Source: an uncultured SAR116 cluster alpha proteobacterium (GTDB taxonomy: Bacteria; Pseudomonadota; Alphaproteobacteria; Puniceispirillales; Puniceispirillaceae). From it: a DNA stretch of 64,000 nt. The position numbers and the translations under genes are program-made. Below, piece by piece: positions 1-64,000 of this stretch. The notes under the pieces were generated by a model. The model ran no database searches, was not told where the DNA came from, and saw only the letters and a program-made list of their open reading frames with translations. The DNA lies in NCBI GenBank assembly GCA_902622515.1, contig CACNQE010000006.1, forward strand, positions 62,001-126,000, given 5' to 3'. The number at the start of each line of letters is the position of its first letter. Position 1 is the first letter of the stretch.

Positions 1-842
<842 letters not shown>

Positions 843-1054
843 TTAAATTTGAACCTTATAAAAACGAAAAAAATCATTAAAAGTCAATTGGTTATCAATA
901 GTAATTTATTAAAGTCTATATGTAGTATGTTCCAAAATTAAATGGAGTATATATAGTATCGAACAATGTAAATATAAATTTGTTCATTTTTAATAGTAGA
1001 AAATAGGAAACTTCTTCTAAGGTGTTTCGTACCCATAAAATATCTTTTTATAAT

Positions 1055-1702
1055 TTAAATTTTTAACGCTTTGATAGGAGCGAAGCTCACCCTATGATGG
1101 CATGTTATGCCACATTCTGTTAAAGCAATTCGATGAGCTTTTGTGCCATAACCTTTATTTTTATTGAAGCCATATTGTGGATAACTCAGATGAAGTTGGC
1201 TCATATATAAATCTCTGGTTTGTTTGGCTATGATGGACGCTGTTGCAATAGAAAGACTAATATTATCACCCCCCACAACTGGAATAAAATTAATGTTTCC
1301 AGTAAATTTTTGAAATTTTGGTGGCCTATTACCGTCAACTAGAATAGTCGTAATATTTGAAGATAGTTTTTTTTGAAGGGAGATTACAGCTCGTTCCATT
1401 GCAAGAAAGCTAGCATTAAGGATGTTTAAATTATCAATTTCTTCAACATTCGCTTGGCCAATAGCCATAACAATATTTAAGCTAGATAGGTCTTTATAGA
1501 TGAGCTCTCTTTTTTTGGCAGTTAATTTCTTAGAATCTCTAATTCCTTTGGGTAGGGATGACAAAAGGATGGGGTTAATCCAAACTGCTCCTGCCATAAC
1601 AGGTCCAGCCCAAGGTCCTCTACCTACCTCATCAACACCTGCAACTAAGCCATACTTTTTATATTTCTCCTCGAGTTCAAAAGAAGGAAGTTGAACTGCC
1701 AT
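1055..1702 (-). CDS. rnhB: Ribonuclease HII
   Basis: Cytoplasmic endonuclease that cleaves the RNA strand of RNA-DNA hybrids and removes misincorporated ribonucleotides. 215 residues, normal length. The signature DEVGRGPWAGPV begins at residue 24, giving catalytic Asp24 and Glu25; a third acidic residue is Asp123 in LVDGNRPP, and DSKKL at 56-60 is the conserved second block. It lies on the same strand as ccrM, with 236 bases between them, and 8 bases after moaB. The rnhB-ccrM pairing is a known alphaproteobacterial arrangement. Start at ATG 1702 leaves the N-terminal extension typical of the group. Confidence 0.96.
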   Translation of the reverse strand: MAVQLPSFELEEKYKKYGLVAGVDEVGRGPWAGPVMAGAVWINPILLSSLPKGIRDSKKLTAKKRELIYKDLSSLNIVMAIGQANVEEIDNLNILNASFLAMERAVISLQKKLSSNITTILVDGNRPPKFQKFTGNINFIPVVGGDNISLSIATASIIAKQTRDLYMSQLHLSYPQYGFNKNKGYGTKAHRIALTECGITCHHRVSFAPIKALKI

Positions 1703-1710
1703 TAACTAAT

Positions 1711-2256
1711 TTAGCGTCCTGAAATTCCTGCCTCAAGTAAACGAGGCATAATTTCAACAAAGTTACAAGGTTTATGGCGATAATCTAACTGATGAACCAA
1801 CAAATCGTCCCAAGCATCTCTGCATGCTAACGGTGACCCTGGTAAAGCGAAGAGATAAGTGCCACCTGATACGCCAGCAAGTGCCCTACTTTGCAGAGTT
1901 GATGTCCCTATTTTCTGAAAAGAAAGATATCGAAACATCTCTCCAAACCCTTCAATTTCTTTATCAAATATACTTCGAAATGCCTCAGGCGTTACATCTC
2001 TACCAGTAAGTCCAGTTCCACCTGTCGATATCACAACATCTATATCTGGATCTTGAATACTTTGTTGCAAGTTTATCTTTATTTTCTGAATATTGTCTTG
2101 AGTGATTTCCCTCTTTACTAAGAGATGGCCAGCTTCGGTTATCTTCGAAACTAGCAAATCCCCAGATTTATCATTTTTTAAACTTCTTGTATCAGATATT
2201 GTCAAAACTGCTATCTTTACTGGGACAAAATTTCTAGTTAAGTCCAATTTAGACAT
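1711..2256 (-). CDS. moaB: Molybdenum cofactor biosynthesis protein MoaB/Mog family
   Basis: MoaB/Mog-fold protein of molybdopterin synthesis, expected to adenylylate molybdopterin before molybdate insertion. About 181 residues, with the diagnostic VVISTGGTGLTGRDVTPEA loop and an N-terminal VKIAVLTISDTRS strand. The C-terminal half has FALPGSPLACRDAW, the usual GxP(G/S) substrate loop. I chose ATG 2256 because AGAGGA lies 7 bases upstream; a GTG one codon earlier (2259) is the alternative. No other molybdopterin genes are in the window, so the pathway context is missing here. MoaB and Mog cannot be separated by sequence alone. Confidence 0.9.
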   Translation of the reverse strand: MSKLDLTRNFVPVKIAVLTISDTRSLKNDKSGDLLVSKITEAGHLLVKREITQDNIQKIKINLQQSIQDPDIDVVISTGGTGLTGRDVTPEAFRSIFDKEIEGFGEMFRYLSFQKIGTSTLQSRALAGVSGGTYLFALPGSPLACRDAWDDLLVHQLDYRHKPCNFVEIMPRLLEAGISGR

Positions 2257-2294
2257 CACAAATTCCTCTTTTGATTGATGGTCATACTATAAAA

Positions 2295-4100
2295 TCAATT
2301 AGAAATAACATTTGGTCTCAAAAAAGCGATATTTCCATTTCTAATGTTTCCATACACTAGAGTTCTTAGTTGAGATAGATTACTTTCCTGTTTTAACCGA
2401 TACATCCAAATATTCATAGTAACACTTTTAATATATGCTCGTGTTTCTCTTGCGGGTAATGACTCCAAAAGTAAAAAACTATCTCCTCTATAATCGATTT
2501 TTTTTACCCATTTATTTAAATTGCCAGGACCAGCATTATAAGCAGCTAACAGTTTAAATAAATGTTGATCAACCACTGGAGTATCTAGCAAATGAAAAAT
2601 GTAATCTTGACCTAATTTTAAATTGATATCTGGATTATTAAGCAAGTGTCTGTTTGTATTGACAAAACGTCTGTCTTTTGAAATGAAGGCTGCTGTTGCA
2701 GGCATAATTTGCATTAACCCCGTAGCGCGAGCCCTGCTTCTTGCAAGCGGATAAAAACTAGATTCTTTCCTTATAATCCCATAAATTATAGCGGGATCAA
2801 TATCAAATTTTATGTGCGTTTCAGGCTCCGGATACAATGCTGAATTGAACTCTTCGCCTGTGTTTTTTAAATGTAAATCAGCTAATCTGAAAGCAAGTCC
2901 TGGCATATTATGAGAAACCGCAAACATCATCATATCTTTTTGCTGTGAAAAAGATGCCTCTGAATATAAATAACGTAACTCCCTACTAGCTCTGGTCCAA
3001 TCTCCAATTTGTAACAAAGCCAATACACGTCTTCCACCTCTTGTTAGAGTAAGCCATGGAACGAAATCATCTGAAATAAATGGACCTTGAAAATTTACAG
3101 ATATTTTTTGACCAGAAATTTGCAACGCCATTAAACCATAGAAGGTATTTACGAGATTTTTTGCAATGTTAAGATACTTGATGGCGTTCTGTGGATCACT
3201 ATCGCGCAAACTCAATCGATAAGACCAAAAAGCTGCTCCGGAGCGTAACAGGTCTGGAGCGTGTTCCATATCAGCTAAAGTTCTAAAATATATTTTTGAT
3301 AATTCATATTGATAGGAACGATAATAAGCAAGACCACCAGACCAGTAGGCCATATAAGAAGTTTTGGGAGATTTACCTATAGCCTGACGAGCTGTTAAAA
3401 TAGCTTTATCATCAAGTCCATAAATAAAATATGCATGAGAAATTTCTCCTCTTAAATGAGCTTCCTCCGATGGAGTTAAATATCGAAGATTACTTGAATT
3501 ACTGAGGTATTTGTTCGCATTAGTTGGCTCTTTTAATAAGTTATAACGCCTTACTTTTTTTGCAACAGACGCTGTCTGGCGAGGAGATATTCTACCCTTG
3601 TAACTCTCAGGTATTAATGCTCTCCAGCGCTGAGGAGCGTTTTGACCAACACCATTTAAATATCCTTTTTTCGGTGGAATAGGATTCTTTGCAGATTTGG
3701 GTTTTCTTTTTTTTGCGAGCCAACTAATTCTGCTTGCATCTGGATGGTCAGAGTAATTTAAAAGCCAAGTTTCCAATTCATTAAAGGTGGAGCGCCAAGC
3801 GTTTGGATGCAGGTATTTCTGAGACTGAACATGACCTATAAGAATTCTATTAGATAGCTTTTCAATCAGTTGATCTGCCTCTTTAATTTTACCAATTTCC
3901 TGAAGCGAAAAAATTTCCTTATATAATTTAACGTCTGAAGAATTTAGGGGTTTTGGAAGAGATGCTTCTACTAAATGGTTGTTAGACTGTTCTGAAAGAA
4001 CATTTTTCGCAGAAAAAAATACAAGAAGAAGAATCCCAAAGAAAATTAATGCATTAGTTATCACAAAAACTGATGTTTTAGGTATTTTTAAATATTTCAT
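2295..4100 (-). CDS. slt: Soluble lytic murein transglycosylase (Slt-type)
   Basis: Periplasmic enzyme that cleaves the MurNAc-GlcNAc bond of peptidoglycan, leaving 1,6-anhydro ends. 601 residues. An N-terminal hydrophobic segment (about residues 11-31) acts as signal peptide or anchor. It is followed by a long helical region with TPR-like repeats (about 200-400) as in the Slt70 superhelix. The C-terminal SLT domain has the catalytic glutamate in IRKESSFYPLA (about residue 445), GLMQIMPATA, and LLAAYNAGPGN. Between the signal and the helical part is a basic, proline-rich stretch (KKRKPKSAKNPIPPKK). It shares strand with moaB across a 38-base gap. Confidence 0.93.
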   Translation of the reverse strand: MKYLKIPKTSVFVITNALIFFGILLLVFFSAKNVLSEQSNNHLVEASLPKPLNSSDVKLYKEIFSLQEIGKIKEADQLIEKLSNRILIGHVQSQKYLHPNAWRSTFNELETWLLNYSDHPDASRISWLAKKRKPKSAKNPIPPKKGYLNGVGQNAPQRWRALIPESYKGRISPRQTASVAKKVRRYNLLKEPTNANKYLSNSSNLRYLTPSEEAHLRGEISHAYFIYGLDDKAILTARQAIGKSPKTSYMAYWSGGLAYYRSYQYELSKIYFRTLADMEHAPDLLRSGAAFWSYRLSLRDSDPQNAIKYLNIAKNLVNTFYGLMALQISGQKISVNFQGPFISDDFVPWLTLTRGGRRVLALLQIGDWTRASRELRYLYSEASFSQQKDMMMFAVSHNMPGLAFRLADLHLKNTGEEFNSALYPEPETHIKFDIDPAIIYGIIRKESSFYPLARSRARATGLMQIMPATAAFISKDRRFVNTNRHLLNNPDINLKLGQDYIFHLLDTPVVDQHLFKLLAAYNAGPGNLNKWVKKIDYRGDSFLLLESLPARETRAYIKSVTMNIWMYRLKQESNLSQLRTLVYGNIRNGNIAFLRPNVISN

Positions 4101-4203
4101 TAAACACTCTACTCAAGAAAATGTTTACATTAAATTTGACTAATTTGTATGCGTTTTGTTTTTTACTAAGTCAATAAATGGTGAAAGATGTTGCAGTATT
4201 TTG

Positions 4204-5073
4204 TCATTTATTTAAGGTTTCATTTTCTACTATACATCGTTTTAATAAAACTAAGTCAGCGAAAGCAAACTTTTTTTGTGCTGGCGCACGTAATAAATAT
4301 GCAGGATGTAATGTAGGCAAAACTACGATTGGTTTTTCTAGTCCAAAATTTTTATTATGAATTTTTCCTCTCAACTTCAGAATTCCTGTTTGAACATCTA
4401 AAATTGTTTTTGCGGAAACACCCCCTAAAGCAAGTATGATTTCTGGCTTCTTTAACTGGATATGCTTAAAGATAAATGGTTTCAGCAGACTAACCTCCTC
4501 TTGAGACGGGGTTCGATTTCCAGGGGGGCGCCACGGAATTATATTGGTAATATAAGTTTGGTCCCTAGACAAACCAATTGATTTAAGCATTCTATCTAAC
4601 AGTTGTCCGGCTTGTCCTACGAATGGGACTCCAATCCTATCTTCTTCTTTACCCGGGGCTTCGCCAACAATCATAATTTTAGCGTCAGGGTTTCCATCGC
4701 TAAACACTAAATTAGTTGCTGTATTTTTAAGACTTATGCCTTCAAGTGATTCTAAGGCGAACCTCAATTCCTTAAGAGAATTAATTACCTCTAATTCTTT
4801 TTTTTCGTTCCCATCAGGCTCCAAATTATCAATTTTGGGTTTTCCTAAGTCAAACCTTTGATAAGATTCTTTCAATAATAAGGAGTCCTCCGGAACATTT
4901 TTAGTTGTCAAATTAGATTTGTTGGTACTTTCCAAGAGTGAAAAATATTCCTTTAAGCCGATTTTTTTTTCTTTAAAACACGGTGTTGCAAAAAGAGATT
5001 CATCGGCACCTATTTCCATCTGCCAGAAAAGTTGAGCGATTAACTCTGTTTTTGTAGTATTGTGAGCTGACAT
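4204..5073 (-). CDS. Family-4 type uracil-DNA glycosylase lacking the Fe-S cysteines
   Basis: Removes uracil from DNA; cytoplasmic. About 289 residues: an unconserved N-terminal region to about residue 95, then the UDG domain. Visible motifs are MIVGEAPGKEEDRIG (motif A), the RPPGNRTPSQEE block, and LPTLHPAYLLR near the C-terminus. Family-4 enzymes normally carry four cysteines binding a 4Fe-4S cluster; here those positions read as non-cysteine (EGISLKN, IIPWRPPGN, VSLLKPF). The only two cysteines, near residues 32 and 281, lie elsewhere. ATG 5073 is taken as start; a GTG two codons earlier is possible. Divergent from the ETF-QO gene. Confidence 0.85.
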   Translation of the reverse strand: MSAHNTTKTELIAQLFWQMEIGADESLFATPCFKEKKIGLKEYFSLLESTNKSNLTTKNVPEDSLLLKESYQRFDLGKPKIDNLEPDGNEKKELEVINSLKELRFALESLEGISLKNTATNLVFSDGNPDAKIMIVGEAPGKEEDRIGVPFVGQAGQLLDRMLKSIGLSRDQTYITNIIPWRPPGNRTPSQEEVSLLKPFIFKHIQLKKPEIILALGGVSAKTILDVQTGILKLRGKIHNKNFGLEKPIVVLPTLHPAYLLRAPAQKKFAFADLVLLKRCIVENETLNK

Positions 5074-5209
5074 CTTCACTTTGTTCTTTATTTTATAATT
5101 ATTAACCTATTATTTATATCTTAAGTTTGTGAAACACAATTAGATAGTGTTTATTAAACAAAACTTAAATAATAATAATTGTGCATAGTAACAAAATATT
5201 GGAGTTTAT

Positions 5210-6838
5210 ATGGAACGCGAATCAATGGAATTCGATGTCGTAATAATTGGGGGAGGGCCATCTGGTCTTTCAGCAGCAATTAAGCTAAAGCAACTTGCTT
5301 CTCAAAATAATAGTGAGCTTTCAGTATGCTTAGTCGAAAAAGGTGGTGAAATTGGCGCACATATTTTATCTGGAGCAGTTTTAGAGCCTCGAGCCTTGAA
5401 TGAACTAATACCTGAATGGGCCGAGTTGGGGGCACCTTTAGATACACCTGTGACAAACGACCATTTTGTATTCTTATCGAGCAAATCGCATTATAAACTC
5501 CCAACACCACCACAGATGAATAATGATGGAAATTATATAATATCGCTTGGTGTTTTCTGTCGTTGGTTGGCTGAAAGAGCTGAAAATTTAGGTGTTGAAA
5601 TATATCCGGGGTTTGCTGCTGCAGAGATTTTATTTGATGAAAAAGGCTCTGTTAGGGGTATAGCAACCAATGAGTTAGGGGTTGGAAAAGATGGAAAGCC
5701 CACTGAAAACTATATGCAAGGCATGGAACTAATTGGAAGGCAGACAATTTTTGCCGAAGGATGCCGGGGGCACCTTACAAAAGAATTATTTAAGAGATTT
5801 AATTTGCGAGAAGGGAAGGACCCACAGACTTTCGCTTTAGGAATAAAAGAATTATGGGATATAGACAAAGAGAAATCTAAACCGGGAACTGTTTTTCATT
5901 CTGTCGGTTGGCCTTTACCGTCCGATACTTATGGTGGTTCTTTTTTATATCATTTGTCAGACAACCAGGTTTCTGTAGGATATGTAGTCGGACTTGATTA
6001 TAAAAACCCATTTCTTTCACCTTTTGAAGAATTTCAAAGGTTTAAAAAGCATCCCTCGATTTGTTCAATTTTTGAAGGTGGAAGACGGGTTTCTTACGGT
6101 GCAAGAGCATTAAATGAAGGGGGATTTCAATCTATACCCAAATTAACTTTCCCGGGGGGGTGTTTAGTTGGTTGTACAGCTGGTTTTTTAAATGTTCCCA
6201 AGATAAAAGGAACTCATACAGCAATGAAGTCGGGGATGTTAGCAGCAGAAGCAATTTTTGAGGCGTTTATGCAAAATGCCACTGAAACGACATCATATGA
6301 AACGAGATTACAAAGCAGTTGGTTGTGGAAAGAATTATATAAAGTCCGCAATATCAGACCTTCTTTTTCTAGAGGTTTTCTTGCGGGCATGGTATATTCC
6401 GCGTTTGATACATTTATATTAAGAGGAAATGCTCCGTGGACATTTAAGCATCATGAGGACCATCTTCAATTAAAAGATGCAAGATTCTGCAAAAAAATAG
6501 AGTATCCGAAGCCTGATAACATAATTAGCTTTGATAAGAACTCTTCAGTTTACCTGTCATCTACCAACCATGAAGAAAATCAACCATCCCACTTACAATT
6601 GATAGACCAAGAAGCACCTATTAAAATAAATCTAAAGAAATATGATTCTCCAGAGCAACGTTATTGTCCTGCCGGAGTTTATGAAATTGTTCAATCTGAA
6701 GATAGTTCCGAACCTTATATGCAAATAAATGCTCAAAACTGTGTACACTGCAAGACATGTGATATTAAAGACCCAACTCAGAATATTATGTGGGTAACCC
6801 CAGAGGGTGGTGGAGGACCAAATTATCCGAATATGTAG
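5210..6838 (+). CDS. Electron transfer flavoprotein-ubiquinone oxidoreductase
   Basis: Membrane-associated flavoprotein that passes electrons from reduced ETF (fatty acid, amino acid and choline-derivative oxidation) to ubiquinone. 542 residues, the family length. The N-terminal Rossmann motif [14 protein letters not shown] (residues 10-23) binds FAD. The C-terminal 4Fe-4S cluster ligands are in YCPAGVYE and [13 protein letters not shown]. The ubiquinone-binding GG.FLxxxKI-type segment is seen as [14 protein letters not shown]. Start ATG 5210 has GGAG five bases upstream. Followed after 33 bases by the TPR protein gene. No ETF alpha or beta genes lie in the window. Confidence 0.96.
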
Positions 6839-6871
6839 TTATTCATCATTCGTTAAGAAATAATACGGTTT

Positions 6872-8632
6872 ATGAAAGTGAAAAAACTTCTCTCTAAATA
6901 TATCAACGAATTTTGCATTTTGCTAGTCTGTGTGGTTTTGATAACTAACAGTCACCAAGCACGTACAGAGGTAACAGATACAATAAAAAACATCACCCTC
7001 AATGATAAAGTTATAAAATCTATTGATGCAAACAATTCTGAAAATCTCTTCAGTAACTATTTAAGAGCTTTACACGCTGATAAAAATGGTGACGTTTTAT
7101 CTGCTGCAAAATTTTACACTGAATCTCTGGCAATAGATAACACCAATCCAAAATTATTACAGTCAAGTTTTACCAATTTATATGCAACAGGACAAATAAT
7201 TGCTGCTGCAAAAATAGCGCAGCATGCAGAGTCGCTCAATTTCAATCTTAACATGGGCGTAGAACCAGCATTGGCAATTGCAGCAAAAGATTCTGATTGG
7301 GAGGCTGTTCTTGCATTAAGTGAAATTGCCATGATCGAAGGTAGCAGTCAATATATTGGATTTCTATTCCGGGCGTGGGCTATGTATAATCTAGATCAAA
7401 AAAGTTCTGCCATAACTTTTTTCGAGATATTGTCAAACCTTTTGGATGATCAGGGATTTGAAGATAGTAATTTTGTAAATTTATTCGTTGCCCAATTATT
7501 CATCCTTGAAAAAGATCAAAGCCAAGCACTTACTTATTTATCAAAAATACTATTAAAGGAAAGTAGCGACCCTGAACTAATAATAGCTACAGCAGAAACC
7601 TATGCTTTTGCTGGAAGGTTTAAAACTGCTCAACTTTTAGTCCAAAAATTACCAGAAAATTACAAGCAAAGTAATTTAAAATCTTGGCTTGAAGAACGCG
7701 CAAAAGTAGAAATATCAAAAAAACACTTGGGCTACTTCTTTGCTCAATCTATTATTAATTTGACTTTATATACATTAACAGAAGAAACTTTTAGTTCTCT
7801 GCAACACCGTGCACAACTAAGTCTTTTTCTCTCACACTCTCTCGGATTTTCATTGCCCTCAGCAAACCTTGTTATGTTACAACTTTCAAAGAAAAAAAAT
7901 AATTTCGAAAATTCAAATTTTTATTTCGATTCTATCCCAGAGGAAGACCCACGATTTCAAACAAGCATGATGTTATACTTATCTCAATTAAGGCAACTTG
8001 ACAAAACAGATATGGCAATTGATCTGCTGCAAACGTATCTTTCTAAAAATACAGACAATCTTATGTTAGAAGAAATGCTTGCTGACTTCTTTCGTATTAA
8101 CGAGCAATGCGATAAAGCAATAAAGAAATATGAAGATGTCTCAAAATTGAAATCCAATTCTGGAGATATATTTAGAAAACTTGGAATTTGTTATGAACAA
8201 ACGGATCAAACAAAAAAGGCTGAAACAGCATTTGGTAGAGCACTTGAACTAAATCCAAATGATTCGGGTGCATTAAATTATCTTGGTTATTGGTGGGCTG
8301 ATGAGGGCCGTAATCTGAAAGAAGCTATGGAGTTAATAACTAAAGCCGTTCAACTTTACCCACAAAATGGATATTATGCGGATTCTCTTGGTTGGGTGTA
8401 CTTCAAAATTGGAAACACAAAAAAAGCAGTAACTTGGCTAGAACGCGCCGTGGAATTAGCGCCCGACGATGCTGTTATACATGACCATTTAGGTGATGTT
8501 TACTGGCATTTAGGAAGGCTTCTTGAGGCGCGTTACAAGTGGCAGTTTGCTTATCAAATGTATACTGATAAGATGAAAAGAAGAGAGGTTTCAGAAAAAA
8601 TAAAGTTCGGGTTAAAGAAAGAAGCAAACTAA
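6872..8632 (+). CDS. Exported tetratricopeptide-repeat protein
   Basis: 586 residues. An N-terminal hydrophobic stretch (about residues 12-26) looks like a signal peptide or anchor, placing the rest in the periplasm or on the outer membrane. Tandem TPR-like helices fill most of the chain; the clearest are in the last third (residues about 420-560, such as AFGRALELNPNDSGALNYLGYWWA and the two following units). TPR arrays mediate protein-protein contacts; no catalytic motif is seen. The position between ETF-QO and ispE, 8 bases before ispE, is a conserved alphaproteobacterial arrangement, but the partner is unknown. Confidence 0.85.
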   Translation: MKVKKLLSKYINEFCILLVCVVLITNSHQARTEVTDTIKNITLNDKVIKSIDANNSENLFSNYLRALHADKNGDVLSAAKFYTESLAIDNTNPKLLQSSFTNLYATGQIIAAAKIAQHAESLNFNLNMGVEPALAIAAKDSDWEAVLALSEIAMIEGSSQYIGFLFRAWAMYNLDQKSSAITFFEILSNLLDDQGFEDSNFVNLFVAQLFILEKDQSQALTYLSKILLKESSDPELIIATAETYAFAGRFKTAQLLVQKLPENYKQSNLKSWLEERAKVEISKKHLGYFFAQSIINLTLYTLTEETFSSLQHRAQLSLFLSHSLGFSLPSANLVMLQLSKKKNNFENSNFYFDSIPEEDPRFQTSMMLYLSQLRQLDKTDMAIDLLQTYLSKNTDNLMLEEMLADFFRINEQCDKAIKKYEDVSKLKSNSGDIFRKLGICYEQTDQTKKAETAFGRALELNPNDSGALNYLGYWWADEGRNLKEAMELITKAVQLYPQNGYYADSLGWVYFKIGNTKKAVTWLERAVELAPDDAVIHDHLGDVYWHLGRLLEARYKWQFAYQMYTDKMKRREVSEKIKFGLKKEAN

Positions 8633-8640
8633 AAGTAAAC

Positions 8641-9534
8641 ATGTCTAATTTGAGTTGTCAGAAAAATTTCTCCTATTTTGCACCTGCTAAAATCAACCTT
8701 TGTTTAAAAATCGGAAAAAAAAGGCCGTGTGGATATCATGAATTAGCATCAGTAGTTGGTTTCACGGAGTTTGGAGACACCATTAATATACAATTATCTG
8801 ATTTTGATGAACTTATTTTATCAGGACGTTTCTCAGCAAACATTGAAACTAAATCATCAGACAATTTGGTTATGAAATCTTTAAATGCTCTAAGAAACTT
8901 AAGTCATTATATTCCCCCTTTAAAAATCACAATTGATAAACAGATACCAGTTGGAGGGGGGTTAGGAGGCGGGAGTTCAGATGCAGCGACAATTTTTTTA
9001 GCACTAAATAAAATTTTTGAATTAAACCTATCAAAAGAAAATTTAATTAAAATAGCTCTAAAAATTGGATCTGATATTCCTGTTTGCCTAAATAGAAATT
9101 TCATGCTGATGGGTGGCATTGGAGAACAAATTAATCCTTTATTTGAACTAGACATTCCTAAATATATTGTGCTCACAAATCCTGGTTTTACTGCTGACAC
9201 CAAAAAAGTTTTTGAGGAGTTTGATAAAAATATTATAGAAAGAAAAATGGAATATATACCCAAAGAGTTAGGTATAAAGCAGTTATTATATAATGGAAAT
9301 GATTTAGAGCCCTTTGCTATTAATATTTACCCTGAGATTAAAAAGTTATTGTATACTATGAATAATTTATATCCAAAAAAAAATCCTTTTGGTTCTATAG
9401 CCGTTCAGATGAGTGGTAGTGGTTCAAGTTGTTTTTCCCTATTTAAAGATAAAGTTTCAGCAAATGTGTTTAATCAAAAAATTCAGGAAGCAGGATATTG
9501 GTCTGTTTCTACCAAATTTATTTCAGAATTTTAA
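8641..9534 (+). CDS. ispE: 4-diphosphocytidyl-2-C-methyl-D-erythritol kinase
   Basis: GHMP-family kinase that phosphorylates CDP-methylerythritol in the MEP (non-mevalonate) isoprenoid pathway. 297 residues. The N-terminal APAKINLCLKIGKKRPCGYHEL block holds the substrate-binding lysine and histidine. The ATP-binding GHMP loop is PVGGGLGGGSSDAAT at about residue 103, and the C-terminal MSGSGSSCFSLF is the third GHMP motif. Eight bases separate it from the TPR gene, so they are probably co-transcribed. A tRNA-Gln gene follows after 80 bases. Confidence 0.95.
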   Translation: MSNLSCQKNFSYFAPAKINLCLKIGKKRPCGYHELASVVGFTEFGDTINIQLSDFDELILSGRFSANIETKSSDNLVMKSLNALRNLSHYIPPLKITIDKQIPVGGGLGGGSSDAATIFLALNKIFELNLSKENLIKIALKIGSDIPVCLNRNFMLMGGIGEQINPLFELDIPKYIVLTNPGFTADTKKVFEEFDKNIIERKMEYIPKELGIKQLLYNGNDLEPFAINIYPEIKKLLYTMNNLYPKKNPFGSIAVQMSGSGSSCFSLFKDKVSANVFNQKIQEAGYWSVSTKFISEF

Positions 9535-9614
9535 AATTACTCCCATTTTTAGATTGATACTTTGTTTTCAGACCGCTAAATTGCAAACATAAAAAAAGAT
9601 TCATAATTAATCAA

Positions 9615-9689
9615 TGGGGCGTAGCCAAGTGGTAAGGCATCGGTTTTTGGTATCGTGTATCGTAGGTTCGAATCCTACCGCCCCAGCCA
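9615..9689 (+). tRNA. tRNA-Gln (anticodon TTG)
   Basis: A 75-base cloverleaf with encoded CCA. Acceptor TGGGGCG (9615-9621) pairs with CGCCCCA (9679-9685); discriminator G and CCA follow at 9686-9689. D arm GCC/GGC, anticodon loop TTTTGGT with anticodon TTG at 9647-9649, five-base variable loop, and T arm GTAGG-TTCGAAT-CCTAC. The anticodon stem has an apparent U-U opposition at its outer pair and one G-U pair; otherwise the fold is standard. It decodes CAA and probably CAG. Confidence 0.96.
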
Positions 9690-9825
9690 ACTTTTATAAA
9701 TATTAAATAAATAAATAAGAAATGTTTATCCGGTCTTAAATATTTTTGCCGAGAAAGCCCAAATTTTTCACTAAAAATATTGGTTGATTTTTTCTTCTAA
9801 AACGTGAGAGATTTTATAACGTATT

Positions 9826-10524
9826 TCAAGCCAAACCATAGCCACTTTCTTTAGTTAAAATAAAAGATTCTTGGGTTAATTCTTTAATTTTATGGCGTAG
9901 TCTGTAGATATGTGTTTCCAATGTGTGAGTGGTTAACCCTATATGAAACCCCCATACCTCTTTAAGTAATACATCTTTGTGCACTGGGCTTGGATAGGAA
10001 CGAAATAGAACACTCAGAATTAGCGTTTCTTTTTCTGTTAAGAAAATTTTTTTTGATTTTCCTCTTACTGAGAGAGTTTTATTTTCTGGTATGAACTCAA
10101 TTAAACCTATGAAAAACTTCTCAGGCTCAACTGAGCTGTGTTGCTCATATTGAAATTTAATTCTAGTAAACAATTCACTGAGCCGAATAGGTTTTGTTAT
10201 GTAGTCATTCGCACCTGCATTTAAACTATCTATGCTGTCATTTTCACTGCTATTTTCAACAATCATGATAACTGGCTTTACAAATCCATTTTGACGTAAA
10301 AAACGACAAAATTCTATACCTGATCCGTTTTTTAAGTTTACATCTAATAATAAAATATCTGGTTCAAAAACAGGTATAAATAACTTTGCTTCAACAATAT
10401 TAGTTACAGATTGAAATTCACAAATACCTTTTTGAAGGAGGTGATTGTTGAGAACTTCAGTCAAAAACAAATCATCTTCAATCAGAAGTATCTTTATAGA
10501 AGGTAAAATATATCCAATACTCAT
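9826..10524 (-). CDS. Orphan OmpR-family response regulator with altered switch residue
   Basis: Two domains. The receiver domain (about residues 10-125) has the acidic pocket Glu16-Asp17-Asp18, phospho-acceptor Asp61 (ILLLDVNL) and Lys111 (ITKP). The C-terminal winged helix (about 145-232) has FLTEKETLILSVL and the recognition helix THTLETHIYRLRHKI, so it should bind DNA as a transcription factor. The position normally Thr/Ser at the end of strand 4 is Val89 (PVIMIVEN). No histidine kinase gene is adjacent. ATG 10524 was taken as start; a GTG at 10560 would add 12 residues, and neither has a clear ribosome site. Divergent from ribA. Confidence 0.88.
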   Translation of the reverse strand: MSIGYILPSIKILLIEDDLFLTEVLNNHLLQKGICEFQSVTNIVEAKLFIPVFEPDILLLDVNLKNGSGIEFCRFLRQNGFVKPVIMIVENSSENDSIDSLNAGANDYITKPIRLSELFTRIKFQYEQHSSVEPEKFFIGLIEFIPENKTLSVRGKSKKIFLTEKETLILSVLFRSYPSPVHKDVLLKEVWGFHIGLTTHTLETHIYRLRHKIKELTQESFILTKESGYGLA

Positions 10525-10659
10525 TTTTTTACAAAGACAACCGTTTAAAATATTACCCACTTTACGAAATAGTTACTTTTTATAATAATGATAAAAGACT
10601 ATTACGTATTGTTAAAAATTTAATCTTGTGTTTTCACGTTACAGCAATATATTTAGGTT

Positions 10660-11772
10660 TTGCAATTGACAAATATTTCTCAGAATATTTCAACAAAAAT
10701 TGACGCTTCTCTAGCTGCATTACGGCGTGGCTCGATGGTAATGATACGTGACCAAAAACAGCAGGCTGGATTTGTAAAAGCAGCCGAATTTGCTGATTTT
10801 GAATTACCTAAGTTTCCATATTTAGACCGAATAACTCCTACTTTATGTTTTACCAAAAAACATGTCGAGTTTTTGAGACCCAACATGACATCTGAAAGAC
10901 CAGTTTTTAGTTTACCTGCAAATATGCTCTCACAAGCACAAATTGTAGGGATATCAATTGGTGAGTCACAACTTCTCCCAAAAAATGCAACACTACTTCC
11001 GGAACATAAAAATTCCCTGGCAGATTTGGCTGTGCGAACGGTGAAATTTGCAAAGCTATTACCATCTGCATTATTGTATCGTCTCCCTTCATCAGAGTCT
11101 TATGAGCAGGAACGGCTTTCATCTAACTACCAATTTCCTATATTGGAATTTGCAGACATCTGTAATTTTTCTTCAAATGAGGCATTCTTAACAATTAGCA
11201 TAACAGCTGACTTACCTCTTAAGAGAGCACCTAAGTCAAAAATTATTATGTTTCGAAATAGTAATGGAAAAGAGGAACATTTCGCCATCGTTGTTGGAGA
11301 AGGATTGAGTGCCAAAGAACCGCTAGTAAGGGTGCACTCCCAGTGTCTCACGGGAGATGTGTTAGGTTCTTTAAAATGTGACTGTGGTGACCAACTTGAA
11401 ACAGCTCTTTCAATGATGAGTGAAGGAGGTAATGGAGTAGTTATATATTTAGCACAGGAAGGAAGAGATATTGGTTTGCTGAACAAAATTCGTGCCTATG
11501 CACTCCAAGATGCTGGCCTTGATACCGTTGAAGCAAATCATAGCTTGGGCTTTGAAACTGATGAAAGAGGATTTAAAACAGCAGCTGAAATGTTAAGTTT
11601 GTTGGGACTCAATCAAATTAAATTGCTTACTAATAATCCTGATAAAGTTAAACAATTAAACGCTTATGGAATATTTGTTACCCAAAGATTGCCTCTACAT
11701 CTTCCGACAAATAACCACAACCAAAACTATATGAAAATTAAAAAAGAAAAAACTGGTCATCTTTTGAAGTAA
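10660..11772 (+). CDS. ribA: GTP cyclohydrolase II with degenerate N-terminal domain
   Basis: Opens GTP to the diaminopyrimidine that starts riboflavin synthesis. 370 residues. The C-terminal half carries the whole GTPCH-II domain: VRVHSQCLTGDVLGSLKCDCG supplies the zinc cysteines, then AQEGRDIGLLNKIRAYALQD and the LLTNNPDK block. The first about 180 residues match no functional DHBP synthase motif; such RibBA-like remnants are common in alphaproteobacterial RibA. There is no early ATG. The start must be TTG 10660 or TTG 10666; AGG at 10655-10657 lies 8 bases before the second, favouring 10666. Confidence 0.93.
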   Translation: MQLTNISQNISTKIDASLAALRRGSMVMIRDQKQQAGFVKAAEFADFELPKFPYLDRITPTLCFTKKHVEFLRPNMTSERPVFSLPANMLSQAQIVGISIGESQLLPKNATLLPEHKNSLADLAVRTVKFAKLLPSALLYRLPSSESYEQERLSSNYQFPILEFADICNFSSNEAFLTISITADLPLKRAPKSKIIMFRNSNGKEEHFAIVVGEGLSAKEPLVRVHSQCLTGDVLGSLKCDCGDQLETALSMMSEGGNGVVIYLAQEGRDIGLLNKIRAYALQDAGLDTVEANHSLGFETDERGFKTAAEMLSLLGLNQIKLLTNNPDKVKQLNAYGIFVTQRLPLHLPTNNHNQNYMKIKKEKTGHLLK

Positions 11773-11808
11773 ATCTAAAGCAACAACAAATTAGTTAGGC
11801 TATTTGTT

Positions 11809-12489
11809 TTAGGATGTTCTATCACCGAAAAAAGCAGAGCCCACTCTTATATGCGTGGCACCCAACCGAATTGCATCCTCAAAATCTGCGCTCATACCCA
11901 TAGATAGCGACTGGAGTCCAGCCATTGATGCAAGTTTATTCAAATATGCAAAATGTGGACTAGCATCTTCATTTGCTGGTGGAATACACATAAATCCAAT
12001 AATTGGAAGCGCGTAATCATTAATACACGATTTAGCAAAATCAACTGCAAAATTTGGCTCTATTCCTGATTTTTGAATTTCATAACCAGTATTTACCTGA
12101 ATAAAACAGGGGATCTGTTTATTTTGCTTTTTCATCTCCAAAGATATTAATTTTGCGATTTTTTCCCTATCAATTGTATGAATTACGTCAAAAAGGCTCA
12201 CCGCATCTGCCACTTTATTACTTTGAAGAGAGCCTATAAGATGGAGACATAGGTCCGGATAAAAAGTTTTAAATGGTTGCCATCTAGATAAGGCTTCTTG
12301 AACCTGATTTTCTCCAAAACACCTAAACCCATTATCTAATGATTTTTGGATTCTCTCTGGATTTTGTCTTTTAGATACTGCGATTAATTCTATATCTTTT
12401 CGATTTCTTGATGCCTGGTCACAGGCCTTTTGAATTCTGCCCTCAATTTCAATTTGGTTTGCAGTTATGTTGTGCTTGGTATCTTGCAT
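11809..12489 (-). CDS. YggS/PLPBP-family pyridoxal-phosphate homeostasis protein
   Basis: Alanine-racemase-like TIM barrel that binds PLP without known catalysis and balances the B6 and amino-acid pools. About 226 residues. The PLP lysine is in ELIAVSKRQ; further family blocks are CFGENQVQEA, HLIGSLQSNK, CFIQVNTGYEIQKSG and LSMGMSADFEDAIRLGATHIRVGSAFFG. I chose ATG 12489 because GAGG lies six bases upstream; a longer frame to 12525 has no such signal. Convergent with ribA (36 bases between the stops). Confidence 0.94.
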   Translation of the reverse strand: MQDTKHNITANQIEIEGRIQKACDQASRNRKDIELIAVSKRQNPERIQKSLDNGFRCFGENQVQEALSRWQPFKTFYPDLCLHLIGSLQSNKVADAVSLFDVIHTIDREKIAKLISLEMKKQNKQIPCFIQVNTGYEIQKSGIEPNFAVDFAKSCINDYALPIIGFMCIPPANEDASPHFAYLNKLASMAGLQSLSMGMSADFEDAIRLGATHIRVGSAFFGDRTS

Positions 12490-12636
12490 ATACCACCTCA
12501 AACAAAAATAATTGTTATCCTTCAATACTTAGCTCAATAATACCTCAAATCAAACGCCTCTTCCATATTGCTTTTGTTTTTGTTCCTTATTTAGGACTTC
12601 TTTCAAAAAAAATTGGTTCTTAAAACTGCTACTTTA

Positions 12637-12656
12637 CTGTTGTATATTTACAACAG
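12637..12656. promoter_or_regulatory. Perfect dyad upstream of the porin gene
   Basis: CTGTTGTA (12637-12644), spacer TATT, TACAACAG (12649-12656): an exact 8-bp inverted repeat with a 4-base spacer, 111 bases before the porin start codon. Inside it the TTGTA-N4-TACAA geometry resembles the 5-4-5 spacing of CRP/FNR-family operators, and TGT-N12-ACA also fits. No T-run follows, so it is more likely an operator than a terminator. The binding protein is unknown. Confidence 0.45.
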
Positions 12657-12767
12657 TTTAATTTTTTATTTTAAAAATCGTATACAATTAAATAGTTATC
12701 TGAAAATTTTTCTTTATTTTAGAAAATGGTCAATCCTGGCCAATAAAACGTTTTAATGGAGATCTTT

Positions 12768-13739
12768 ATGCGTAAAATTCTTCTTGCTTCTACAGCTTTG
12801 GTTGCTGTAGCAGGAATTTCTGCAGCATCTGCAGAAATATCATTTTCAGGTAGCGCTGATTTTACTTATACATCAATTTCTGATGACCAAACAGATAACG
12901 CATCAGCTGGTGAAAATGGAACTGACATGACTGCTGACTCACAGTTAGCAGCGTCTTATTCAACAACAACTGACACAGGTCTAGCAATTTCTGTTGCTTA
13001 CGACGTGGACGCTAACTCAGGCGATTGGTCAATTGCTGGTGATTGGGGTACATTCACATTTGATGAGGGCTCTGAGGCCATGGGTACAGGTGCAGGCGAT
13101 GCAGATAGCGTATCTAACATGAGCTTTGGTATGTCACCAACATATGGTGGTGGAAATGGTATTAATGGCGGTGAGATTGCATATAGCAATACTGTTGGAC
13201 CAATTTCATTTGCAATCGGATTTGGCGATGTAGGAACAAGTAGCACAGCTAATGAAACATCATATGGTGCATCTTACTCAGCTTCAGTTAATGGTGCCGA
13301 TGTATCGATTGGTTATGCGGCTGCAAATACTAGTGCTCCTAGCACAACTGCCTCTGCCACAGACGTAAGTGCATCATCAATGAACGTTGGTGTGACAGTG
13401 GGTTCAATCGGAGTAGCTATGGCTCAGAATGCTACAAAAAATGATCGTGTTGATGACAACGCATCTGCTACTGGTTCACAAGATATGAAATCCACTAACT
13501 TTGGCGTGACATATGCTGTATCTGATAGCCTTACACTAGAAGCAGCTTCAATTGCAGCGACAGGAACAATTGCTGGTGATTCAACTTACAAATATGACGA
13601 ATCCGCATATGGCGTTGCATATACAATTGCTTCAGGCCTATCCTTAACAGTGAGCTACTCAGACTTCACACAGTCTGGTGGTGGTCAAACTGATACATCA
13701 GGTTCTGCAACAATGGTAGATTTATCAGTTTCTTTCTAA
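12768..13739 (+). CDS. Outer-membrane porin
   Basis: Beta-barrel channel protein of the outer membrane. 323 residues from ATG 12768, which has GGAG six bases upstream (an in-frame ATG at 12756 overlaps that site). The signal peptide MRKILLASTALVAVAGIS ends ASA before EISFSGSADF, the typical first strand of alphaproteobacterial porins. The mature part alternates short polar turns rich in D, T, S and G with amphipathic strands and ends in VDLSVSF, with the terminal Phe required for barrel assembly. There are no cysteines. A strong terminator follows at once, so it is a monocistronic unit. Substrate unknown. Confidence 0.9.
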   Translation: MRKILLASTALVAVAGISAASAEISFSGSADFTYTSISDDQTDNASAGENGTDMTADSQLAASYSTTTDTGLAISVAYDVDANSGDWSIAGDWGTFTFDEGSEAMGTGAGDADSVSNMSFGMSPTYGGGNGINGGEIAYSNTVGPISFAIGFGDVGTSSTANETSYGASYSASVNGADVSIGYAAANTSAPSTTASATDVSASSMNVGVTVGSIGVAMAQNATKNDRVDDNASATGSQDMKSTNFGVTYAVSDSLTLEAASIAATGTIAGDSTYKYDESAYGVAYTIASGLSLTVSYSDFTQSGGGQTDTSGSATMVDLSVSF

Positions 13740-13762
13740 TTTATTTAGAAAAAACAAAATTT

Positions 13763-13791
13763 AAGGGACCAGTTGTCTGGTCCCTTTTTTT
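13763..13791 (+). terminator. Rho-independent terminator of the porin gene
   Basis: AAGGGACCAG (13763-13772), loop TTGT, CTGGTCCCTT (13777-13786) and a run of T through 13791. The 10-bp perfect stem with GC core starts 24 bases after the porin stop. It is the clearest intrinsic terminator in the window. Confidence 0.93.
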
Positions 13792-13826
13792 ATTGCATAT
13801 TAGGCTTGAAAGGGATACCTACATCA

Positions 13827-14327
13827 ATGCTTAAATACTTACTCATTTTCTCATTAGCTGTGCTAACAGCTTGCTCATCTATGCAGTCAGAAACAAACAC
13901 TTCATCTACAAAAAAAGAGCCTGGAGGTTCATTTATAACGGGCAGAAGCGAACCCGGAGTAACATTAAGTGACTTAACTGGTAACTCAAGAAACGAATTT
14001 GCTGGTATCCCTGTTAATGCATTATTATGGCGGGCTTCTTTGGATATTGCGTCTATCTTGCCCATTGATGACATAGATGTTTTCAGTGGTACAATACTTA
14101 CCGATTGGTATAGTCTACCATCCAATCAAAACGAACAAATTAAACTAGCTATATTTGTTTTAGATAAGGAATTACGCTCAGATGCTATTCGTGTGGTTGT
14201 TTATGTAGAAACTCGTAATGGTGATAATTGGGAAGACAGCGGAATAGATAATGTTTTAGCTACAAAACTAGAGGACCTTATTTTAACGCGGGCACGAGAA
14301 TTACGCGCAACTTCTATTAATCAATAA
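13827..14327 (+). CDS. DUF3576 lipoprotein
   Basis: A small envelope protein of unknown function. ATG 13827 gives MLKYLLIFSLAVLTACSS, a lipoprotein signal with lipobox LTAC. A longer frame from 13773 would begin inside the porin terminator and is rejected. The mature part is about 150 residues, with the conserved WRASLDIASILPIDDID and WYSLP blocks of DUF3576 and an acidic, charged C-terminus. It sits 17 bases upstream of leuS, where DUF3576 genes commonly lie in alphaproteobacteria. Confidence 0.85.
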   Translation: MLKYLLIFSLAVLTACSSMQSETNTSSTKKEPGGSFITGRSEPGVTLSDLTGNSRNEFAGIPVNALLWRASLDIASILPIDDIDVFSGTILTDWYSLPSNQNEQIKLAIFVLDKELRSDAIRVVVYVETRNGDNWEDSGIDNVLATKLEDLILTRARELRATSINQ

Positions 14328-14344
14328 AACATATTTGAAATATC

Positions 14345-16918
14345 ATGACTAATTTTATTCCGTCTCAAATTGAGAAAAAATGGCAAGAAGCATGGGAAAA
14401 TTCCAATTGTTTCAGTGCCAAAGAATTTTCTGAGAAACCGAAATATTACGTTCTTGAAATGTTTCCCTATCCATCTGGACGGATACACATGGGTCACGTG
14501 CGGAATTATACTCTAGGCGACGTAATAGCAAGATTTAAAAGAGCAGAAGGGTTTAATGTTCTCCATCCAATGGGATGGGATGCATTTGGGCTCCCTGCTG
14601 AAAATGCAGCGATAGAAAGAAACACCCACCCTGCCAAATGGACCCAACAAAATATAGCCTCAATGAAAAAACAATTAAAATCTATGGGACTCTCTTACGA
14701 CTGGAATCGTGAAATAGCTACGTGTGATCCTGAATATTTCAAGCATGAGCAATTAATATTCATTAAGTTCCTAGAAAACGGTCTCGCCTACAGAAAAGAA
14801 TCTTGGGTAAACTGGGATCCGGTTGAAAATACTGTTCTTGCAAATGAACAGGTTGTGGATGGGTGTGGATGGCGGTCAGGTGTTCCTGTAGAACGTCGAA
14901 AATTATCACAATGGTTTTTACATATTACTCGCTATGCTGAAGAACTATTGGAAGCCATAAAAACATTAAGTGATTGGCCAGAACGCGTTCGACTAATGCA
15001 GCATAATTGGATTGGACGGTCAGAGGGCGCCCAAATAAAATTTTTTCTGACTGACAATATTGACGATATTACTGATATAGAAGTTTTTACAACACGTCCC
15101 GATACTCTTTTTGGGGCTTCATTTTTAGCTATTTCACCACACCATCCGTTAACGGGGTATCTCTCAAAAATAAATTCCAAGATTTCAGAATTTGTTGCAG
15201 AGTGTGAAAAACTCGGGACATCTGAAGTAGCCCTTGAACAAGCAGAAAAAAAAGGATTTGATACCAAACTATTTGTATATCACCCCTTTGTTAACGGGAA
15301 AAAAATTCCAGTCTATATCGCGAATTTTGTGCTGATGGACTATGGTACAGGAGCCATTTTTGGTTGTCCAGCACACGACCAACGAGACCTTGACTTTGCT
15401 CGCAAATATCATCTCCCTGTAACTGAAGTGGTTTGCCCAGAGAATGAAATTGAAAGTAATTTTTCAATAGGAGATGTTGCTTATACTGGCCCTGGGAAAA
15501 TAATTAATTCCGGTGACTGGAATGGCCTTGATATAGAAACAGCTAAAAAAGTCGCCATTAATGCTATAGAAACTGGTAATTTTGGAACAAAAAAAGTCTC
15601 GTATAGATTGCGAGATTGGGGTGTATCTCGTCAGAGATATTGGGGATGCCCAATACCAATTATTCATTGTTCTAACTGTGGTATTGTTCCCGTTCCACAA
15701 GAAGATTTACCAGTCAAACTCCCAGAAGACGTGCAATTTGACACACCTGGTAACCCGCTTGATATGCATCCAAGATGGAAACATGTAGTATGTCCTAATT
15801 GTGGTTTAAATGCTGAAAGAGAAACGGATACTTTTGACACATTTTTTGAGAGCTCATGGTATTTTTTAAGATTTATAGACCCACATTCAAATATTGCCTT
15901 TGACCCAAAAAGGGCTTCCTATTGGATGCCTGTTGACCAATATATTGGGGGAGTAGAACACGCCGTACTGCATCTTTTATATTCTAGGTTTTTTACAAGA
16001 GCTTTAAGTGATATTGGATATCTTAAGCTAAAAGAACCGTTCTCTGGCTTGATGACACAGGGAATGGTTTGTCATCAATCTTATAAATCAAAAGATAACC
16101 AATGGCTTTTCCCTAGTGAAGTAAAAAAGAAAGGAGGGAAATTCATTTCTATTAATGACAATCTTCCAGTTGAAGTTGGCCGCGTTGAAAAAATGAGTAA
16201 GTCAAAGAAGAATGTAGTTGATCCAGAAGAAATAATTAGTTCTTTTGGCGCTGACACAGCACGATTGTTCATGCTTTCTGATTCTCCCCCGGATAGAGAC
16301 CTTGAATGGACAGAGGCAGGCGTTGAAGGTTCATTTCGATTTATAAATAAGATTTTTAAATTAACAATAAACCCTCCCACAAAACCAAAATTAAGACTTA
16401 ACAGAATTGACATTAAAGATTTATCCCCAGAAAATTTAGAATTGCTCAGAACATCTCACCGCTCAGTCCAAATTATAGGAGATAATATAAAGCGTTTTTC
16501 TTTTAATAAATGTGTTGCTCAACTTCATATCTTAGTTAATTCCATAACATCATTTACGCATGAAGGGGAAGTGGGAGAACGTGTAAAGCATCATGTTTTA
16601 GAACTCCTTGCACAAGCGTTGGCTCCTTTTACTCCACATATAGCTGAAGAACTGTGGTCAACTTTGGGAAATTCAGAATTTGTTTGCTCATCACCATGGC
16701 CAGATATATTCGAAGACCTTCTTATTGATGATACCGTTGAAATAGCTATACAAATAAATGGCAAAGTAAGAGCTAAGCTTAGACTACCTCTAGATTTACC
16801 AAAAGAGGAAGCAGAGGCTGCAGCCCTCTCGTGTGAAGAAGTAAAAAAGTATATGTCTGGAAAAGAAATCAAAAGAATTATAGTGGTACCAAACAGGATT
16901 GTTAACGTTGTTGGGTAA
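14345..16918 (+). CDS. leuS: Leucyl-tRNA synthetase
   Basis: Class I aminoacyl-tRNA synthetase charging tRNA-Leu; cytoplasmic. 857 residues, normal bacterial length. HIGH-type motif HMGH at 48-51 and KMSKS at 616-620. The CP1 editing domain (about 225-415) carries the [13 protein letters not shown] block and the catalytic aspartate region [18 protein letters not shown]-terminal anticodon-binding domain ends in the [11 protein letters not shown] segment. lptE overlaps the end of this gene by 20 bases, suggesting translational coupling. Confidence 0.98.
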
Positions 16919-17408
16919 AAATATTCACTTTATATTAATATTTTTAATAACCTTACTTTTGTCGGGATGTATTCGGACTGCAGGAATTAATAGTGATTTA
17001 ATTGCTAAAAACAAGCTATCCCAAATAACCCCAAATAGTCCAACATCCCATTTAGAATATTTATTTTACGAAGAGTTTAACCGAACTGTGAGAAGCTCGA
17101 CCAATAATAATGCTTATAAACTTGACTATTCTCTAAAGGTATCCAATACGCAGACACTCACTATAAGTCAAAATTCTTCTAATTTGGAATATACAGATGT
17201 TACGGTCATTTTTAAAGTAATTGATAATAATACTGGAGCGGTTATACATAAAGGAAAAATTAGTTCTGAGGCTACTTCTGGCGCTGTTGCTAGTTTATAT
17301 GGACAATCTCAGTCTAGTAAATTTTCACGTGAGCGTTTGGCTGTTCTATTGGCACAGCGTGTTTATCAAAACCTGTATTTGTATTTTTTAGAAAATGTAA
17401 CCCAATAG
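16899..17408 (+). CDS. lptE: LPS-assembly lipoprotein LptE
   Basis: Outer-membrane lipoprotein expected to plug and support LptD in lipopolysaccharide export. About 165-169 residues. The signal [14 protein letters not shown] has a lipobox ending at Cys. The body contains the serine/threonine-rich beta strands typical of the family ([13 protein letters not shown]) and the ARVLLAQ-like helix ([16 protein letters not shown]). Family identity rests mainly on the conserved place between leuS and holA plus this shape; sequence conservation is low. Start is TTG 16899 or another TTG at 16908 or 16911, all overlapping leuS. Confidence 0.83.
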
Positions 17409-17420
17409 TGTCATAATCTT

Positions 17421-18452
17421 ATGAAAATCTTACCTAGAGACATAGCATCGCTGTTTGGAAAACCAAATAAGAAATTCTTTGCCTATTTGTTGCATGGTAT
17501 GGATGCTGGCTTGATTGATGAACGCGCCAAAGAACTAGCATTACTCTTTTCAGATAATTTAAATGATCCTTTTTCTGTTACCAGATTAACAGGAAAAGAA
17601 GTGCAGGTGGACCCCGCGTTATTGGCAGATGCTTTAAATGCATTGACATTAGTTGGAAAGATGCGGGTTGTACTTCTAAGTGGAACAGTAACAGAACTCG
17701 TATCTGCTATTAAGTCAAATATTGAATATTTACATTCTGAATGTAGATTGATTGTCTCTGCTAAAGACAGCACGAACAAACATAGTCTTGTAACTTTGTG
17801 CGACAAACATCCGAATATTGCCTCTGTTGCATGTTATCCAGATGAAGGTGAAAAACGAAAAAAACTGATATATGAAACCTTAAGTCAAAATGACATTGAT
17901 ATTTCAAGTCACCTTATAGAATACATTTCAAATAAACTTGGAAATGATCGCTCTATTAATAGAAACGAAATCGAAAAAATTACTTTATATGCAGCGAAAA
18001 CAAAATCTATAAATAAAGAGGAAATAGATTTTGTTTTGGGGGATAATAGTTTACCGATATTAGATAAATTAATTGATAATGTATTCAAAGGAAAAACAGA
18101 AACAATTGGTCCTTTGTTAACAAAAATTCGGGCAGAAGGAATACAACCTGTTGCAATAACGAGATATTTTCAATCTCATGTCAAAATTCTTATCACAATC
18201 AGTGCTCAAAAACAAAAAGGATTAACTGTACAAACTGCAGTAAATAACATACGACCGCCAATTTACTTTAAACGCAAACAATCTGTTATTGATCATAGCA
18301 AAATTTTTTCTATGAAAGGGTGTTCTTCGCTAATGGAAAGATTTATGCAATTAGAAGGACAATGCAAAATGGGTTCAAATCCTAATCCTTATAGTTTAAT
18401 TGGTCAGTCCTTATTAGGTGTTGCTATTAAGTTATCTAGTCACCGAATTTGA
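17421..18452 (+). CDS. holA: DNA polymerase III delta subunit
   Basis: Clamp-loader subunit that opens the beta sliding clamp. 343 residues, normal length. The N-terminal block FAYLLHGMDAGLIDERAKEL resembles the family's LxGxDxxLI start; a degenerate AAA+ fold and a C-terminal helical collar domain (EGIQPVAITRYFQSHVKIL) follow. It lies 12 bases after lptE. Its 3' end overlaps the convergent parB gene by 13 bases (18440-18452), so transcription of the two collides. Confidence 0.92.
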   Translation: MKILPRDIASLFGKPNKKFFAYLLHGMDAGLIDERAKELALLFSDNLNDPFSVTRLTGKEVQVDPALLADALNALTLVGKMRVVLLSGTVTELVSAIKSNIEYLHSECRLIVSAKDSTNKHSLVTLCDKHPNIASVACYPDEGEKRKKLIYETLSQNDIDISSHLIEYISNKLGNDRSINRNEIEKITLYAAKTKSINKEEIDFVLGDNSLPILDKLIDNVFKGKTETIGPLLTKIRAEGIQPVAITRYFQSHVKILITISAQKQKGLTVQTAVNNIRPPIYFKRKQSVIDHSKIFSMKGCSSLMERFMQLEGQCKMGSNPNPYSLIGQSLLGVAIKLSSHRI

Positions 18453-19393
18453 ACCCCTATTCTTTCTAATATTGAGTCAAACTGTTCAATAGATGAGACA
18501 GACAACTTAATGCTACCTGTCTCTGTTTTTGAATTCCAAGAAATATTTGCTTTAAGGCCAATTCGTTGTTCAATTTTTTCTTCTAATTTTCGATTTTCAA
18601 CGTCTATATTTTCATTTTGCATTTGTAATTTTTCGTTAAATTTATTTTTTGGCTTTAATAGTTTTTCAACTTCACGCGCTGTTAAATTTTGCTTGATTAT
18701 TAATTCTGCCAATTTATCAATATCGACATGTCCAATTATTGGCCGTATCTGCCCGACAGATACTGTACCTTTTTCTAACGCGGACTGAACCCATTCAGGC
18801 AAGGTTAATAAACGTAACAAATTTGCTATATGTGGCCTAGACTTTCCAATCACTGTTGATAATGTTTGTTGCGTATAACCAAATGTTTGAATCAGTTGTT
18901 GATATCCTAACGCTTCTTCAATTGGGGTTAAATCACGCCTTTGAATATTTTCAACAAGTGCTATTTCTGCAGCCTCTTGCTCAGAAAATTCTCTCACTAT
19001 TGCAGGAATTTCATAAAGTTTCGCTATTTGAGCTGCGCGCCATCTTCGCTCACCTGCAATTAATTCATATTTATTTTCTTTTCCTGAAGTAGAGCGAACC
19101 AAAACTGGCTGTATAACCCCTTGTTTTGAAAGGGATTTTGCCAAATCTTCTAATTGCATTTTGTCAAAATTTCGCCTTGGTTGCCACGGTCCAGAAGTAA
19201 TCCATTCTATTGGAATATTTTTAACGGTAGTGGTATTTGTATTTGATGGTTTAGTTTTTGATATGTTGTTTTTCTTATTTGAAATAGGACGCTCTTGTAA
19301 TAAATCGCGTACTTCAGCATCACCTAATAGAGTGGACAAGCCACGACCGAGCCCTCGCTGAACCTTTTTTTTCTTATTTGATGACTTTGTCAT
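18440..19393 (-). CDS. parB: Chromosome-partitioning protein ParB
   Basis: CTP-dependent DNA clamp that loads at parS and spreads, organising the origin region for segregation. 317 residues. The RGLGRGLSTLLGD start is the ParA-interacting segment. The CTPase core has GERRWRA at 114-120 and ENIQRRDLTPIEEA; the helix-turn-helix follows at about 150-180 (IGKSRPHIANLLRLLTLPE); a C-terminal dimer domain ends the chain. Two perfect parS sites are in the window (20734-20749, 24391-24406). The start codon overlaps the parA stop by 4 bases, so the two are coupled. Confidence 0.97.
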   Translation of the reverse strand: MTKSSNKKKKVQRGLGRGLSTLLGDAEVRDLLQERPISNKKNNISKTKPSNTNTTTVKNIPIEWITSGPWQPRRNFDKMQLEDLAKSLSKQGVIQPVLVRSTSGKENKYELIAGERRWRAAQIAKLYEIPAIVREFSEQEAAEIALVENIQRRDLTPIEEALGYQQLIQTFGYTQQTLSTVIGKSRPHIANLLRLLTLPEWVQSALEKGTVSVGQIRPIIGHVDIDKLAELIIKQNLTAREVEKLLKPKNKFNEKLQMQNENIDVENRKLEEKIEQRIGLKANISWNSKTETGSIKLSVSSIEQFDSILERIGVQIR

Positions 19394-20163
19394 AAACTAA
19401 CGTTCTCCTGTTGTAATAACTCTGCTGCTAATGATGTGTATGCCTTAGAACCAGAACAATTAATATCATACATCAGAACAGGTTGGCCAAATGATGGGGC
19501 CTCTGATATACGTACGTTTCGTGGTATGATAGTTTGATACACTTGCTTACCAAAATGCTTTCTAACATCATTCACAACCATTTCTGATAAATTATTCCTG
19601 CTATCAAACATGGTTAAAACGATACCCTGTATTGTTAAACTTGGGTTTAGATTTTTCTTTACCATTTCTATGGACCTCAAAAGTTGGGCCAGACCTTCAA
19701 GTGCGTAAAACTCACATTGGAGTGGTACTAATACAGAATGTGAAGCTGAAAAAGCGTTTACCGTAAGCAATCCAAGAGATGGTGGACAATCTATAATAAC
19801 AAAATCATAAGAGTCTGTAATAGGTCTAAGAAGCATATCTAATATGAATTCTCTGTTTTTTCTGTTTCTTAACTCAACTTCAGCGGCGGCAAGATCGGTG
19901 TCAGAAGGTATAACAGATAATCTTGGGACTATTGATGACTTTATCGCGTCTTCAATTGATATTTGATTAATGAGCAAATGATAAATATGTGTATTTCTTT
20001 CTATATTATCAATTCCAAAGCCTGTGCTTGCATTACCTTGAGGATCTAAATCAATTAACAAGACACTTTTATCACACGCAGCAATCGCTGTTGCTAAATT
20101 AACTGCCGTAGTGGTTTTGCCGACGCCCCCTTTTTGATTTGCTATAGATATTATCCTAGACAT
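19390..20163 (-). CDS. parA: Chromosome-partitioning ATPase ParA
   Basis: Deviant Walker ATPase whose DNA-bound gradient moves ParB-parS complexes to the new pole. 257 residues. The P-loop KGGVGKTTTAVNLA has the signature lysine; the Walker A' motif is LLIDLDPQGNAS and the Walker B FVIIDCPPSLG. It starts 9 bases after the rsmG stop and overlaps parB by 4 bases, within the minus-strand run mnmG-rsmG-parA-parB. Confidence 0.97.
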   Translation of the reverse strand: MSRIISIANQKGGVGKTTTAVNLATAIAACDKSVLLIDLDPQGNASTGFGIDNIERNTHIYHLLINQISIEDAIKSSIVPRLSVIPSDTDLAAAEVELRNRKNREFILDMLLRPITDSYDFVIIDCPPSLGLLTVNAFSASHSVLVPLQCEFYALEGLAQLLRSIEMVKKNLNPSLTIQGIVLTMFDSRNNLSEMVVNDVRKHFGKQVYQTIIPRNVRISEAPSFGQPVLMYDINCSGSKAYTSLAAELLQQENVSL

Positions 20164-20172
20164 TTAATTTCC

Positions 20173-20787
20173 TTATAATGCATCCTTAAATTGCAGTTCT
20201 AGAACACAACCATCTTCAGATGTAATTGATGCATACTTATTCGTTACACGTAGTTTCTTCCATGTATTTATATTAATCAACTCAGAATTTACATCCCTAC
20301 CTTTCAAAAGTAGAAAACGCAATTCTGGATGGTGCTGTTTTTCCGTTAATTTAAGTAGTCTTGGAATAGGTGCAAATGCGCGGGCGATTATGATATCTGG
20401 AGCTAATGTTTGCATTTCTTCCATGCGTGTCTCATGGATGATTGTATTTAATTTTATCCGAGATATTACCGTTCTTAAAAAAGCACATTTTCGTTGGTCT
20501 GATTCTACGAGGTGTACCCTATGATCAGTTAAAATTGAAACTATGATACCGGGTAATCCTGCGCCAGAACCAACATCGAGTATACAGCACGGCCCGTTAG
20601 GAAGAAAACTGTAAAGCTGTGCGCAATCAAGAATATGTCTTTCCCAGATGTTTTCTATCGTTTTTGGTGAAATAAGGTTTAATCTTTTTTGCCACTTTAT
20701 AAGCAAATCATGATAAGTTTTAAGCTGAGACAATGTTTCACGTGAAACATTGTATTTATTTTTCAACAAAGAAAAGGAATCTATCAT
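20173..20787 (-). CDS. rsmG: 16S rRNA (guanine-527-N7)-methyltransferase RsmG, containing parS
   Basis: Methylates G527 of 16S rRNA with SAM; formerly GidB. 204 residues. SAM-binding motif ILDVGSGAGLPGI at about residue 72, plus the N-terminal LLIKWQKRLNLISPKT block. Residues 13-19 (NVSRETL) are encoded by a perfect parS palindrome, as is common in alphaproteobacterial rsmG genes. It lies 11 bases after mnmG. Confidence 0.96.
   Translation of the reverse strand: MIDSFSLLKNKYNVSRETLSQLKTYHDLLIKWQKRLNLISPKTIENIWERHILDCAQLYSFLPNGPCCILDVGSGAGLPGIIVSILTDHRVHLVESDQRKCAFLRTVISRIKLNTIIHETRMEEMQTLAPDIIIARAFAPIPRLLKLTEKQHHPELRFLLLKGRDVNSELININTWKKLRVTNKYASITSEDGCVLELQFKDAL
20734..20749. other. parS: parS site 1 (ParB centromere) inside rsmG
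   Basis: TGTTTCACGTGAAACA, the exact consensus chromosomal parS, extended by three flanking bases on each side to a 22-bp perfect palindrome (20731-20752). It lies 6.8 kb from the proposed oriC and about 570 bases upstream of parA. Confidence 0.97.
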
Positions 20788-20798
20788 ATTAGGAATGG

Positions 20799-22709
20799 CT
20801 ATCGTACAAACGAATTGTTTTTAGATATGGTTCTAGTTGTTTTTGGATTTTGTCGAATATATCGCAAAACACATACTACTGCCGCAGGTGTTAATCCTGG
20901 AACTCTATTTGCTTGGCCTATTGAGGAGGGCCTAAACCTATTAAACAATTCAACCGATTCATTTGACAAACCACCTATTTTTGAAAATTCGGTGTCTTCT
21001 GGTATCTCTAATGCATCATCCCTTCTCATAGCTGCTATGTCTGCTTCCTGACGCTTAACATAATTTGCATAACGACAATCGGTTTCAATCTGCATATGAA
21101 TGTTTCTAGGAATTTCTGCAATCTTGGGCCAAAGGGAAATACAGTCTGATAACTTTATATTGTTGTTAGATAACACCTCTTCTGCTGTTGAAAAACTGCC
21201 ATTACGAGAAGAGGGTAACCCGTGGGCTGTTAGTTGGGAAGGCTTCGCCTTTAAATTTGACAATGTTTGTCTCGCATAGTGGAGTGTTTCCTTTCTATTT
21301 TGGAATAATTTTTGTCTTTTATAACCAACACAACCAATCTCTATTGCTTTTGAAGTCAACCGCTGGTCTGCATTATCGGCTCTAAGCAAAAGACGGTATT
21401 CCGCTCTGGAAGTAAACATACGGTATGGCTCTGTTGCTCCAGATGTTATAAGGTCATCTATCATTACACCGATATATGCCTCCGCTCTATCCAAGAAAAA
21501 CCCGCCTTGGATGGTACTTGCCTTTCCAGATGCGCACATAGCTGCATTTATCCCGGCTATTAGCCCCTGCGCAGCAGCCTCCTCATATCCTGTTGTACCA
21601 TTGATCTGTCCAGCCAAATATAGACCCGATAAAGCTTTTAAAGCTAAAGTTTTATCCAATGCTCTTGGATCAATAAAATCATATTCAATCGCATATCCAA
21701 ATTGAAGTATACTGGCCTTCTCTAACCCGGGGATGGACGCAATCATTTTTTCTTGGACCTTGCGAGGAAGGCTTGTGCTAATTCCATTTGGATAAACCGT
21801 ATTTAAATTTAATCCCTCAGGTTCTAGAAATATCTGGTGAGTGGGTTTATCTGAGAAACGACTTACTTTATCCTCAATTGATGGGCAGTATCTCGGTCCT
21901 TTTCCTTTTATTTGTCCACTATATGCAGCAGACAAATGAATAGAATCTGAAATTATTTTATGCGTTTTTTTCGTTGTTCTGGTAATTCCACATGAAATCT
22001 GAGGAACCGTTATTTTATCTGTTAGATAAGAGAATGGGATAAGTGCCTCATCTGCTTGCTGCATTTCAAGAGAAGCCCAGTCAATGGTGGCCTTGTCAAG
22101 CCTTGCTGGTGTGCCTGTTTTTAGCCTCCCTACAGGCAATCCAAGACCTCGCAATCTCTTGGAAAGAGCATCAGAAGGAGACTCTCCAAATCTTCCCGCA
22201 GGTGTTCTTTCATTTCCTAGATGTATCACGCCCCCAAGAAATGTGCCTGCTGTTAAAACAACTGCACGTGCTAATATTTGAGTTCCATCTGCTAGCACAA
22301 TTCCGGTTACTTTGTTATTTGAGATCAATAAGTCGGCTACTACCCCTTCATAGAAAGACAAATTTTCCTGTTCTTTTAGTGCTTGTTGAACTGCTTTTTT
22401 GTATAATTGTCTATCTGCCTGTGCTCTTGGACCATGAACTGCTGGACCACGTGATTTATTTAACATACGAAATTGAATACCTGCACTATCTATGGCTCGG
22501 CCCATTATACCATCAAAAGCGTCTATTTCACGTACCAGGTGACCCTTTCCCAAACCGCCTATAGCGGGGTTACAAGACATTTCCCCTATTTTCTTAATAT
22601 CCATCGTAACAAGAAGTGTGTTCGCGCCCATTCTAGCAGCAACACTGGCTGCTTCTGTTCCAGCATGACCACCTCCTATAATAATGACATCGATATTTTT
22701 AATAGGCAT
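20799..22709 (-). CDS. mnmG: tRNA uridine-5-carboxymethylaminomethyl modification enzyme MnmG
   Basis: FAD enzyme that, in complex with MnmE, modifies the wobble uridine (position 34) of certain tRNAs. 636 residues. FAD motif [21 protein letters not shown] at residues 9-29, then [20 protein letters not shown], the [13 protein letters not shown] block and [16 protein letters not shown]. Its partner mnmE is the next gene upstream on the same strand, 90 bases away. The mnmE-mnmG-rsmG-par order is a typical origin-proximal arrangement. Confidence 0.98.
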
Positions 22710-22799
22710 TTATCCGACTAATTCTAGGTCTGTTATATGTATAATTTAACACGCACAATACTAGATAGTATTCACAAATGTCAAAATTATATGCTGATT

Positions 22800-24200
22800 T
22801 CATTTCCCAATACAAAAACTTGAAAAAATATTATCGAGCAGATCATCAACGCCCACTTGACCAGTAAGACGCCCAAGTGCATTACATGCAAGGCGCAATT
22901 CCTCTGCTACTATTTCCGGATGTTCTTTGCTGTTAAGCTTAATAGCACGCTCCAGGGCATTACATACGGTAAGACAAGCTGTTTTATGCCAGGAACGAGT
23001 TAACCTTACATCGGTGTTTGTGACATTAATAAAAGACATTAATTCGATCAGCTTTTTAATTAAAAGGTCTTGCCCACTCTTATTGTGAAAACTAACAATC
23101 AATGGATTTGATGTTCTTAATAGGGATGATTTACAACACTTAATTTTTTTCTTTATTTCATCCTCAGACAAAAGATCTGCTTTGTTCAACAATACCAGCT
23201 GTTTCGAGAATTTCCAACTCTCAAATAGTGATAGCGTTTTTTCCCAATCTAAACTAGATGAATCCAAAACCAACAAAGCAAGATCTGAACTCTCGGCCAC
23301 ACTTTTAGCTCTATCAATTCCCTCGATCTCAATAACGTCTTCGGTTTTCCTTGTGCCTGCGGTATCGTTTAATATCACAGAAATGCCCCCCAAGTCTAAT
23401 TTCACTTCTATTACATCCCGAGTCGTGCCTGCAACAGAAGACACGATTGCAACTTCTCTTTGTGCTAATGCGTTTAGAATTGTTGATTTGCCTGCATTTA
23501 CTGGGCCTACCAATGCAATTTTTACACCTTCTCGTATTTGTTCAGAATATTTACTATCCTCTACTAAACTCAGAATCTGATTTTTTAAATTATACATGTT
23601 TAAAGATAATTCTTCGATAATCTCTTCAGGTAATTCTTCATCGGAAAAATCAATCACTGCTTCAAGTTTTGAGGACAATGAAATCAAAGTCTCTCTATAT
23701 GATTTTAATCGAGCAGAAAGTTTTCCTGTCATTATGTTAATCGCTTGTTGATGTTGGCATAGTGTTTGCGCCTCAATCAAGTCTGAAAGACCCTCTAAAT
23801 CTATTAGTCCAACCTTACCATTGTTGAAGGACCTACGAGAAAATTCTCCTTGTTGCGCTGGTCTCATCCCCTCTATTTCGGCAAGGCTATATAAAATTGA
23901 CTGAATAACAGCCGGACTTCCATGACATTGAATCTCTGTTATATTTTCACCTGTTGGGGAGGATTTAGAGGGGAACAAAACCAACATGACATCATCAATA
24001 ATTAGACCTTCCGCTGTCTTAAGACGACGGAATTCGGCAATAGGTTTATCCTCAACAATCGAATTTAAAACACCAAAATGTGTTAATACACCGTGCGCTT
24101 TAGGACCAGATATTCTTATAATTGCTATAGCGGATTGACCCGGTGGGGTTGCTAAAGCATAAATAGTATCGTTAACACTCACCAAACCACCTTTTGACAA
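22800..24200 (-). CDS. mnmE: tRNA modification GTPase MnmE
   Basis: GTPase partner of MnmG in wobble-uridine modification. 466 residues. The N-terminal formyl-THF-binding domain begins NDTIYALATPPGQSAIAIIR. The G domain has G1 GPVNAGKST, G2 AGTTRDV, G3 DTAGTRKTED and G4 NKAD. The chain ends in FCIGK, the invariant C-terminal Cys-x-Gly-Lys. In G1 a valine replaces the more usual proline (GPVNAGKS for GPPNAGKS). The N-terminal codons face the divergent methyltransferase gene. Confidence 0.97.
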   Translation of the reverse strand: MSKGGLVSVNDTIYALATPPGQSAIAIIRISGPKAHGVLTHFGVLNSIVEDKPIAEFRRLKTAEGLIIDDVMLVLFPSKSSPTGENITEIQCHGSPAVIQSILYSLAEIEGMRPAQQGEFSRRSFNNGKVGLIDLEGLSDLIEAQTLCQHQQAINIMTGKLSARLKSYRETLISLSSKLEAVIDFSDEELPEEIIEELSLNMYNLKNQILSLVEDSKYSEQIREGVKIALVGPVNAGKSTILNALAQREVAIVSSVAGTTRDVIEVKLDLGGISVILNDTAGTRKTEDVIEIEGIDRAKSVAESSDLALLVLDSSSLDWEKTLSLFESWKFSKQLVLLNKADLLSEDEIKKKIKCCKSSLLRTSNPLIVSFHNKSGQDLLIKKLIELMSFINVTNTDVRLTRSWHKTACLTVCNALERAIKLNSKEHPEIVAEELRLACNALGRLTGQVGVDDLLDNIFSSFCIGK

Positions 24201-24265
24201 ATCTTATTGCGAACATATTATTTATGAGGCTCATTAACATCTCTTTAACTAATTGGAAACAAATA

Positions 24266-24763
24266 ATGTGTGTATTAAAAACGAACTTAGGATATTTTCA
24301 ACCTGTAGCATCTAATATGGGATTAAAAGAATTAAAATGGCAACAAATGCCATTTTCCGAAAAACAACTTTTACACAAGTCAAACAAAAATGTTTCACGT
24401 GAAACATTAAATCAAATAGAATTATACCTATTGGGCTCTCTGCAAAAATTTTCTATACCTTTAGACTTTTCCAATTGGTCTCCGAAGATGGTGCAATGGT
24501 TCACAACAATTTCTAAAGTGGAGTACGGTAAAACTATTTCTTATAAAGAACTCGCTTATGAATGGGGAAACGTTAGAGCGTCTAGGGCGGCCGGCGATGC
24601 TTGTAAACGAAACCCAATACCTATCATTATTCCTTGTCACCGTATTTTAAATATTAATGGTAAAATAGGCTGCTATAGTGGCGGAAATCGTAACACACCT
24701 AATAGCAGAAAGAATATAAACCGCAAACGTTGGCTAATTGAATTAGAGAAAACTATTAACTAG
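24266..24763 (+). CDS. Methylated-DNA-[protein]-cysteine S-methyltransferase-like protein, containing parS
   Basis: Suicide repair protein that takes alkyl groups from O6-alkylguanine. The C-terminal domain has [19 protein letters not shown], the arginine-finger region [17 protein letters not shown], and active-site PCHR with Cys124. Residues 42-48 (NVSRETL) are encoded by a perfect parS site, so a centromere element lies in its weakly conserved N-terminal domain. ATG 24266 is taken as start because GGAAA lies about 7 bases upstream; TTG 24194 and ATG 24224 are alternatives. It is the only plus-strand gene in the run between parB and the origin, and its end overlaps rho by 4 bases. Confidence 0.85.
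24391..24406. other. parS: parS site 2 (ParB centromere) inside the methyltransferase gene
   Basis: TGTTTCACGTGAAACA, identical to site 1, extended by two flanking bases on each side (24389-24408). It lies 3.2 kb from the proposed oriC. An exact 16-bp match of this palindrome is not expected by chance in 64 kb. Confidence 0.96.
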
Positions 24764-26019
24764 CTGTTCATGTTTTCGAAGAAATCCTCGTTAGTTTTTG
24801 CATGACGTAATTTGTCTGTTAAAAACTCCATTGCATCTACAGGCCCCATCTGCATTAATATACGCCTTAACATCCACATCTTATTTAACGTAGCTTTGTC
24901 AACTAACAATTCTTCTTTTCTAGTTCCAGACTTAGTGACATCAATCGCTGGAAATACTCGTTTATCTGCAAGCTTTCTATCTAGTATCAATTCGCTGTTG
25001 CCCGTACCTTTAAATTCCTCAAAAATAACCTCATCCATACGCGACCCTGTTTCTATTAGGGCAGTGGCAATTATAGTTAATGACCCACCCTCCTCTATGT
25101 TTCTTGCCGCTCCGAAAAAACGTTTTGGTCGCTGTAAAGCATTTGCATCTACACCTCCTGTTAACACTTTACCTGAAGATGGAACTACTGTGTTATAGGC
25201 TCTGGCTAGGCGTGTTATGCTATCTAAGAGTATTACTACATCCCTTTTATGTTCTACTAATCTCTTTGCTTTTTCCAATACCATGTCTGTTACTTGCACA
25301 TGTCGTGCCGCAGGTTCGTCAAACGTTGATGATATAACTTCACCTTTAACAGACCGTTGCATATCTGTTACTTCTTCTGGTCTTTCATCGATTAATAATA
25401 CAATTAAATATACCTCTGGATGGTTTTGCGATATCGCGTGCGCTATTGATTGTAACATCATAGTTTTACCAGTGCGAGGTGGCGCTACAATCAACCCTCT
25501 TTGTCCTTTGCCCATAGGTGCAATTAGATCCATAATTCTGGGTGTTTTATCCTTATTATCTGGGTCGAATGGCAATTCCATTGTTAATTTTTTATTTGGA
25601 TATAACGGTGTAAGATTGTCAAAGTTAATTCGATGTCTCACAGAATCTGGTTTTTCGAAATTTATTAAATCAACCTTTAAAAGAGCAAAATAGCGTTCTC
25701 CATCTTTCGGTGCTCTAATCTCTCCTTCTACAGTATCTCCTGTTCTAAGTCCAAATCTACGCACTTGACTTGGGGAAACATAAATATCATCCGGCCCTGG
25801 TAAATAATTAGCTTCCGGAGCTCTTAAAAATCCAAAACCATCTTGTAAAACTTCCAGTACGCCTGTACCGCTAATAACAACTTCATTTTCTGCTAGTTGT
25901 TTAAGTATAGCAAACATCATATCTTGCGTTCGTAGAGTGGAAGCGTTTTCTACCTCCAATTCTTCAGCATAAGCTAATAATTCCGACGGTGAACGAGATT
26001 TTAATTCTTGCAAGTGCAT
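24760..26019 (-). CDS. rho: Transcription termination factor Rho
   Basis: Hexameric RNA helicase that ends transcription at C-rich rut sites. 419 residues, normal length. The N-terminal helical and OB-fold RNA-binding domain includes [16 protein letters not shown]. Walker A is [15 protein letters not shown] (about residue 175) and Walker B region [16 protein letters not shown]. The secondary RNA-binding Q-loop is at [22 protein letters not shown]. Few intrinsic terminators are visible in this window, consistent with heavy use of Rho. Confidence 0.98.
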
Positions 26020-26101
26020 GGGAGTAAACTTATCTGATTTAAGTTTAATAGAATGGAACTTTTATGTTACAATATAAACATGTATATTGTCAAATTTACT
26101 T

Positions 26102-26530
26102 CTAAAATGGCTCTGCTACGGCTAATATTACTATAACTATCATAGCCAGCGTCGGCGCTTCATTCCAATATCTATAATATTTATCTGGTTTAGCTATTTG
26201 GTCATTTTCAAATTCTTTTCTTATGCGACCAAATTTCATGTGGCAATAAGTCATAAAAATCACGCAAATAATTTTCGCTATCATCCAATTTTCCGTGAGT
26301 AAACTTGGGTTTAGGAAAATTAAATACAATCCTAGGAGCCAGCTTATTAACATCGCTGGATTCATAATTATTTTCAAAAGACGCCGTTCCATCAATTTAA
26401 AAGTTTGAGAACGAACGGATCCAATTTCAACTAATGAATGGTATACGTATAGTCTAGGCAAATATAGTAAGCCAGCCATCCAAGCTATTATAGCTATAAT
26501 ATGAAATGATTTAACTATTTGATATTCCAT
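26102..26530 (-). CDS. hemJ: Protoporphyrinogen oxidase HemJ
   Basis: Small integral membrane protein converting protoporphyrinogen IX to protoporphyrin IX in haem synthesis. 142 residues with about four hydrophobic segments. The first segment has the conserved histidine and arginine of the family (SFHIIAIIAWMAGLLYLPRLYVYH region); a second conserved KFGRIRKEFE-type loop lies mid-chain. Its start overlaps hemE by 20 bases, coupling the two haem genes. HemJ often lies between hemE and rho in alphaproteobacteria. Confidence 0.92.
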   Translation of the reverse strand: MEYQIVKSFHIIAIIAWMAGLLYLPRLYVYHSLVEIGSVRSQTFKLMERRLLKIIMNPAMLISWLLGLYLIFLNPSLLTENWMIAKIICVIFMTYCHMKFGRIRKEFENDQIAKPDKYYRYWNEAPTLAMIVIVILAVAEPF

Positions 26531-27566
26531 AATTTTTTTCTCTAATATAGGAAATGATGTCTGTTAAATTTTGTTGTGATGTTGCTGGTAAGATACCATG
26601 TCCTAGGTTGAAGATATAGGGTCTATCAGAAATTAAGTTAAGTAAGTAATCTACTTCTCTTTTTAATATATTACCGCCATGAACTAAACAAATCGGATCT
26701 ATATTTCCTTGAACAGCAATATTTTTAGGAATTGATCTGTGAACAAATTCCATGTCCGTAAGGTGATCAACAGCAATACAGTTTGGGTTAATAATATCTG
26801 CAAACTCCACAATACCCTCACCCATAGATTTTGGAAAACATATTATAGGTATCGATGCATTTTTAGCCCTTACATATTGAACTATTTTCTTTGTTGGTCC
26901 GTAGATAAATTTATTGCGAAATCTAGCTGGTATAGATCCAGCCCAACTATCAAATAGCATTATTGCGTTAACACCCGCATCCAACTGTATCTCTAAAAAA
27001 CAAGTTATAGCTTGGACTAAAATTTCGAATACTTCTTCGGAACGATTGGTGTTTGACCATAAAAATTTTCTCGCATTGGAAAAGTCTTTGGATGATTGCC
27101 CCTCCGTTAAATATGTAAATAATGTCCATGGAGATCCAGAAAAACCAATTATAGGTATGTTTCTACTGTTAACATTTTTATTTAATTTAGTTCTGCTCAA
27201 TTTAATAGCTTCCCCAACAGGGGCTAAATCTGATTTGAATTTTCTCCAGTCATTAAAGGTAATTCTTTCTCCCAAATTTAGCTTTTTTAATTTTGGACCT
27301 TCATTCTCGATAAAAGATACTTTGAAGTCTAGCATATGCAGAACTAACAAAATATCAGAAAAAATTATAGCGGCATCTAGATTAAATTTTTTGATAGGCT
27401 GACAAGTTACTTCGCTCGCTTTTTCAGCATTTAAACAAAAATCAATAAAATTTAACTCGGTATTTCTTAAACGTCTATACTCAGGTAAATATCTACCCGC
27501 TTGTCTCATTATCCAAATAGGTGGTTGAGAAGCAATCTTACCATTTAATGTGTTTAAAAAATTCAT
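26511..27566 (-). CDS. hemE: Uroporphyrinogen decarboxylase
   Basis: Decarboxylates uroporphyrinogen III to coproporphyrinogen III in haem synthesis. 351 residues. Substrate-binding block PPIWIMRQAGRYLPEYR (residues 15-31), with DAAIIFSDILL and GFSGSPWTLFTYL further on, and the C-terminal NLGHGILPAT. It is the first gene left of the proposed oriC, transcribed away from it. hemH, often present between hemE and hemJ in related genomes, is absent here. Confidence 0.97.
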   Translation of the reverse strand: MNFLNTLNGKIASQPPIWIMRQAGRYLPEYRRLRNTELNFIDFCLNAEKASEVTCQPIKKFNLDAAIIFSDILLVLHMLDFKVSFIENEGPKLKKLNLGERITFNDWRKFKSDLAPVGEAIKLSRTKLNKNVNSRNIPIIGFSGSPWTLFTYLTEGQSSKDFSNARKFLWSNTNRSEEVFEILVQAITCFLEIQLDAGVNAIMLFDSWAGSIPARFRNKFIYGPTKKIVQYVRAKNASIPIICFPKSMGEGIVEFADIINPNCIAVDHLTDMEFVHRSIPKNIAVQGNIDPICLVHGGNILKREVDYLLNLISDRPYIFNLGHGILPATSQQNLTDIISYIREKNYGISNS

Positions 27567-27647
27567 TTATGTCTAAAAAGTTATATATAATATATATTGA
27601 TATAGATGTAGTTTGTTTAATTAACATTAAAAACAAGCAAAGCAAAG

Positions 27648-27656
27648 TTTTCCACA
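27648..27656 (+). promoter_or_regulatory. DnaA box
   Basis: TTTTCCACA, an exact match to TTWTNCACA and one base from TTATCCACA. It lies on the hemE-proximal side of the proposed oriC. Confidence 0.7.
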
Positions 27657-27775
27657 AGATAATAATACCTAGTACGCAATATTTGTTTTATAAAACTCAA
27701 TTTAAACAATACTTTAAAAATTAAAAAAAAATAATCAACATTTAACCATAATAAAGTACGTACTTATACAGTTAA

Positions 27776-27790
27776 TTAATTAGCTTTTAA
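27776..27790. promoter_or_regulatory. CtrA-like site TTAA-N7-TTAA
   Basis: TTAA at 27776-27779 and 27787-27790 are separated by exactly seven bases, the CtrA full-site pattern. In Caulobacter, CtrA at such sites blocks initiation. In sequence this AT-rich the pattern has an appreciable chance of arising randomly (about one in four for the region by rough estimate), so support is weak. Confidence 0.3.
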
Positions 27791-27795
27791 AAATC

Positions 27796-27804
27796 TGTGT
27801 AAAA
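27796..27804 (-). promoter_or_regulatory. DnaA box
   Basis: TTTTACACA on the minus strand, exact match to TTWTNCACA. It lies 6 bases from the CtrA-like site, an arrangement that would allow competition if both are real. Confidence 0.65.
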
Positions 27805-27841
27805 ATTGTATGTTTTTATTTTTGTCTTAAGTTTTTAATAA

Positions 27842-27850
27842 TTATTCACA
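27842..27850 (+). promoter_or_regulatory. DnaA box
   Basis: TTATTCACA, exact match to TTWTNCACA, 88 bases before ppsR. Confidence 0.7.
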
Positions 27851-27867
27851 GGTAAAAGATAATTATC

Positions 27868-27876
27868 TGTGTACAA
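27868..27876 (-). promoter_or_regulatory. Weak DnaA box (one mismatch)
   Basis: TTGTACACA on the minus strand; only position 3 departs from TTWTNCACA. It lies 17 bases from, and facing, the box at 27842-27850. Confidence 0.45.
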
Positions 27877-27937
27877 AAAAAAAATTATGAAGAAAATATA
27901 ATAGTTAAAGTTTCTTTTCTTCTTAGACGGGCTGAAA

Positions 27938-28771
27938 ATGGCAAAAAAAAATGATTTACATTTACATTTAATATCTGATTCAACAGGTGAAACAGTACAT
28001 CAATTTGCACGAGCTGGACTGGCTCAGTTCCCAGACACGAACATCACGGAACATATCTGGACGCTCGTTAGAAACAAAGCACATATAGATGCTATAGAGC
28101 GCAACTTAGAAAAAAACCCGGGTGTTGTATTATTTTCAGTAGTTAACAAAGAAGTTAGAGAACTGTTAGAAACTTTATGTACGAGACGAGGTATACCAAA
28201 TTTATCAATTTTGGACTCTGTTGTAGATCTTTTCACCAATGTTCTAGGTGTAGAACAGAGTTTAAGGTCGGGAGCTCAACATAAATTAGACACAGCTTAC
28301 TTTAAGCGCATGGCAGCAGTAGAATATGCTGTTGTTCACGATGATGGATTAAACATAGAAAGATTAGATGATGCTGATATGTTGCTTGTTGGTGTTTCTA
28401 GAACCTCAAAAACACCGACATCTATGTATTTGGGTCACAGAGGCTTTAAAGTAGCCAATTATGCTCTCGTACCGGGCGTACCATTTCCAATTGACAAATT
28501 ACCAGAAAAAAATATTTTTATAGTTGGTTTAACTACTGATCCCAAAAGGCTAATGCAAGTCAGAAAAACGCGTCTTCAGCATTTATCTAATTCAAGCAAT
28601 CCAAATTATGCCGATTTAGATATCATTACCAATGAGGTGAGAAATGCCAGGAAATTATTTAGTAAACATAATTGGCCTATCATAGATGTTTCTCGCCGCT
28701 CAGTTGAAGAAATAGCAGCATCAATAATATATTTATATCGTCAGTGGTTGGATCAAAGAGATAATGTATAA
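27938..28771 (+). CDS. ppsR: Pyruvate-phosphate dikinase / PEP synthase regulatory protein (DUF299)
   Basis: Bifunctional ADP-dependent kinase and pyrophosphorylase that switches PPDK or PEP synthase off and on by threonine phosphorylation. 277 residues. The N-terminal LHLISDSTGETVHQFARAG and the P-loop-like GVSRTSKTPTSMYLGHRG with VANYALVPGVPFP are the family signatures. The target enzyme gene is not in the window. It is the first gene right of the proposed oriC and corresponds to the RP001-type gene beside the Caulobacter and Rickettsia origins. The stop overlaps maf by 8 bases. Confidence 0.94.
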   Translation: MAKKNDLHLHLISDSTGETVHQFARAGLAQFPDTNITEHIWTLVRNKAHIDAIERNLEKNPGVVLFSVVNKEVRELLETLCTRRGIPNLSILDSVVDLFTNVLGVEQSLRSGAQHKLDTAYFKRMAAVEYAVVHDDGLNIERLDDADMLLVGVSRTSKTPTSMYLGHRGFKVANYALVPGVPFPIDKLPEKNIFIVGLTTDPKRLMQVRKTRLQHLSNSSNPNYADLDIITNEVRNARKLFSKHNWPIIDVSRRSVEEIAASIIYLYRQWLDQRDNV

Positions 28772-29393
28772 TTTTAAACATAAAACTTTAATTTTAGCAT
28801 CGTCATCAAAATCGAGACAGACTTTACTAAAAAATGCTAAAATTGATTTTTTGGTCAAAAGACCGTTTGTTGATGAGGACTCTATTAGAGAGTCTGCCGT
28901 AGCCGGTAAAGTAACGCTTCAAGGATGTGCCATATTACTAGCTGAGATAAAGGGGCATCAAATAGCTCTATCAAACACAGAAGCTTTTGTTATAGCGAGT
29001 GATCAAATATTAGAGTGTAAAGGAATCGGTTATTCTAAACCAAAATCACTGGAGAAAGCAAAAGAACAGCTAAGAGAGTTGCAAGGTAACACTCACATGC
29101 TGCATACTAGTGTTGTTGTTTTTTCAAGTGGGAAGAGAATTTGGCATCATTTATCATCGCCGACGGTTACCCTACGTTCCCTCTCAGATATTGAAATTGA
29201 TGACTACCTAGAAGAGGTAGGGAATGAAGCGCTCAAAACACCCGGATGTTATCAAATAGAAAGCCAGGGTTGTCATATAATATCAAGTTTTAATGGTTCT
29301 TTTTTTGATATTCTCGGGCTCCCGTTACTCCCGTTGTTAGAGTTTTTACGTTTACACGGTCTAGTATCAACTAAAGAAACTATGGTTTCATGA
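28764..29393 (+). CDS. maf: Maf-family nucleotide pyrophosphatase
   Basis: House-cleaning enzyme that hydrolyses non-canonical or pyrimidine nucleoside triphosphates. 209 residues. Family blocks: N-terminal LILASSSKSRQTLLKNA, central AFVIASDQILECKG with the catalytic aspartate, YSKPKSLEKAKEQLREL, and C-terminal GCYQIESQG. Overlaps ppsR by 8 bases and coaE by 4 (ATGA), forming a tight ppsR-maf-coaE operon. aroE, which often lies between maf and coaE in relatives, is absent. Confidence 0.93.
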   Translation: MYNFKHKTLILASSSKSRQTLLKNAKIDFLVKRPFVDEDSIRESAVAGKVTLQGCAILLAEIKGHQIALSNTEAFVIASDQILECKGIGYSKPKSLEKAKEQLRELQGNTHMLHTSVVVFSSGKRIWHHLSSPTVTLRSLSDIEIDDYLEEVGNEALKTPGCYQIESQGCHIISSFNGSFFDILGLPLLPLLEFLRLHGLVSTKETMVS

Positions 29394-29983
29394 GAGTAAT
29401 AGGTTTAACCGGCTCTATAGCAACAGGTAAAACCACTATTGGTAAAATGTGTAATCATTTAAAAATACCAGTACACGACGCAGATAAAACAGTGCATGAC
29501 TTAATTGGTCCAAATGGAATAGCGGTTCCTATGATTGTCAAATTGTTTGGAGATATAAGAACCCCTGAAAATGGCATAGACAGAGAAAAATTGGGGAAGA
29601 TAGTTTTTTCAGGTTTTGAAGAAAAAAAAGCTTTAGAGTCTGTTATTCATCCATTAGTGGAATCTAATAGAAATAAATTTCTTATTCGAATGAGAGGTCA
29701 AAGACAGAAAATTGTAGTCGTTGACATTCCATTACTGTTTGAGACAGGATGTGAAGTATTTTGTGATTCTATTATATGTGTTTGGGCTCCTGAATTTCTG
29801 CAAAAACAACGTGCGTTAGCACGTTTAGGCATGTCGGAAAAAAAATTAAATGATATATTAAGTTATCAATTGCCGCAAAAAGTTAAAATGAAATTGGCTG
29901 ACTTTTGTCTTCCAACAGGTTTAGGAAAAGCATTTAGCTATAAATTGCTAAAACGTTGGTTATTCTTCAGTAAGATTGATTGA
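29390..29983 (+). CDS. coaE: Dephospho-CoA kinase
   Basis: Last step of coenzyme A synthesis: phosphorylates the ribose 3-hydroxyl of dephospho-CoA. 197 residues. P-loop GLTGSIATGKTTIG at residues 5-18, DADKTVHDL substrate block, and the lid region VDIPLLFETG. ATGA overlap with maf. The C-terminal end (SYKLLKRWLFFSKID) is short but in the normal range. Confidence 0.95.
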   Translation: MRVIGLTGSIATGKTTIGKMCNHLKIPVHDADKTVHDLIGPNGIAVPMIVKLFGDIRTPENGIDREKLGKIVFSGFEEKKALESVIHPLVESNRNKFLIRMRGQRQKIVVVDIPLLFETGCEVFCDSIICVWAPEFLQKQRALARLGMSEKKLNDILSYQLPQKVKMKLADFCLPTGLGKAFSYKLLKRWLFFSKID

Positions 29984-30001
29984 GTTTAAGAAGGGGTAAT
30001 A

Positions 30002-30697
30002 ATGCGAGAAGTGGTGCTAGATACAGAAACTACAGGACTTGATGTGCACAGCGGTCATAAAATAATCGAGATAGGGGCATTAGAAATAATTAATTTAGTT
30101 CCATCTGGAAGAACACTTCATTTGTATATTAATCCAGAGAGAGATATAGATAAAGAAGCTATAAAAATACACGGCATTACACAAGAGTTTATATCAAACA
30201 AACCTACTTTCAAACAAATAGCTCAAGAATTTCTCGATTTTATTAATAGCGATCAATTGGTAATTCATAATGCGTCATTCGATTTAGCTTTTTTAAATTC
30301 TGAATTAAGACAGTCAGGTTTTCAGACAATATCTGAAGATAAGGTTATAGATACATTAAAAATAGCTCGGCAAAAGTTTCCAGGAGCACAAGCTTCCTTA
30401 GACGCACTTTGTCGAAGGTTTCAGATAGATAATTCCCATAGGGAACTTCATGGAGCTTTAATAGATGCGGACTTGCTGTCTTCTGTTTATGTTGAATTAA
30501 AAGGTGGGCTCCAACCAGACCTTCAATTCAATGAGGTTGCGATTGAAGGCAGAGAACAGGCAAAAGATTTTCAATCTTCATTTGTTAACAGAAAATATAG
30601 ACCAGTTAGACATCACGAGCCAACGAAAGACGAACTAAACAAACACTCTCAATTCTTAAAACTGATTTCAGATCCAATATGGTATCATTCTGAATAA
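30002..30697 (+). CDS. dnaQ: DNA polymerase III epsilon subunit (proofreading exonuclease)
   Basis: 3'-5' exonuclease of the replicative polymerase. 231 residues. All DEDDh residues are visible: Asp and Glu in VLDTETTGLD (residues 6-15), Asp in HNASFDLAFLN, and His and Asp in ELHGALIDADLL. The C-terminal tail after about residue 180 would contact the alpha subunit. Start has AAGGGG six bases upstream. It ends 7 bases from the convergent secB. Confidence 0.96.
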   Translation: MREVVLDTETTGLDVHSGHKIIEIGALEIINLVPSGRTLHLYINPERDIDKEAIKIHGITQEFISNKPTFKQIAQEFLDFINSDQLVIHNASFDLAFLNSELRQSGFQTISEDKVIDTLKIARQKFPGAQASLDALCRRFQIDNSHRELHGALIDADLLSSVYVELKGGLQPDLQFNEVAIEGREQAKDFQSSFVNRKYRPVRHHEPTKDELNKHSQFLKLISDPIWYHSE

Positions 30698-30704
30698 TTG
30701 AAAT

Positions 30705-31166
30705 TTATTTACTCTCCTCTTGCTTTGCTTTTAGGTTGGCTTTAAATACAGCCACAAAATCAATAGGTTGCAGGTTTAGTGGTAAAAAACCACCCTCTCT
30801 TGTTACCGTAGCTATTGTTGCCCGAGCAAACGGAAACAAAAGTCTTGGGCCTTCAATCATAACAAAAGCATTTTTATCATTTTCGGGAACACCAGTCAAA
30901 CTCGCTATACCACCATAACTTAGTTCAATTAAAAAGAGAGGTTCTGTGTTAACATTAGCCTTTGCGTTAAGGTTAAGTATGATTTCGTATCGGTCATCTT
31001 CAAGTGAACTTGCTCCTACATTTACACTTACCTCAACATCTGGTTGTCCAGTTTGTTGCGTGAATACGCTTGAAGCTCTTGGGTTTTCAAAAGATAAATC
31101 TTTTATATACTGTGCATGCATTGTCAAAGAAGGTGTGGTTTTGGTTGCACTCTCTTTTTTAGACAT
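30705..31166 (-). CDS. secB: Protein-export chaperone SecB
   Basis: Tetrameric cytoplasmic chaperone that keeps preproteins unfolded and delivers them to SecA. About 153 residues. Conserved blocks YIKDLSFENPRA near the N-terminus, LFLIELSYGGIASL and the C-terminal GPRLLFPFARATIATVTREGGFLPLNLQPIDF. ATG 31166 is chosen: GGAG lies about 8 bases upstream, while the ATG at 31178 overlaps that site. Confidence 0.97.
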   Translation of the reverse strand: MSKKESATKTTPSLTMHAQYIKDLSFENPRASSVFTQQTGQPDVEVSVNVGASSLEDDRYEIILNLNAKANVNTEPLFLIELSYGGIASLTGVPENDKNAFVMIEGPRLLFPFARATIATVTREGGFLPLNLQPIDFVAVFKANLKAKQEESK

Positions 31167-31254
31167 AATTCGCTCCATATAAAAAAATTATAATAAACAT
31201 TAACATATTGCAAAAACATGCGTTCATATATGCCAGTGAACAATATTTAAATAT

Positions 31255-31734
31255 TTATTTTTCTTTATAGTCACCATCAATTATAATATTACGAGTGTTT
31301 TTTCCTGTATCATCAGTGTAATGGAAGTCATTCCCATGTTTTTTTCTTAAATTAGTAAAAAACCTGTGGTCAGCAAAATTTGCGATAACAATACTTCCAA
31401 TGTAGATTCTTAGTATAGGAACCATACAGATTATTCCAATCAAGTCAGTGAAATAGCCAGGTATTATCAAAAGTATACCACCAAACAAAATAGATACCCC
31501 CTCTGCAAACCTAGATAGGCCAAACGTTTCTAATTGATATTCCGATTGCCAGGTTGAAAATACTTTTTTATTGAGTAGTCTTATAAGAAAAATTCCTAGG
31601 AACGCCGTGAGGAACAATCCGAGGAAACTTAGCAAACCACCAATTATATTGCCTACAAATAATAAGGTCTCGAATTCTATCCAACCATAGATAATAAAAC
31701 CTAAAAGTAATATAAATACATTTGGTTTGCGCAT
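31255..31734 (-). CDS. fxsA: FxsA-family membrane protein
   Basis: Inner-membrane protein of the FxsA family, named for suppression of F exclusion of phage T7; its cellular role is unclear. 159 residues with hydrophobic segments at about 7-20, 28-52 and 78-110, and a hydrophilic C-terminal tail. The conserved family part is FAEGVSILFGGILLIIPGYFTDLIG. It lies beside secB, a frequent placement near the alphaproteobacterial origin. Confidence 0.9.
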   Translation of the reverse strand: MRKPNVFILLLGFIIYGWIEFETLLFVGNIIGGLLSFLGLFLTAFLGIFLIRLLNKKVFSTWQSEYQLETFGLSRFAEGVSILFGGILLIIPGYFTDLIGIICMVPILRIYIGSIVIANFADHRFFTNLRKKHGNDFHYTDDTGKNTRNIIIDGDYKEK

Positions 31735-31848
31735 TTTTAATTCTCATTGGTTGTTCTTGTCTTGTTTATTACCTATTTGTAGAATTATAATATAAACTTA
31801 GCAGAATTAAAATGCTACATTACATTCACCTTATTAAATGGAAAAATT

Positions 31849-32487
31849 ATGCCCTTCATCGATATTTTAATTTTTGCTGTTATTGCAATTTTTCTAATTT
31901 TTAGACTTCGTTCGATACTTGGAACAAAAGATGGTTTTGAAAAGCCACAGAAAAAAATGCACACAGAATCTAAGAAAGATAACGTTATAAATTTTAAAAC
32001 CAAATCATCTGATACTATACATGAGGCATTAAATGGTTCAGGTTTAAAAGATTTACGCAAACTCGATACATCTTTTAAAGATGAAGAATTCTTGAATGGA
32101 GCAAAAGCAGCGTTCCCGTTAATTTTAAACTCTTTTTCGGAAGGTGACTTAGGAAATCTTCGGCGTTATGTTGGTTTTGACCTATATGAAGAATTTGCAA
32201 CTGCTATCCATCAAAGAGACGAAGCAGGTGAAAAGTTGAAAATAAACATAGAGAAGGTAAATGATATTCAGTTGTTAGATGCTGAAATATCTGACGGGAT
32301 AGCTTCTGTTACAGTTAAATTTGACACTATTCAAACTAGAATACTTACTGACTCTAAAGACGTCGAAATTGAGGACGATAGCTTCTCAAGTGAGCAGATA
32401 GAAGATCTCTGGATTTTTGAAAGAGACATAAATAGTAAAGACCCAAACTGGAAATTAGTTGAAACAGGAACAACCGAAATCGATTAG
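31849..32487 (+). CDS. Tim44/TimA-like domain protein
   Basis: 212 residues. An N-terminal membrane anchor (FIDILIFAVIAIFLIFRLRSILG, cut here at about residues 3-22) precedes a charged linker and a C-terminal Tim44-like domain (about 80-210), with the KAAFPLILNSFSEGDLGNLR start and the W-containing last strand (EQIEDLWIFERD). In mitochondria Tim44 tethers import motors; bacterial homologues are membrane-tethered proteins of uncertain role. Divergent from fxsA, as in many alphaproteobacteria. Confidence 0.88.
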   Translation: MPFIDILIFAVIAIFLIFRLRSILGTKDGFEKPQKKMHTESKKDNVINFKTKSSDTIHEALNGSGLKDLRKLDTSFKDEEFLNGAKAAFPLILNSFSEGDLGNLRRYVGFDLYEEFATAIHQRDEAGEKLKINIEKVNDIQLLDAEISDGIASVTVKFDTIQTRILTDSKDVEIEDDSFSSEQIEDLWIFERDINSKDPNWKLVETGTTEID

Positions 32488-32530
32488 TAATAAGAGTTAA
32501 AATCTTAATAAATCTTGCTAGGGTGAACCG

Positions 32531-33109
32531 ATGGTAAAAAAAAGGGTTAATTCGGATAATGAAGATTTGTGGAATATAGTTACAAAAACTATTATTCCAA
32601 AAAAATCTGATAAAATATCACCGGTTGATTTTTTAATTGGAGATATGAACAAAAAAATTAAAAAATCTGAAAGTAAGAAAAAAAATAAAAAAATTTATTC
32701 TAAAAGTTCCTTACAGCCTACACTGCAAACTTTGAAAGTTGTTAAAAACATCCCTTCTGACCTCAGGTATGAAGAGGCAGCAGGGATAGATGGAACTAGC
32801 TCAAAAAAATTACGAGCCGGTAAATTCAATGTAGAAGCTAAATTAGACTTACATGGCATGTCACAGCATAACGCTTTTTTAAATTTACAGAGTTTTATAA
32901 AAAAATCTTTTTCAAATCAATATCGTACCATTCTCATTATCACTGGCAAGGGAAAAGAAGGCACAGGCGTTTTGAGAAACAAACTTCCGTTATGGTTAAA
33001 ATCTGATTCTTGTTCGCCTTATATTTTAGCATTTGGTCAGGCAAAAGAAAAAGACGGTGGAAGTGGTGCATTTTATCTAAGGTTGAGAAAAAATAGGTCT
33101 CAAAGTTAA
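32531..33109 (+). CDS. Smr-domain protein (possible endonuclease)
   Basis: 192 residues. A lysine-rich, low-complexity N-terminus (to about 95) is followed by the Smr domain: AKLDLHGMSQHNAFLNL, the TGKGKEGTGVLRNKLPLWL block and the final GGSGAFYLRLRK. LDxH and TGxG are the family's nuclease-associated motifs. The role in this organism is unknown. An mltA gene, often found before Smr genes in this neighbourhood, is absent. The TAATG end overlaps the next start. Confidence 0.9.
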   Translation: MVKKRVNSDNEDLWNIVTKTIIPKKSDKISPVDFLIGDMNKKIKKSESKKKNKKIYSKSSLQPTLQTLKVVKNIPSDLRYEEAAGIDGTSSKKLRAGKFNVEAKLDLHGMSQHNAFLNLQSFIKKSFSNQYRTILIITGKGKEGTGVLRNKLPLWLKSDSCSPYILAFGQAKEKDGGSGAFYLRLRKNRSQS

Positions 33110-33501
33110 TGACACCTTTTGGCGAACACATGCGTTTTTTGCGTTCAAAATATAATAAAACACTTATACAACAGGCGAATAAGTTAACGGTTTCCGTTGC
33201 TTATCTCTCTGCTTTAGAACACGGGAAAAGAGGTAAACCTTCAGCAATACTAATAGATCAGATATGTGTTTGGCTGGGATTAATATGGGATGAAGCAGAG
33301 AAACTTAAGAGACTCGCCCAAATTTCTCACCCGAAACCTGTAATAAATACCAGTAGTTTAGGTCCAAGAGCTACTGCTCTTGGTAACATGCTGGCAAACA
33401 ATATTGATAGATTAACTGAAAATCAATGTAGCAGGTTGGGAAATCAATTAGAGCAAATGCTCTCAGCCGGTCTTGAAGAACATGATGACAAAAATTGTTA
33501 A
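33109..33501 (+). CDS. XRE-type helix-turn-helix regulator
   Basis: 130 residues. N-terminal HTH (about 5-65) with LTVSVAYLSALEHGKRGKPS as the recognition region; the rest is helical without ligand motif. It overlaps the Smr gene by one base (TAATG), so the two are translated together. HTH genes of this type follow Smr genes in alphaproteobacteria. Target genes unknown; cytoplasmic DNA-binding role inferred. Confidence 0.85.
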   Translation: MTPFGEHMRFLRSKYNKTLIQQANKLTVSVAYLSALEHGKRGKPSAILIDQICVWLGLIWDEAEKLKRLAQISHPKPVINTSSLGPRATALGNMLANNIDRLTENQCSRLGNQLEQMLSAGLEEHDDKNC

Positions 33502-33617
33502 AAAACCACTTGGTAGTTTCAGTTATCCAGATCTGGTCAAATTTTAAAAAAACTGATAAACGTTCCAAAAATGAAATACAAAGTTATCAAATGACATAAC
33601 TTGAAAGAACCAACTAT

Positions 33618-34217
33618 ATGCGCAAATCAAAAATAACTCGAAAAACCAATGAAACAAACGTTTCGGTTTCATTATCAATTGATGGTGTAGGAAAGGGTGA
33701 AATAAATACTGGCATTGGATTTTTAGACCATATGCTTGAGCAATTGGCAAAACATAGTTTAATGGACATTACCATTAATGCAATTGGTGACCTAAACGTT
33801 GATGATCATCATACCACAGAAGATACTGGGTGGGCTCTTGGCCAAGCGTTCAAAGAAGCTTTGGGAGATAGGCGAGGTATCACTCGTTATGGGTCGAGCT
33901 TGTTGCCGATGGATGAAACCATGTCCCAAGTCGTAGTAGATTTGTCCGGGAGACCATTTTTAGTTTGGAGAGTGGTTTTACCTTCCCAAACGTTAGGCAG
34001 TATGCAGACAGAATTGTTTAGAGAATGGTTTCAGGCTTTTTCCATGGGTTCAGGTATAACGCTTCATGTAGAGAACTTCTATGGTGTAAACACACATCAT
34101 ATTATAGAAAGTTGCTTCAAAGCATTGGCTAGAGCACTACGACAATCCACAGAAATAGACCCGCGAGCTTCTAAAGAAATACCATCAACCAAAGGAACGC
34201 TCGGTGGGAGTTTATAG
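33618..34217 (+). CDS. hisB: Imidazoleglycerol-phosphate dehydratase
   Basis: Sixth step of histidine synthesis. 199 residues, the monofunctional form without the phosphatase domain of enteric HisB. Metal-binding histidine motifs: [26 protein letters not shown] and [18 protein letters not shown]. It opens the his cluster hisB-hisH-(GNAT)-hisA-hisF-hisE, all plus strand with gaps of 43 bases or less. Confidence 0.98.
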
Positions 34218-34218
34218 T

Positions 34219-34869
34219 ATGAAGTCGTTGGTGATTGTAGATTATGGTTCTGGAAATTTACATTCAGTTCAACAGTCTGTGATTAGAGTAGCTAACGAGC
34301 TAAAGGAAGAATGGGCAATAAAAACTTCCTCTGATCCAAAAGAGGTATTAAAGTCAGACTATATTATATTACCAGGTGTTGGAAATTTTGCAGATTGCAA
34401 ACAAAGCTTAGCAGAAATACAAGATATGGAGCAGGTATTAGAAACAAGAGTCCAAGAGCAAGCAGTTCCGTTTTTGGGTATTTGTGTTGGGATGCAGTTG
34501 ATGGCAACAAAGGGGTTTGAAGGAAATCTTGTATCAGGTTTAAACTGGATTAATGGTAGCGTATTGCCATTGAGTCCAAAACCCAAAGTAGAACATAAGA
34601 TTCCTCATATGGGATGGAATAAAGTTTCAATTTGCAATTCTAATCATTCACTGTCTTCTAAATTGGCTAATGATTTATTTTTCTATTTTGTCCATTCATA
34701 TCATTTTGTGCCAGATAATTTCAATGATTGCCTCGCTTTTACAGATTATGGAGAGCGTGTGACAGCAATTATCGCAAGAGATAATAAAATTGGAACACAA
34801 TTTCATCCAGAAAAAAGTCAGAAAGCTGGGTTAAATTTAATATCAGCATTTTTAAATTGGCATATTTAA
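34219..34869 (+). CDS. hisH: Imidazole glycerol phosphate synthase, glutaminase subunit
   Basis: Class I glutamine amidotransferase that supplies ammonia to HisF. 216 residues from ATG 34219, one base after the hisB stop, with GGGAG eight bases upstream; the ATG-like start at 34204 lies inside hisB. Nucleophile in LGICVGMQL, oxyanion block LPGVGNF, and catalytic His-Glu in FHPEKSQ. It is separated from hisF by a GNAT gene and hisA. Confidence 0.97.
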   Translation: MKSLVIVDYGSGNLHSVQQSVIRVANELKEEWAIKTSSDPKEVLKSDYIILPGVGNFADCKQSLAEIQDMEQVLETRVQEQAVPFLGICVGMQLMATKGFEGNLVSGLNWINGSVLPLSPKPKVEHKIPHMGWNKVSICNSNHSLSSKLANDLFFYFVHSYHFVPDNFNDCLAFTDYGERVTAIIARDNKIGTQFHPEKSQKAGLNLISAFLNWHI

Positions 34870-35436
34870 ATGAGTGAAGATTTTATTACTTTTGATAAAA
34901 AATCTGTTTCACAAACCCGAACCCCTATAGTTACTGTAGAGACTTTAAACGATTTAGATGCAAGTGATTTAAGTGAAATTTGTGATGCAACCGAAGAAGG
35001 CATAGAAGCTGGTGGTGGATTTGGTTGGGTATCACCTCCATCACGTTCGGTTCTTGAAAATTATTGGCGTGGCGTCTTACTGATCCCTGAAAGAGTATTA
35101 ATAGTTGGTAAGCTGGATCACGTGATAGCAGGCTCCTGCCAAATTTTAAAACCGCCTCAGAATAATGAAGCACAAGCGTTTAGTTGTCAGCTTACAACAT
35201 TTTTTTTAGCTCCTTGGGCTCGTGGCTATGGAATGGCGGGTCAACTTGTGATAGAGGCAGAAAACTACGCGAAATCTAATGGATTTCACACTATTAATCT
35301 TGATGTTAGGGCAACGCAAGATAGAGCAATTCATTCATTTGAAACACTTGGTTTTACTAAGATAGGGACGCATCCAAATTATGCTCTAATTGAAGGGAAG
35401 TATGTTGCTGGCTATTATTTCACTAAACAAATTTAG
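34870..35436 (+). CDS. GNAT-family N-acetyltransferase inserted in the his operon
   Basis: 188 residues, starting directly after the hisH stop. The acetyl-CoA binding block is LAPWARGYGMAGQLVIEAE with the usual R/Q-x-x-G-x-G/A pattern (WARGYGMA), followed by INLDVRATQDRAIHSFETLGF, the standard GNAT C-terminal half. Substrate unknown. Its position between hisH and hisA, without a gap, implies co-transcription with histidine synthesis; no histidine-pathway step needs it. Confidence 0.88.
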   Translation: MSEDFITFDKKSVSQTRTPIVTVETLNDLDASDLSEICDATEEGIEAGGGFGWVSPPSRSVLENYWRGVLLIPERVLIVGKLDHVIAGSCQILKPPQNNEAQAFSCQLTTFFLAPWARGYGMAGQLVIEAENYAKSNGFHTINLDVRATQDRAIHSFETLGFTKIGTHPNYALIEGKYVAGYYFTKQI

Positions 35437-35445
35437 AGGGAAAAA

Positions 35446-36186
35446 ATGAACATTTACCCCGCAATAGATTTAAAAAATGGACAGGGAGTTAGATTGTTGA
35501 ATGGTGATTTCCAACAAATGACAGTTTATACATCAGACGTAGGTGCGCAGGCTACTGAATTTGTTGCAGCTGGCTGTACATGGATCCATGTAGTTGATTT
35601 AGATGGAGCAATACAAGGAAAACCTAAAAACATCTCAGCTGTAGAGCAAATTATGAAAGCAGGATCAAAAGTTCAATTAGGTGGTGGTATTCGAAATTTA
35701 AAAAACATAGAATACTGGCTTTCCTTGGGTGTGGATAGACTAGTGTTGGGAACTGCAGCTTTAAAAGAACCGAGCTTATTAAAACAAGCAGCAAAACTAT
35801 TTGAAGGTCGTATTGCAGTGGGTGCTGATGCTAAAGATGGAATGATAGCAGCGGAGGGGTGGTTAGAAATAAGCACCGTTCCCATTGTTGAATTCGTAAA
35901 GAGATTTGAAGATTGTGGCGTTGCCGCAATTATATTTACCGACATTTCTAGAGACGGCGCATTGTCTGGTGTTAATGTAAGCGCTACGGCTAAATTAGCC
36001 CGTGAAACAAATATTCCGATCATTGCATCCGGAGGTGTTAGGGGCATAAAGGATATAGAGGCATGTTCAAAACTTGCCCATTTTGGTATTGATGGCATGA
36101 TAGCGGGAAGAGCTTTATATGATGGTCGCTTGTCTCTTAGAGAAGCAATAAAGGTCGCAAATCAATCAAATAAAATAGATGGTTAA
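35446..36186 (+). CDS. hisA: Phosphoribosylformimino-5-aminoimidazole carboxamide ribotide isomerase
   Basis: TIM-barrel isomerase, fourth step of the histidine pathway (ProFAR to PRFAR). 246 residues. Catalytic Asp8 in [13 protein letters not shown] and Asp in [14 protein letters not shown]; phosphate-binding GGGIR and ASGGVRG blocks. Start follows an AGGG site 7 bases upstream. Overlaps hisF by 8 bases. Confidence 0.98.
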
Positions 36187-36952
36187 AATGTTAGCATCTC
36201 GGATTATACCATGTCTAGATGTTCATGCTGGAAGAGTGGTTAAAGGTGTGAATTTTATAAATCTAATAGATGCTGGAGATCCTGTTGAGCAAGCAAAAAT
36301 ATACGATGAAGCGGGCGCGGACGAGCTTTGTTTTTTGGACATAACAGCAAGTTACGAGGATCGTGAGACAATATATGATGTAATTTCTAAGACTGCAGAG
36401 AATTGTTTTATTCCACTTACAGTTGGCGGGGGTGTAAGGGAGGTTGCAGATTTTAGAAGAATGCTTTTATCTGGTGCTGATAAGGTCTCTATAAACTCTG
36501 CTGCTGTGGCTGATAAATTTTTATTATCTAGAGCAGCTGATAAATTTGGAACTCAATGCGTAGTTTTGGCAATTGACGCAAAAATAAATTCAGAAGGAAT
36601 GTTTGAAGTATTTACTCATGGGGGCAGACAACCAACAGGAATAGATGCTTTAGAATGGGCAGAAGAGGCGGTTCGATTAGGTGCCGGTGAAATTTTGCTT
36701 ACTTCTATGGATGGGGATGGAACAAAAAAAGGATATGATTTACCAATGTTAAAAGCTGTGTGTGATGCTGTAACTGTGCCCGTAATCGCATCAGGGGGTG
36801 CAGGTTCAGTTGAACATTTTGTTGATGCGGTTAAATTTGGTAATGCATCTGCTGTTTTGGCAGCCTCTGTTTTCCATTTTGGTGAAATTACTATTAGTGA
36901 AGTTAAACGGGCAATGGCAGCAGCGAATATAACCGTTCGGGACAGCACGTAG
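36179..36952 (+). CDS. hisF: Imidazole glycerol phosphate synthase, cyclase subunit
   Basis: TIM-barrel partner of HisH that makes imidazole glycerol phosphate and AICAR. 257 residues. Catalytic aspartates in [18 protein letters not shown] and LAIDAKINS, with LTVGGGVRE and [11 protein letters not shown] as phosphate loops. ATG 36179 overlaps hisA by 8 bases; ATG 36188, two bases after the hisA stop, is an alternative. Confidence 0.98.
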
Positions 36953-36995
36953 CATTTGTTTGGAAAGCAGGATTTCCATAAATAAGGAGTAATTA

Positions 36996-37322
36996 ATGAT
37001 ATTTTTGGCATTAGAAAAACTAATAAAAAAGATAGAGGAGCGAAAAAATGCAGAGATTGACCGCAGTTACACTGCATCACTTTTAGCACATGCCCCAGAT
37101 AAGCCTTTGCAAAAATTATCCGAGGAAGTAACTGAACTCCTTATTGATGTTTTAAAAGGAGATGTTCAAGGTGCAACAAAAGAAGCAGCCGATGTGCTTT
37201 ATCATTATCTTGTTGTATTAGCAGCAGCAGATATTTCTTTTTCAGAAGTACTTCATGAATTAGATAAGCGTGAAGGGATGTCAGGTTACGAAGAAAAAAG
37301 AAACAGGAAACAGACTACCTAA
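36996..37322 (+). CDS. hisE: Phosphoribosyl-ATP pyrophosphatase
   Basis: Second step of histidine synthesis, hydrolysing PR-ATP to PR-AMP. 108 residues, stand-alone (not fused to HisI). MazG-like fold with [16 protein letters not shown] and [13 protein letters not shown], supplying the acidic metal ligands. AAGGAG lies seven bases before ATG 36996. hisI is not in the window. Confidence 0.96.
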
Positions 37323-37346
37323 AAAATTTGTGGAGGGATTCAATAA

Positions 37347-37715
37347 ATGAAACACTCGTTATATGACCCTAATAATATATTTGCTAAAATCATTCGCGGC
37401 GAAATTCCTTGTAATAAGTTAGACGAATGTCCTCATACTCTCACATTTTTGGATATTAATCCGCAAGCCCCTATTCATGTATTAATAATACCAAAAGGCT
37501 CTTATGTAGATATGAATGATTTTTCTAGTAGAGCCTCAATAGAGGAACAGGCGGCTTTTATCGCTGCAATTGGAAGGGCGGCAAAATTAACTGGCGCCTT
37601 TGAGGGAGGATATCGTATAATTTCAAATGTGGGTGGATTTGGTCATCAAGAGGTGCCTCATCTTCATGCACATCTATTAGGAGGAGAGTCTATAGGTCCA
37701 ATACGTTTACGTTAA
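37347..37715 (+). CDS. hinT: HIT-family nucleotide hydrolase (HinT-like)
   Basis: Histidine-triad protein that hydrolyses purine nucleoside phosphoramidates. 122 residues. N-terminal NIFAKIIRGEIPCNK and the active-site HLHAHLLGG (H-x-H-x-H) are intact. GGAGGG lies about 9 bases upstream. It is the last gene of the his run and is followed by a 122-base gap before the convergent gshB. Confidence 0.95.
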   Translation: MKHSLYDPNNIFAKIIRGEIPCNKLDECPHTLTFLDINPQAPIHVLIIPKGSYVDMNDFSSRASIEEQAAFIAAIGRAAKLTGAFEGGYRIISNVGGFGHQEVPHLHAHLLGGESIGPIRLR

Positions 37716-37837
37716 CATGTAATTAATGTTTTTTACATTTTATAAATACAGAAAAAAGAGTGTACTATATTTATAAAAATAGCAGAATTTAAAAGCTTTT
37801 TATTTTTTATATTAAATGAAAATGTCTGTTTGTGGCA

Positions 37838-38794
37838 TCATTGACAAAGTTTTGTTGCGTTTTTCTCAATTATTTGCCACGTTTTTTCAGCAATATTCTT
37901 ATTTGAAAAAGCTTCTATCTCACGTATTCCGGTTGGTGAAGTAACATTAATTTCTGTTAAATATTCTCCGATTACATCTATACCAACAAATAATAACCCC
38001 CTCTTTTTTAGGGTTGGCCCAATTTTCTCACAAATATATTGGTCTCGTTTTGTAAGTTCACACGGAACCGGTTTGCCGCCAACGTGCATGTTTGAACGCA
38101 CTTCATTTTTGGGCGGTATGCGATTAATTGCTCCAGCTGCTTTCCCATCGATAATTATAATTCGTTTATCACCATTTCGAACAGCTGGAAGATAAGTTTG
38201 AATCATCAGTGGTTCTTTATTTATGCTACTAAACATATCTAAAAGGCTATTTAAGTTTTGGTCGTTAGGACGAATCCTAAATACACCCGCACCACCGTTT
38301 CCATAGAGGGGTTTAATAATGATGTCTTTATGTTCGTTACGAAATTTGGTTATTTGTTCTTTATTATTACTGATTAGTGTAGGGGGAATTAAATCAGGGA
38401 AATTTGTGATTAGAATCTTTTCTGGCGCATTCCTGACTTCTTTTGGGTTGTTGATTACTTGGGTTGTTTTTGGGAGATGTTCTAGCAAATGAGTCGATGT
38501 AATGTAAGCCATATCGAAAGGAGGGTCTTGCCGCATTAAAATGACATCAAAGTATTTTAGTAGGGTATTCTTTGTGTCTTCAATTTTGTAGTGATTTCCA
38601 ACTTCGTCTTTTAGCCTTACCGATTTAATTTTCGCCTGGACACCCTCTTTACTCCAGCTTAAATCTTTTGGTTGATAAATATAAACATAGTGATTTCTTC
38701 TTTGTGCTTCCAAAGCAAGCCGAAAGCTCGTATCCCCTTTGATATCAATTGACTCAATAGGGTCCATTTGAATTGCTACATGAAGTTGATTCAT
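37838..38794 (-). CDS. gshB: Glutathione synthetase
   Basis: ATP-grasp ligase adding glycine to gamma-glutamylcysteine. 318 residues. N-terminal VAIQMDPIESIDIKGDTSF, the ATP-binding IIKPLYGNGGAGVFRI block, and the magnesium-binding VGIDVIGEYLTEINVTSPTG near the C-terminus. It is three bases after the BON lipoprotein gene on the same strand. gshA is not in the window. Confidence 0.97.
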   Translation of the reverse strand: MNQLHVAIQMDPIESIDIKGDTSFRLALEAQRRNHYVYIYQPKDLSWSKEGVQAKIKSVRLKDEVGNHYKIEDTKNTLLKYFDVILMRQDPPFDMAYITSTHLLEHLPKTTQVINNPKEVRNAPEKILITNFPDLIPPTLISNNKEQITKFRNEHKDIIIKPLYGNGGAGVFRIRPNDQNLNSLLDMFSSINKEPLMIQTYLPAVRNGDKRIIIIDGKAAGAINRIPPKNEVRSNMHVGGKPVPCELTKRDQYICEKIGPTLKKRGLLFVGIDVIGEYLTEINVTSPTGIREIEAFSNKNIAEKTWQIIEKNATKLCQ

Positions 38795-38797
38795 AGT

Positions 38798-39388
38798 TTA
38801 TTCACGAGGGTCATCTTGAAGGATAACGTAATCTTCAACCTTATCTACATAAGATAAGTTTCGTGCATGCTGAATTACCCTATCTCGTTCAGCGGCATCT
38901 TTTGCAATACCCGTAATATATACTACACCTCCAACCACCTCGATAGAATAGTTAAGAGAATTTACGTTCATATCTGTAATCAATAGTCTACGGAGATTAG
39001 CTCCCGCAGTTGCATCTTTTGCTCTGTCTTTTAGTGACACCTTATCAGCGATTTCAACATTATTTATCACAGAGCGCACACCTCGAACTTCCCAAGCCAA
39101 TTTGCTTGCCTCAAATTTAAGTTCTTGAGTTTCTATTCGTCCAACAAGAAGAACATTACCATCATCTACTTGTATAGAAATACCTTCAACCAAATTGATA
39201 TCAGTTTGAACAAACTTATCTCTGATTTTGAGCGAGATAGAGGTATCAGTTATTGAAGTTGCAAATCCTTTTTCCGAGCTTGATGCCCCGATAGCAGCAG
39301 CACCAGCTCCAATGATCGCACCAGCACATCCAGAGAGTTGGGTTACTATTATAAAAAAAATAACGGCTGAAAAAATTTTATTTAGCAT
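38798..39388 (-). CDS. BON-domain outer-membrane lipoprotein (DolP/YraP-like)
   Basis: 196 residues. Lipoprotein signal with lipobox LSGC, then a glycine/alanine-rich segment (AGAIIGAGAAAIGASS) and two BON domains (about 45-115 and 125-190; the second has YSIEVVGGVVYITGIAKDAAERDRVI cut at the GGVVYITG core). BON domains bind phospholipid; DolP supports outer-membrane integrity. Placement beside gshB and rsmI matches the envelope cluster with yraN and lppC known from relatives; yraN itself is missing. Confidence 0.9.
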   Translation of the reverse strand: MLNKIFSAVIFFIIVTQLSGCAGAIIGAGAAAIGASSSEKGFATSITDTSISLKIRDKFVQTDINLVEGISIQVDDGNVLLVGRIETQELKFEASKLAWEVRGVRSVINNVEIADKVSLKDRAKDATAGANLRRLLITDMNVNSLNYSIEVVGGVVYITGIAKDAAERDRVIQHARNLSYVDKVEDYVILQDDPRE

Positions 39389-39564
39389 TCGTGTGTTCCC
39401 TTTGGATTAATTTTTTCATAACTGAATCTATAAATTCTTATATCAGAATGAGGTTAGCGATTCTACGACATCTTTAAAAAATATTGGCGTAAAACAAATA
39501 ATTTGACAGCTCAACAAAGATTTATGAAAAAGAGAGAAGTTTTTTTATAAAAATTTGCATTCAT

Positions 39565-40407
39565 TTATTTATATTCAGTTTTATTATTAATTATATCCAG
39601 AGCATTTTGATATATATGCTTTTTACTTGCTCCGGTTAAAATAGAGACTTCATTTACAGCATCGCGCAAACTTAACCTACCGAGAGCATCCCTTAATAAA
39701 AAAACAACATCAGACAAATCGTTTGTTTTAACATTATTAGCACCAGCAACAACAATAACTATTTCCCCTTTTGGCGGACCATTCGTTTCGTAATATAATA
39801 AAAGTTCATTTAAAGGCGCGTTTCTCACTTCTTCGTGAAGTTTAGTCATTTCTCTAGCGATAACAATACGTCTATTTCCATATACGGAAAGCATTGTTTT
39901 CAAATGATTTATTAATTTAGGCGGAGTACTAAACCAAATTTGTGTTGTTTGTAAATTTTTTGTTTCAACTAGAGCTTTCCTGCTATTATGCACTGCAGAT
40001 GGGATGTATCCATTAAATGTAAATTTATCAGTGGGTAGCCCAGATACAGTAAGTGCCACAATTGGGGAAGTGGGGCCTGGAATCGCTGATACACGAATGT
40101 TGTCTTTATGACATGACTCGACAAGTTTATAACCAGGATCGGAGATCAATGGAGTTCCTGCATCACTCACTAAAGCAACAGACTTTCCCGTTTTGAGTTC
40201 TGCAATAAGATATGGCCTAACCGATGCGCCATTATGATCATGATAAGAGATAAGTTTGCCATTAGTTTTAATATTTAAAAGCCTTAACAATTTTTTTGTT
40301 GAACGGGTATCTTCACAAGCTATTAAATCAGCATCTTTTAAATAATTTGTAGCGCGGACAGTTATATCTTCAACATTACCTATAGGTGTTCCAATTATCA
40401 TTAACAT
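39565..40407 (-). CDS. rsmI: 16S rRNA (cytidine-1402-2'-O)-methyltransferase RsmI
   Basis: Methylates the 2'-hydroxyl of C1402 in the ribosomal decoding centre. 280 residues, tetrapyrrole-methylase fold. N-terminal IIGTPIGNVEDITVRA, ACEDTRSTKKLL, and VSDAGTPLISDPGYKLV are the SAM and substrate blocks. Divergent from the lppC-type gene, the usual alphaproteobacterial arrangement. The C-terminal helical domain (ALGRLSLRDAVNEVS) is complete. Confidence 0.97.
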   Translation of the reverse strand: MLMIIGTPIGNVEDITVRATNYLKDADLIACEDTRSTKKLLRLLNIKTNGKLISYHDHNGASVRPYLIAELKTGKSVALVSDAGTPLISDPGYKLVESCHKDNIRVSAIPGPTSPIVALTVSGLPTDKFTFNGYIPSAVHNSRKALVETKNLQTTQIWFSTPPKLINHLKTMLSVYGNRRIVIAREMTKLHEEVRNAPLNELLLYYETNGPPKGEIVIVVAGANNVKTNDLSDVVFLLRDALGRLSLRDAVNEVSILTGASKKHIYQNALDIINNKTEYK

Positions 40408-40555
40408 AAAAATTTTCTCTAAACGGTTAACTTATTGTATAAGGTAAAAATTATAAAAAAACTATTCGTTTGATTGACATTAGATTAGTTAGATTTTTAA
40501 AGTAAATAAATAAATAGGACGTAAAATTCACAAAAAATCTAAGAATGTATTAGCG

Positions 40556-42223
40556 ATGTTTAAAAGTAACTTCAAATCGGAGACAGTTAGGTTTTCCCCG
40601 TCAAACTACTTTATCTGGTTTTGTAAGCTAAGATTTATAAGTGTTTTTATCTCATTATCGTTTGTTATAACTATTTTTTCTGGTTGTGAGGACCGTAGCA
40701 CGAGACCAGTCGTGAATACAGTTTATATTGAAGAGGAAAATTTAAATTCAAAAAACTCGCAAAAAAGCCAGATAACCAATGCGGTTAAAACAGAAAATGA
40801 TTACAAAAATAAAGAGTCTTTTGTAGCTTTAGATGATAGCAAAAACGAAATGAGTGATGCGGTAGAAAATATTATTGAAAATGACAATGTGCTTAATAAA
40901 AAACAAAATGAAATTAATAAAGAACTAAATTTTAAACCTGAGGAAACTTTAAAAATAGCACTTGCTCCTCCATTAGAACCATTGAAAGAAGAAGATTTAG
41001 CGAAATCATATTCTTTCCCAGACAATTCGTCAAAAAATGCCAAAACAGAACTAATAGAGAAACAACAGGAACAGTTAGAAACAGCTGCTTTAGAAGCGGC
41101 TTTTGAAATGTTGGCTAAAAGTGCTCAGCCTATTCAGATTGACCCCAAAAAACATGGAGATAATTTTCATAAATCAAAAAAGTCTATATTTAGAATTGGG
41201 TTGTTGGTACCGCTAACCGGACCATTTTCGTATCTTGGCGATACTATATCAGGAGGCTCTGAGCTAGCCTTTTTTAAAATGCAAAACCCAAATATAGAAT
41301 TATTATATTTTGATACAGCGGGTGGCGATAAATCAATTGAGGCTGCTAATAGCGCTATTTCTAGTAATGTTGACGTGATAATAGGCCCATTGTTTTCTGA
41401 TTCTGTAAAGGCTATTAAGCCTCTTTTTAATGAGTTAGACATCCCTATTTTGTCTTTCTCGAACAATATTGATGTCGCAGAGGAAGGTGTTTGGGTTTTG
41501 GGCTATTTGCCAGAACAACAGATTGATCAATTGGTAGATTTTGCTGTTGCTAGGGGAAAACAAAACTTTGGAATTCTAAGTTCTTCATCTGAGCTCGGAA
41601 AAAAAATAACTAAGTCAGCTGTAAATAAATTAACTGAATATGGCTTATCACCTAGGACGGTATTGACTATCAGTAATATTGAAGACATGGATCAGAATGA
41701 ACTCTTAAATAAGATTAAAATATTCGCACAATATATAGACACAGAAAAGGACCCATTAACTCTTCCACCCCCAGTATTTGACACTGTACTTATTGCTGGA
41801 GATACAAGTTTTATACTGCAGGTTGCACCTATCTTATCTTATTATGATCTTGGACCAGATAGGGCCCTATTTATTGGTATTGATAGATGGAATATACCAA
41901 AAATGTTAAATGAGCCCTCTTTGCAGAATGCAATTTTAACCCTGCCAACTAGACCAGCAGATGAGAAATTCAATAAAGTATGGAAATCGGAATTTAAAAT
42001 AGACTCAAACGATTTAGCAAGGATATCTTTTGATGCAACGGCGCTGGTAATAGCAACCGCAAATATTAATTCAGACGCTTCTCTATCTGAAAGACTTGTG
42101 GGCCAGCCAGGTTTTATAGGATTTAGTGGGCAATTTAAGATGTCTAGAACAGGACTAACAGAACGTATTTTTAAGATAGTGAAAATATCCGATAATCTTC
42201 TTATTAAACCATCAATTCAATAA
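40556..42223 (+). CDS. LppC/LpoA-like lipoprotein, penicillin-binding-protein activator
   Basis: 555 residues. A long N-region precedes a hydrophobic stretch and lipobox FSGC (about residue 47), so it is probably a lipoprotein. Residues about 55-215 are an acidic, lysine-rich, low-complexity linker. The C-terminal half is a type-1 periplasmic-binding fold starting IFRIGLLVPLTGPFSYLGD, as in LpoA and LppC, which activate peptidoglycan synthases. Divergent from rsmI, its usual partner. The 12-base 3' overlap with hemW is convergent. The real start may lie after ATG 40556. Confidence 0.88.
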   Translation: MFKSNFKSETVRFSPSNYFIWFCKLRFISVFISLSFVITIFSGCEDRSTRPVVNTVYIEEENLNSKNSQKSQITNAVKTENDYKNKESFVALDDSKNEMSDAVENIIENDNVLNKKQNEINKELNFKPEETLKIALAPPLEPLKEEDLAKSYSFPDNSSKNAKTELIEKQQEQLETAALEAAFEMLAKSAQPIQIDPKKHGDNFHKSKKSIFRIGLLVPLTGPFSYLGDTISGGSELAFFKMQNPNIELLYFDTAGGDKSIEAANSAISSNVDVIIGPLFSDSVKAIKPLFNELDIPILSFSNNIDVAEEGVWVLGYLPEQQIDQLVDFAVARGKQNFGILSSSSELGKKITKSAVNKLTEYGLSPRTVLTISNIEDMDQNELLNKIKIFAQYIDTEKDPLTLPPPVFDTVLIAGDTSFILQVAPILSYYDLGPDRALFIGIDRWNIPKMLNEPSLQNAILTLPTRPADEKFNKVWKSEFKIDSNDLARISFDATALVIATANINSDASLSERLVGQPGFIGFSGQFKMSRTGLTERIFKIVKISDNLLIKPSIQ

Positions 42224-43375
42224 TTTAGAAACAATGGAATTTAAATGCAATCTACCATTTTTTGTAACACGAATATGGTTTTTATTAAATGTAATAAAAC
42301 CATCTTTTTCGAATTCATCTAACCAATTCAAATTTATAAAATCACTTTTTCCTATAAGCCAATCTGGCAATTCTATGCCAGAAGTGAGTCTTAGTCCCAT
42401 AACAATGATTTCTTTAGCGAAGTCAGAAATATAATCTTCATTTTGAATTTCAATACCGTGCTGTTCCTTTTGAACAGATGACAACCATCCGTCAGGGCTT
42501 CGCCTTGTTTGACTGTGCCATCTTCGATTTTCAGTCATAGTAAATCTTCCATGGGCACCAGGACCTATACCCAGCCAATCCTGAGCATTCCAATACAATA
42601 AGTTATGCTGACATTGAGAATTTAGTCTCGCATAATTGGATATCTCATATATTTCATACCCATGACTTGAAAGTACGTTTGTTGTTAAATCATATAAATC
42701 CGCTATTGTGTCGTCATCGCATGTTAGTTTCTCCCCTTTTTTACTTCTGCTATAAAATTGTGTTCCTGGCTCAATTGTAAGTTGGTAGGCAGAGATGTGA
42801 GTTAAATCAAATTTGATAATTTTGGAAAGTTCATCTTCCCAACTACCAATGTTTTGACCGGGTATTCCGTAAATGAAATCTGCAGAAACTTGGTTAAATA
42901 ACCCAAACGCGACATCTAAAGCTTTGTAAATATCGCGAGTATCATGTGCCCTCCCAAGAAAATTTAGTGTTTTCGTGTTCAAAGATTGAGCGCCAAATGA
43001 AATTCTATTTACTCCTATTGATTTAAAAGCAGACAAGTTATCCAACTCACTCGAAGATGGGTTTGCCTCAACTGTTACTTCGATTTTTGGATGAAGAATA
43101 AAAAGCTCTTCTATAGTTTCCAGTATTCTTTCAACAATGGATACGGGCATTAATGAGGGCGTACCTCCTCCGAAAAAAACAGTGTGTAATACTGATGGAT
43201 ATTGCGTTTTTTGTCTGTAAATATCTGCCATCCAACGAAGTTCAGATAAATACGCAAATTCCCACTGTTCAACATCAATATCTTTTTCAACATGTGAATT
43301 GAAATCACAATATGGACATTTTGAAACACAAAAAGGCCAATGAATATAAACTCCCAATTTATTTTGTTTAGGCAT
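42212..43375 (-). CDS. hemW: HemW-like radical SAM haem chaperone
   Basis: Radical-SAM family member formerly annotated as oxygen-independent coproporphyrinogen oxidase; binds haem and delivers it. About 387 residues. Cluster motif CVSKCPYCDFNSH (C-x3-C-x2-C) near residue 16, TVFFGGGTPSLM, and GIGPGAHGRF. It lacks the extra N-terminal residues of true HemN. ATG 43375 overlaps the rdgB stop as TAATG; ATG 43390 is an alternative. Confidence 0.95.
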   Translation of the reverse strand: MPKQNKLGVYIHWPFCVSKCPYCDFNSHVEKDIDVEQWEFAYLSELRWMADIYRQKTQYPSVLHTVFFGGGTPSLMPVSIVERILETIEELFILHPKIEVTVEANPSSSELDNLSAFKSIGVNRISFGAQSLNTKTLNFLGRAHDTRDIYKALDVAFGLFNQVSADFIYGIPGQNIGSWEDELSKIIKFDLTHISAYQLTIEPGTQFYSRSKKGEKLTCDDDTIADLYDLTTNVLSSHGYEIYEISNYARLNSQCQHNLLYWNAQDWLGIGPGAHGRFTMTENRRWHSQTRRSPDGWLSSVQKEQHGIEIQNEDYISDFAKEIIVMGLRLTSGIELPDWLIGKSDFINLNWLDEFEKDGFITFNKNHIRVTKNGRLHLNSIVSKLLN

Positions 43376-43980
43376 TATTTTTGAAAGCATTTTTTTATCA
43401 ATTTATCATAAGCGACAGCCCGATGGCTTATAGCATGTTTTTTGTTTGGGTTCATTTCACCAAATGTTTCTGTATATCCATCTGGGACAAACATAGGGTC
43501 GTACCCGAACCCTTTATTTCCTCTTGCAGGCCATGTTATTTGTCCGGTTAAAACCCCTTCGACGCTCTCGTTTTTGCCATCTGGCCAACCCAAAGAAAGA
43601 GCACAGTGAAAACTAGCTTTTCTATCATATTGACCACTCATCAAAAGAGCGTCTGCAACTCTCTCCATTGCTGCATAAAAGTTCTTATCTTCACCTGCCC
43701 ACCTCGCCGAATAAATACCTGGCGCTCCCCCGAGAGCAGACACACACAAACCGCTATCGTCCGCGATTGCGGGTAAGCCAGAGAGCTTTGCTGCAATTTT
43801 TGCTTTAAGTTCTGCGTTCTCAATAAAACTGGTGCCTGTTTCTTCTGGTTCCGGCAAATTAATCTCCCTCGAAGATATTATAGATATCCCGAGTGGTATT
43901 AACAAATTTGCTATCTCACTTACTTTCCCTTCATTATGACTTGCAATCACAATTTTAGTTTCATGAAATTTACGAGACAT
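43375..43980 (-). CDS. rdgB: RdgB/HAM1-family dITP/XTP pyrophosphatase
   Basis: Removes dITP, dXTP and ITP from the nucleotide pool. About 201 residues. IVIASHNEGKVSEI at the N-terminus, AIADDSGLCVSALGGAPGIYSARWAG, GFGYDPMFVPDG and HAISHRAVAYDKL at the end are the conserved blocks. ATG 43980 lies 4 bases after the rph stop with GGAAA upstream; ATG 44010 would overlap rph by 26 bases. It forms a tight rph-rdgB-hemW run. Confidence 0.96.
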   Translation of the reverse strand: MSRKFHETKIVIASHNEGKVSEIANLLIPLGISIISSREINLPEPEETGTSFIENAELKAKIAAKLSGLPAIADDSGLCVSALGGAPGIYSARWAGEDKNFYAAMERVADALLMSGQYDRKASFHCALSLGWPDGKNESVEGVLTGQITWPARGNKGFGYDPMFVPDGYTETFGEMNPNKKHAISHRAVAYDKLIKKCFQK

Positions 43981-43984
43981 TAAA

Positions 43985-44722
43985 TTATTTCCGTTCTTGA
44001 CGCGTGGCATTTAACTGTTCTTTAAATAAAAATGAACAACCGTCTATAGCAAGTAACCACATTTCGTCTAAAACGGATTTTTCAAAAGCAGACTCTTCCG
44101 CTGTTGCTTGAAATTCGACCACTTGATTTTGTGTTGTCATCACAAAATTAGCATCTGCTTTTGCAGTACTATCTTCTGAATAATCTAGATCCAAACATAC
44201 TTCATCACCAACGATACCGCAAGATATAGCCGCCACCTGGTCTGTTAATGGTGATGAATTAATTTTTCCTTGAAGCAAAAGATTCTCAACAGCAATAGCT
44301 AATGCCACCCAGCCACCTGTAATTGAGGCAGTCCTTGTTCCACCATCAGCCTGTAAAACATCACAATCAATGATAATTTGCCTCTCACCTAGGATAGATA
44401 AATCTGCTACAGCTCGCAAAGAGCGGCCAATCAGACGTTGAATTTCCATTGTTCTCCCTGATAACTTACCTTTTTTTGCTTCCCTATCCATTCTACTATG
44501 AGTTGAGCGGGGAAGCATACCATACTCTGCAGTTATCCAGCCACTCATTTGTCCCTTAAGGAAAGGGGGTACTTTCTCCTCTATACTCGCAGTGCATAAA
44601 ACATGCGTATCACCAAATTGCACAAGACATGATCCATCTGCATGTTTTGCAAAATGGGGTGTTAATTTAATGTTTCGCAATTCATTAAAATTTCGTCCAG
44701 AGTGTCTAACAATTTGTTTCAT
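43985..44722 (-). CDS. rph: Ribonuclease PH
   Basis: Phosphorolytic 3'-5' exonuclease that trims tRNA precursors. About 245 residues. Conserved start [18 protein letters not shown], then [39 protein letters not shown] and [21 protein letters not shown] (the phosphate site). ATG 44722 has GGA seven bases upstream; the codon at 44734 overlaps that site. Divergent from grpE; no hrcA lies between. Confidence 0.97.
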
Positions 44723-44845
44723 TTCAATATCCAAAGTAGTTCTTTAAATTTTTAGCTTCTGATAAATTAGGTGTGGTGTGGATTTGATGCAAGACGAACT
44801 ATCAAGATATGGTTAAAAAACTAGATTATTCATAATTATTGTGTA

Positions 44846-44877
44846 AAAACTTTTAATTTAAAGCTCATAAAAGTTTT
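44846..44877. repeat. 10-bp perfect inverted repeat in the rph-grpE gap
   Basis: AAAACTTTTA (44846-44855) and TAAAAGTTTT (44868-44877) with a 12-base loop. The 321-base gap between rph and grpE holds this dyad and the grpE promoter region, and otherwise nothing I can name. There is no U-run, so it is not a clear terminator. AT-richness makes chance dyads likely. Confidence 0.3.
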
Positions 44878-44987
44878 AAAACTTATTTTTTGTATAAAAA
44901 TTTTTGATTTCCTAGAAAGAACAGAATTTTTTAGCATTACATCTTATTTTAATTGTACAAAAAATATAATTACCTCTTGGCAATTCG

Positions 44988-44996
44988 TGTTATAAT
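44988..44996 (+). promoter_or_regulatory. Extended -10 promoter of grpE
   Basis: TGTTATAAT, an exact extended -10 (TGn plus TATAAT), 47 bases before the grpE start. No good -35 stands at 17 bases. CTTG at 44976-44979 with CCCAAAT further down is only a partial RpoH match, so whether grpE also has a heat-shock promoter is unclear. Confidence 0.45.
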
Positions 44997-45043
44997 TCCC
45001 AAATATCACACATCTTTTTTCAAAAACAAAATTTGAGATAAAC

Positions 45044-45709
45044 ATGCCAGACAAAAAAACCCAAAGACCAGAAGAAATTGTAGAAGAAAAAATTACTCCA
45101 GAAGACGAGGATAAAAATTTGGTTGAAATGTCGTTAGAAGACAGCACCTCAGTTGAGAAAAATGATACTTCAGATGACGACTTTGACGAATCTGAGGAAT
45201 CAGATGAAGAGTCAAAAGACACAGATTCAGAAATCAAAGATCAACTTTTAAGAGCACTAGCGGAGGTTGAAAATATGCGCCGTCGAAGTGAACGTGATGT
45301 TGCTCAAGCCAACAAATATGGTCATTTAGCGTTTGCCCGCGATTTGCTCTCATGTTTTGACAACTTATCTCAGGCTATAGCAATGGCACCAGAAGATAAA
45401 ACTGATTTTGATGAAAACTTGAAAAATATATTGGTGGGTGTAGAAATGATCTCAAATGAGATCGACACAATACTTCAGCGTCACCACATTACCAAGATAA
45501 ACCCAATTGGAGAGAAATTTGACTATAATCATCATCAAGCGATGTTTGAAGTGCTAAATGACGATGTAGAAGTTGGAACAGTTGTTCAAGTCGCACAACC
45601 AGGATATCTGCTTCATGATAGGTTAATTCGCCCAGCTATGGTTGGAGTTTCGAAAAAAAAGAGTTCTACTGAATCTAAAGAAGAAAATTCAGTAGATAAA
45701 CATGCGTAA
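45044..45709 (+). CDS. grpE: Nucleotide exchange factor GrpE
   Basis: Releases ADP from DnaK in the Hsp70 cycle. 221 residues. A very acidic, disordered N-terminus (to about 65) precedes the coiled coil with LLRALAEVENMRRRSERDV and the C-terminal beta domain (INPIGEKFDYNHHQAMFEV, VVQVAQPGYLLHDRLIRPA). It is 136 bases upstream of dnaK, which has its own RpoH-type promoter. Confidence 0.97.
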   Translation: MPDKKTQRPEEIVEEKITPEDEDKNLVEMSLEDSTSVEKNDTSDDDFDESEESDEESKDTDSEIKDQLLRALAEVENMRRRSERDVAQANKYGHLAFARDLLSCFDNLSQAIAMAPEDKTDFDENLKNILVGVEMISNEIDTILQRHHITKINPIGEKFDYNHHQAMFEVLNDDVEVGTVVQVAQPGYLLHDRLIRPAMVGVSKKKSSTESKEENSVDKHA

Positions 45710-45742
45710 AAATTTTTTTGGCAATCTTTTAAGTTTGATGGC

Positions 45743-45773
45743 CTTGCATGAGAGAAAACAGCACTTATATGTG
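45743..45773 (+). promoter_or_regulatory. RpoH-type heat-shock promoter of dnaK
   Basis: CTTG (45743-45746), 17 bases, then CTTATATGTG (45764-45773). This matches every fixed position of the alphaproteobacterial heat-shock consensus CTTG-N17/18-CYTATNTNNG. The -10 ends 72 bases before the dnaK start. Confidence 0.75.
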
Positions 45774-45801
45774 GTTTATTACAGCTTTACAAATGAAGCT
45801 A

Positions 45802-45822
45802 AATTTCCTTTTAACGGAAATT
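45802..45822 (+). promoter_or_regulatory. Hairpin in the dnaK leader
   Basis: AATTTCC (45802-45808), loop TTTTAAC, GGAAATT (45816-45822): a perfect 7-bp stem in the probable dnaK 5' leader, 9 bases before the AAGGA ribosome site (45832-45836). It is not a CIRCE element. It might stabilise the mRNA or act in temperature control; neither is shown. Confidence 0.3.
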
Positions 45823-45845
45823 AATATTTTTGAAGGATTTGGAAA

Positions 45846-47783
45846 ATGGGTCGCGTAATTGGAATAGATTTAGGAACAACGAACTCCTGCGTTGCTGTCA
45901 TGGACGGCAAAGCGCCTAAAGTTATTGAAAATGCAGAAGGTAGTAGAACTACGCCATCAATGGTTGCATTTTTAGAAAATGATGAGAGGGCGGTTGGTCA
46001 GGCTGCAAAACGGCAAGCTGTGACCAACCCAGAGAAAACTATCTTTGCTGTTAAGCGTCTGATTGGTCGCCGGTCTGATGATGATGCCACCAAAAATTTT
46101 TCTGATTTGGTTCCTTTCAAGATTAAGCCTGCAAAAAATGGTGATGCTTGGATAGCTATAGAAGGGAAAGAATTTTCACCCTCAGAAATTTCTAGCTTTA
46201 TTCTTAGGAAGCTAAAAGAAGATGCGGAGAGTTATCTTGGTGAAACGGTTGATCAGGCTGTTATCACTGTTCCAGCTTATTTCAACGATGCGCAAAGACA
46301 GGCAACAAAGGATGCGGGAAAAATTGCTGGGCTTGAAGTTCTGAGAATTATTAACGAGCCTACAGCAGCAGCACTCGCTTATGGTCTAGACCAGCAAGAG
46401 TCTGGGATTGTGGCAGTTTTTGATCTAGGAGGCGGTACTTTTGACGTATCAATATTAGAAATAGGGGACGGCGTTTTTGAGGTTAAATCAACTAATGGAG
46501 ATACGTTCCTCGGTGGTGAGGATTTTGACCAGGCAATTATTGATTTTTTAGCTGACGAATTTAAAAAAGAAACAGGTATAAATCTGAGAGATGATAGAAT
46601 GGCATTACAGCGTCTAAAAGAGGCAGCAGAAAAAGCTAAGATAGAATTATCAAGTGCTGTTCAAACAGATGTTAATTTGCCTTTTATAACCGCAGATCAG
46701 TCAGGGCCAAAGCACTTAAACGTGAAAATTACACGCGCAAAATTGGAAGGTCTTGTATCTAGCCTAGTGGAGAGAAGTTTAGAGCCTTGTCGTAAAGCTC
46801 TTAAAGATGCTGGTTTAGCTGCCTCTGAGATTGATGAGGTTATATTGGTTGGCGGTATGACCCGTATGCCTAAGATCATTGAGACGGTAGAAAAATTTTT
46901 TGGTAAAGAACCTCATCGTGGTGTTAATCCAGATGAAGTTGTGGCTTGTGGCGCTGCAATCCAAGCGGGTGTTCTCACAGGCGATGTAAAGGATGTTTTG
47001 CTTTTAGATGTAACTCCTTTGTCGCTGGGTATTGAGACTTTGGGCGGAGTTTTTACTCGTTTAATCGACAGAAACACAACAATTCCAACTAAGAAAAGTC
47101 AGGTGTTTTCTACAGCTGACGATAATCAGTCAGCCGTTACAATTTCAGTTTGCCAAGGCGAAAGAGAAATGGCGAGTGATAACAAGCCACTTGGCCAATT
47201 CAACCTTGAGGGAATTCCAGCTGCTCCAAGAGGAGTTCCGCAGATTGAGGTAACATTTGATATTGACGCTAACGGTATAGTAAAAGTTAGCGCCAAAGAT
47301 AAAGCAACTGGTAAGGAGCAGGCTATTTCAATTAAGGCCTCAGGTGGATTAGAAGAAAATGAAATAGAGAAAATGGTTAAAGATGCAGAGTTGTACGCGG
47401 AAGATGACAAAAAAAGAAGAGAAACAGTCGAAACACGTAACCAGGCTGAAGCTTTGACTCATTCCGCAGAAAAAACCCTCTCTGATCTTGGTGACAAGGC
47501 GGACCCATCTTTACGGTCAGATGTTGAAGCAGCAGTCGCAGCCGTAAAATCCGCTCTTGAAGGAGAGGATGAAGCACTAATTAAAGAAAAAACAGAGGCA
47601 CTCTCTACCACGATGATGAAGCTTGGAGAGGCTGCATACTCTGGAGATTCTGATGATAAAGATGGGGAACCAACTTCCGAAAAAAACCTTAATGAAAAAT
47701 CGGATGAGGTGGTAGATGCTGATTTTGAAGAAATTGACGATAGTGATAAAGACAATGAAGAAGATATGAAAAAAGCTAATTAA
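45846..47783 (+). CDS. dnaK: Chaperone DnaK (Hsp70)
   Basis: ATP-driven folding chaperone. 645 residues. Hsp70 signatures [17 protein letters not shown] (residues 5-21), [17 protein letters not shown] and [13 protein letters not shown]. The substrate domain (about 390-510) and helical lid follow, and the chain ends in an acidic tail ([19 protein letters not shown]), as in other bacterial DnaK. dnaJ follows after 108 bases. Confidence 0.99.
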
Positions 47784-47891
47784 GTCTTCATGTATTAAAC
47801 ACCATGCATTTCATAAATATGTTTTGAGCATGGCTGATTATTTTATCATTCGTTTAATCTTTTAATTAATAACTAATGTTGGTTACCTTAT

Positions 47892-49022
47892 ATGTCAAAA
47901 AGAGATATTTATGAAGTGCTTGGGATCAGCCGGGATGCGGATGATAAAGCCATAAAGTCCGCATATCGTAAGTTAGCTATGCAAAACCACCCTGACCGAA
48001 ACCCGGATGATGAAGTAGCAGCAGAACGCTTTAGGGAGGCTGCTGAGGCATATGAGATATTGAAAGATCCTCAAAAAAAAGCTGCCTATGATAGGTTAGG
48101 CCACGCCGCATTTGAACAGACAAGTGGAGGGTTTGGAGGTGCTAGTGGCTTTGCGTCCAGTGGTTTTGGAGGGGGAGGCTTTTCTGATATTTTTGAGCAA
48201 ATGTTTAGTGAATTTTCTGGTGGGCAGAACGAGGGTAGACAGAGCAGAAAAGGAGCTGATCTTAGATATGATCTATCCGTATCACTAGAGGACGCTTACT
48301 CAGGGTGTAATCAAGATATACAGATTACAGTGTCTGGAAAGTGTGAGGACTGTGCGGGAACAGGAGCGGCTAAAGGAAGTAAGCCATTAACATGTTCACA
48401 ATGTGGCGGTCATGGAAAGGTTCGAGCACAACAAGGCTTTTTCACTATAGAACGTACATGTAGTTCATGTCAGGGAGTTGGAGAGACCATCTCAAACCCA
48501 TGTAAATCCTGTCGTGGTCAGGGTAGAGTCCAAAAAATAGAAACATTGTCCGTAACTGTGCCAGCTGGTGTAGATACTGGCACACGTATTCGCCTTTCGG
48601 GTAAGGGAGAAGCTGGATTAAGGGGAGCTGTCTCGGGAGATTTATATATTTTTATATCAGTTGATCAGCACTCAATTTTTCAGCGTGACGCCGATACATT
48701 ATATGTAAAAATACCTGTCCCAATGGTAACAGCAGCCCTAGGGGGTTCCATAGAGGTGCCGACTTTAACAGGAAAGTTAACAAAATTAAAGATTGATCCC
48801 GGCACTCAATCAAATCGGAAATTTAGAATGCGAGGTAAAGGGATGCCCGTGCTTCGGAGCTCTAGAATAGGAGACCAGATCGTTGAGATCCATGTGGAAA
48901 CGCCAACAGAGCTGACACAAGAACAGAAACAGTTATTAAGGAAATTTAGCGAGCAAGGAAGTGTGTCACCAGAGACTGAAGGTTTTATGAAACGGGTAAA
49001 GCGCATCTTTGGAAATGACTAG
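47892..49022 (+). CDS. dnaJ: Chaperone DnaJ (Hsp40)
   Basis: Co-chaperone that delivers clients and stimulates the DnaK ATPase. 376 residues. J domain (1-70) with HPDRNPDD, a glycine/phenylalanine-rich linker (about 77-115), four zinc motifs CEDCAGTG, CSQCGGHG, CSSCQGVG and CKSCRGQG, then the C-terminal client domains. All elements are complete. dapB follows after 63 bases. Confidence 0.98.
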   Translation: MSKRDIYEVLGISRDADDKAIKSAYRKLAMQNHPDRNPDDEVAAERFREAAEAYEILKDPQKKAAYDRLGHAAFEQTSGGFGGASGFASSGFGGGGFSDIFEQMFSEFSGGQNEGRQSRKGADLRYDLSVSLEDAYSGCNQDIQITVSGKCEDCAGTGAAKGSKPLTCSQCGGHGKVRAQQGFFTIERTCSSCQGVGETISNPCKSCRGQGRVQKIETLSVTVPAGVDTGTRIRLSGKGEAGLRGAVSGDLYIFISVDQHSIFQRDADTLYVKIPVPMVTAALGGSIEVPTLTGKLTKLKIDPGTQSNRKFRMRGKGMPVLRSSRIGDQIVEIHVETPTELTQEQKQLLRKFSEQGSVSPETEGFMKRVKRIFGND

Positions 49023-49085
49023 TAACTAATAGCTAGTAATGTTAATTTTTATAATCATGAAGTATTGTAATTGTTAGGAATAAAG

Positions 49086-49907
49086 ATGTTTGCCCCTATA
49101 AAAGTTGGTCTTCCGGGATTTGGTGGTCGAATGGGTCAAATGATCGCAAGGCTCATTCAAGAAGACAGCTCATTCCAACTGGTTGCTGCAACAGAGACAC
49201 TTAATTCTAAATTAATTGGGCGCGACATATCGCACAATCTTGGTATTCCCAAAACAGGGATTAAAATCTCTGCTTCTGCTGATATCTTAGGAAATAGTAG
49301 TGATGTTATAATTGATTTTACTCAGCCAGAAGCTACTATGGAACACGTTCAAATTGCTCTTGAGACAAAAACTCCTATGGTAATTGGTACAACAGGTCTT
49401 AATAAGGCACAGGAAGAAAAAATATCAGATGCTGGTAAACTTATTCCTATCATTTATTGTGCGAACACTTCTATAGGCGTAACAATTCTTCTACAACAAG
49501 TGCAACAAATTGCTTCTAAATTAGAAGATAGTTGGGATATAGAAATTATTGAAACCCATCATAATCAAAAACTAGATGCCCCATCCGGCACGGCACTCGC
49601 ATTAGGAAAAGCTGCAGCACAAGGACGCTCTGTATTATTAGAAAAGGTCCGTGTTAGTGGGCGTGATGGAATAACACAAGTGCGCAAAAAAGGTGACATT
49701 GGTTTTTCTGCAATTCGTGGTGGCGATATTGCAGGAGAACATACTGTAATATTTTTTGGAAAAAATGAGCGCATAGAGTTGACCCATAAAGCTAATGATA
49801 GGGTGATTTTTGCACGTGGCGCTTTAAAAGCTGCTCAATTTATTTCGGGAAAATCAAATCAAACCAATTTTAATGGCTATTTTACAATGGATGACGTACT
49901 TAGTTAA
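49086..49907 (+). CDS. dapB: 4-hydroxy-tetrahydrodipicolinate reductase
   Basis: NAD(P)H-dependent step of lysine and meso-diaminopimelate synthesis. 273 residues from ATG 49086, which has AGGA six bases upstream; a TTG at 49071 is the longer alternative. NADP motif VGLPGFGGRMGQMI, VIGTTGLNKAQEE, and the signature EIIETHHNQKLDAPSGTAL with catalytic His and Lys. In alphaproteobacteria dapB often follows dnaJ. Its stop overlaps the convergent DUF2244 gene by 4 bases. Confidence 0.97.
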   Translation: MFAPIKVGLPGFGGRMGQMIARLIQEDSSFQLVAATETLNSKLIGRDISHNLGIPKTGIKISASADILGNSSDVIIDFTQPEATMEHVQIALETKTPMVIGTTGLNKAQEEKISDAGKLIPIIYCANTSIGVTILLQQVQQIASKLEDSWDIEIIETHHNQKLDAPSGTALALGKAAAQGRSVLLEKVRVSGRDGITQVRKKGDIGFSAIRGGDIAGEHTVIFFGKNERIELTHKANDRVIFARGALKAAQFISGKSNQTNFNGYFTMDDVLS

Positions 49908-50419
49908 CAAGCGCCTCTCATTTGTTCAAAACAATTATTCAGCGCATTAGCCAGAAGTGCCTTCTCTTGCGGTGGAAGAAACTTTCCTATCTCCAACTGG
50001 TCAGCATGATAGTTTAAAAAAAGCTTATCCGACGTACCTCTAGATTTAATGCAGCTTGCTTTTATCCAGGGAGACTCAATGGTAAAATTAATTATAGCGC
50101 CTCTCCAGTTTATTTTCTTTATTAATGTTGAGTTCTTGGTTATCAATATTTGCTCAAAATTTTTGCTAGATTTATAATTTACCTTAAATAGAAACCATAC
50201 TAACCCGATTTCAATACCTAAGAAACCAATAACAGGCCAGGCACCCATGAAATAAAAAAATAAACCTAAGAAAAACATCAACCCCATAAACCCTATCATA
50301 AGATATGAGTAACCACGATTTCCAAGAGAACGATATGGGCATAAAGTGATTGTGATAATCTCGTGCTGCTTTAGATTTGTTTCGAAATGCCAGTGTGAAT
50401 TCTTAGATTGTTTAACCAT
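49904..50419 (-). CDS. DUF2244 membrane protein
   Basis: 171 residues with two adjacent hydrophobic segments (about 42-58 and 62-82: MIGFMGLMFFLGLFFYF and WPVIGFLGIEIGLVWFLF), so an inner-membrane hairpin, and a soluble C-terminal half containing SPWIKAS and FLPPQEKALLANALNNCF. This layout matches DUF2244, whose function is unknown. The nearby nth gene is a frequent neighbour of DUF2244 in alphaproteobacteria; here they diverge. Confidence 0.85.
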   Translation of the reverse strand: MVKQSKNSHWHFETNLKQHEIITITLCPYRSLGNRGYSYLMIGFMGLMFFLGLFFYFMGAWPVIGFLGIEIGLVWFLFKVNYKSSKNFEQILITKNSTLIKKINWRGAIINFTIESPWIKASCIKSRGTSDKLFLNYHADQLEIGKFLPPQEKALLANALNNCFEQMRGAC

Positions 50420-50472
50420 GTTTTAACCATCAACTTAATAACTTTATTTCTTTAGCATAAAAGAGGGGAAAA

Positions 50473-51141
50473 ATGGGGTCAAAATTTAAAACTAAACAAA
50501 ATAAAATGGTTCTATCAAATATAGACCCGTTGTTCCAGATATTATCTAAAGCAAACCCTCATCCAAAAACAGAGCTGACTTTTAAAAACTCATTCACACT
50601 TCTAGTTGCTGTTGTATTATCGGCACAGGCAACGGACATCAGTGTAAATAAGGCGACGAAAACACTATTCCAGAAAGCCTCCACGCCTGAAGACATGGTT
50701 AAATTGGGTATTTCGAAAATTAAGCAACATATCAAAACTATTGGGTTATATAACAATAAAGCTGAAAATGTGTTCAAACTATCTAAGATTTTGATAGAAG
50801 AACATAAAAGTTTGGTGCCAGAAGATAGGGGATTACTTGAGGCGTTGCCAGGAGTTGGTCGAAAAACAGCTAATGTTGTATTGAACGAGGCCTTTGGGCA
50901 GCCAACTATTGCAGTTGATACGCATATTTTTAGAGTAAGCAATCGAACCGGGTTAGCCCCTGGAAAAACACCAGAAGAAGTAGAAAAGAAATTGCTCCGA
51001 AGAGTACCAGACAAATGGAAAAAAGGAGCCCACCACTGGCTTATATTGCATGGGCGTTATGTTTGTAAGGCTAGAAAACCTGATTGTGGCGCCTGTTTAA
51101 TTTCAGTTTTTTGCAACTATGTAGATAAAAACATACCTTAA
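50473..51141 (+). CDS. nth: Endonuclease III
   Basis: DNA glycosylase/AP lyase for oxidised pyrimidines. 222 residues. Helix-hairpin-helix LPGVGRKTANVVLNEAFG with catalytic Lys, then TIAVDTHIFRVSNRTGLA containing the catalytic Asp. The C-terminal 4Fe-4S cysteines C-x6-C-x2-C-x5-C are in CKARKPDCGACLISVFC. AGGGGA lies upstream of ATG 50473. It ends 14 bases before the convergent lipoprotein gene. Confidence 0.97.
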   Translation: MGSKFKTKQNKMVLSNIDPLFQILSKANPHPKTELTFKNSFTLLVAVVLSAQATDISVNKATKTLFQKASTPEDMVKLGISKIKQHIKTIGLYNNKAENVFKLSKILIEEHKSLVPEDRGLLEALPGVGRKTANVVLNEAFGQPTIAVDTHIFRVSNRTGLAPGKTPEEVEKKLLRRVPDKWKKGAHHWLILHGRYVCKARKPDCGACLISVFCNYVDKNIP

Positions 51142-51155
51142 AAACCATTCTGAAA

Positions 51156-51962
51156 TCATTGGTTCAACGCATTTGATAACTCGTTTTCGCAAGCAGTAAT
51201 ATCTGTACTATAACCGAGTTCAGTTGCTCTTATATCTATAAATACGACGGAATAATTATCCTCATTTAACTTAAGAAAAAAATCTACGATACATTTGCCA
51301 AATTCGTACTGCCATATATTCATGCCTTCATCACCTATAACAAAATTGGGTTTGCCAAGAATATCCTCAAGGTTTTTAACTTTTGCATTTAACAATGAAT
51401 TAAGTTTAATTTTTTTAATAGGAGGCGGCTTTATGGGGGCTTGGGGTATAGTAGTCAACGAGGCAACTTTATTTTCTTGTTGCGTTTTGGATTCTAATAT
51501 TTTTTGATCCAAATTTTCTCTGTCAATTTTTATTTTTTTGTTTTTAAAGTTATCTTTTGTAAATGCAAGATTATTAGCATCTAATAATTGATTATCTTGA
51601 ATTTTAGTCTCTTTTGAATCTGGTAAACTAGTGAAAGCATCTTGGTCTACCACTTCCTCAGGATTTTTTCGATCATTGTTTTTACGTTTGTCTTCTGGAA
51701 CAACATCTAACGTTATTTCTTCTGTTTGTATTTCTCTATTTAAGGCATTTGTGTTAACCAAGTCTGTTTCTTTTTTTGTTTTTGATTGATTAACTCTTTG
51801 ATCACTATTATTGATACTTTCTTTTTTTTGTTTAACGGAAGGAAAGTTCGCAATTTTAAAAACGGGTTTTGAGCTATTACTGGGAATGCTTTCACATGCT
51901 GATAGAAAAACACTCATTGTAAAAATCAAACTAAACTTTAAGTTTTTTATCCAAAATCTCAT
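51156..51962 (-). CDS. Lipoprotein of unknown function
   Basis: 268 residues. Signal FSLIFTMSVFLSAC with lipobox LSAC. A long charged, low-complexity middle (about residues 30-190, rich in K, N, D, E and Q) looks disordered. The last about 80 residues are folded-looking: SLLNAKVKNLEDILGKPNFV, the IWQYEFGKCIVDFFL strand and two further cysteines. The segment (LEDILGKPxFxxxEG) resembles the small SmpA-like domain of other envelope lipoproteins, but I do not recognise the family with certainty. It lies 6 bases after maeB on the same strand. Confidence 0.6.
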   Translation of the reverse strand: MRFWIKNLKFSLIFTMSVFLSACESIPSNSSKPVFKIANFPSVKQKKESINNSDQRVNQSKTKKETDLVNTNALNREIQTEEITLDVVPEDKRKNNDRKNPEEVVDQDAFTSLPDSKETKIQDNQLLDANNLAFTKDNFKNKKIKIDRENLDQKILESKTQQENKVASLTTIPQAPIKPPPIKKIKLNSLLNAKVKNLEDILGKPNFVIGDEGMNIWQYEFGKCIVDFFLKLNEDNYSVVFIDIRATELGYSTDITACENELSNALNQ

Positions 51963-51968
51963 ATTCAG

Positions 51969-54245
51969 TTAAAGTGTCTCATAAACGGCCATAGCTGCAG
52001 CGTTTACTATATCATTTACTTGCGCACCCATTTGCACAATCTGGAATGGATGTTTAGAGCCAATTAACATAGGTCCAATAACTGAGCCTCCACCCAGTTG
52101 TTGCATAAGCTTAAATGAAATATTTGCAGAATGAAGACCAGGCATGATTAAAATATTTGCTGCTCCTGTTAATCTGCAAAAAGGGTATCTTTGCTGTTGT
52201 AAATCGTAATTTAGAGCGACTTCCGCACTCATTTCACCATCATATTCAAAATCAACATTCATAGAATCAAGAATTTTTGTTGCTTTCACTATATGGTCAG
52301 TTGAAGGACCAGAAGGATTGCCAAAATTTGAAAAGGATAATAAAGCAACGCGGGGTGTGTGTCCCATCAACCTGGCTTGATTTGACACAGAGATTGCAAT
52401 CTGAGCAAGTTGTTCCGCTGTTGGACGTTCATAAATTGACGTATCCCCAAGAAAAACTGTTCTTCCCTTTAAAATTAGCATAGAGCATGAAACAAAAATT
52501 TCTTCATCTTTAGAATCAATAACACGTCTAACATGCTCAAAGCTTGATTTAAAAGATCTTGTCACACCGGTTACCATTGCATCAGCTTCTCCGTTAACAA
52601 TCATGCAAGCACCAAAAATATTTCTGTCTAAATTTACCATTCGCTGGCAATCCCTATAGAGATATCCTTGTCTCTGAAGGCGATTATAGAGAGCCTCAGT
52701 ATAAACATCATTTTGCTTTGATATTTTCGCATTAGTTATGGGCAAGTCATCGGCACCATCTAGCCCAAGCTGCTCTATTGCTCTTTTAATTCTGTGTTCT
52801 CTACCAACAAGAATTGGTTGGCCGTACCCGCTGTTCCTAAAAGCAAGGGCTGCCCTAATCACGACTTCTTCTTCACCTTCTGCAAATACAACCCGAGCAT
52901 TTTTAGAGGATATACGTTCAAAAATTTCTTGCAGAAAAATTGCTGTTGGATCAAGGCGGGCTGACAATTCTTTTTTATAAGCCTGCATATCACTAATCGG
53001 TTTTCGTGCGACACCGGTATCCATAGCTGCTTGCGCTACGGCACTGGAAATTGCTGATATAAGTCGTGGATCAAAGGGTGCCGGAATTATATAATCTCTC
53101 CCAAATTTAAGAGGCTTCCCAGAATAAGCATTATTTACTTCATCCGGCACATCTTCCCTCGCAAGCATGGCAATTGCATTTGCAGCAGCAATTTTCATTT
53201 CTTCGTTAATTGCTGAGGCACGAACATCCAATGCACCTCGAAATATATATGGAAATCCTAAAACATTGTTAACCTGATTAGGATAATCTGAGCGACCTGT
53301 TGCAATAATTGCATCTGACCTAGCGGTTTTAGCATCCTCAGGTGAGATCTCAGGGTCTGGGTTTGCCATTGCAAAGATAATCGGCTCTTTAGCCATTTTT
53401 TTAACCATTTCCTTCGTTACAGCCCCAGCGACAGAAAGACCCAAAAAAACATCAGCTCCCGCTATCGCTTCCTCAAGACTACGAGCATCGGTTTTAACCG
53501 CATGAGCTGATTTCCATTGATTCATGCCCTTCTCACGCCCCTGATATATTACACCGGTTCGGTCAACAAGGATAATATTGTTGTGAGGTACGCCAATAGC
53601 TTTAATTAGTTCCACACAAGCGATAGACGCAGAACCTGCACCATTACATACAACTTTAATATCTTTAAAATTACGTCCAGTTAAATATAGTGCATTCATT
53701 AAACCGGCGGCAGTGATTATTGCAGTACCATGCTGGTCGTCATGAAATACGGGTATATCCATAATTTCACGCAATCTTTGCTCTATAATAAAACATTCAG
53801 GTGCTGCGATATCTTCAAGATTAATTCCACCAAATGATGGGCCTAATAGAGAGACGGCTTCAATAAATTTTTCAGGATCCTCGGTATCAACTTCTAAATC
53901 AATCCCATCCAAATCTGCGAATTTTTTAAACAGAACAGCTTTTCCTTCCATAACGGGTTTTGAGGCAACAGCTCCAATATTTCCCAACCCCAAAACGGCA
54001 GTTCCATTTGAAACAATTGCAACAATATTACCTTTTGCCGTATAATCATAAGCCGTTTCAGGGTCTTTATTTATGATTATACAGGGTTCAGCTACACCCG
54101 GTGAGTAAGCAAGTGACAAATCTCGTTGTGTGTTAAGAGGTTTGGTTGGTGTTATTTCAAGTTTTCCAGGCCTTCCCGTTGTATGAAAAGCTATTGCATC
54201 ATCTTTTAAATTCTTAATTTTATCCTGCATTTTGGCCCTATTCAT
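51969..54245 (-). CDS. maeB: NADP-dependent malic enzyme with C-terminal phosphotransacetylase domain
   Basis: Decarboxylates malate to pyruvate, giving NADPH. 758 residues, the hybrid MaeB type. N-terminal malic-enzyme part (1-420) has LSLAYSPGVAEPC, IDLEVDTEDPEKF, FHDDQHGTAI and the GAGSASIACVELI NAD(P) motif. The C-terminal half (about 435-750) is a phosphate-acetyltransferase-like domain (VRLTGAANILIMPGLHSANISFKL region), thought to be regulatory in this family. Divergent from mutS. Confidence 0.95.
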   Translation of the reverse strand: MNRAKMQDKIKNLKDDAIAFHTTGRPGKLEITPTKPLNTQRDLSLAYSPGVAEPCIIINKDPETAYDYTAKGNIVAIVSNGTAVLGLGNIGAVASKPVMEGKAVLFKKFADLDGIDLEVDTEDPEKFIEAVSLLGPSFGGINLEDIAAPECFIIEQRLREIMDIPVFHDDQHGTAIITAAGLMNALYLTGRNFKDIKVVCNGAGSASIACVELIKAIGVPHNNIILVDRTGVIYQGREKGMNQWKSAHAVKTDARSLEEAIAGADVFLGLSVAGAVTKEMVKKMAKEPIIFAMANPDPEISPEDAKTARSDAIIATGRSDYPNQVNNVLGFPYIFRGALDVRASAINEEMKIAAANAIAMLAREDVPDEVNNAYSGKPLKFGRDYIIPAPFDPRLISAISSAVAQAAMDTGVARKPISDMQAYKKELSARLDPTAIFLQEIFERISSKNARVVFAEGEEEVVIRAALAFRNSGYGQPILVGREHRIKRAIEQLGLDGADDLPITNAKISKQNDVYTEALYNRLQRQGYLYRDCQRMVNLDRNIFGACMIVNGEADAMVTGVTRSFKSSFEHVRRVIDSKDEEIFVSCSMLILKGRTVFLGDTSIYERPTAEQLAQIAISVSNQARLMGHTPRVALLSFSNFGNPSGPSTDHIVKATKILDSMNVDFEYDGEMSAEVALNYDLQQQRYPFCRLTGAANILIMPGLHSANISFKLMQQLGGGSVIGPMLIGSKHPFQIVQMGAQVNDIVNAAAMAVYETL

Positions 54246-54346
54246 ATTGATAATAAGTTTTTGTTGAAATAAGTTATTTAGATGGTTTCGTTATTTCTTT
54301 TTTATAAATTGAATACTCACGAATTAGTAGGTCAAAGTAGTATAAC

Positions 54347-57010
54347 ATGTCAAAAACACAAAAAACTAGTTTGAGTTTATCATCGAAGCCAACACCAATG
54401 ATGGCACAGTTCTTCGACGTAAAGTCACAATATCAGGATTTCTTACTATTTTATCGTATGGGCGATTTTTACGAAATGTTTTTCCACGATGCGGAAATTG
54501 TTTCAGGGTTGCTTGGTATAGTGCTTACAAAAAGAGGGCAGTTGAATGGGATTGACATACCCATGTGCGGTGTTCCAGTTCATGCGGTGGATAGTTATTT
54601 AGAAAAATTAATTCTCCTTGGACATCGTGTTGCCGTTTGCGAACAGGCAGAAACACCAGAGGCCTTCAAAAAAAGAGGAGGTAAAGGACCTTTACCGCGC
54701 GCTGTTGTAAGACTTGTAACTGCAGGCACTTTAAACGAAGATAGTATTTTAGCTCCTGACCGCAATAATTTTTTACTAGCTATTGGTAATGCTAATGGCA
54801 ACTTTGCAGTAGCATGGGCTGATATGTCAACTGGTACTTTTCATACTCAAGATATTAATGAGGAATCTATTTTATCAACAATTGAACGCCTTAATCCTGC
54901 AGAAATATTATATCCAGAAGGCCAAGAAATAATTTTCCAAAAAATCAAAGAAATTTCATGTATTTTCGCCTTACCAAAAGATAGCTTCGATAGCAACAAT
55001 CCATTGGATGTTTTCCAAGGCTTTTTTCCTAATTCAGTGAACTTGAATAAATTGGCTTATTCAAGAGCACAATTATCGGCAATATACGGTATTCTAAATT
55101 ACCTAAGCCAAACACAAATTTCACAAAAACCTTTTTTAAGACAACCCATTTTGATGGAAAATAATAAAATTCTGGAGATAGATCCAGCAACTCGCCGGTC
55201 ACTTGAGATTACAAGAACTTTGTCCGGTGAAAAACACGGCTGCCTATTAAATACTATTGACAAAACTAAAACGGCGATAGGAGCACGCCTGTTGGCCAGC
55301 AGAATAGCATCACCACTGGCTGTAAAAGCTCAAATTGAAGAACGTCTGGACCTTGTAAATTGGTTTTTAAGTGAGCATTCATTAAAATCAAACATAGAAA
55401 TTTTGTTAAGAGGGATCCCTGATTTTGAAAGATCTCTTTGTCGCTTGTCTGTTCGTAGAGGTGGACCAAGAGATTTATTTTTTCTCGCCACGGCTATCGA
55501 AAAAACTGAGAAAATATTTAAACTGATTACGCAATGTATTACGTCATCTGGTCAGCCACTTTTTGCAAATATTGATGAAATAATAGTTAATCCCTATTCG
55601 GTGTCCGCAAAAATTAAAGAGGCATTAGCAGATGATTTACCGTTACTAGTAAGGGATGGTAATTTTATTCGTTCTGGTTTTGACTTGAGCCTCGATTCGT
55701 TGCGTAATCTAAGCAAAAAAAGCAGAGATCACATAGTTTTGCTTCAGCAAAAGTATAGTGAAGAAACTGCTATCACATCTTTAAAAATTAAATACAATAA
55801 TGTTCTTGGTTATCATATTGAGGTTCGTTCTATCCATGCGGAAAAGTTGATGTCTGATGCCAAATTCATACATAGGCAGACAACAGCCCAGGCTTTTCGT
55901 TTTACAACAAATGAGCTTGCAGATTTAGAGAGAGAATTAACAACAGCAGCGGATAGAGCATTAATTATAGAGCAATCCCTATATGATAGCTTGGTCCAGG
56001 AACTCTTGAAATGCGAGACTAAAATTGCCCAATGTGCTTCTATTATTGCTCAGATTGATGTTGCTTTATCGACTGCATCACTGGCTGCAAATCATAATTA
56101 CGTTAGACCAGTAATTACAAATAACGCTCAATTTATGATTGAAGCTGGTAGACATCCCGTGGTCGAGTTTACATCAGCTGGTAATGCAACTTTCATGGAA
56201 AATGATTGTGACTTAATACAAGGTCAAAAAATTTGGTTAGTAACAGGACCTAATATGGCGGGTAAATCAACTTTTCTTCGTCAAAACGCTCTTATGGTTA
56301 TTTTGGCTCAAGCAGGATTATTTGTACCAGCAAAAAAGGCAAATATCGGTATTGTTGATAAATTATTTAGCAGAGTTGGCGCTTCAGATGATTTGGCAAG
56401 AGGTCAATCCACTTTTATGGTTGAAATGCTTGAAACAGCAGCAATAGTGAGGCATGCTACTCCTAAATCTTTAGTGATTCTTGATGAAATTGGACGTGGT
56501 ACATCTACTTATGATGGGCTTGCAATAGCTCAGGCCACCTTAGAAAATTTGCATGACATTAATCAATGTAGAGGATTATTCGCAACCCACTATCATGAGC
56601 TTACTATTTTGGAAGAGAAACTTTCTGACGTAATGAGCTTTCATATGAAAATCAAAGAGTGGAAACAGGAAATTATTTTTCTTCATAAAGTTACTAAAGG
56701 TAGAGCTGGAAGGTCATACGGTATTCATGTGGCAATGTTAGCCGGCTTACCAGACAACGTAATAGAGCGTGCCAAAAATATATTATCAGAGTTAGAAAGC
56801 CAACGATCGGCAGAAGAACAAATTCTCTCTGAAAAAGGGGCTAATTTTTCTCTTTTGGCCAAGGTAAAAGCACCTAGCCCTCATAATGGAATAGACTCAA
56901 AACGCACCAAGATTTTCGAATTACTTCAGTCTTTTCACCCAGATGATCTATCACCAAAAGAGGCCTTAAATATGTTGTATGAAATTCATGACCTTTATAA
57001 AAAAGGCTGA
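54347..57010 (+). CDS. mutS: DNA mismatch repair protein MutS
   Basis: Recognises mismatches and starts repair. 887 residues. Mismatch-contact motif YRMGDFYEMFF (near residue 36), connector and lever domains, and the ATPase with Walker A GPNMAGKSTFLRQ, VGASDDLARGQSTFMVEM, Walker B SLVILDEIGRGTSTYDG and FATHYHEL. The C-terminal tail carries a helix-turn-helix dimer region. It precedes glnD by 5 bases, the usual alphaproteobacterial pairing. Confidence 0.98.
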   Translation: MSKTQKTSLSLSSKPTPMMAQFFDVKSQYQDFLLFYRMGDFYEMFFHDAEIVSGLLGIVLTKRGQLNGIDIPMCGVPVHAVDSYLEKLILLGHRVAVCEQAETPEAFKKRGGKGPLPRAVVRLVTAGTLNEDSILAPDRNNFLLAIGNANGNFAVAWADMSTGTFHTQDINEESILSTIERLNPAEILYPEGQEIIFQKIKEISCIFALPKDSFDSNNPLDVFQGFFPNSVNLNKLAYSRAQLSAIYGILNYLSQTQISQKPFLRQPILMENNKILEIDPATRRSLEITRTLSGEKHGCLLNTIDKTKTAIGARLLASRIASPLAVKAQIEERLDLVNWFLSEHSLKSNIEILLRGIPDFERSLCRLSVRRGGPRDLFFLATAIEKTEKIFKLITQCITSSGQPLFANIDEIIVNPYSVSAKIKEALADDLPLLVRDGNFIRSGFDLSLDSLRNLSKKSRDHIVLLQQKYSEETAITSLKIKYNNVLGYHIEVRSIHAEKLMSDAKFIHRQTTAQAFRFTTNELADLERELTTAADRALIIEQSLYDSLVQELLKCETKIAQCASIIAQIDVALSTASLAANHNYVRPVITNNAQFMIEAGRHPVVEFTSAGNATFMENDCDLIQGQKIWLVTGPNMAGKSTFLRQNALMVILAQAGLFVPAKKANIGIVDKLFSRVGASDDLARGQSTFMVEMLETAAIVRHATPKSLVILDEIGRGTSTYDGLAIAQATLENLHDINQCRGLFATHYHELTILEEKLSDVMSFHMKIKEWKQEIIFLHKVTKGRAGRSYGIHVAMLAGLPDNVIERAKNILSELESQRSAEEQILSEKGANFSLLAKVKAPSPHNGIDSKRTKIFELLQSFHPDDLSPKEALNMLYEIHDLYKKG

Positions 57011-57015
57011 AAATA

Positions 57016-59856
57016 ATGAAAAAACAACATGGATATCTTTTGAGGCAGCAAGGACAACCAAGTAACTCTTTGTCCTTGTTAGCGCCAATTGGTTTAGCTG
57101 AATATACCGAGAATTATAGTTTTCATTTAAAGAATCTTTCTAAAGATTTAACAAAGATTCAATCTGAGAAAGATGAAGGTGTATTTCGCGCAAAACTTCT
57201 AAATGTTCTTAAAAAAACTCTTACAGAGGCAAAATCCAAGCTCGCTGAAAACTTATATAAAAATTATGACGGTGCGGTATACGTTGGCACTCATGCCATG
57301 ATAATGGATCAGCTTATATCAACTATTCACAGAATGATTTTAAGTAGGCATTATAAGAAAAATACAAAAAAAATAATTGGTTTGTCTATTTTAGCTGTTG
57401 GCGGATATGGCAGAGGGGAGCTCGCACCTCACAGTGATATAGATTTATTATTTCTTTATCAGAAAGATCAATTGACTAAACATCAGCCTGTTATTGAATA
57501 TATCTTATACCTTCTCTGGGACCTTGGATTGAAGGTAGGTCACGCTACTAGAACGAGTGACCAATGTTTAGAAGCTGCAAATGATGATATAACAATAATG
57601 ACAACCCTATTAGAAATAAGGTATATTGAAGGGGATGAAAAGCTATTTGAAAATTTTGAAAAGCGTCTTCGTTTATGGATTTCAGAAAAGCCAGTATCAT
57701 ATTTTGTAACTGAAAAATTACGTGAAAGAGACTCCAGACATAAACTGCATGGCGCAACTCGTTACATGGTAGAGCCACAAATAAAAGAGGGTAAGGGAGG
57801 TTTGAGAGACCTTCACACTCTTTTTTGGATAGCAAAATTTGCCTATAAAGTTAGGTCTGTCGAAGAAGTTATTGAGCTCGGCGTTTTGCGAGTTTCCGAG
57901 GCAAAAATTTTTGCAGCCTCGCAGCGGTTTTTATGGACAGTTCGTTGTTTCTTACATTTAAGATCAAAACGCGAGGATGACAGGCTTACTTTTGATGCTC
58001 AGATAGATATTGCGCCAATAATGGGTTTTTCTGCAAGAGGCGGGATGCGTGGTGTTGAACGTTTTATGAAACGTTATTTTTTAGCAGCAAGGCAGGTAGG
58101 AACCCTTACAAGGATATTTTGCTCAGCTATAGAAAGTGATTTTAAAAATAAGGGTATATTTGCCTTAGGAAGAATTTTAAATTTCGTAAGCTTTTACAAC
58201 CAATCTAGGTTAGCGCCATTTGAAATTATGAAAAACAGATTGAGTCTGCCACCATCAATTCGTTTTAGACAGAATCCAGAACTTCTTATCCAACTGTTCC
58301 ATCATGCTCAATTTTTGAAGTCAGATATTCATCCAGAAACATTTAGGAGAATGACACGAGCGATAAAAGCTTGTTCTATTGCAAAATTACAAACAGAAGA
58401 AAATAGGAGACTATTTCTTGAGATATTGACTTCCAAAGACTCAGCGGGTCGAGTACTTCGTTTAATGAGTGATACAGGTTATCTTAGTAAATTCTTACCT
58501 GAATTTGGGCATGTCATATGTATGATGCAATTTGATATGTATCATAGTTATACAGTAGATGAGCACACTATTAAAGCAGTAGAAATTCTAAACGAAATTG
58601 AGACTGGAAAAATTAAAAATGAAGCCCCGCTTGCATGTGAATTAATACATCAAACAGAAGCTAGAAAAGTTCTGTATATGGCGGTGTTTTTGCATGATCT
58701 TGCCAAAGGCAAGGGTGGAGACCATTCTATTTTGGGTTCGAAAATCGCTGCCAAACTGTGTCCATGGTTTGGTTTTTCTGAAGACGAAACAGACACAGTC
58801 AAATGGCTAATTAGATGGCATCTATTAATTAGCAAAATAGCATTCCGTTATGATCTTAATGATCCGAAAACAATCCAAAATTTTGTAGCAGATGTTCAAT
58901 CTTTAGAAAGGTTAAAACTCCTTCTCGTTCTTACTGTTGCTGATATTAGAGCTGTCGGTCCGAATATCTGGAATGGTTGGAAAGCAAGTTTGATGAGAGT
59001 ATTATACTACGAATCAGAGCGTGTGCTTGGAGGTTTGGCGCCAAGCCATGAGGAAAGCGGACTGTCAGAACAGTCCAAATCAAGAGCAAAGATTTTGATT
59101 CAGAAAAACCTAACTTGGGATAATAAAAAATTTGAAAAATATCAAGAATTATTTTATCCTTCATATTGGCTTACTTTTGATGCTCAAACACACTTGTTTC
59201 ACAGCAATTTGCTAGAAAAGTTTTATCAAAATAAAAACCCGCTGCAACTCGATTTGACTGAAAAAGAAGATAGTAAGTCGACTTTGTTAACTATAATTAC
59301 GCAGGATCACCCAGGATTATTTAGCAGAATAGCTGGCGCGGTTACTATGGCGGGATGTCAAGTTGTGTATGCACGAATTAATACACGCAAAGATGGCACA
59401 ATTCTTGACGAATTTATGATTCAGACATTAGAAAAATCTTCTGTAAAAGAACCAGAAACCTTATTTCGTATTAAAAAAATGATAGATGATACATTAGCTG
59501 GCAAAATAATTTTATCAGAACAACTGGGTAAAAAAACAAAAACCATTTCAAAGCGCCAAAAAGCTATGTTGACTGTGCCAAGAGTAACTATCACAAATCA
59601 AATGAGCAACACTCATACAGTATTAGAAATAAGCGGCCCTGATAGACCCCAACTTTTATACGACTTAACTCGCAAAATTGCTCAGTTAGGGTTACAGATT
59701 AATTCAGCATCTGTTTCCACCTATGGTGATAGAGCTGTTGACGTTTTTTATGTAAAAGATATTTTTGGTATGAAAATTAAGACGGATATGATGATTGAAA
59801 AAATCCGAACTTCTCTCCTTCAAGTGTTAAAACAGTCAGAAAAAGATCAGCTATGA
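57016..59856 (+). CDS. glnD: PII uridylyltransferase / uridylyl-removing enzyme
   Basis: Nitrogen sensor that uridylylates or deuridylylates the PII protein according to glutamine level. 946 residues. Nucleotidyltransferase motif GGYGRGELAPHSDIDLLFL (about residue 130), GKGGLRDLHTL, HD domain (about 500-600) with DEHTIKAVE and LHDLAKGKGGDHS, and two C-terminal ACT domains (about 755-830 and 870-940) starting LLTIITQDHPGLFSRI and VLEISGPDRPQLLYDL. Overlaps murJ by 4 bases (ATGA). Confidence 0.97.
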   Translation: MKKQHGYLLRQQGQPSNSLSLLAPIGLAEYTENYSFHLKNLSKDLTKIQSEKDEGVFRAKLLNVLKKTLTEAKSKLAENLYKNYDGAVYVGTHAMIMDQLISTIHRMILSRHYKKNTKKIIGLSILAVGGYGRGELAPHSDIDLLFLYQKDQLTKHQPVIEYILYLLWDLGLKVGHATRTSDQCLEAANDDITIMTTLLEIRYIEGDEKLFENFEKRLRLWISEKPVSYFVTEKLRERDSRHKLHGATRYMVEPQIKEGKGGLRDLHTLFWIAKFAYKVRSVEEVIELGVLRVSEAKIFAASQRFLWTVRCFLHLRSKREDDRLTFDAQIDIAPIMGFSARGGMRGVERFMKRYFLAARQVGTLTRIFCSAIESDFKNKGIFALGRILNFVSFYNQSRLAPFEIMKNRLSLPPSIRFRQNPELLIQLFHHAQFLKSDIHPETFRRMTRAIKACSIAKLQTEENRRLFLEILTSKDSAGRVLRLMSDTGYLSKFLPEFGHVICMMQFDMYHSYTVDEHTIKAVEILNEIETGKIKNEAPLACELIHQTEARKVLYMAVFLHDLAKGKGGDHSILGSKIAAKLCPWFGFSEDETDTVKWLIRWHLLISKIAFRYDLNDPKTIQNFVADVQSLERLKLLLVLTVADIRAVGPNIWNGWKASLMRVLYYESERVLGGLAPSHEESGLSEQSKSRAKILIQKNLTWDNKKFEKYQELFYPSYWLTFDAQTHLFHSNLLEKFYQNKNPLQLDLTEKEDSKSTLLTIITQDHPGLFSRIAGAVTMAGCQVVYARINTRKDGTILDEFMIQTLEKSSVKEPETLFRIKKMIDDTLAGKIILSEQLGKKTKTISKRQKAMLTVPRVTITNQMSNTHTVLEISGPDRPQLLYDLTRKIAQLGLQINSASVSTYGDRAVDVFYVKDIFGMKIKTDMMIEKIRTSLLQVLKQSEKDQL

Positions 59857-61427
59857 AACCCTCTAGCACTAATTCATTTTCTGTGATTCGTGGATTTAAG
59901 CAAGTTGGGTTTTTTACTGCTATCAGTCGTATCTTAGGTTTAGTGAGAGATGTATTGTTGGCTTTAGTTCTGGGAGCAGGCGCCGCTTCGGATGCCTTTT
60001 TGGTAGCCCTGAAGCTACCAAATTTCTTTAGGCGAATTACGGCAGAGGGTGCGTTGACAAATGTATTTTTGCCAACGTATGAGGAAGAGATTGCAAAAAA
60101 TAATAAAAAAACAGCTCTCCACTTAGTAACGGAGGTGCAAATTTTACTTGTAATTTGTTTGTCTGGCATCGTTATTATATTTGAATTATTAATGCCATTT
60201 ATTATACAGATTCTTGCGCCTGGTTTTAAGTCTACAGCAGAAAGACTTGAAGCTACAATTCTACTAGCCCGAATTACGATGCCTTATCTTGTTATGATAT
60301 CGTTGGTAGCTTTATGGTCTGCTTTATTAAATACTCATAGAATATTTTGGCCTGGAGCAGTCACACCAATTTTACTGAATATAGCGCTTATTTTAGGTAC
60401 AATTTTTGTATTTTTTTCAGTAGGAAATTTGTCTGACGCAACTTTGATATCCCTAACCTTACCATTAGCAGTTAGTGTTTCATTGGCTGGTCTTATGCAA
60501 ATATTATTTATGAAAATAGTGCTTTTGAGAGCTAAATTAAATCCATCATGGGATTGGGTAGGCATAAGTAAAACCGGGAAAAAAATGTGGAAATCCTTCG
60601 TACCCGCTGCGTTTAGTGCCGGGAGTGTACAAATAAATATTTTTGTTGATATGATACTTGCCTCATTGCTTCCTGTTGGAGCTATATCTTGGCTTTATTA
60701 TGGTGATAGAATTAATCAACTTCCTCTTGGGATTATAGGTATTGCGCTAGGAACCGCACTCCTTCCACATCTTGCCAGGTTATACGCCAATGGTGAAAAA
60801 ATTGAGATGCAAAAATCTCTGAGTGATTCACTTCATCTAGGTTGGTTTTTTACCATTCCTGCAGCCACTGCATTAATTATAATATCTCCTTTGATTATTT
60901 CTGGAGTGTTTGGATATGGTGCGTTTGATGAAGTAGATGTTAGGGCAACAGCAGATGCATTAGTAGCTTATGCTATAGGTCTACCTGCATTTGTTGCACA
61001 AAAATTATTTCAATCTGTTTTTTTTGCTTCAAATAGACCGTCGATAATTCTAAAAGTAAGCTTTGCAACAGTATTTGCAAATATTATTTTTAGCATTATT
61101 TTAATGCAGTTTATAGGGCACGTTGGATTAGCATTAGGTACATCAATCTCAATTTGGTTTGGGACATTCTTTTTATCATATCTTCTCATAAAAGAGGGTT
61201 ATCTAATATTAGATAGTTTCAATTGTTTTTTGCCTATTTTTATTTTTTGTATGTTGATGGGTTCACTTTTAGCTCTCTTAGAAAGTTGGTTAAATAACAC
61301 GCAACTTTTGGATATACATGTTTTGGGAATTTTAGTTATATTTGGAATGTGTTTTTACTTTGGTACTGCTTTTTTTGGTGGTTTTTTACCTACTGGTTTA
61401 CTAAATAGTAAAGTTGCTAAGCATTAA
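59853..61427 (+). CDS. murJ: Lipid II flippase MurJ
   Basis: MOP-superfamily membrane protein that flips lipid II for peptidoglycan synthesis. 524 residues with about 14 hydrophobic segments. Conserved GFFTAISRILGLVRDVLLA at the start, KLPNFFRRITAEGALTNVFLP and INIFVDMILASLLPVGAISWLYYGDRINQLPLG mid-chain blocks (each shown in part). ATGA-coupled to glnD; the mutS-glnD-murJ-trpS order is usual in alphaproteobacteria. Confidence 0.96.
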   Translation: MKPSSTNSFSVIRGFKQVGFFTAISRILGLVRDVLLALVLGAGAASDAFLVALKLPNFFRRITAEGALTNVFLPTYEEEIAKNNKKTALHLVTEVQILLVICLSGIVIIFELLMPFIIQILAPGFKSTAERLEATILLARITMPYLVMISLVALWSALLNTHRIFWPGAVTPILLNIALILGTIFVFFSVGNLSDATLISLTLPLAVSVSLAGLMQILFMKIVLLRAKLNPSWDWVGISKTGKKMWKSFVPAAFSAGSVQINIFVDMILASLLPVGAISWLYYGDRINQLPLGIIGIALGTALLPHLARLYANGEKIEMQKSLSDSLHLGWFFTIPAATALIIISPLIISGVFGYGAFDEVDVRATADALVAYAIGLPAFVAQKLFQSVFFASNRPSIILKVSFATVFANIIFSIILMQFIGHVGLALGTSISIWFGTFFLSYLLIKEGYLILDSFNCFLPIFIFCMLMGSLLALLESWLNNTQLLDIHVLGILVIFGMCFYFGTAFFGGFLPTGLLNSKVAKH

Positions 61428-61510
61428 ACCTTTTAAGGGAATCGTTGTGTATAATGTTTTTTTATTTTTGATAAAGCTTAAATAGAAAAATATTTTTTAA
61501 ATAGGAAAAA

Positions 61511-62524
61511 ATGATGTTAGATGGGCGTGTTTTTTCAGGTGTACAACCTACTGGGAATCTCCATTTAGGAAATTATCTTGGTGCTATAAAAAATTGGGTC
61601 GGGTTGCAGAAGGATCATGAAACCATTTATTGTATTGTTGATTTACATGCCATTACAGTGCCACAAGAACCAACATCCTTATCGACAGCAACTCATGAAG
61701 TAGCTGCATGTCTTATCGCGTCTGGGATTGACGTTAATAATTCTATTTTATTCAACCAGTCCCAGGTACCACAACATGCAGAACTTGCCTGGCTATTTAA
61801 CTGCGTTGCTCGCCTCGGTTGGTTAAATCGTATGACTCAATTTAAAGAAAAGGCTGGAAAAAATAGAGAAAACGCTACCGTGGGATTATATGCATACCCA
61901 ACACTAATGGCGGCTGACATCCTTGCTTATAAGGCAACATATGTTCCAGTTGGTGAGGACCAAAAGCAGCATTTAGAGCTTACAAGAGATATTGCAATAG
62001 CATTTAATTCAATGTTTGGAGAAAACTTTTTTCCAATTCCAGATCCTATTATTCAAAAAACAGCAGCACGAATTATGAGCCTAAGGGACGGTACCTCTAA
62101 AATGAGTAAATCTAGCGCGTCTGATTTTACTCGAATAAATCTAAATGATGATGATGATTTAATAGCTCAAAAAATAAAAAAAGCAAAAACTGACTCAGAA
62201 CCTCTCCCAGATAATGTTCGTGAACTTGAAGAAAGACCAGAAGCAAGAAATCTTGTGGGCATTTATGCTGCATTAACAAATCAAACAGAAGGCGATGTGG
62301 TATCAGAATTTTCTGGAGAAGGGTTTGGAAAATTTAAGCCAATGCTAGCCGAGTGTTTAATTAATACAATTTCACCAATTAGAAATGAGATGAATATAAT
62401 ATTATCTGATACGGTAGAATTAGACCGTTTTTTGGCCGAGGGAAGCAAAAGAGCTCAGTCGATAGCTGAGCCTGTGTTAGCAGCTTGCAAGAGTGTCATG
62501 GGATTCGTCCAATCTTCCAATTAG
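61511..62524 (+). CDS. trpS: Tryptophanyl-tRNA synthetase
   Basis: Class I synthetase charging tRNA-Trp. 337 residues. [21 protein letters not shown] carries the HIGH-like HLGN motif, and KMSKS is in [29 protein letters not shown] is the conserved middle block. AGGA lies about six bases before ATG 61511. An 83-base gap separates it from murJ. Confidence 0.98.
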
Positions 62525-62635
62525 TTCGTATCATTTTTTGAGTAATTACTTTTCAATATGTGGTATTGTTGATACATTGAAAATAGTTTCTCGTAGAGTA
62601 TCTTTCAGTAATAAGGTTTTGGAGAAAAAATAAGC

Positions 62636-63190
62636 ATGTTTATACAAACAGAAGAAACGCCAAATCCAGCGGCTTTAAAGTTTATTCCTGGTGTCGATGT
62701 TATGGGCACAGGGAACGCGGAATTCAATTCTGAGGAAGAAGCTAAGAATTCCCCACTCGCAAAATGCCTATTCAATATTGATGGGGTGCAATCTGTTTTT
62801 TTAGGTTCAGATTTTATTGCTGTTACTAAAAATGACTCCCTTGAGTGGTTTTCTTTGAAACCTGCAATTTTAGCGGCTATTATGGAACATTACGCTTCTG
62901 GATTACCAATTGTTGAAATATTGGATGAAAACGCTTCATCTGAAAATGAAACTGATAGTGAGACAGTACAGCAAATTAAACATTTGATTGATACTAGAGT
63001 GAGACCAGCAGTCGCAATGGATGGTGGTGATATTACCTTTTCATCATATGAGGATGGCGTAGTTACTTTGCAGATGCGTGGTGCTTGTCAAGGCTGTCCA
63101 AGTAGTGCAGCGACCCTCAAGATGGGAATTGAAAATATGCTTCGTCACTACATTCCTGAAGTTAAAGAAGTTAGGCCGGCTGCGTCTTAA
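62636..63190 (+). CDS. NfuA-type Fe-S cluster carrier
   Basis: 184 residues. An N-terminal Nfu-N/A-type domain (MFIQTEETPNPAALKFIPG) and a C-terminal NifU-like domain with the cluster motif GACQGCPSS (C-x2-C). It receives and hands on 4Fe-4S clusters. GGAG lies upstream of ATG 62636. It follows trpS and precedes the glucosaminidase gene by 28 bases. Confidence 0.93.
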   Translation: MFIQTEETPNPAALKFIPGVDVMGTGNAEFNSEEEAKNSPLAKCLFNIDGVQSVFLGSDFIAVTKNDSLEWFSLKPAILAAIMEHYASGLPIVEILDENASSENETDSETVQQIKHLIDTRVRPAVAMDGGDITFSSYEDGVVTLQMRGACQGCPSSAATLKMGIENMLRHYIPEVKEVRPAAS

Positions 63191-63218
63191 TTGAAACATA
63201 ACGTAGGGAAAATAAGAG

Positions 63219-64000
63219 ATGTCAAGGTTGTTTCAGCCTGTTATTTTGTTGATCTTATTTTGTGCTCTTATTGTGGGTTTATTATCTCCACTAAATTTTG
63301 AAAAGCCACGTTTTTTCAATCCGGAAATAAAAACGACAATTGAAAGCTATGGAAACGACGACCCTGCTTACAATTTATATAATTATCAACTTGAAAATAG
63401 TGATTTCTCGAATAAAGGGTTGGGTTGGTTTTTTCAAATACCAAATAAAACTCTTACACAATTTCTTCCAGTGGGCTTTGAGTATTCAACTTACAAATTA
63501 TCTGGTTTGCTGCAAGTGCCGAAAGTATATTTGAATTCTGTCCCTATTGGTTTAGATAAATTGCCGGTCGCAGAGAAAAAAGCAATTTTTATTAGGTTAA
63601 TGTTGCCTCTAATCCTTGAAGCAAATCAGGAAATCTGGAATCAAAGACATATATTTTTGAATACAAAAAAATCAGCAAGCTTTTCTGAGGCGAAAAGAAT
63701 CGCAAAAATATATAAAATTGACGAAAACACTTCTAACAGTGATGAGATGTTTCATTTGTTAGACAAAAAAGTTTTACCAATACCAATTTCCTTGGCATTA
63801 GCCCAAGCTGCAATAGAATCTGGTTGGGGAACATCTCGTTTCAGTACAGAGGGAAACGCTTTATATGGACAATGGTCTTGGTCACCCAACTCTGGTATTA
63901 AACCTTTAGATGCGTCAAATAACCAGGCTTTTGTCCGAAGTTTTCCTAACCTTAAAAGCTCTGTTCGGTCTTATATGAGAAATTTGAACACACATTTTGC
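63219..64000 (+). CDS. Bax-like glucosaminidase, C-terminus cut by window edge
   Basis: Read by hand: ATG 63219 opens a frame that runs off the right edge (260 codons). AGGGAA (63205-63210) is 8 bases upstream. A single N-terminal hydrophobic segment (about 6-26) acts as signal or anchor. The glucosaminidase-type domain is seen from about residue 185, with IPISLALAQAAIESGWGTSR and GNALYGQWSW; the Glu in ESGWG is the expected catalytic acid. Resembles the Bax protein family (COG2992) that cuts peptidoglycan. Confidence 0.85.
   Translation, partial: MSRLFQPVILLILFCALIVGLLSPLNFEKPRFFNPEIKTTIESYGNDDPAYNLYNYQLENSDFSNKGLGWFFQIPNKTLTQFLPVGFEYSTYKLSGLLQVPKVYLNSVPIGLDKLPVAEKKAIFIRLMLPLILEANQEIWNQRHIFLNTKKSASFSEAKRIAKIYKIDENTSNSDEMFHLLDKKVLPIPISLALAQAAIESGWGTSRFSTEGNALYGQWSWSPNSGIKPLDASNNQAFVRSFPNLKSSVRSYMRNLNTHF

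Follow-up and report, generated by a model that had tools for sequence, protein, structure and literature searches.

Predicted chromosome replication origin in the hemE-ppsR gap of a SAR116 bacterium

Where does chromosome replication start in the SAR116 clade? No description of a SAR116 origin was found in the literature, as judged by title. In other alphaproteobacteria, the gap between hemE and a COG1806 gene is the experimentally identified origin of Caulobacter and the predicted origin of Rickettsia, according to the available part of PMC1914354. The window analyzed here, a stretch of 64,000 nucleotides (C6:62001-126000), contains such a gap. It belongs to the 133-kb contig C6 of a 2.11-Mb draft SAR116 genome in 39 contigs (G000). 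A first-pass annotation, made from the letters alone, had called this gap a probable chromosomal origin. The call is now supported by the concurrence of the skew minimum, parS sites, parAB, enrichment of DnaA boxes across the family, and conservation of the flanking genes. We estimate a probability of about 95% that the gap at 27567-27937 is the replication origin of this chromosome. The evidence is strong that it is very probably an ordinary alphaproteobacterial hemE-COG1806 origin, newly placed in a SAR116-clade genome. The call is sound yet largely expected, since the same gene address is already known in other alphaproteobacteria.

The gap, its DnaA boxes and the partition locus

The gap and its flanks contain the following features.

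26511..27566, minus strand: hemE, left flank (NCBIfam TIGR01464, 334.9 bits against a cut-off of 302.95)
27567..27937, no strand: predicted oriC, the hemE-ppsR intergenic gap, from the skew minimum, the box cluster and the skew of relatives
27648..27656, plus strand: predicted DnaA box TTTTCCACA, exact match to TTWTNCACA; G006 and G004 have TTTTCCACA at a similar position, G003 has TTTTTCACA
27678..27737, no strand: the 60-base stretch of lowest G+C in the gap (6 of 60), a candidate unwinding element
27776..27790, no strand: the one TTAA-N7-TTAA match of CtrA type, a motif without enrichment in the family and here probably due to chance
27796..27804, minus strand: predicted DnaA box TTTTACACA, exact match to TTWTNCACA; the same in G002 and G006, TTATACACA in G004
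27842..27850, plus strand: predicted DnaA box TTATTCACA, the best conserved, TTATYCACA in 6 of 6 aligned genus members
27868..27876, minus strand: near-match box TTGTACACA, two differences from TTATCCACA
27938..28771, plus strand: right flank, ppsR of the 'RP001' type (COG1806/DUF299), with 299.6 bits on NCBIfam NF003742 (cut-off 225)

The gap is 371 bases long and lies between the start of hemE at 27566 on the minus strand and that of ppsR at 27938 on the plus strand. Its G+C content is 0.20, as first read (about 20%), compared with 30-42% in 2-kb stretches of the window. The COG1806/DUF299 protein is presumably PpsR. Its gene scores below the cut-off of NF049928, the narrower equivalog, and is 96% identical in SAR116 cluster alpha proteobacterium AG-894-M09. 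A further ppsR-like gene, distant at 33% identity, is found at G002:C241:3023-3793; the contamination of that genome is 7%, and the contig is perhaps a contaminant.

Conservation was followed in 39 family genomes that are at least 80% complete. A ppsR match is found in 36 of them, and 30 gaps are delimited by hemE and ppsR. The divergent hemE and COG1806 (ppsR) flanks of an alphaproteobacterial hemE-COG1806 origin are thus present in the window and in 30 of the 36 genomes. The remaining six (G001, G002, G028, G030, G032 and G041), where hemE was not found and the gap could not be delimited, are left out of the 30-gap counts. One gap that was kept, L049, is much longer than the others (674 bases) and may be wrongly delimited. 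Loci L016-L018 duplicate genomes already counted.

The three exact boxes and the single near match reported by the first-pass annotation are all present. In dinucleotide shuffles of the gap, the mean number of exact boxes is 0.087, in agreement with the earlier estimate of fewer than 0.1 in 371 bases, and none of 5000 shuffles reached three. The family gaps behave similarly, with 57 exact boxes in 30 gaps against 2.3 in shuffles and at least one box in 26. A box cluster above chance, as expected of a hemE-COG1806 origin, is seen in the window gap, and boxes are enriched in the family gaps. No exact match stands at the place of box 27796 in G003 and G008. In G004 and G008, a plus-strand TTATCCACA starts 22 bases after the preceding box and adjoins the place of 27868. 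The four gaps that have no exact box are those of G015, L038, L053 and L132.

DnaA boxes are not common across the window, since nine exact matches are found against 11.0 expected from shuffles; three of the nine lie inside the gap. The whole genome has 239 exact boxes in 2.11 Mb against 217 for a reversed control pattern, and a clear genome-wide excess is absent. Clustering was checked for 128 of the 239 boxes, namely those on C6 and C9 (215 of 2111 kb) and 100 on C1-C4. The gap is the sole cluster of three boxes within 371 bases on C6 (17 sites) and C9 (11 sites), and no other was seen by eye among the matches listed, 100 of the 239, all on C1-C4.

Other elements in the gap are few. One imperfect 18-mer pair bears boxes 27796 and 27868. 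Thirteen AT-rich inverted pairs were taken for chance, and the palindrome AAGTACGTACTT at 27754-27765 was set aside, as it is not conserved in the genus alignment. No RNA gene was found in the gap at Rfam gathering scores; the only match in the window is a tRNA at 9615.

A partition locus stands to the left of hemE.

18440..19393, minus strand: parB (TIGR00180, 177.6 bits against a cut-off of 58.45)
19390..20163, minus strand: parA-like partition ATPase adjoining parB; the best NCBIfam matches, to ParA-type ATPases, do not reach the cut-offs
20734..20749 (C6:82734-82749), no strand: perfect parS TGTTTCACGTGAAACA by sequence match, inside the ORF 20173-20787
24391..24406 (C6:86391-86406), no strand: perfect parS TGTTTCACGTGAAACA by sequence match, inside the ORF 24194-24763

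Allowing up to two mismatches, exactly two parS sites are present in the genome. Both are perfect, both stand beside parAB (18440-20163), and they are separated from the gap by 3.2 and 6.8 kb. We take the ORF 20173-20787 to be rsmG. At both sites, the parS-bearing ORF encodes the peptide NVSRET. With up to one mismatch, all sites in G006, G010, G019 and G025 are within 9 kb of ppsR. The chromosome G015:C1 carries 18 perfect parS-type 16-mers, of which eight fall within 9 kb of ppsR and ten are spread around the chromosome. Each of the five other genomes searched has only two to three sites.

From this arrangement, a course of initiation can be proposed. DnaA would bind the boxes at 27648, 27796 and 27842, and weakly the one at 27868. 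It may then melt the very AT-rich stretch at about 27678-27737, from which two forks would depart bidirectionally. Segregation of the new origins would then fall to ParB, bound at the parS sites at a distance of 3-7 kb.

GC skew and the alternatives

A cumulative GC-skew check had been proposed along with the first call. It was run on the contig, and over 215 of the 2111 kb of the genome in all. The minimum of C6 is at window position 27769, inside the gap, with or without the first 2 kb of the contig, and three relatives agree within about 50 bases. The whole-contig minimum of G006 falls about 50 bases within hemE (C4:126196); the left side there is only 34 kb long, and the skew declines little along it. 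For G019, the 1.42-1.62 Mb stretch has its lowest value at 1491844, about 47 bases into ppsR. The 1.68-1.88 Mb stretch of G015 reaches its minimum at 1808564, inside the gap, yet this gap is one of those with no exact box. The hemE-ppsR gap of these three SAR116-family chromosomes is thus at or adjoining the skew minimum, as in the window genome, and a skew switch at the gap is a further feature shared with alphaproteobacterial hemE-COG1806 origins.

G019 and G015 are single-contig chromosomes and were sampled by twenty 10-kb segments each, with the terminus placed after the signs were seen. Nine of ten samples on the left are negative and ten of ten on the right are positive in G019; the corresponding counts in G015 are eight and nine of ten. 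In both, the sampled sign change is seen at the scale of the chromosome. Skew arises partly from gene orientation, and a divergent gene pair favors a local minimum, so the exact base of the minimum is not to be over-read. The first-pass annotation had also described genes mainly on the minus strand to the left and mainly on the plus strand to the right. This holds close to the gap, where eight of nine genes from parB to hemE are minus and the following four, from ppsR to dnaQ, are plus. It fails across the whole window, where most of the region 5210-18452 is on the plus strand and the ORFs at 30705-31734 are on the minus strand.

In many bacteria, the origin lies at dnaA-dnaN, and the hemE-ppsR gap could then be merely a divergent promoter regulated by DnaA. 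A skew switch at dnaA-dnaN had been named beforehand as the result that would speak against the present call, and what is seen there is merely a shallow local dip in three of four genomes. The dnaA gene is on C9 beside two ORFs that we take to be dnaN and recF. A local dip lies about 2 kb from dnaA. The dips near dnaA in G006 and G019 are shallow, of about 230 and about 80 units, respectively, and G015 has none. In G006, G015 and G019, cumulative skew over the contig or 200-kb stretch is lowest at hemE-ppsR. The same is seen when C9 is reversed and placed after C6, a join order suggested by G006: the minimum remains at 27769 and the dnaA dip, of about 300 units, is far above it. Two exact DnaA boxes within 371 bases are contained in the dnaA gene itself (from C9:62852), whereas none of the intergenic gaps of C9 has an exact box. 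In five relatives (G006, G010, G015, G019 and G025), dnaA and ppsR are 67-86 kb apart. On the skew in the three relatives and the C6-C9 join, dnaA-dnaN was rejected as the origin, and we regard such an arrangement as exceedingly improbable.

It is also very improbable that the gap serves solely as an AT-rich divergent promoter, with the boxes and the skew as by-products. The gap presumably does carry the promoters of hemE and ppsR as well, and gene orientation accounts for part of the skew signal. Sigma-70-like sites are nevertheless no commoner than chance (4 against 4.8 in shuffles of 27400-28100). Chance does not explain the box cluster either (0 of 5000 shuffles), and the skew changes sign at the megabase scale in the two relatives that were sampled.

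Comparison with known alphaproteobacterial origins

An origin between hemE and ppsR can be compared with Cori of Caulobacter crescentus, with which the window gap shares both flanking genes, the AT-rich gap and the presence of DnaA boxes (available text of PMC1914354). The hemE/RP001-type interval had been put forward as a known oriC; this stands for the flanks, which match those of Caulobacter as described in that text, whereas the CtrA and G-box sites of Caulobacter, and an IHF motif of E. coli type, are not enriched here. Cori has five TTAA-N7-TTAA sites (PMC1914354, in the part available). In the 30 SAR116 gaps, this motif occurs twice against 2.1 expected, one of the two being in the window gap, and TTAACCAT also occurs twice against 1.2 expected. 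Neither motif is enriched, and CtrA control at the gap was rejected on these counts. An IHF motif, in an E. coli-type consensus rather than the Cori sequence of PMC4285127, occurs once in 30 gaps against 1.8 expected and not in the window gap.

The consensus of the G-box (TGATCCACA) and W-box (TCCCCA) was taken from the accessible part of PMC4285127. The G-box, a Cori feature, is absent from all 30 family gaps. The W-box is found 46 times in 23 of the 30 gaps, and not in the five gaps of the window's genus. The G-box and W-box pattern of a Caulobacter-type (CtrA-regulated) origin is therefore not seen here. The DnaA boxes of the SAR116 gaps are of the E. coli type (TTATCCACA-like), which is a further difference from Cori.

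The available text of PMC1914354 also describes two predicted origins. That of Rickettsia prowazekii has hemE and COG1806 flanks, as here. That of Wolbachia resembles the window gap in its hemE flank, three DnaA boxes and 70-79% A+T, and differs in that a COG1253 gene replaces COG1806. CtrA and IHF sites are reported there for most Wolbachia strains, whereas CtrA motifs and the E. coli-type IHF motif are unenriched in the SAR116 gaps.

GANTC sites, CcrM and CtrA

The pattern of GANTC, the methylation site of CcrM, is the only part of the analysis that would surprise a specialist. The accessible part of PMC3973325 reports an over-representation of GANTC between the genes of orders that carry CcrM, and several GANTC sites in the Caulobacter origin. 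In the 30 family gaps, only 5 are found against 28.4 expected from dinucleotides (ratio 0.18), and 26 gaps have none. The ratio is 0.70 for 165 intergenic gaps elsewhere in four family genomes and 0.45 in the flanking coding sequence of the same loci. A cruder intergenic count gives 86 against 146 expected (0.59), and 8 against 22 on C6 alone. Relative to 0.70, the depletion has a P value of 8.6e-5 with genomes treated as independent, and of about 0.03 with one mean value for each of eight genera. The window's genus alone is uninformative (1 against 2.1 expected). The depletion is strongest for GANTC yet not unique, since TCNGA (0.49, P 0.0014) and CTNAG (0.42, P 0.015), two of seven further gapped palindromes, have low ratios as well. 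It rests on one clade, and the signal is weak to modest once relatedness is considered.

The hemE-ppsR gaps of ten loci outside SAR116, most of them under Hyphomicrobiales-type names, contain 45 GANTC against 15.8 expected, and only GANTC stands out; these gaps are not all independent, since three are labelled Rhodoplanes piscinae. They are ten of 14 such loci. L019 and L020, where hemE was not found, and the SAR11 gaps L030 and L031 (no GANTC, 0.1-0.2 expected) were left out.

Loss of the enzyme does not explain the depletion, since CcrM is matched in 37 of the 39 family genomes, two of the matches being partial. The window genome has GcrA and a full-length CcrM match, whose 589 bits fall short of the Caulobacter-specific cut-off of 830. 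This ccrM gene (C6:61772-62815, minus strand) extends across the left border of the window, where it occupies positions 1-815, and ccrM and ppsR are 27-32 kb apart in all 12 family genomes that have both on one contig.

A match to the CtrA model at E <= 1e-45 is found in 28 of the 39 genomes. None exceeds the 350-bit cut-off; the scores are mostly 222-246 bits, and the next lower match is at 157. The name CtrA is provisional for these proteins, since E. coli and other control genomes also pass the threshold. No match at this threshold is found in G000, G001, G002, G006, G008 and six other genomes; incomplete assembly could explain some of these cases. The four OmpR-type regulators of the window genome (G000) score at most 139 bits on the CtrA model, and the best one is PhoB-like. 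In the window's genus, the model is matched in G003 (partially) and G004. Across its seven members, CcrM is matched in all and the CtrA model is missing in five.

One reading of this pattern is that SAR116 origins have been purged of GANTC, although the genomes keep CcrM and other alphaproteobacteria keep GANTC-rich origins. Initiation would then rely solely on DnaA, without coupling to CcrM methylation or to CtrA, and CtrA itself may have been lost in the window's lineage. We consider this reading tentative and rather unlikely, because intergenic GANTC is also low on C6 and the window's genus alone is uninformative. If the lack of GANTC and CtrA sites holds, control by methylation and CtrA at the origin would not be general in alphaproteobacteria. 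The predicted location of the origin in this marine lineage would provide an anchor for estimates of replication rate from metagenomic read depth.
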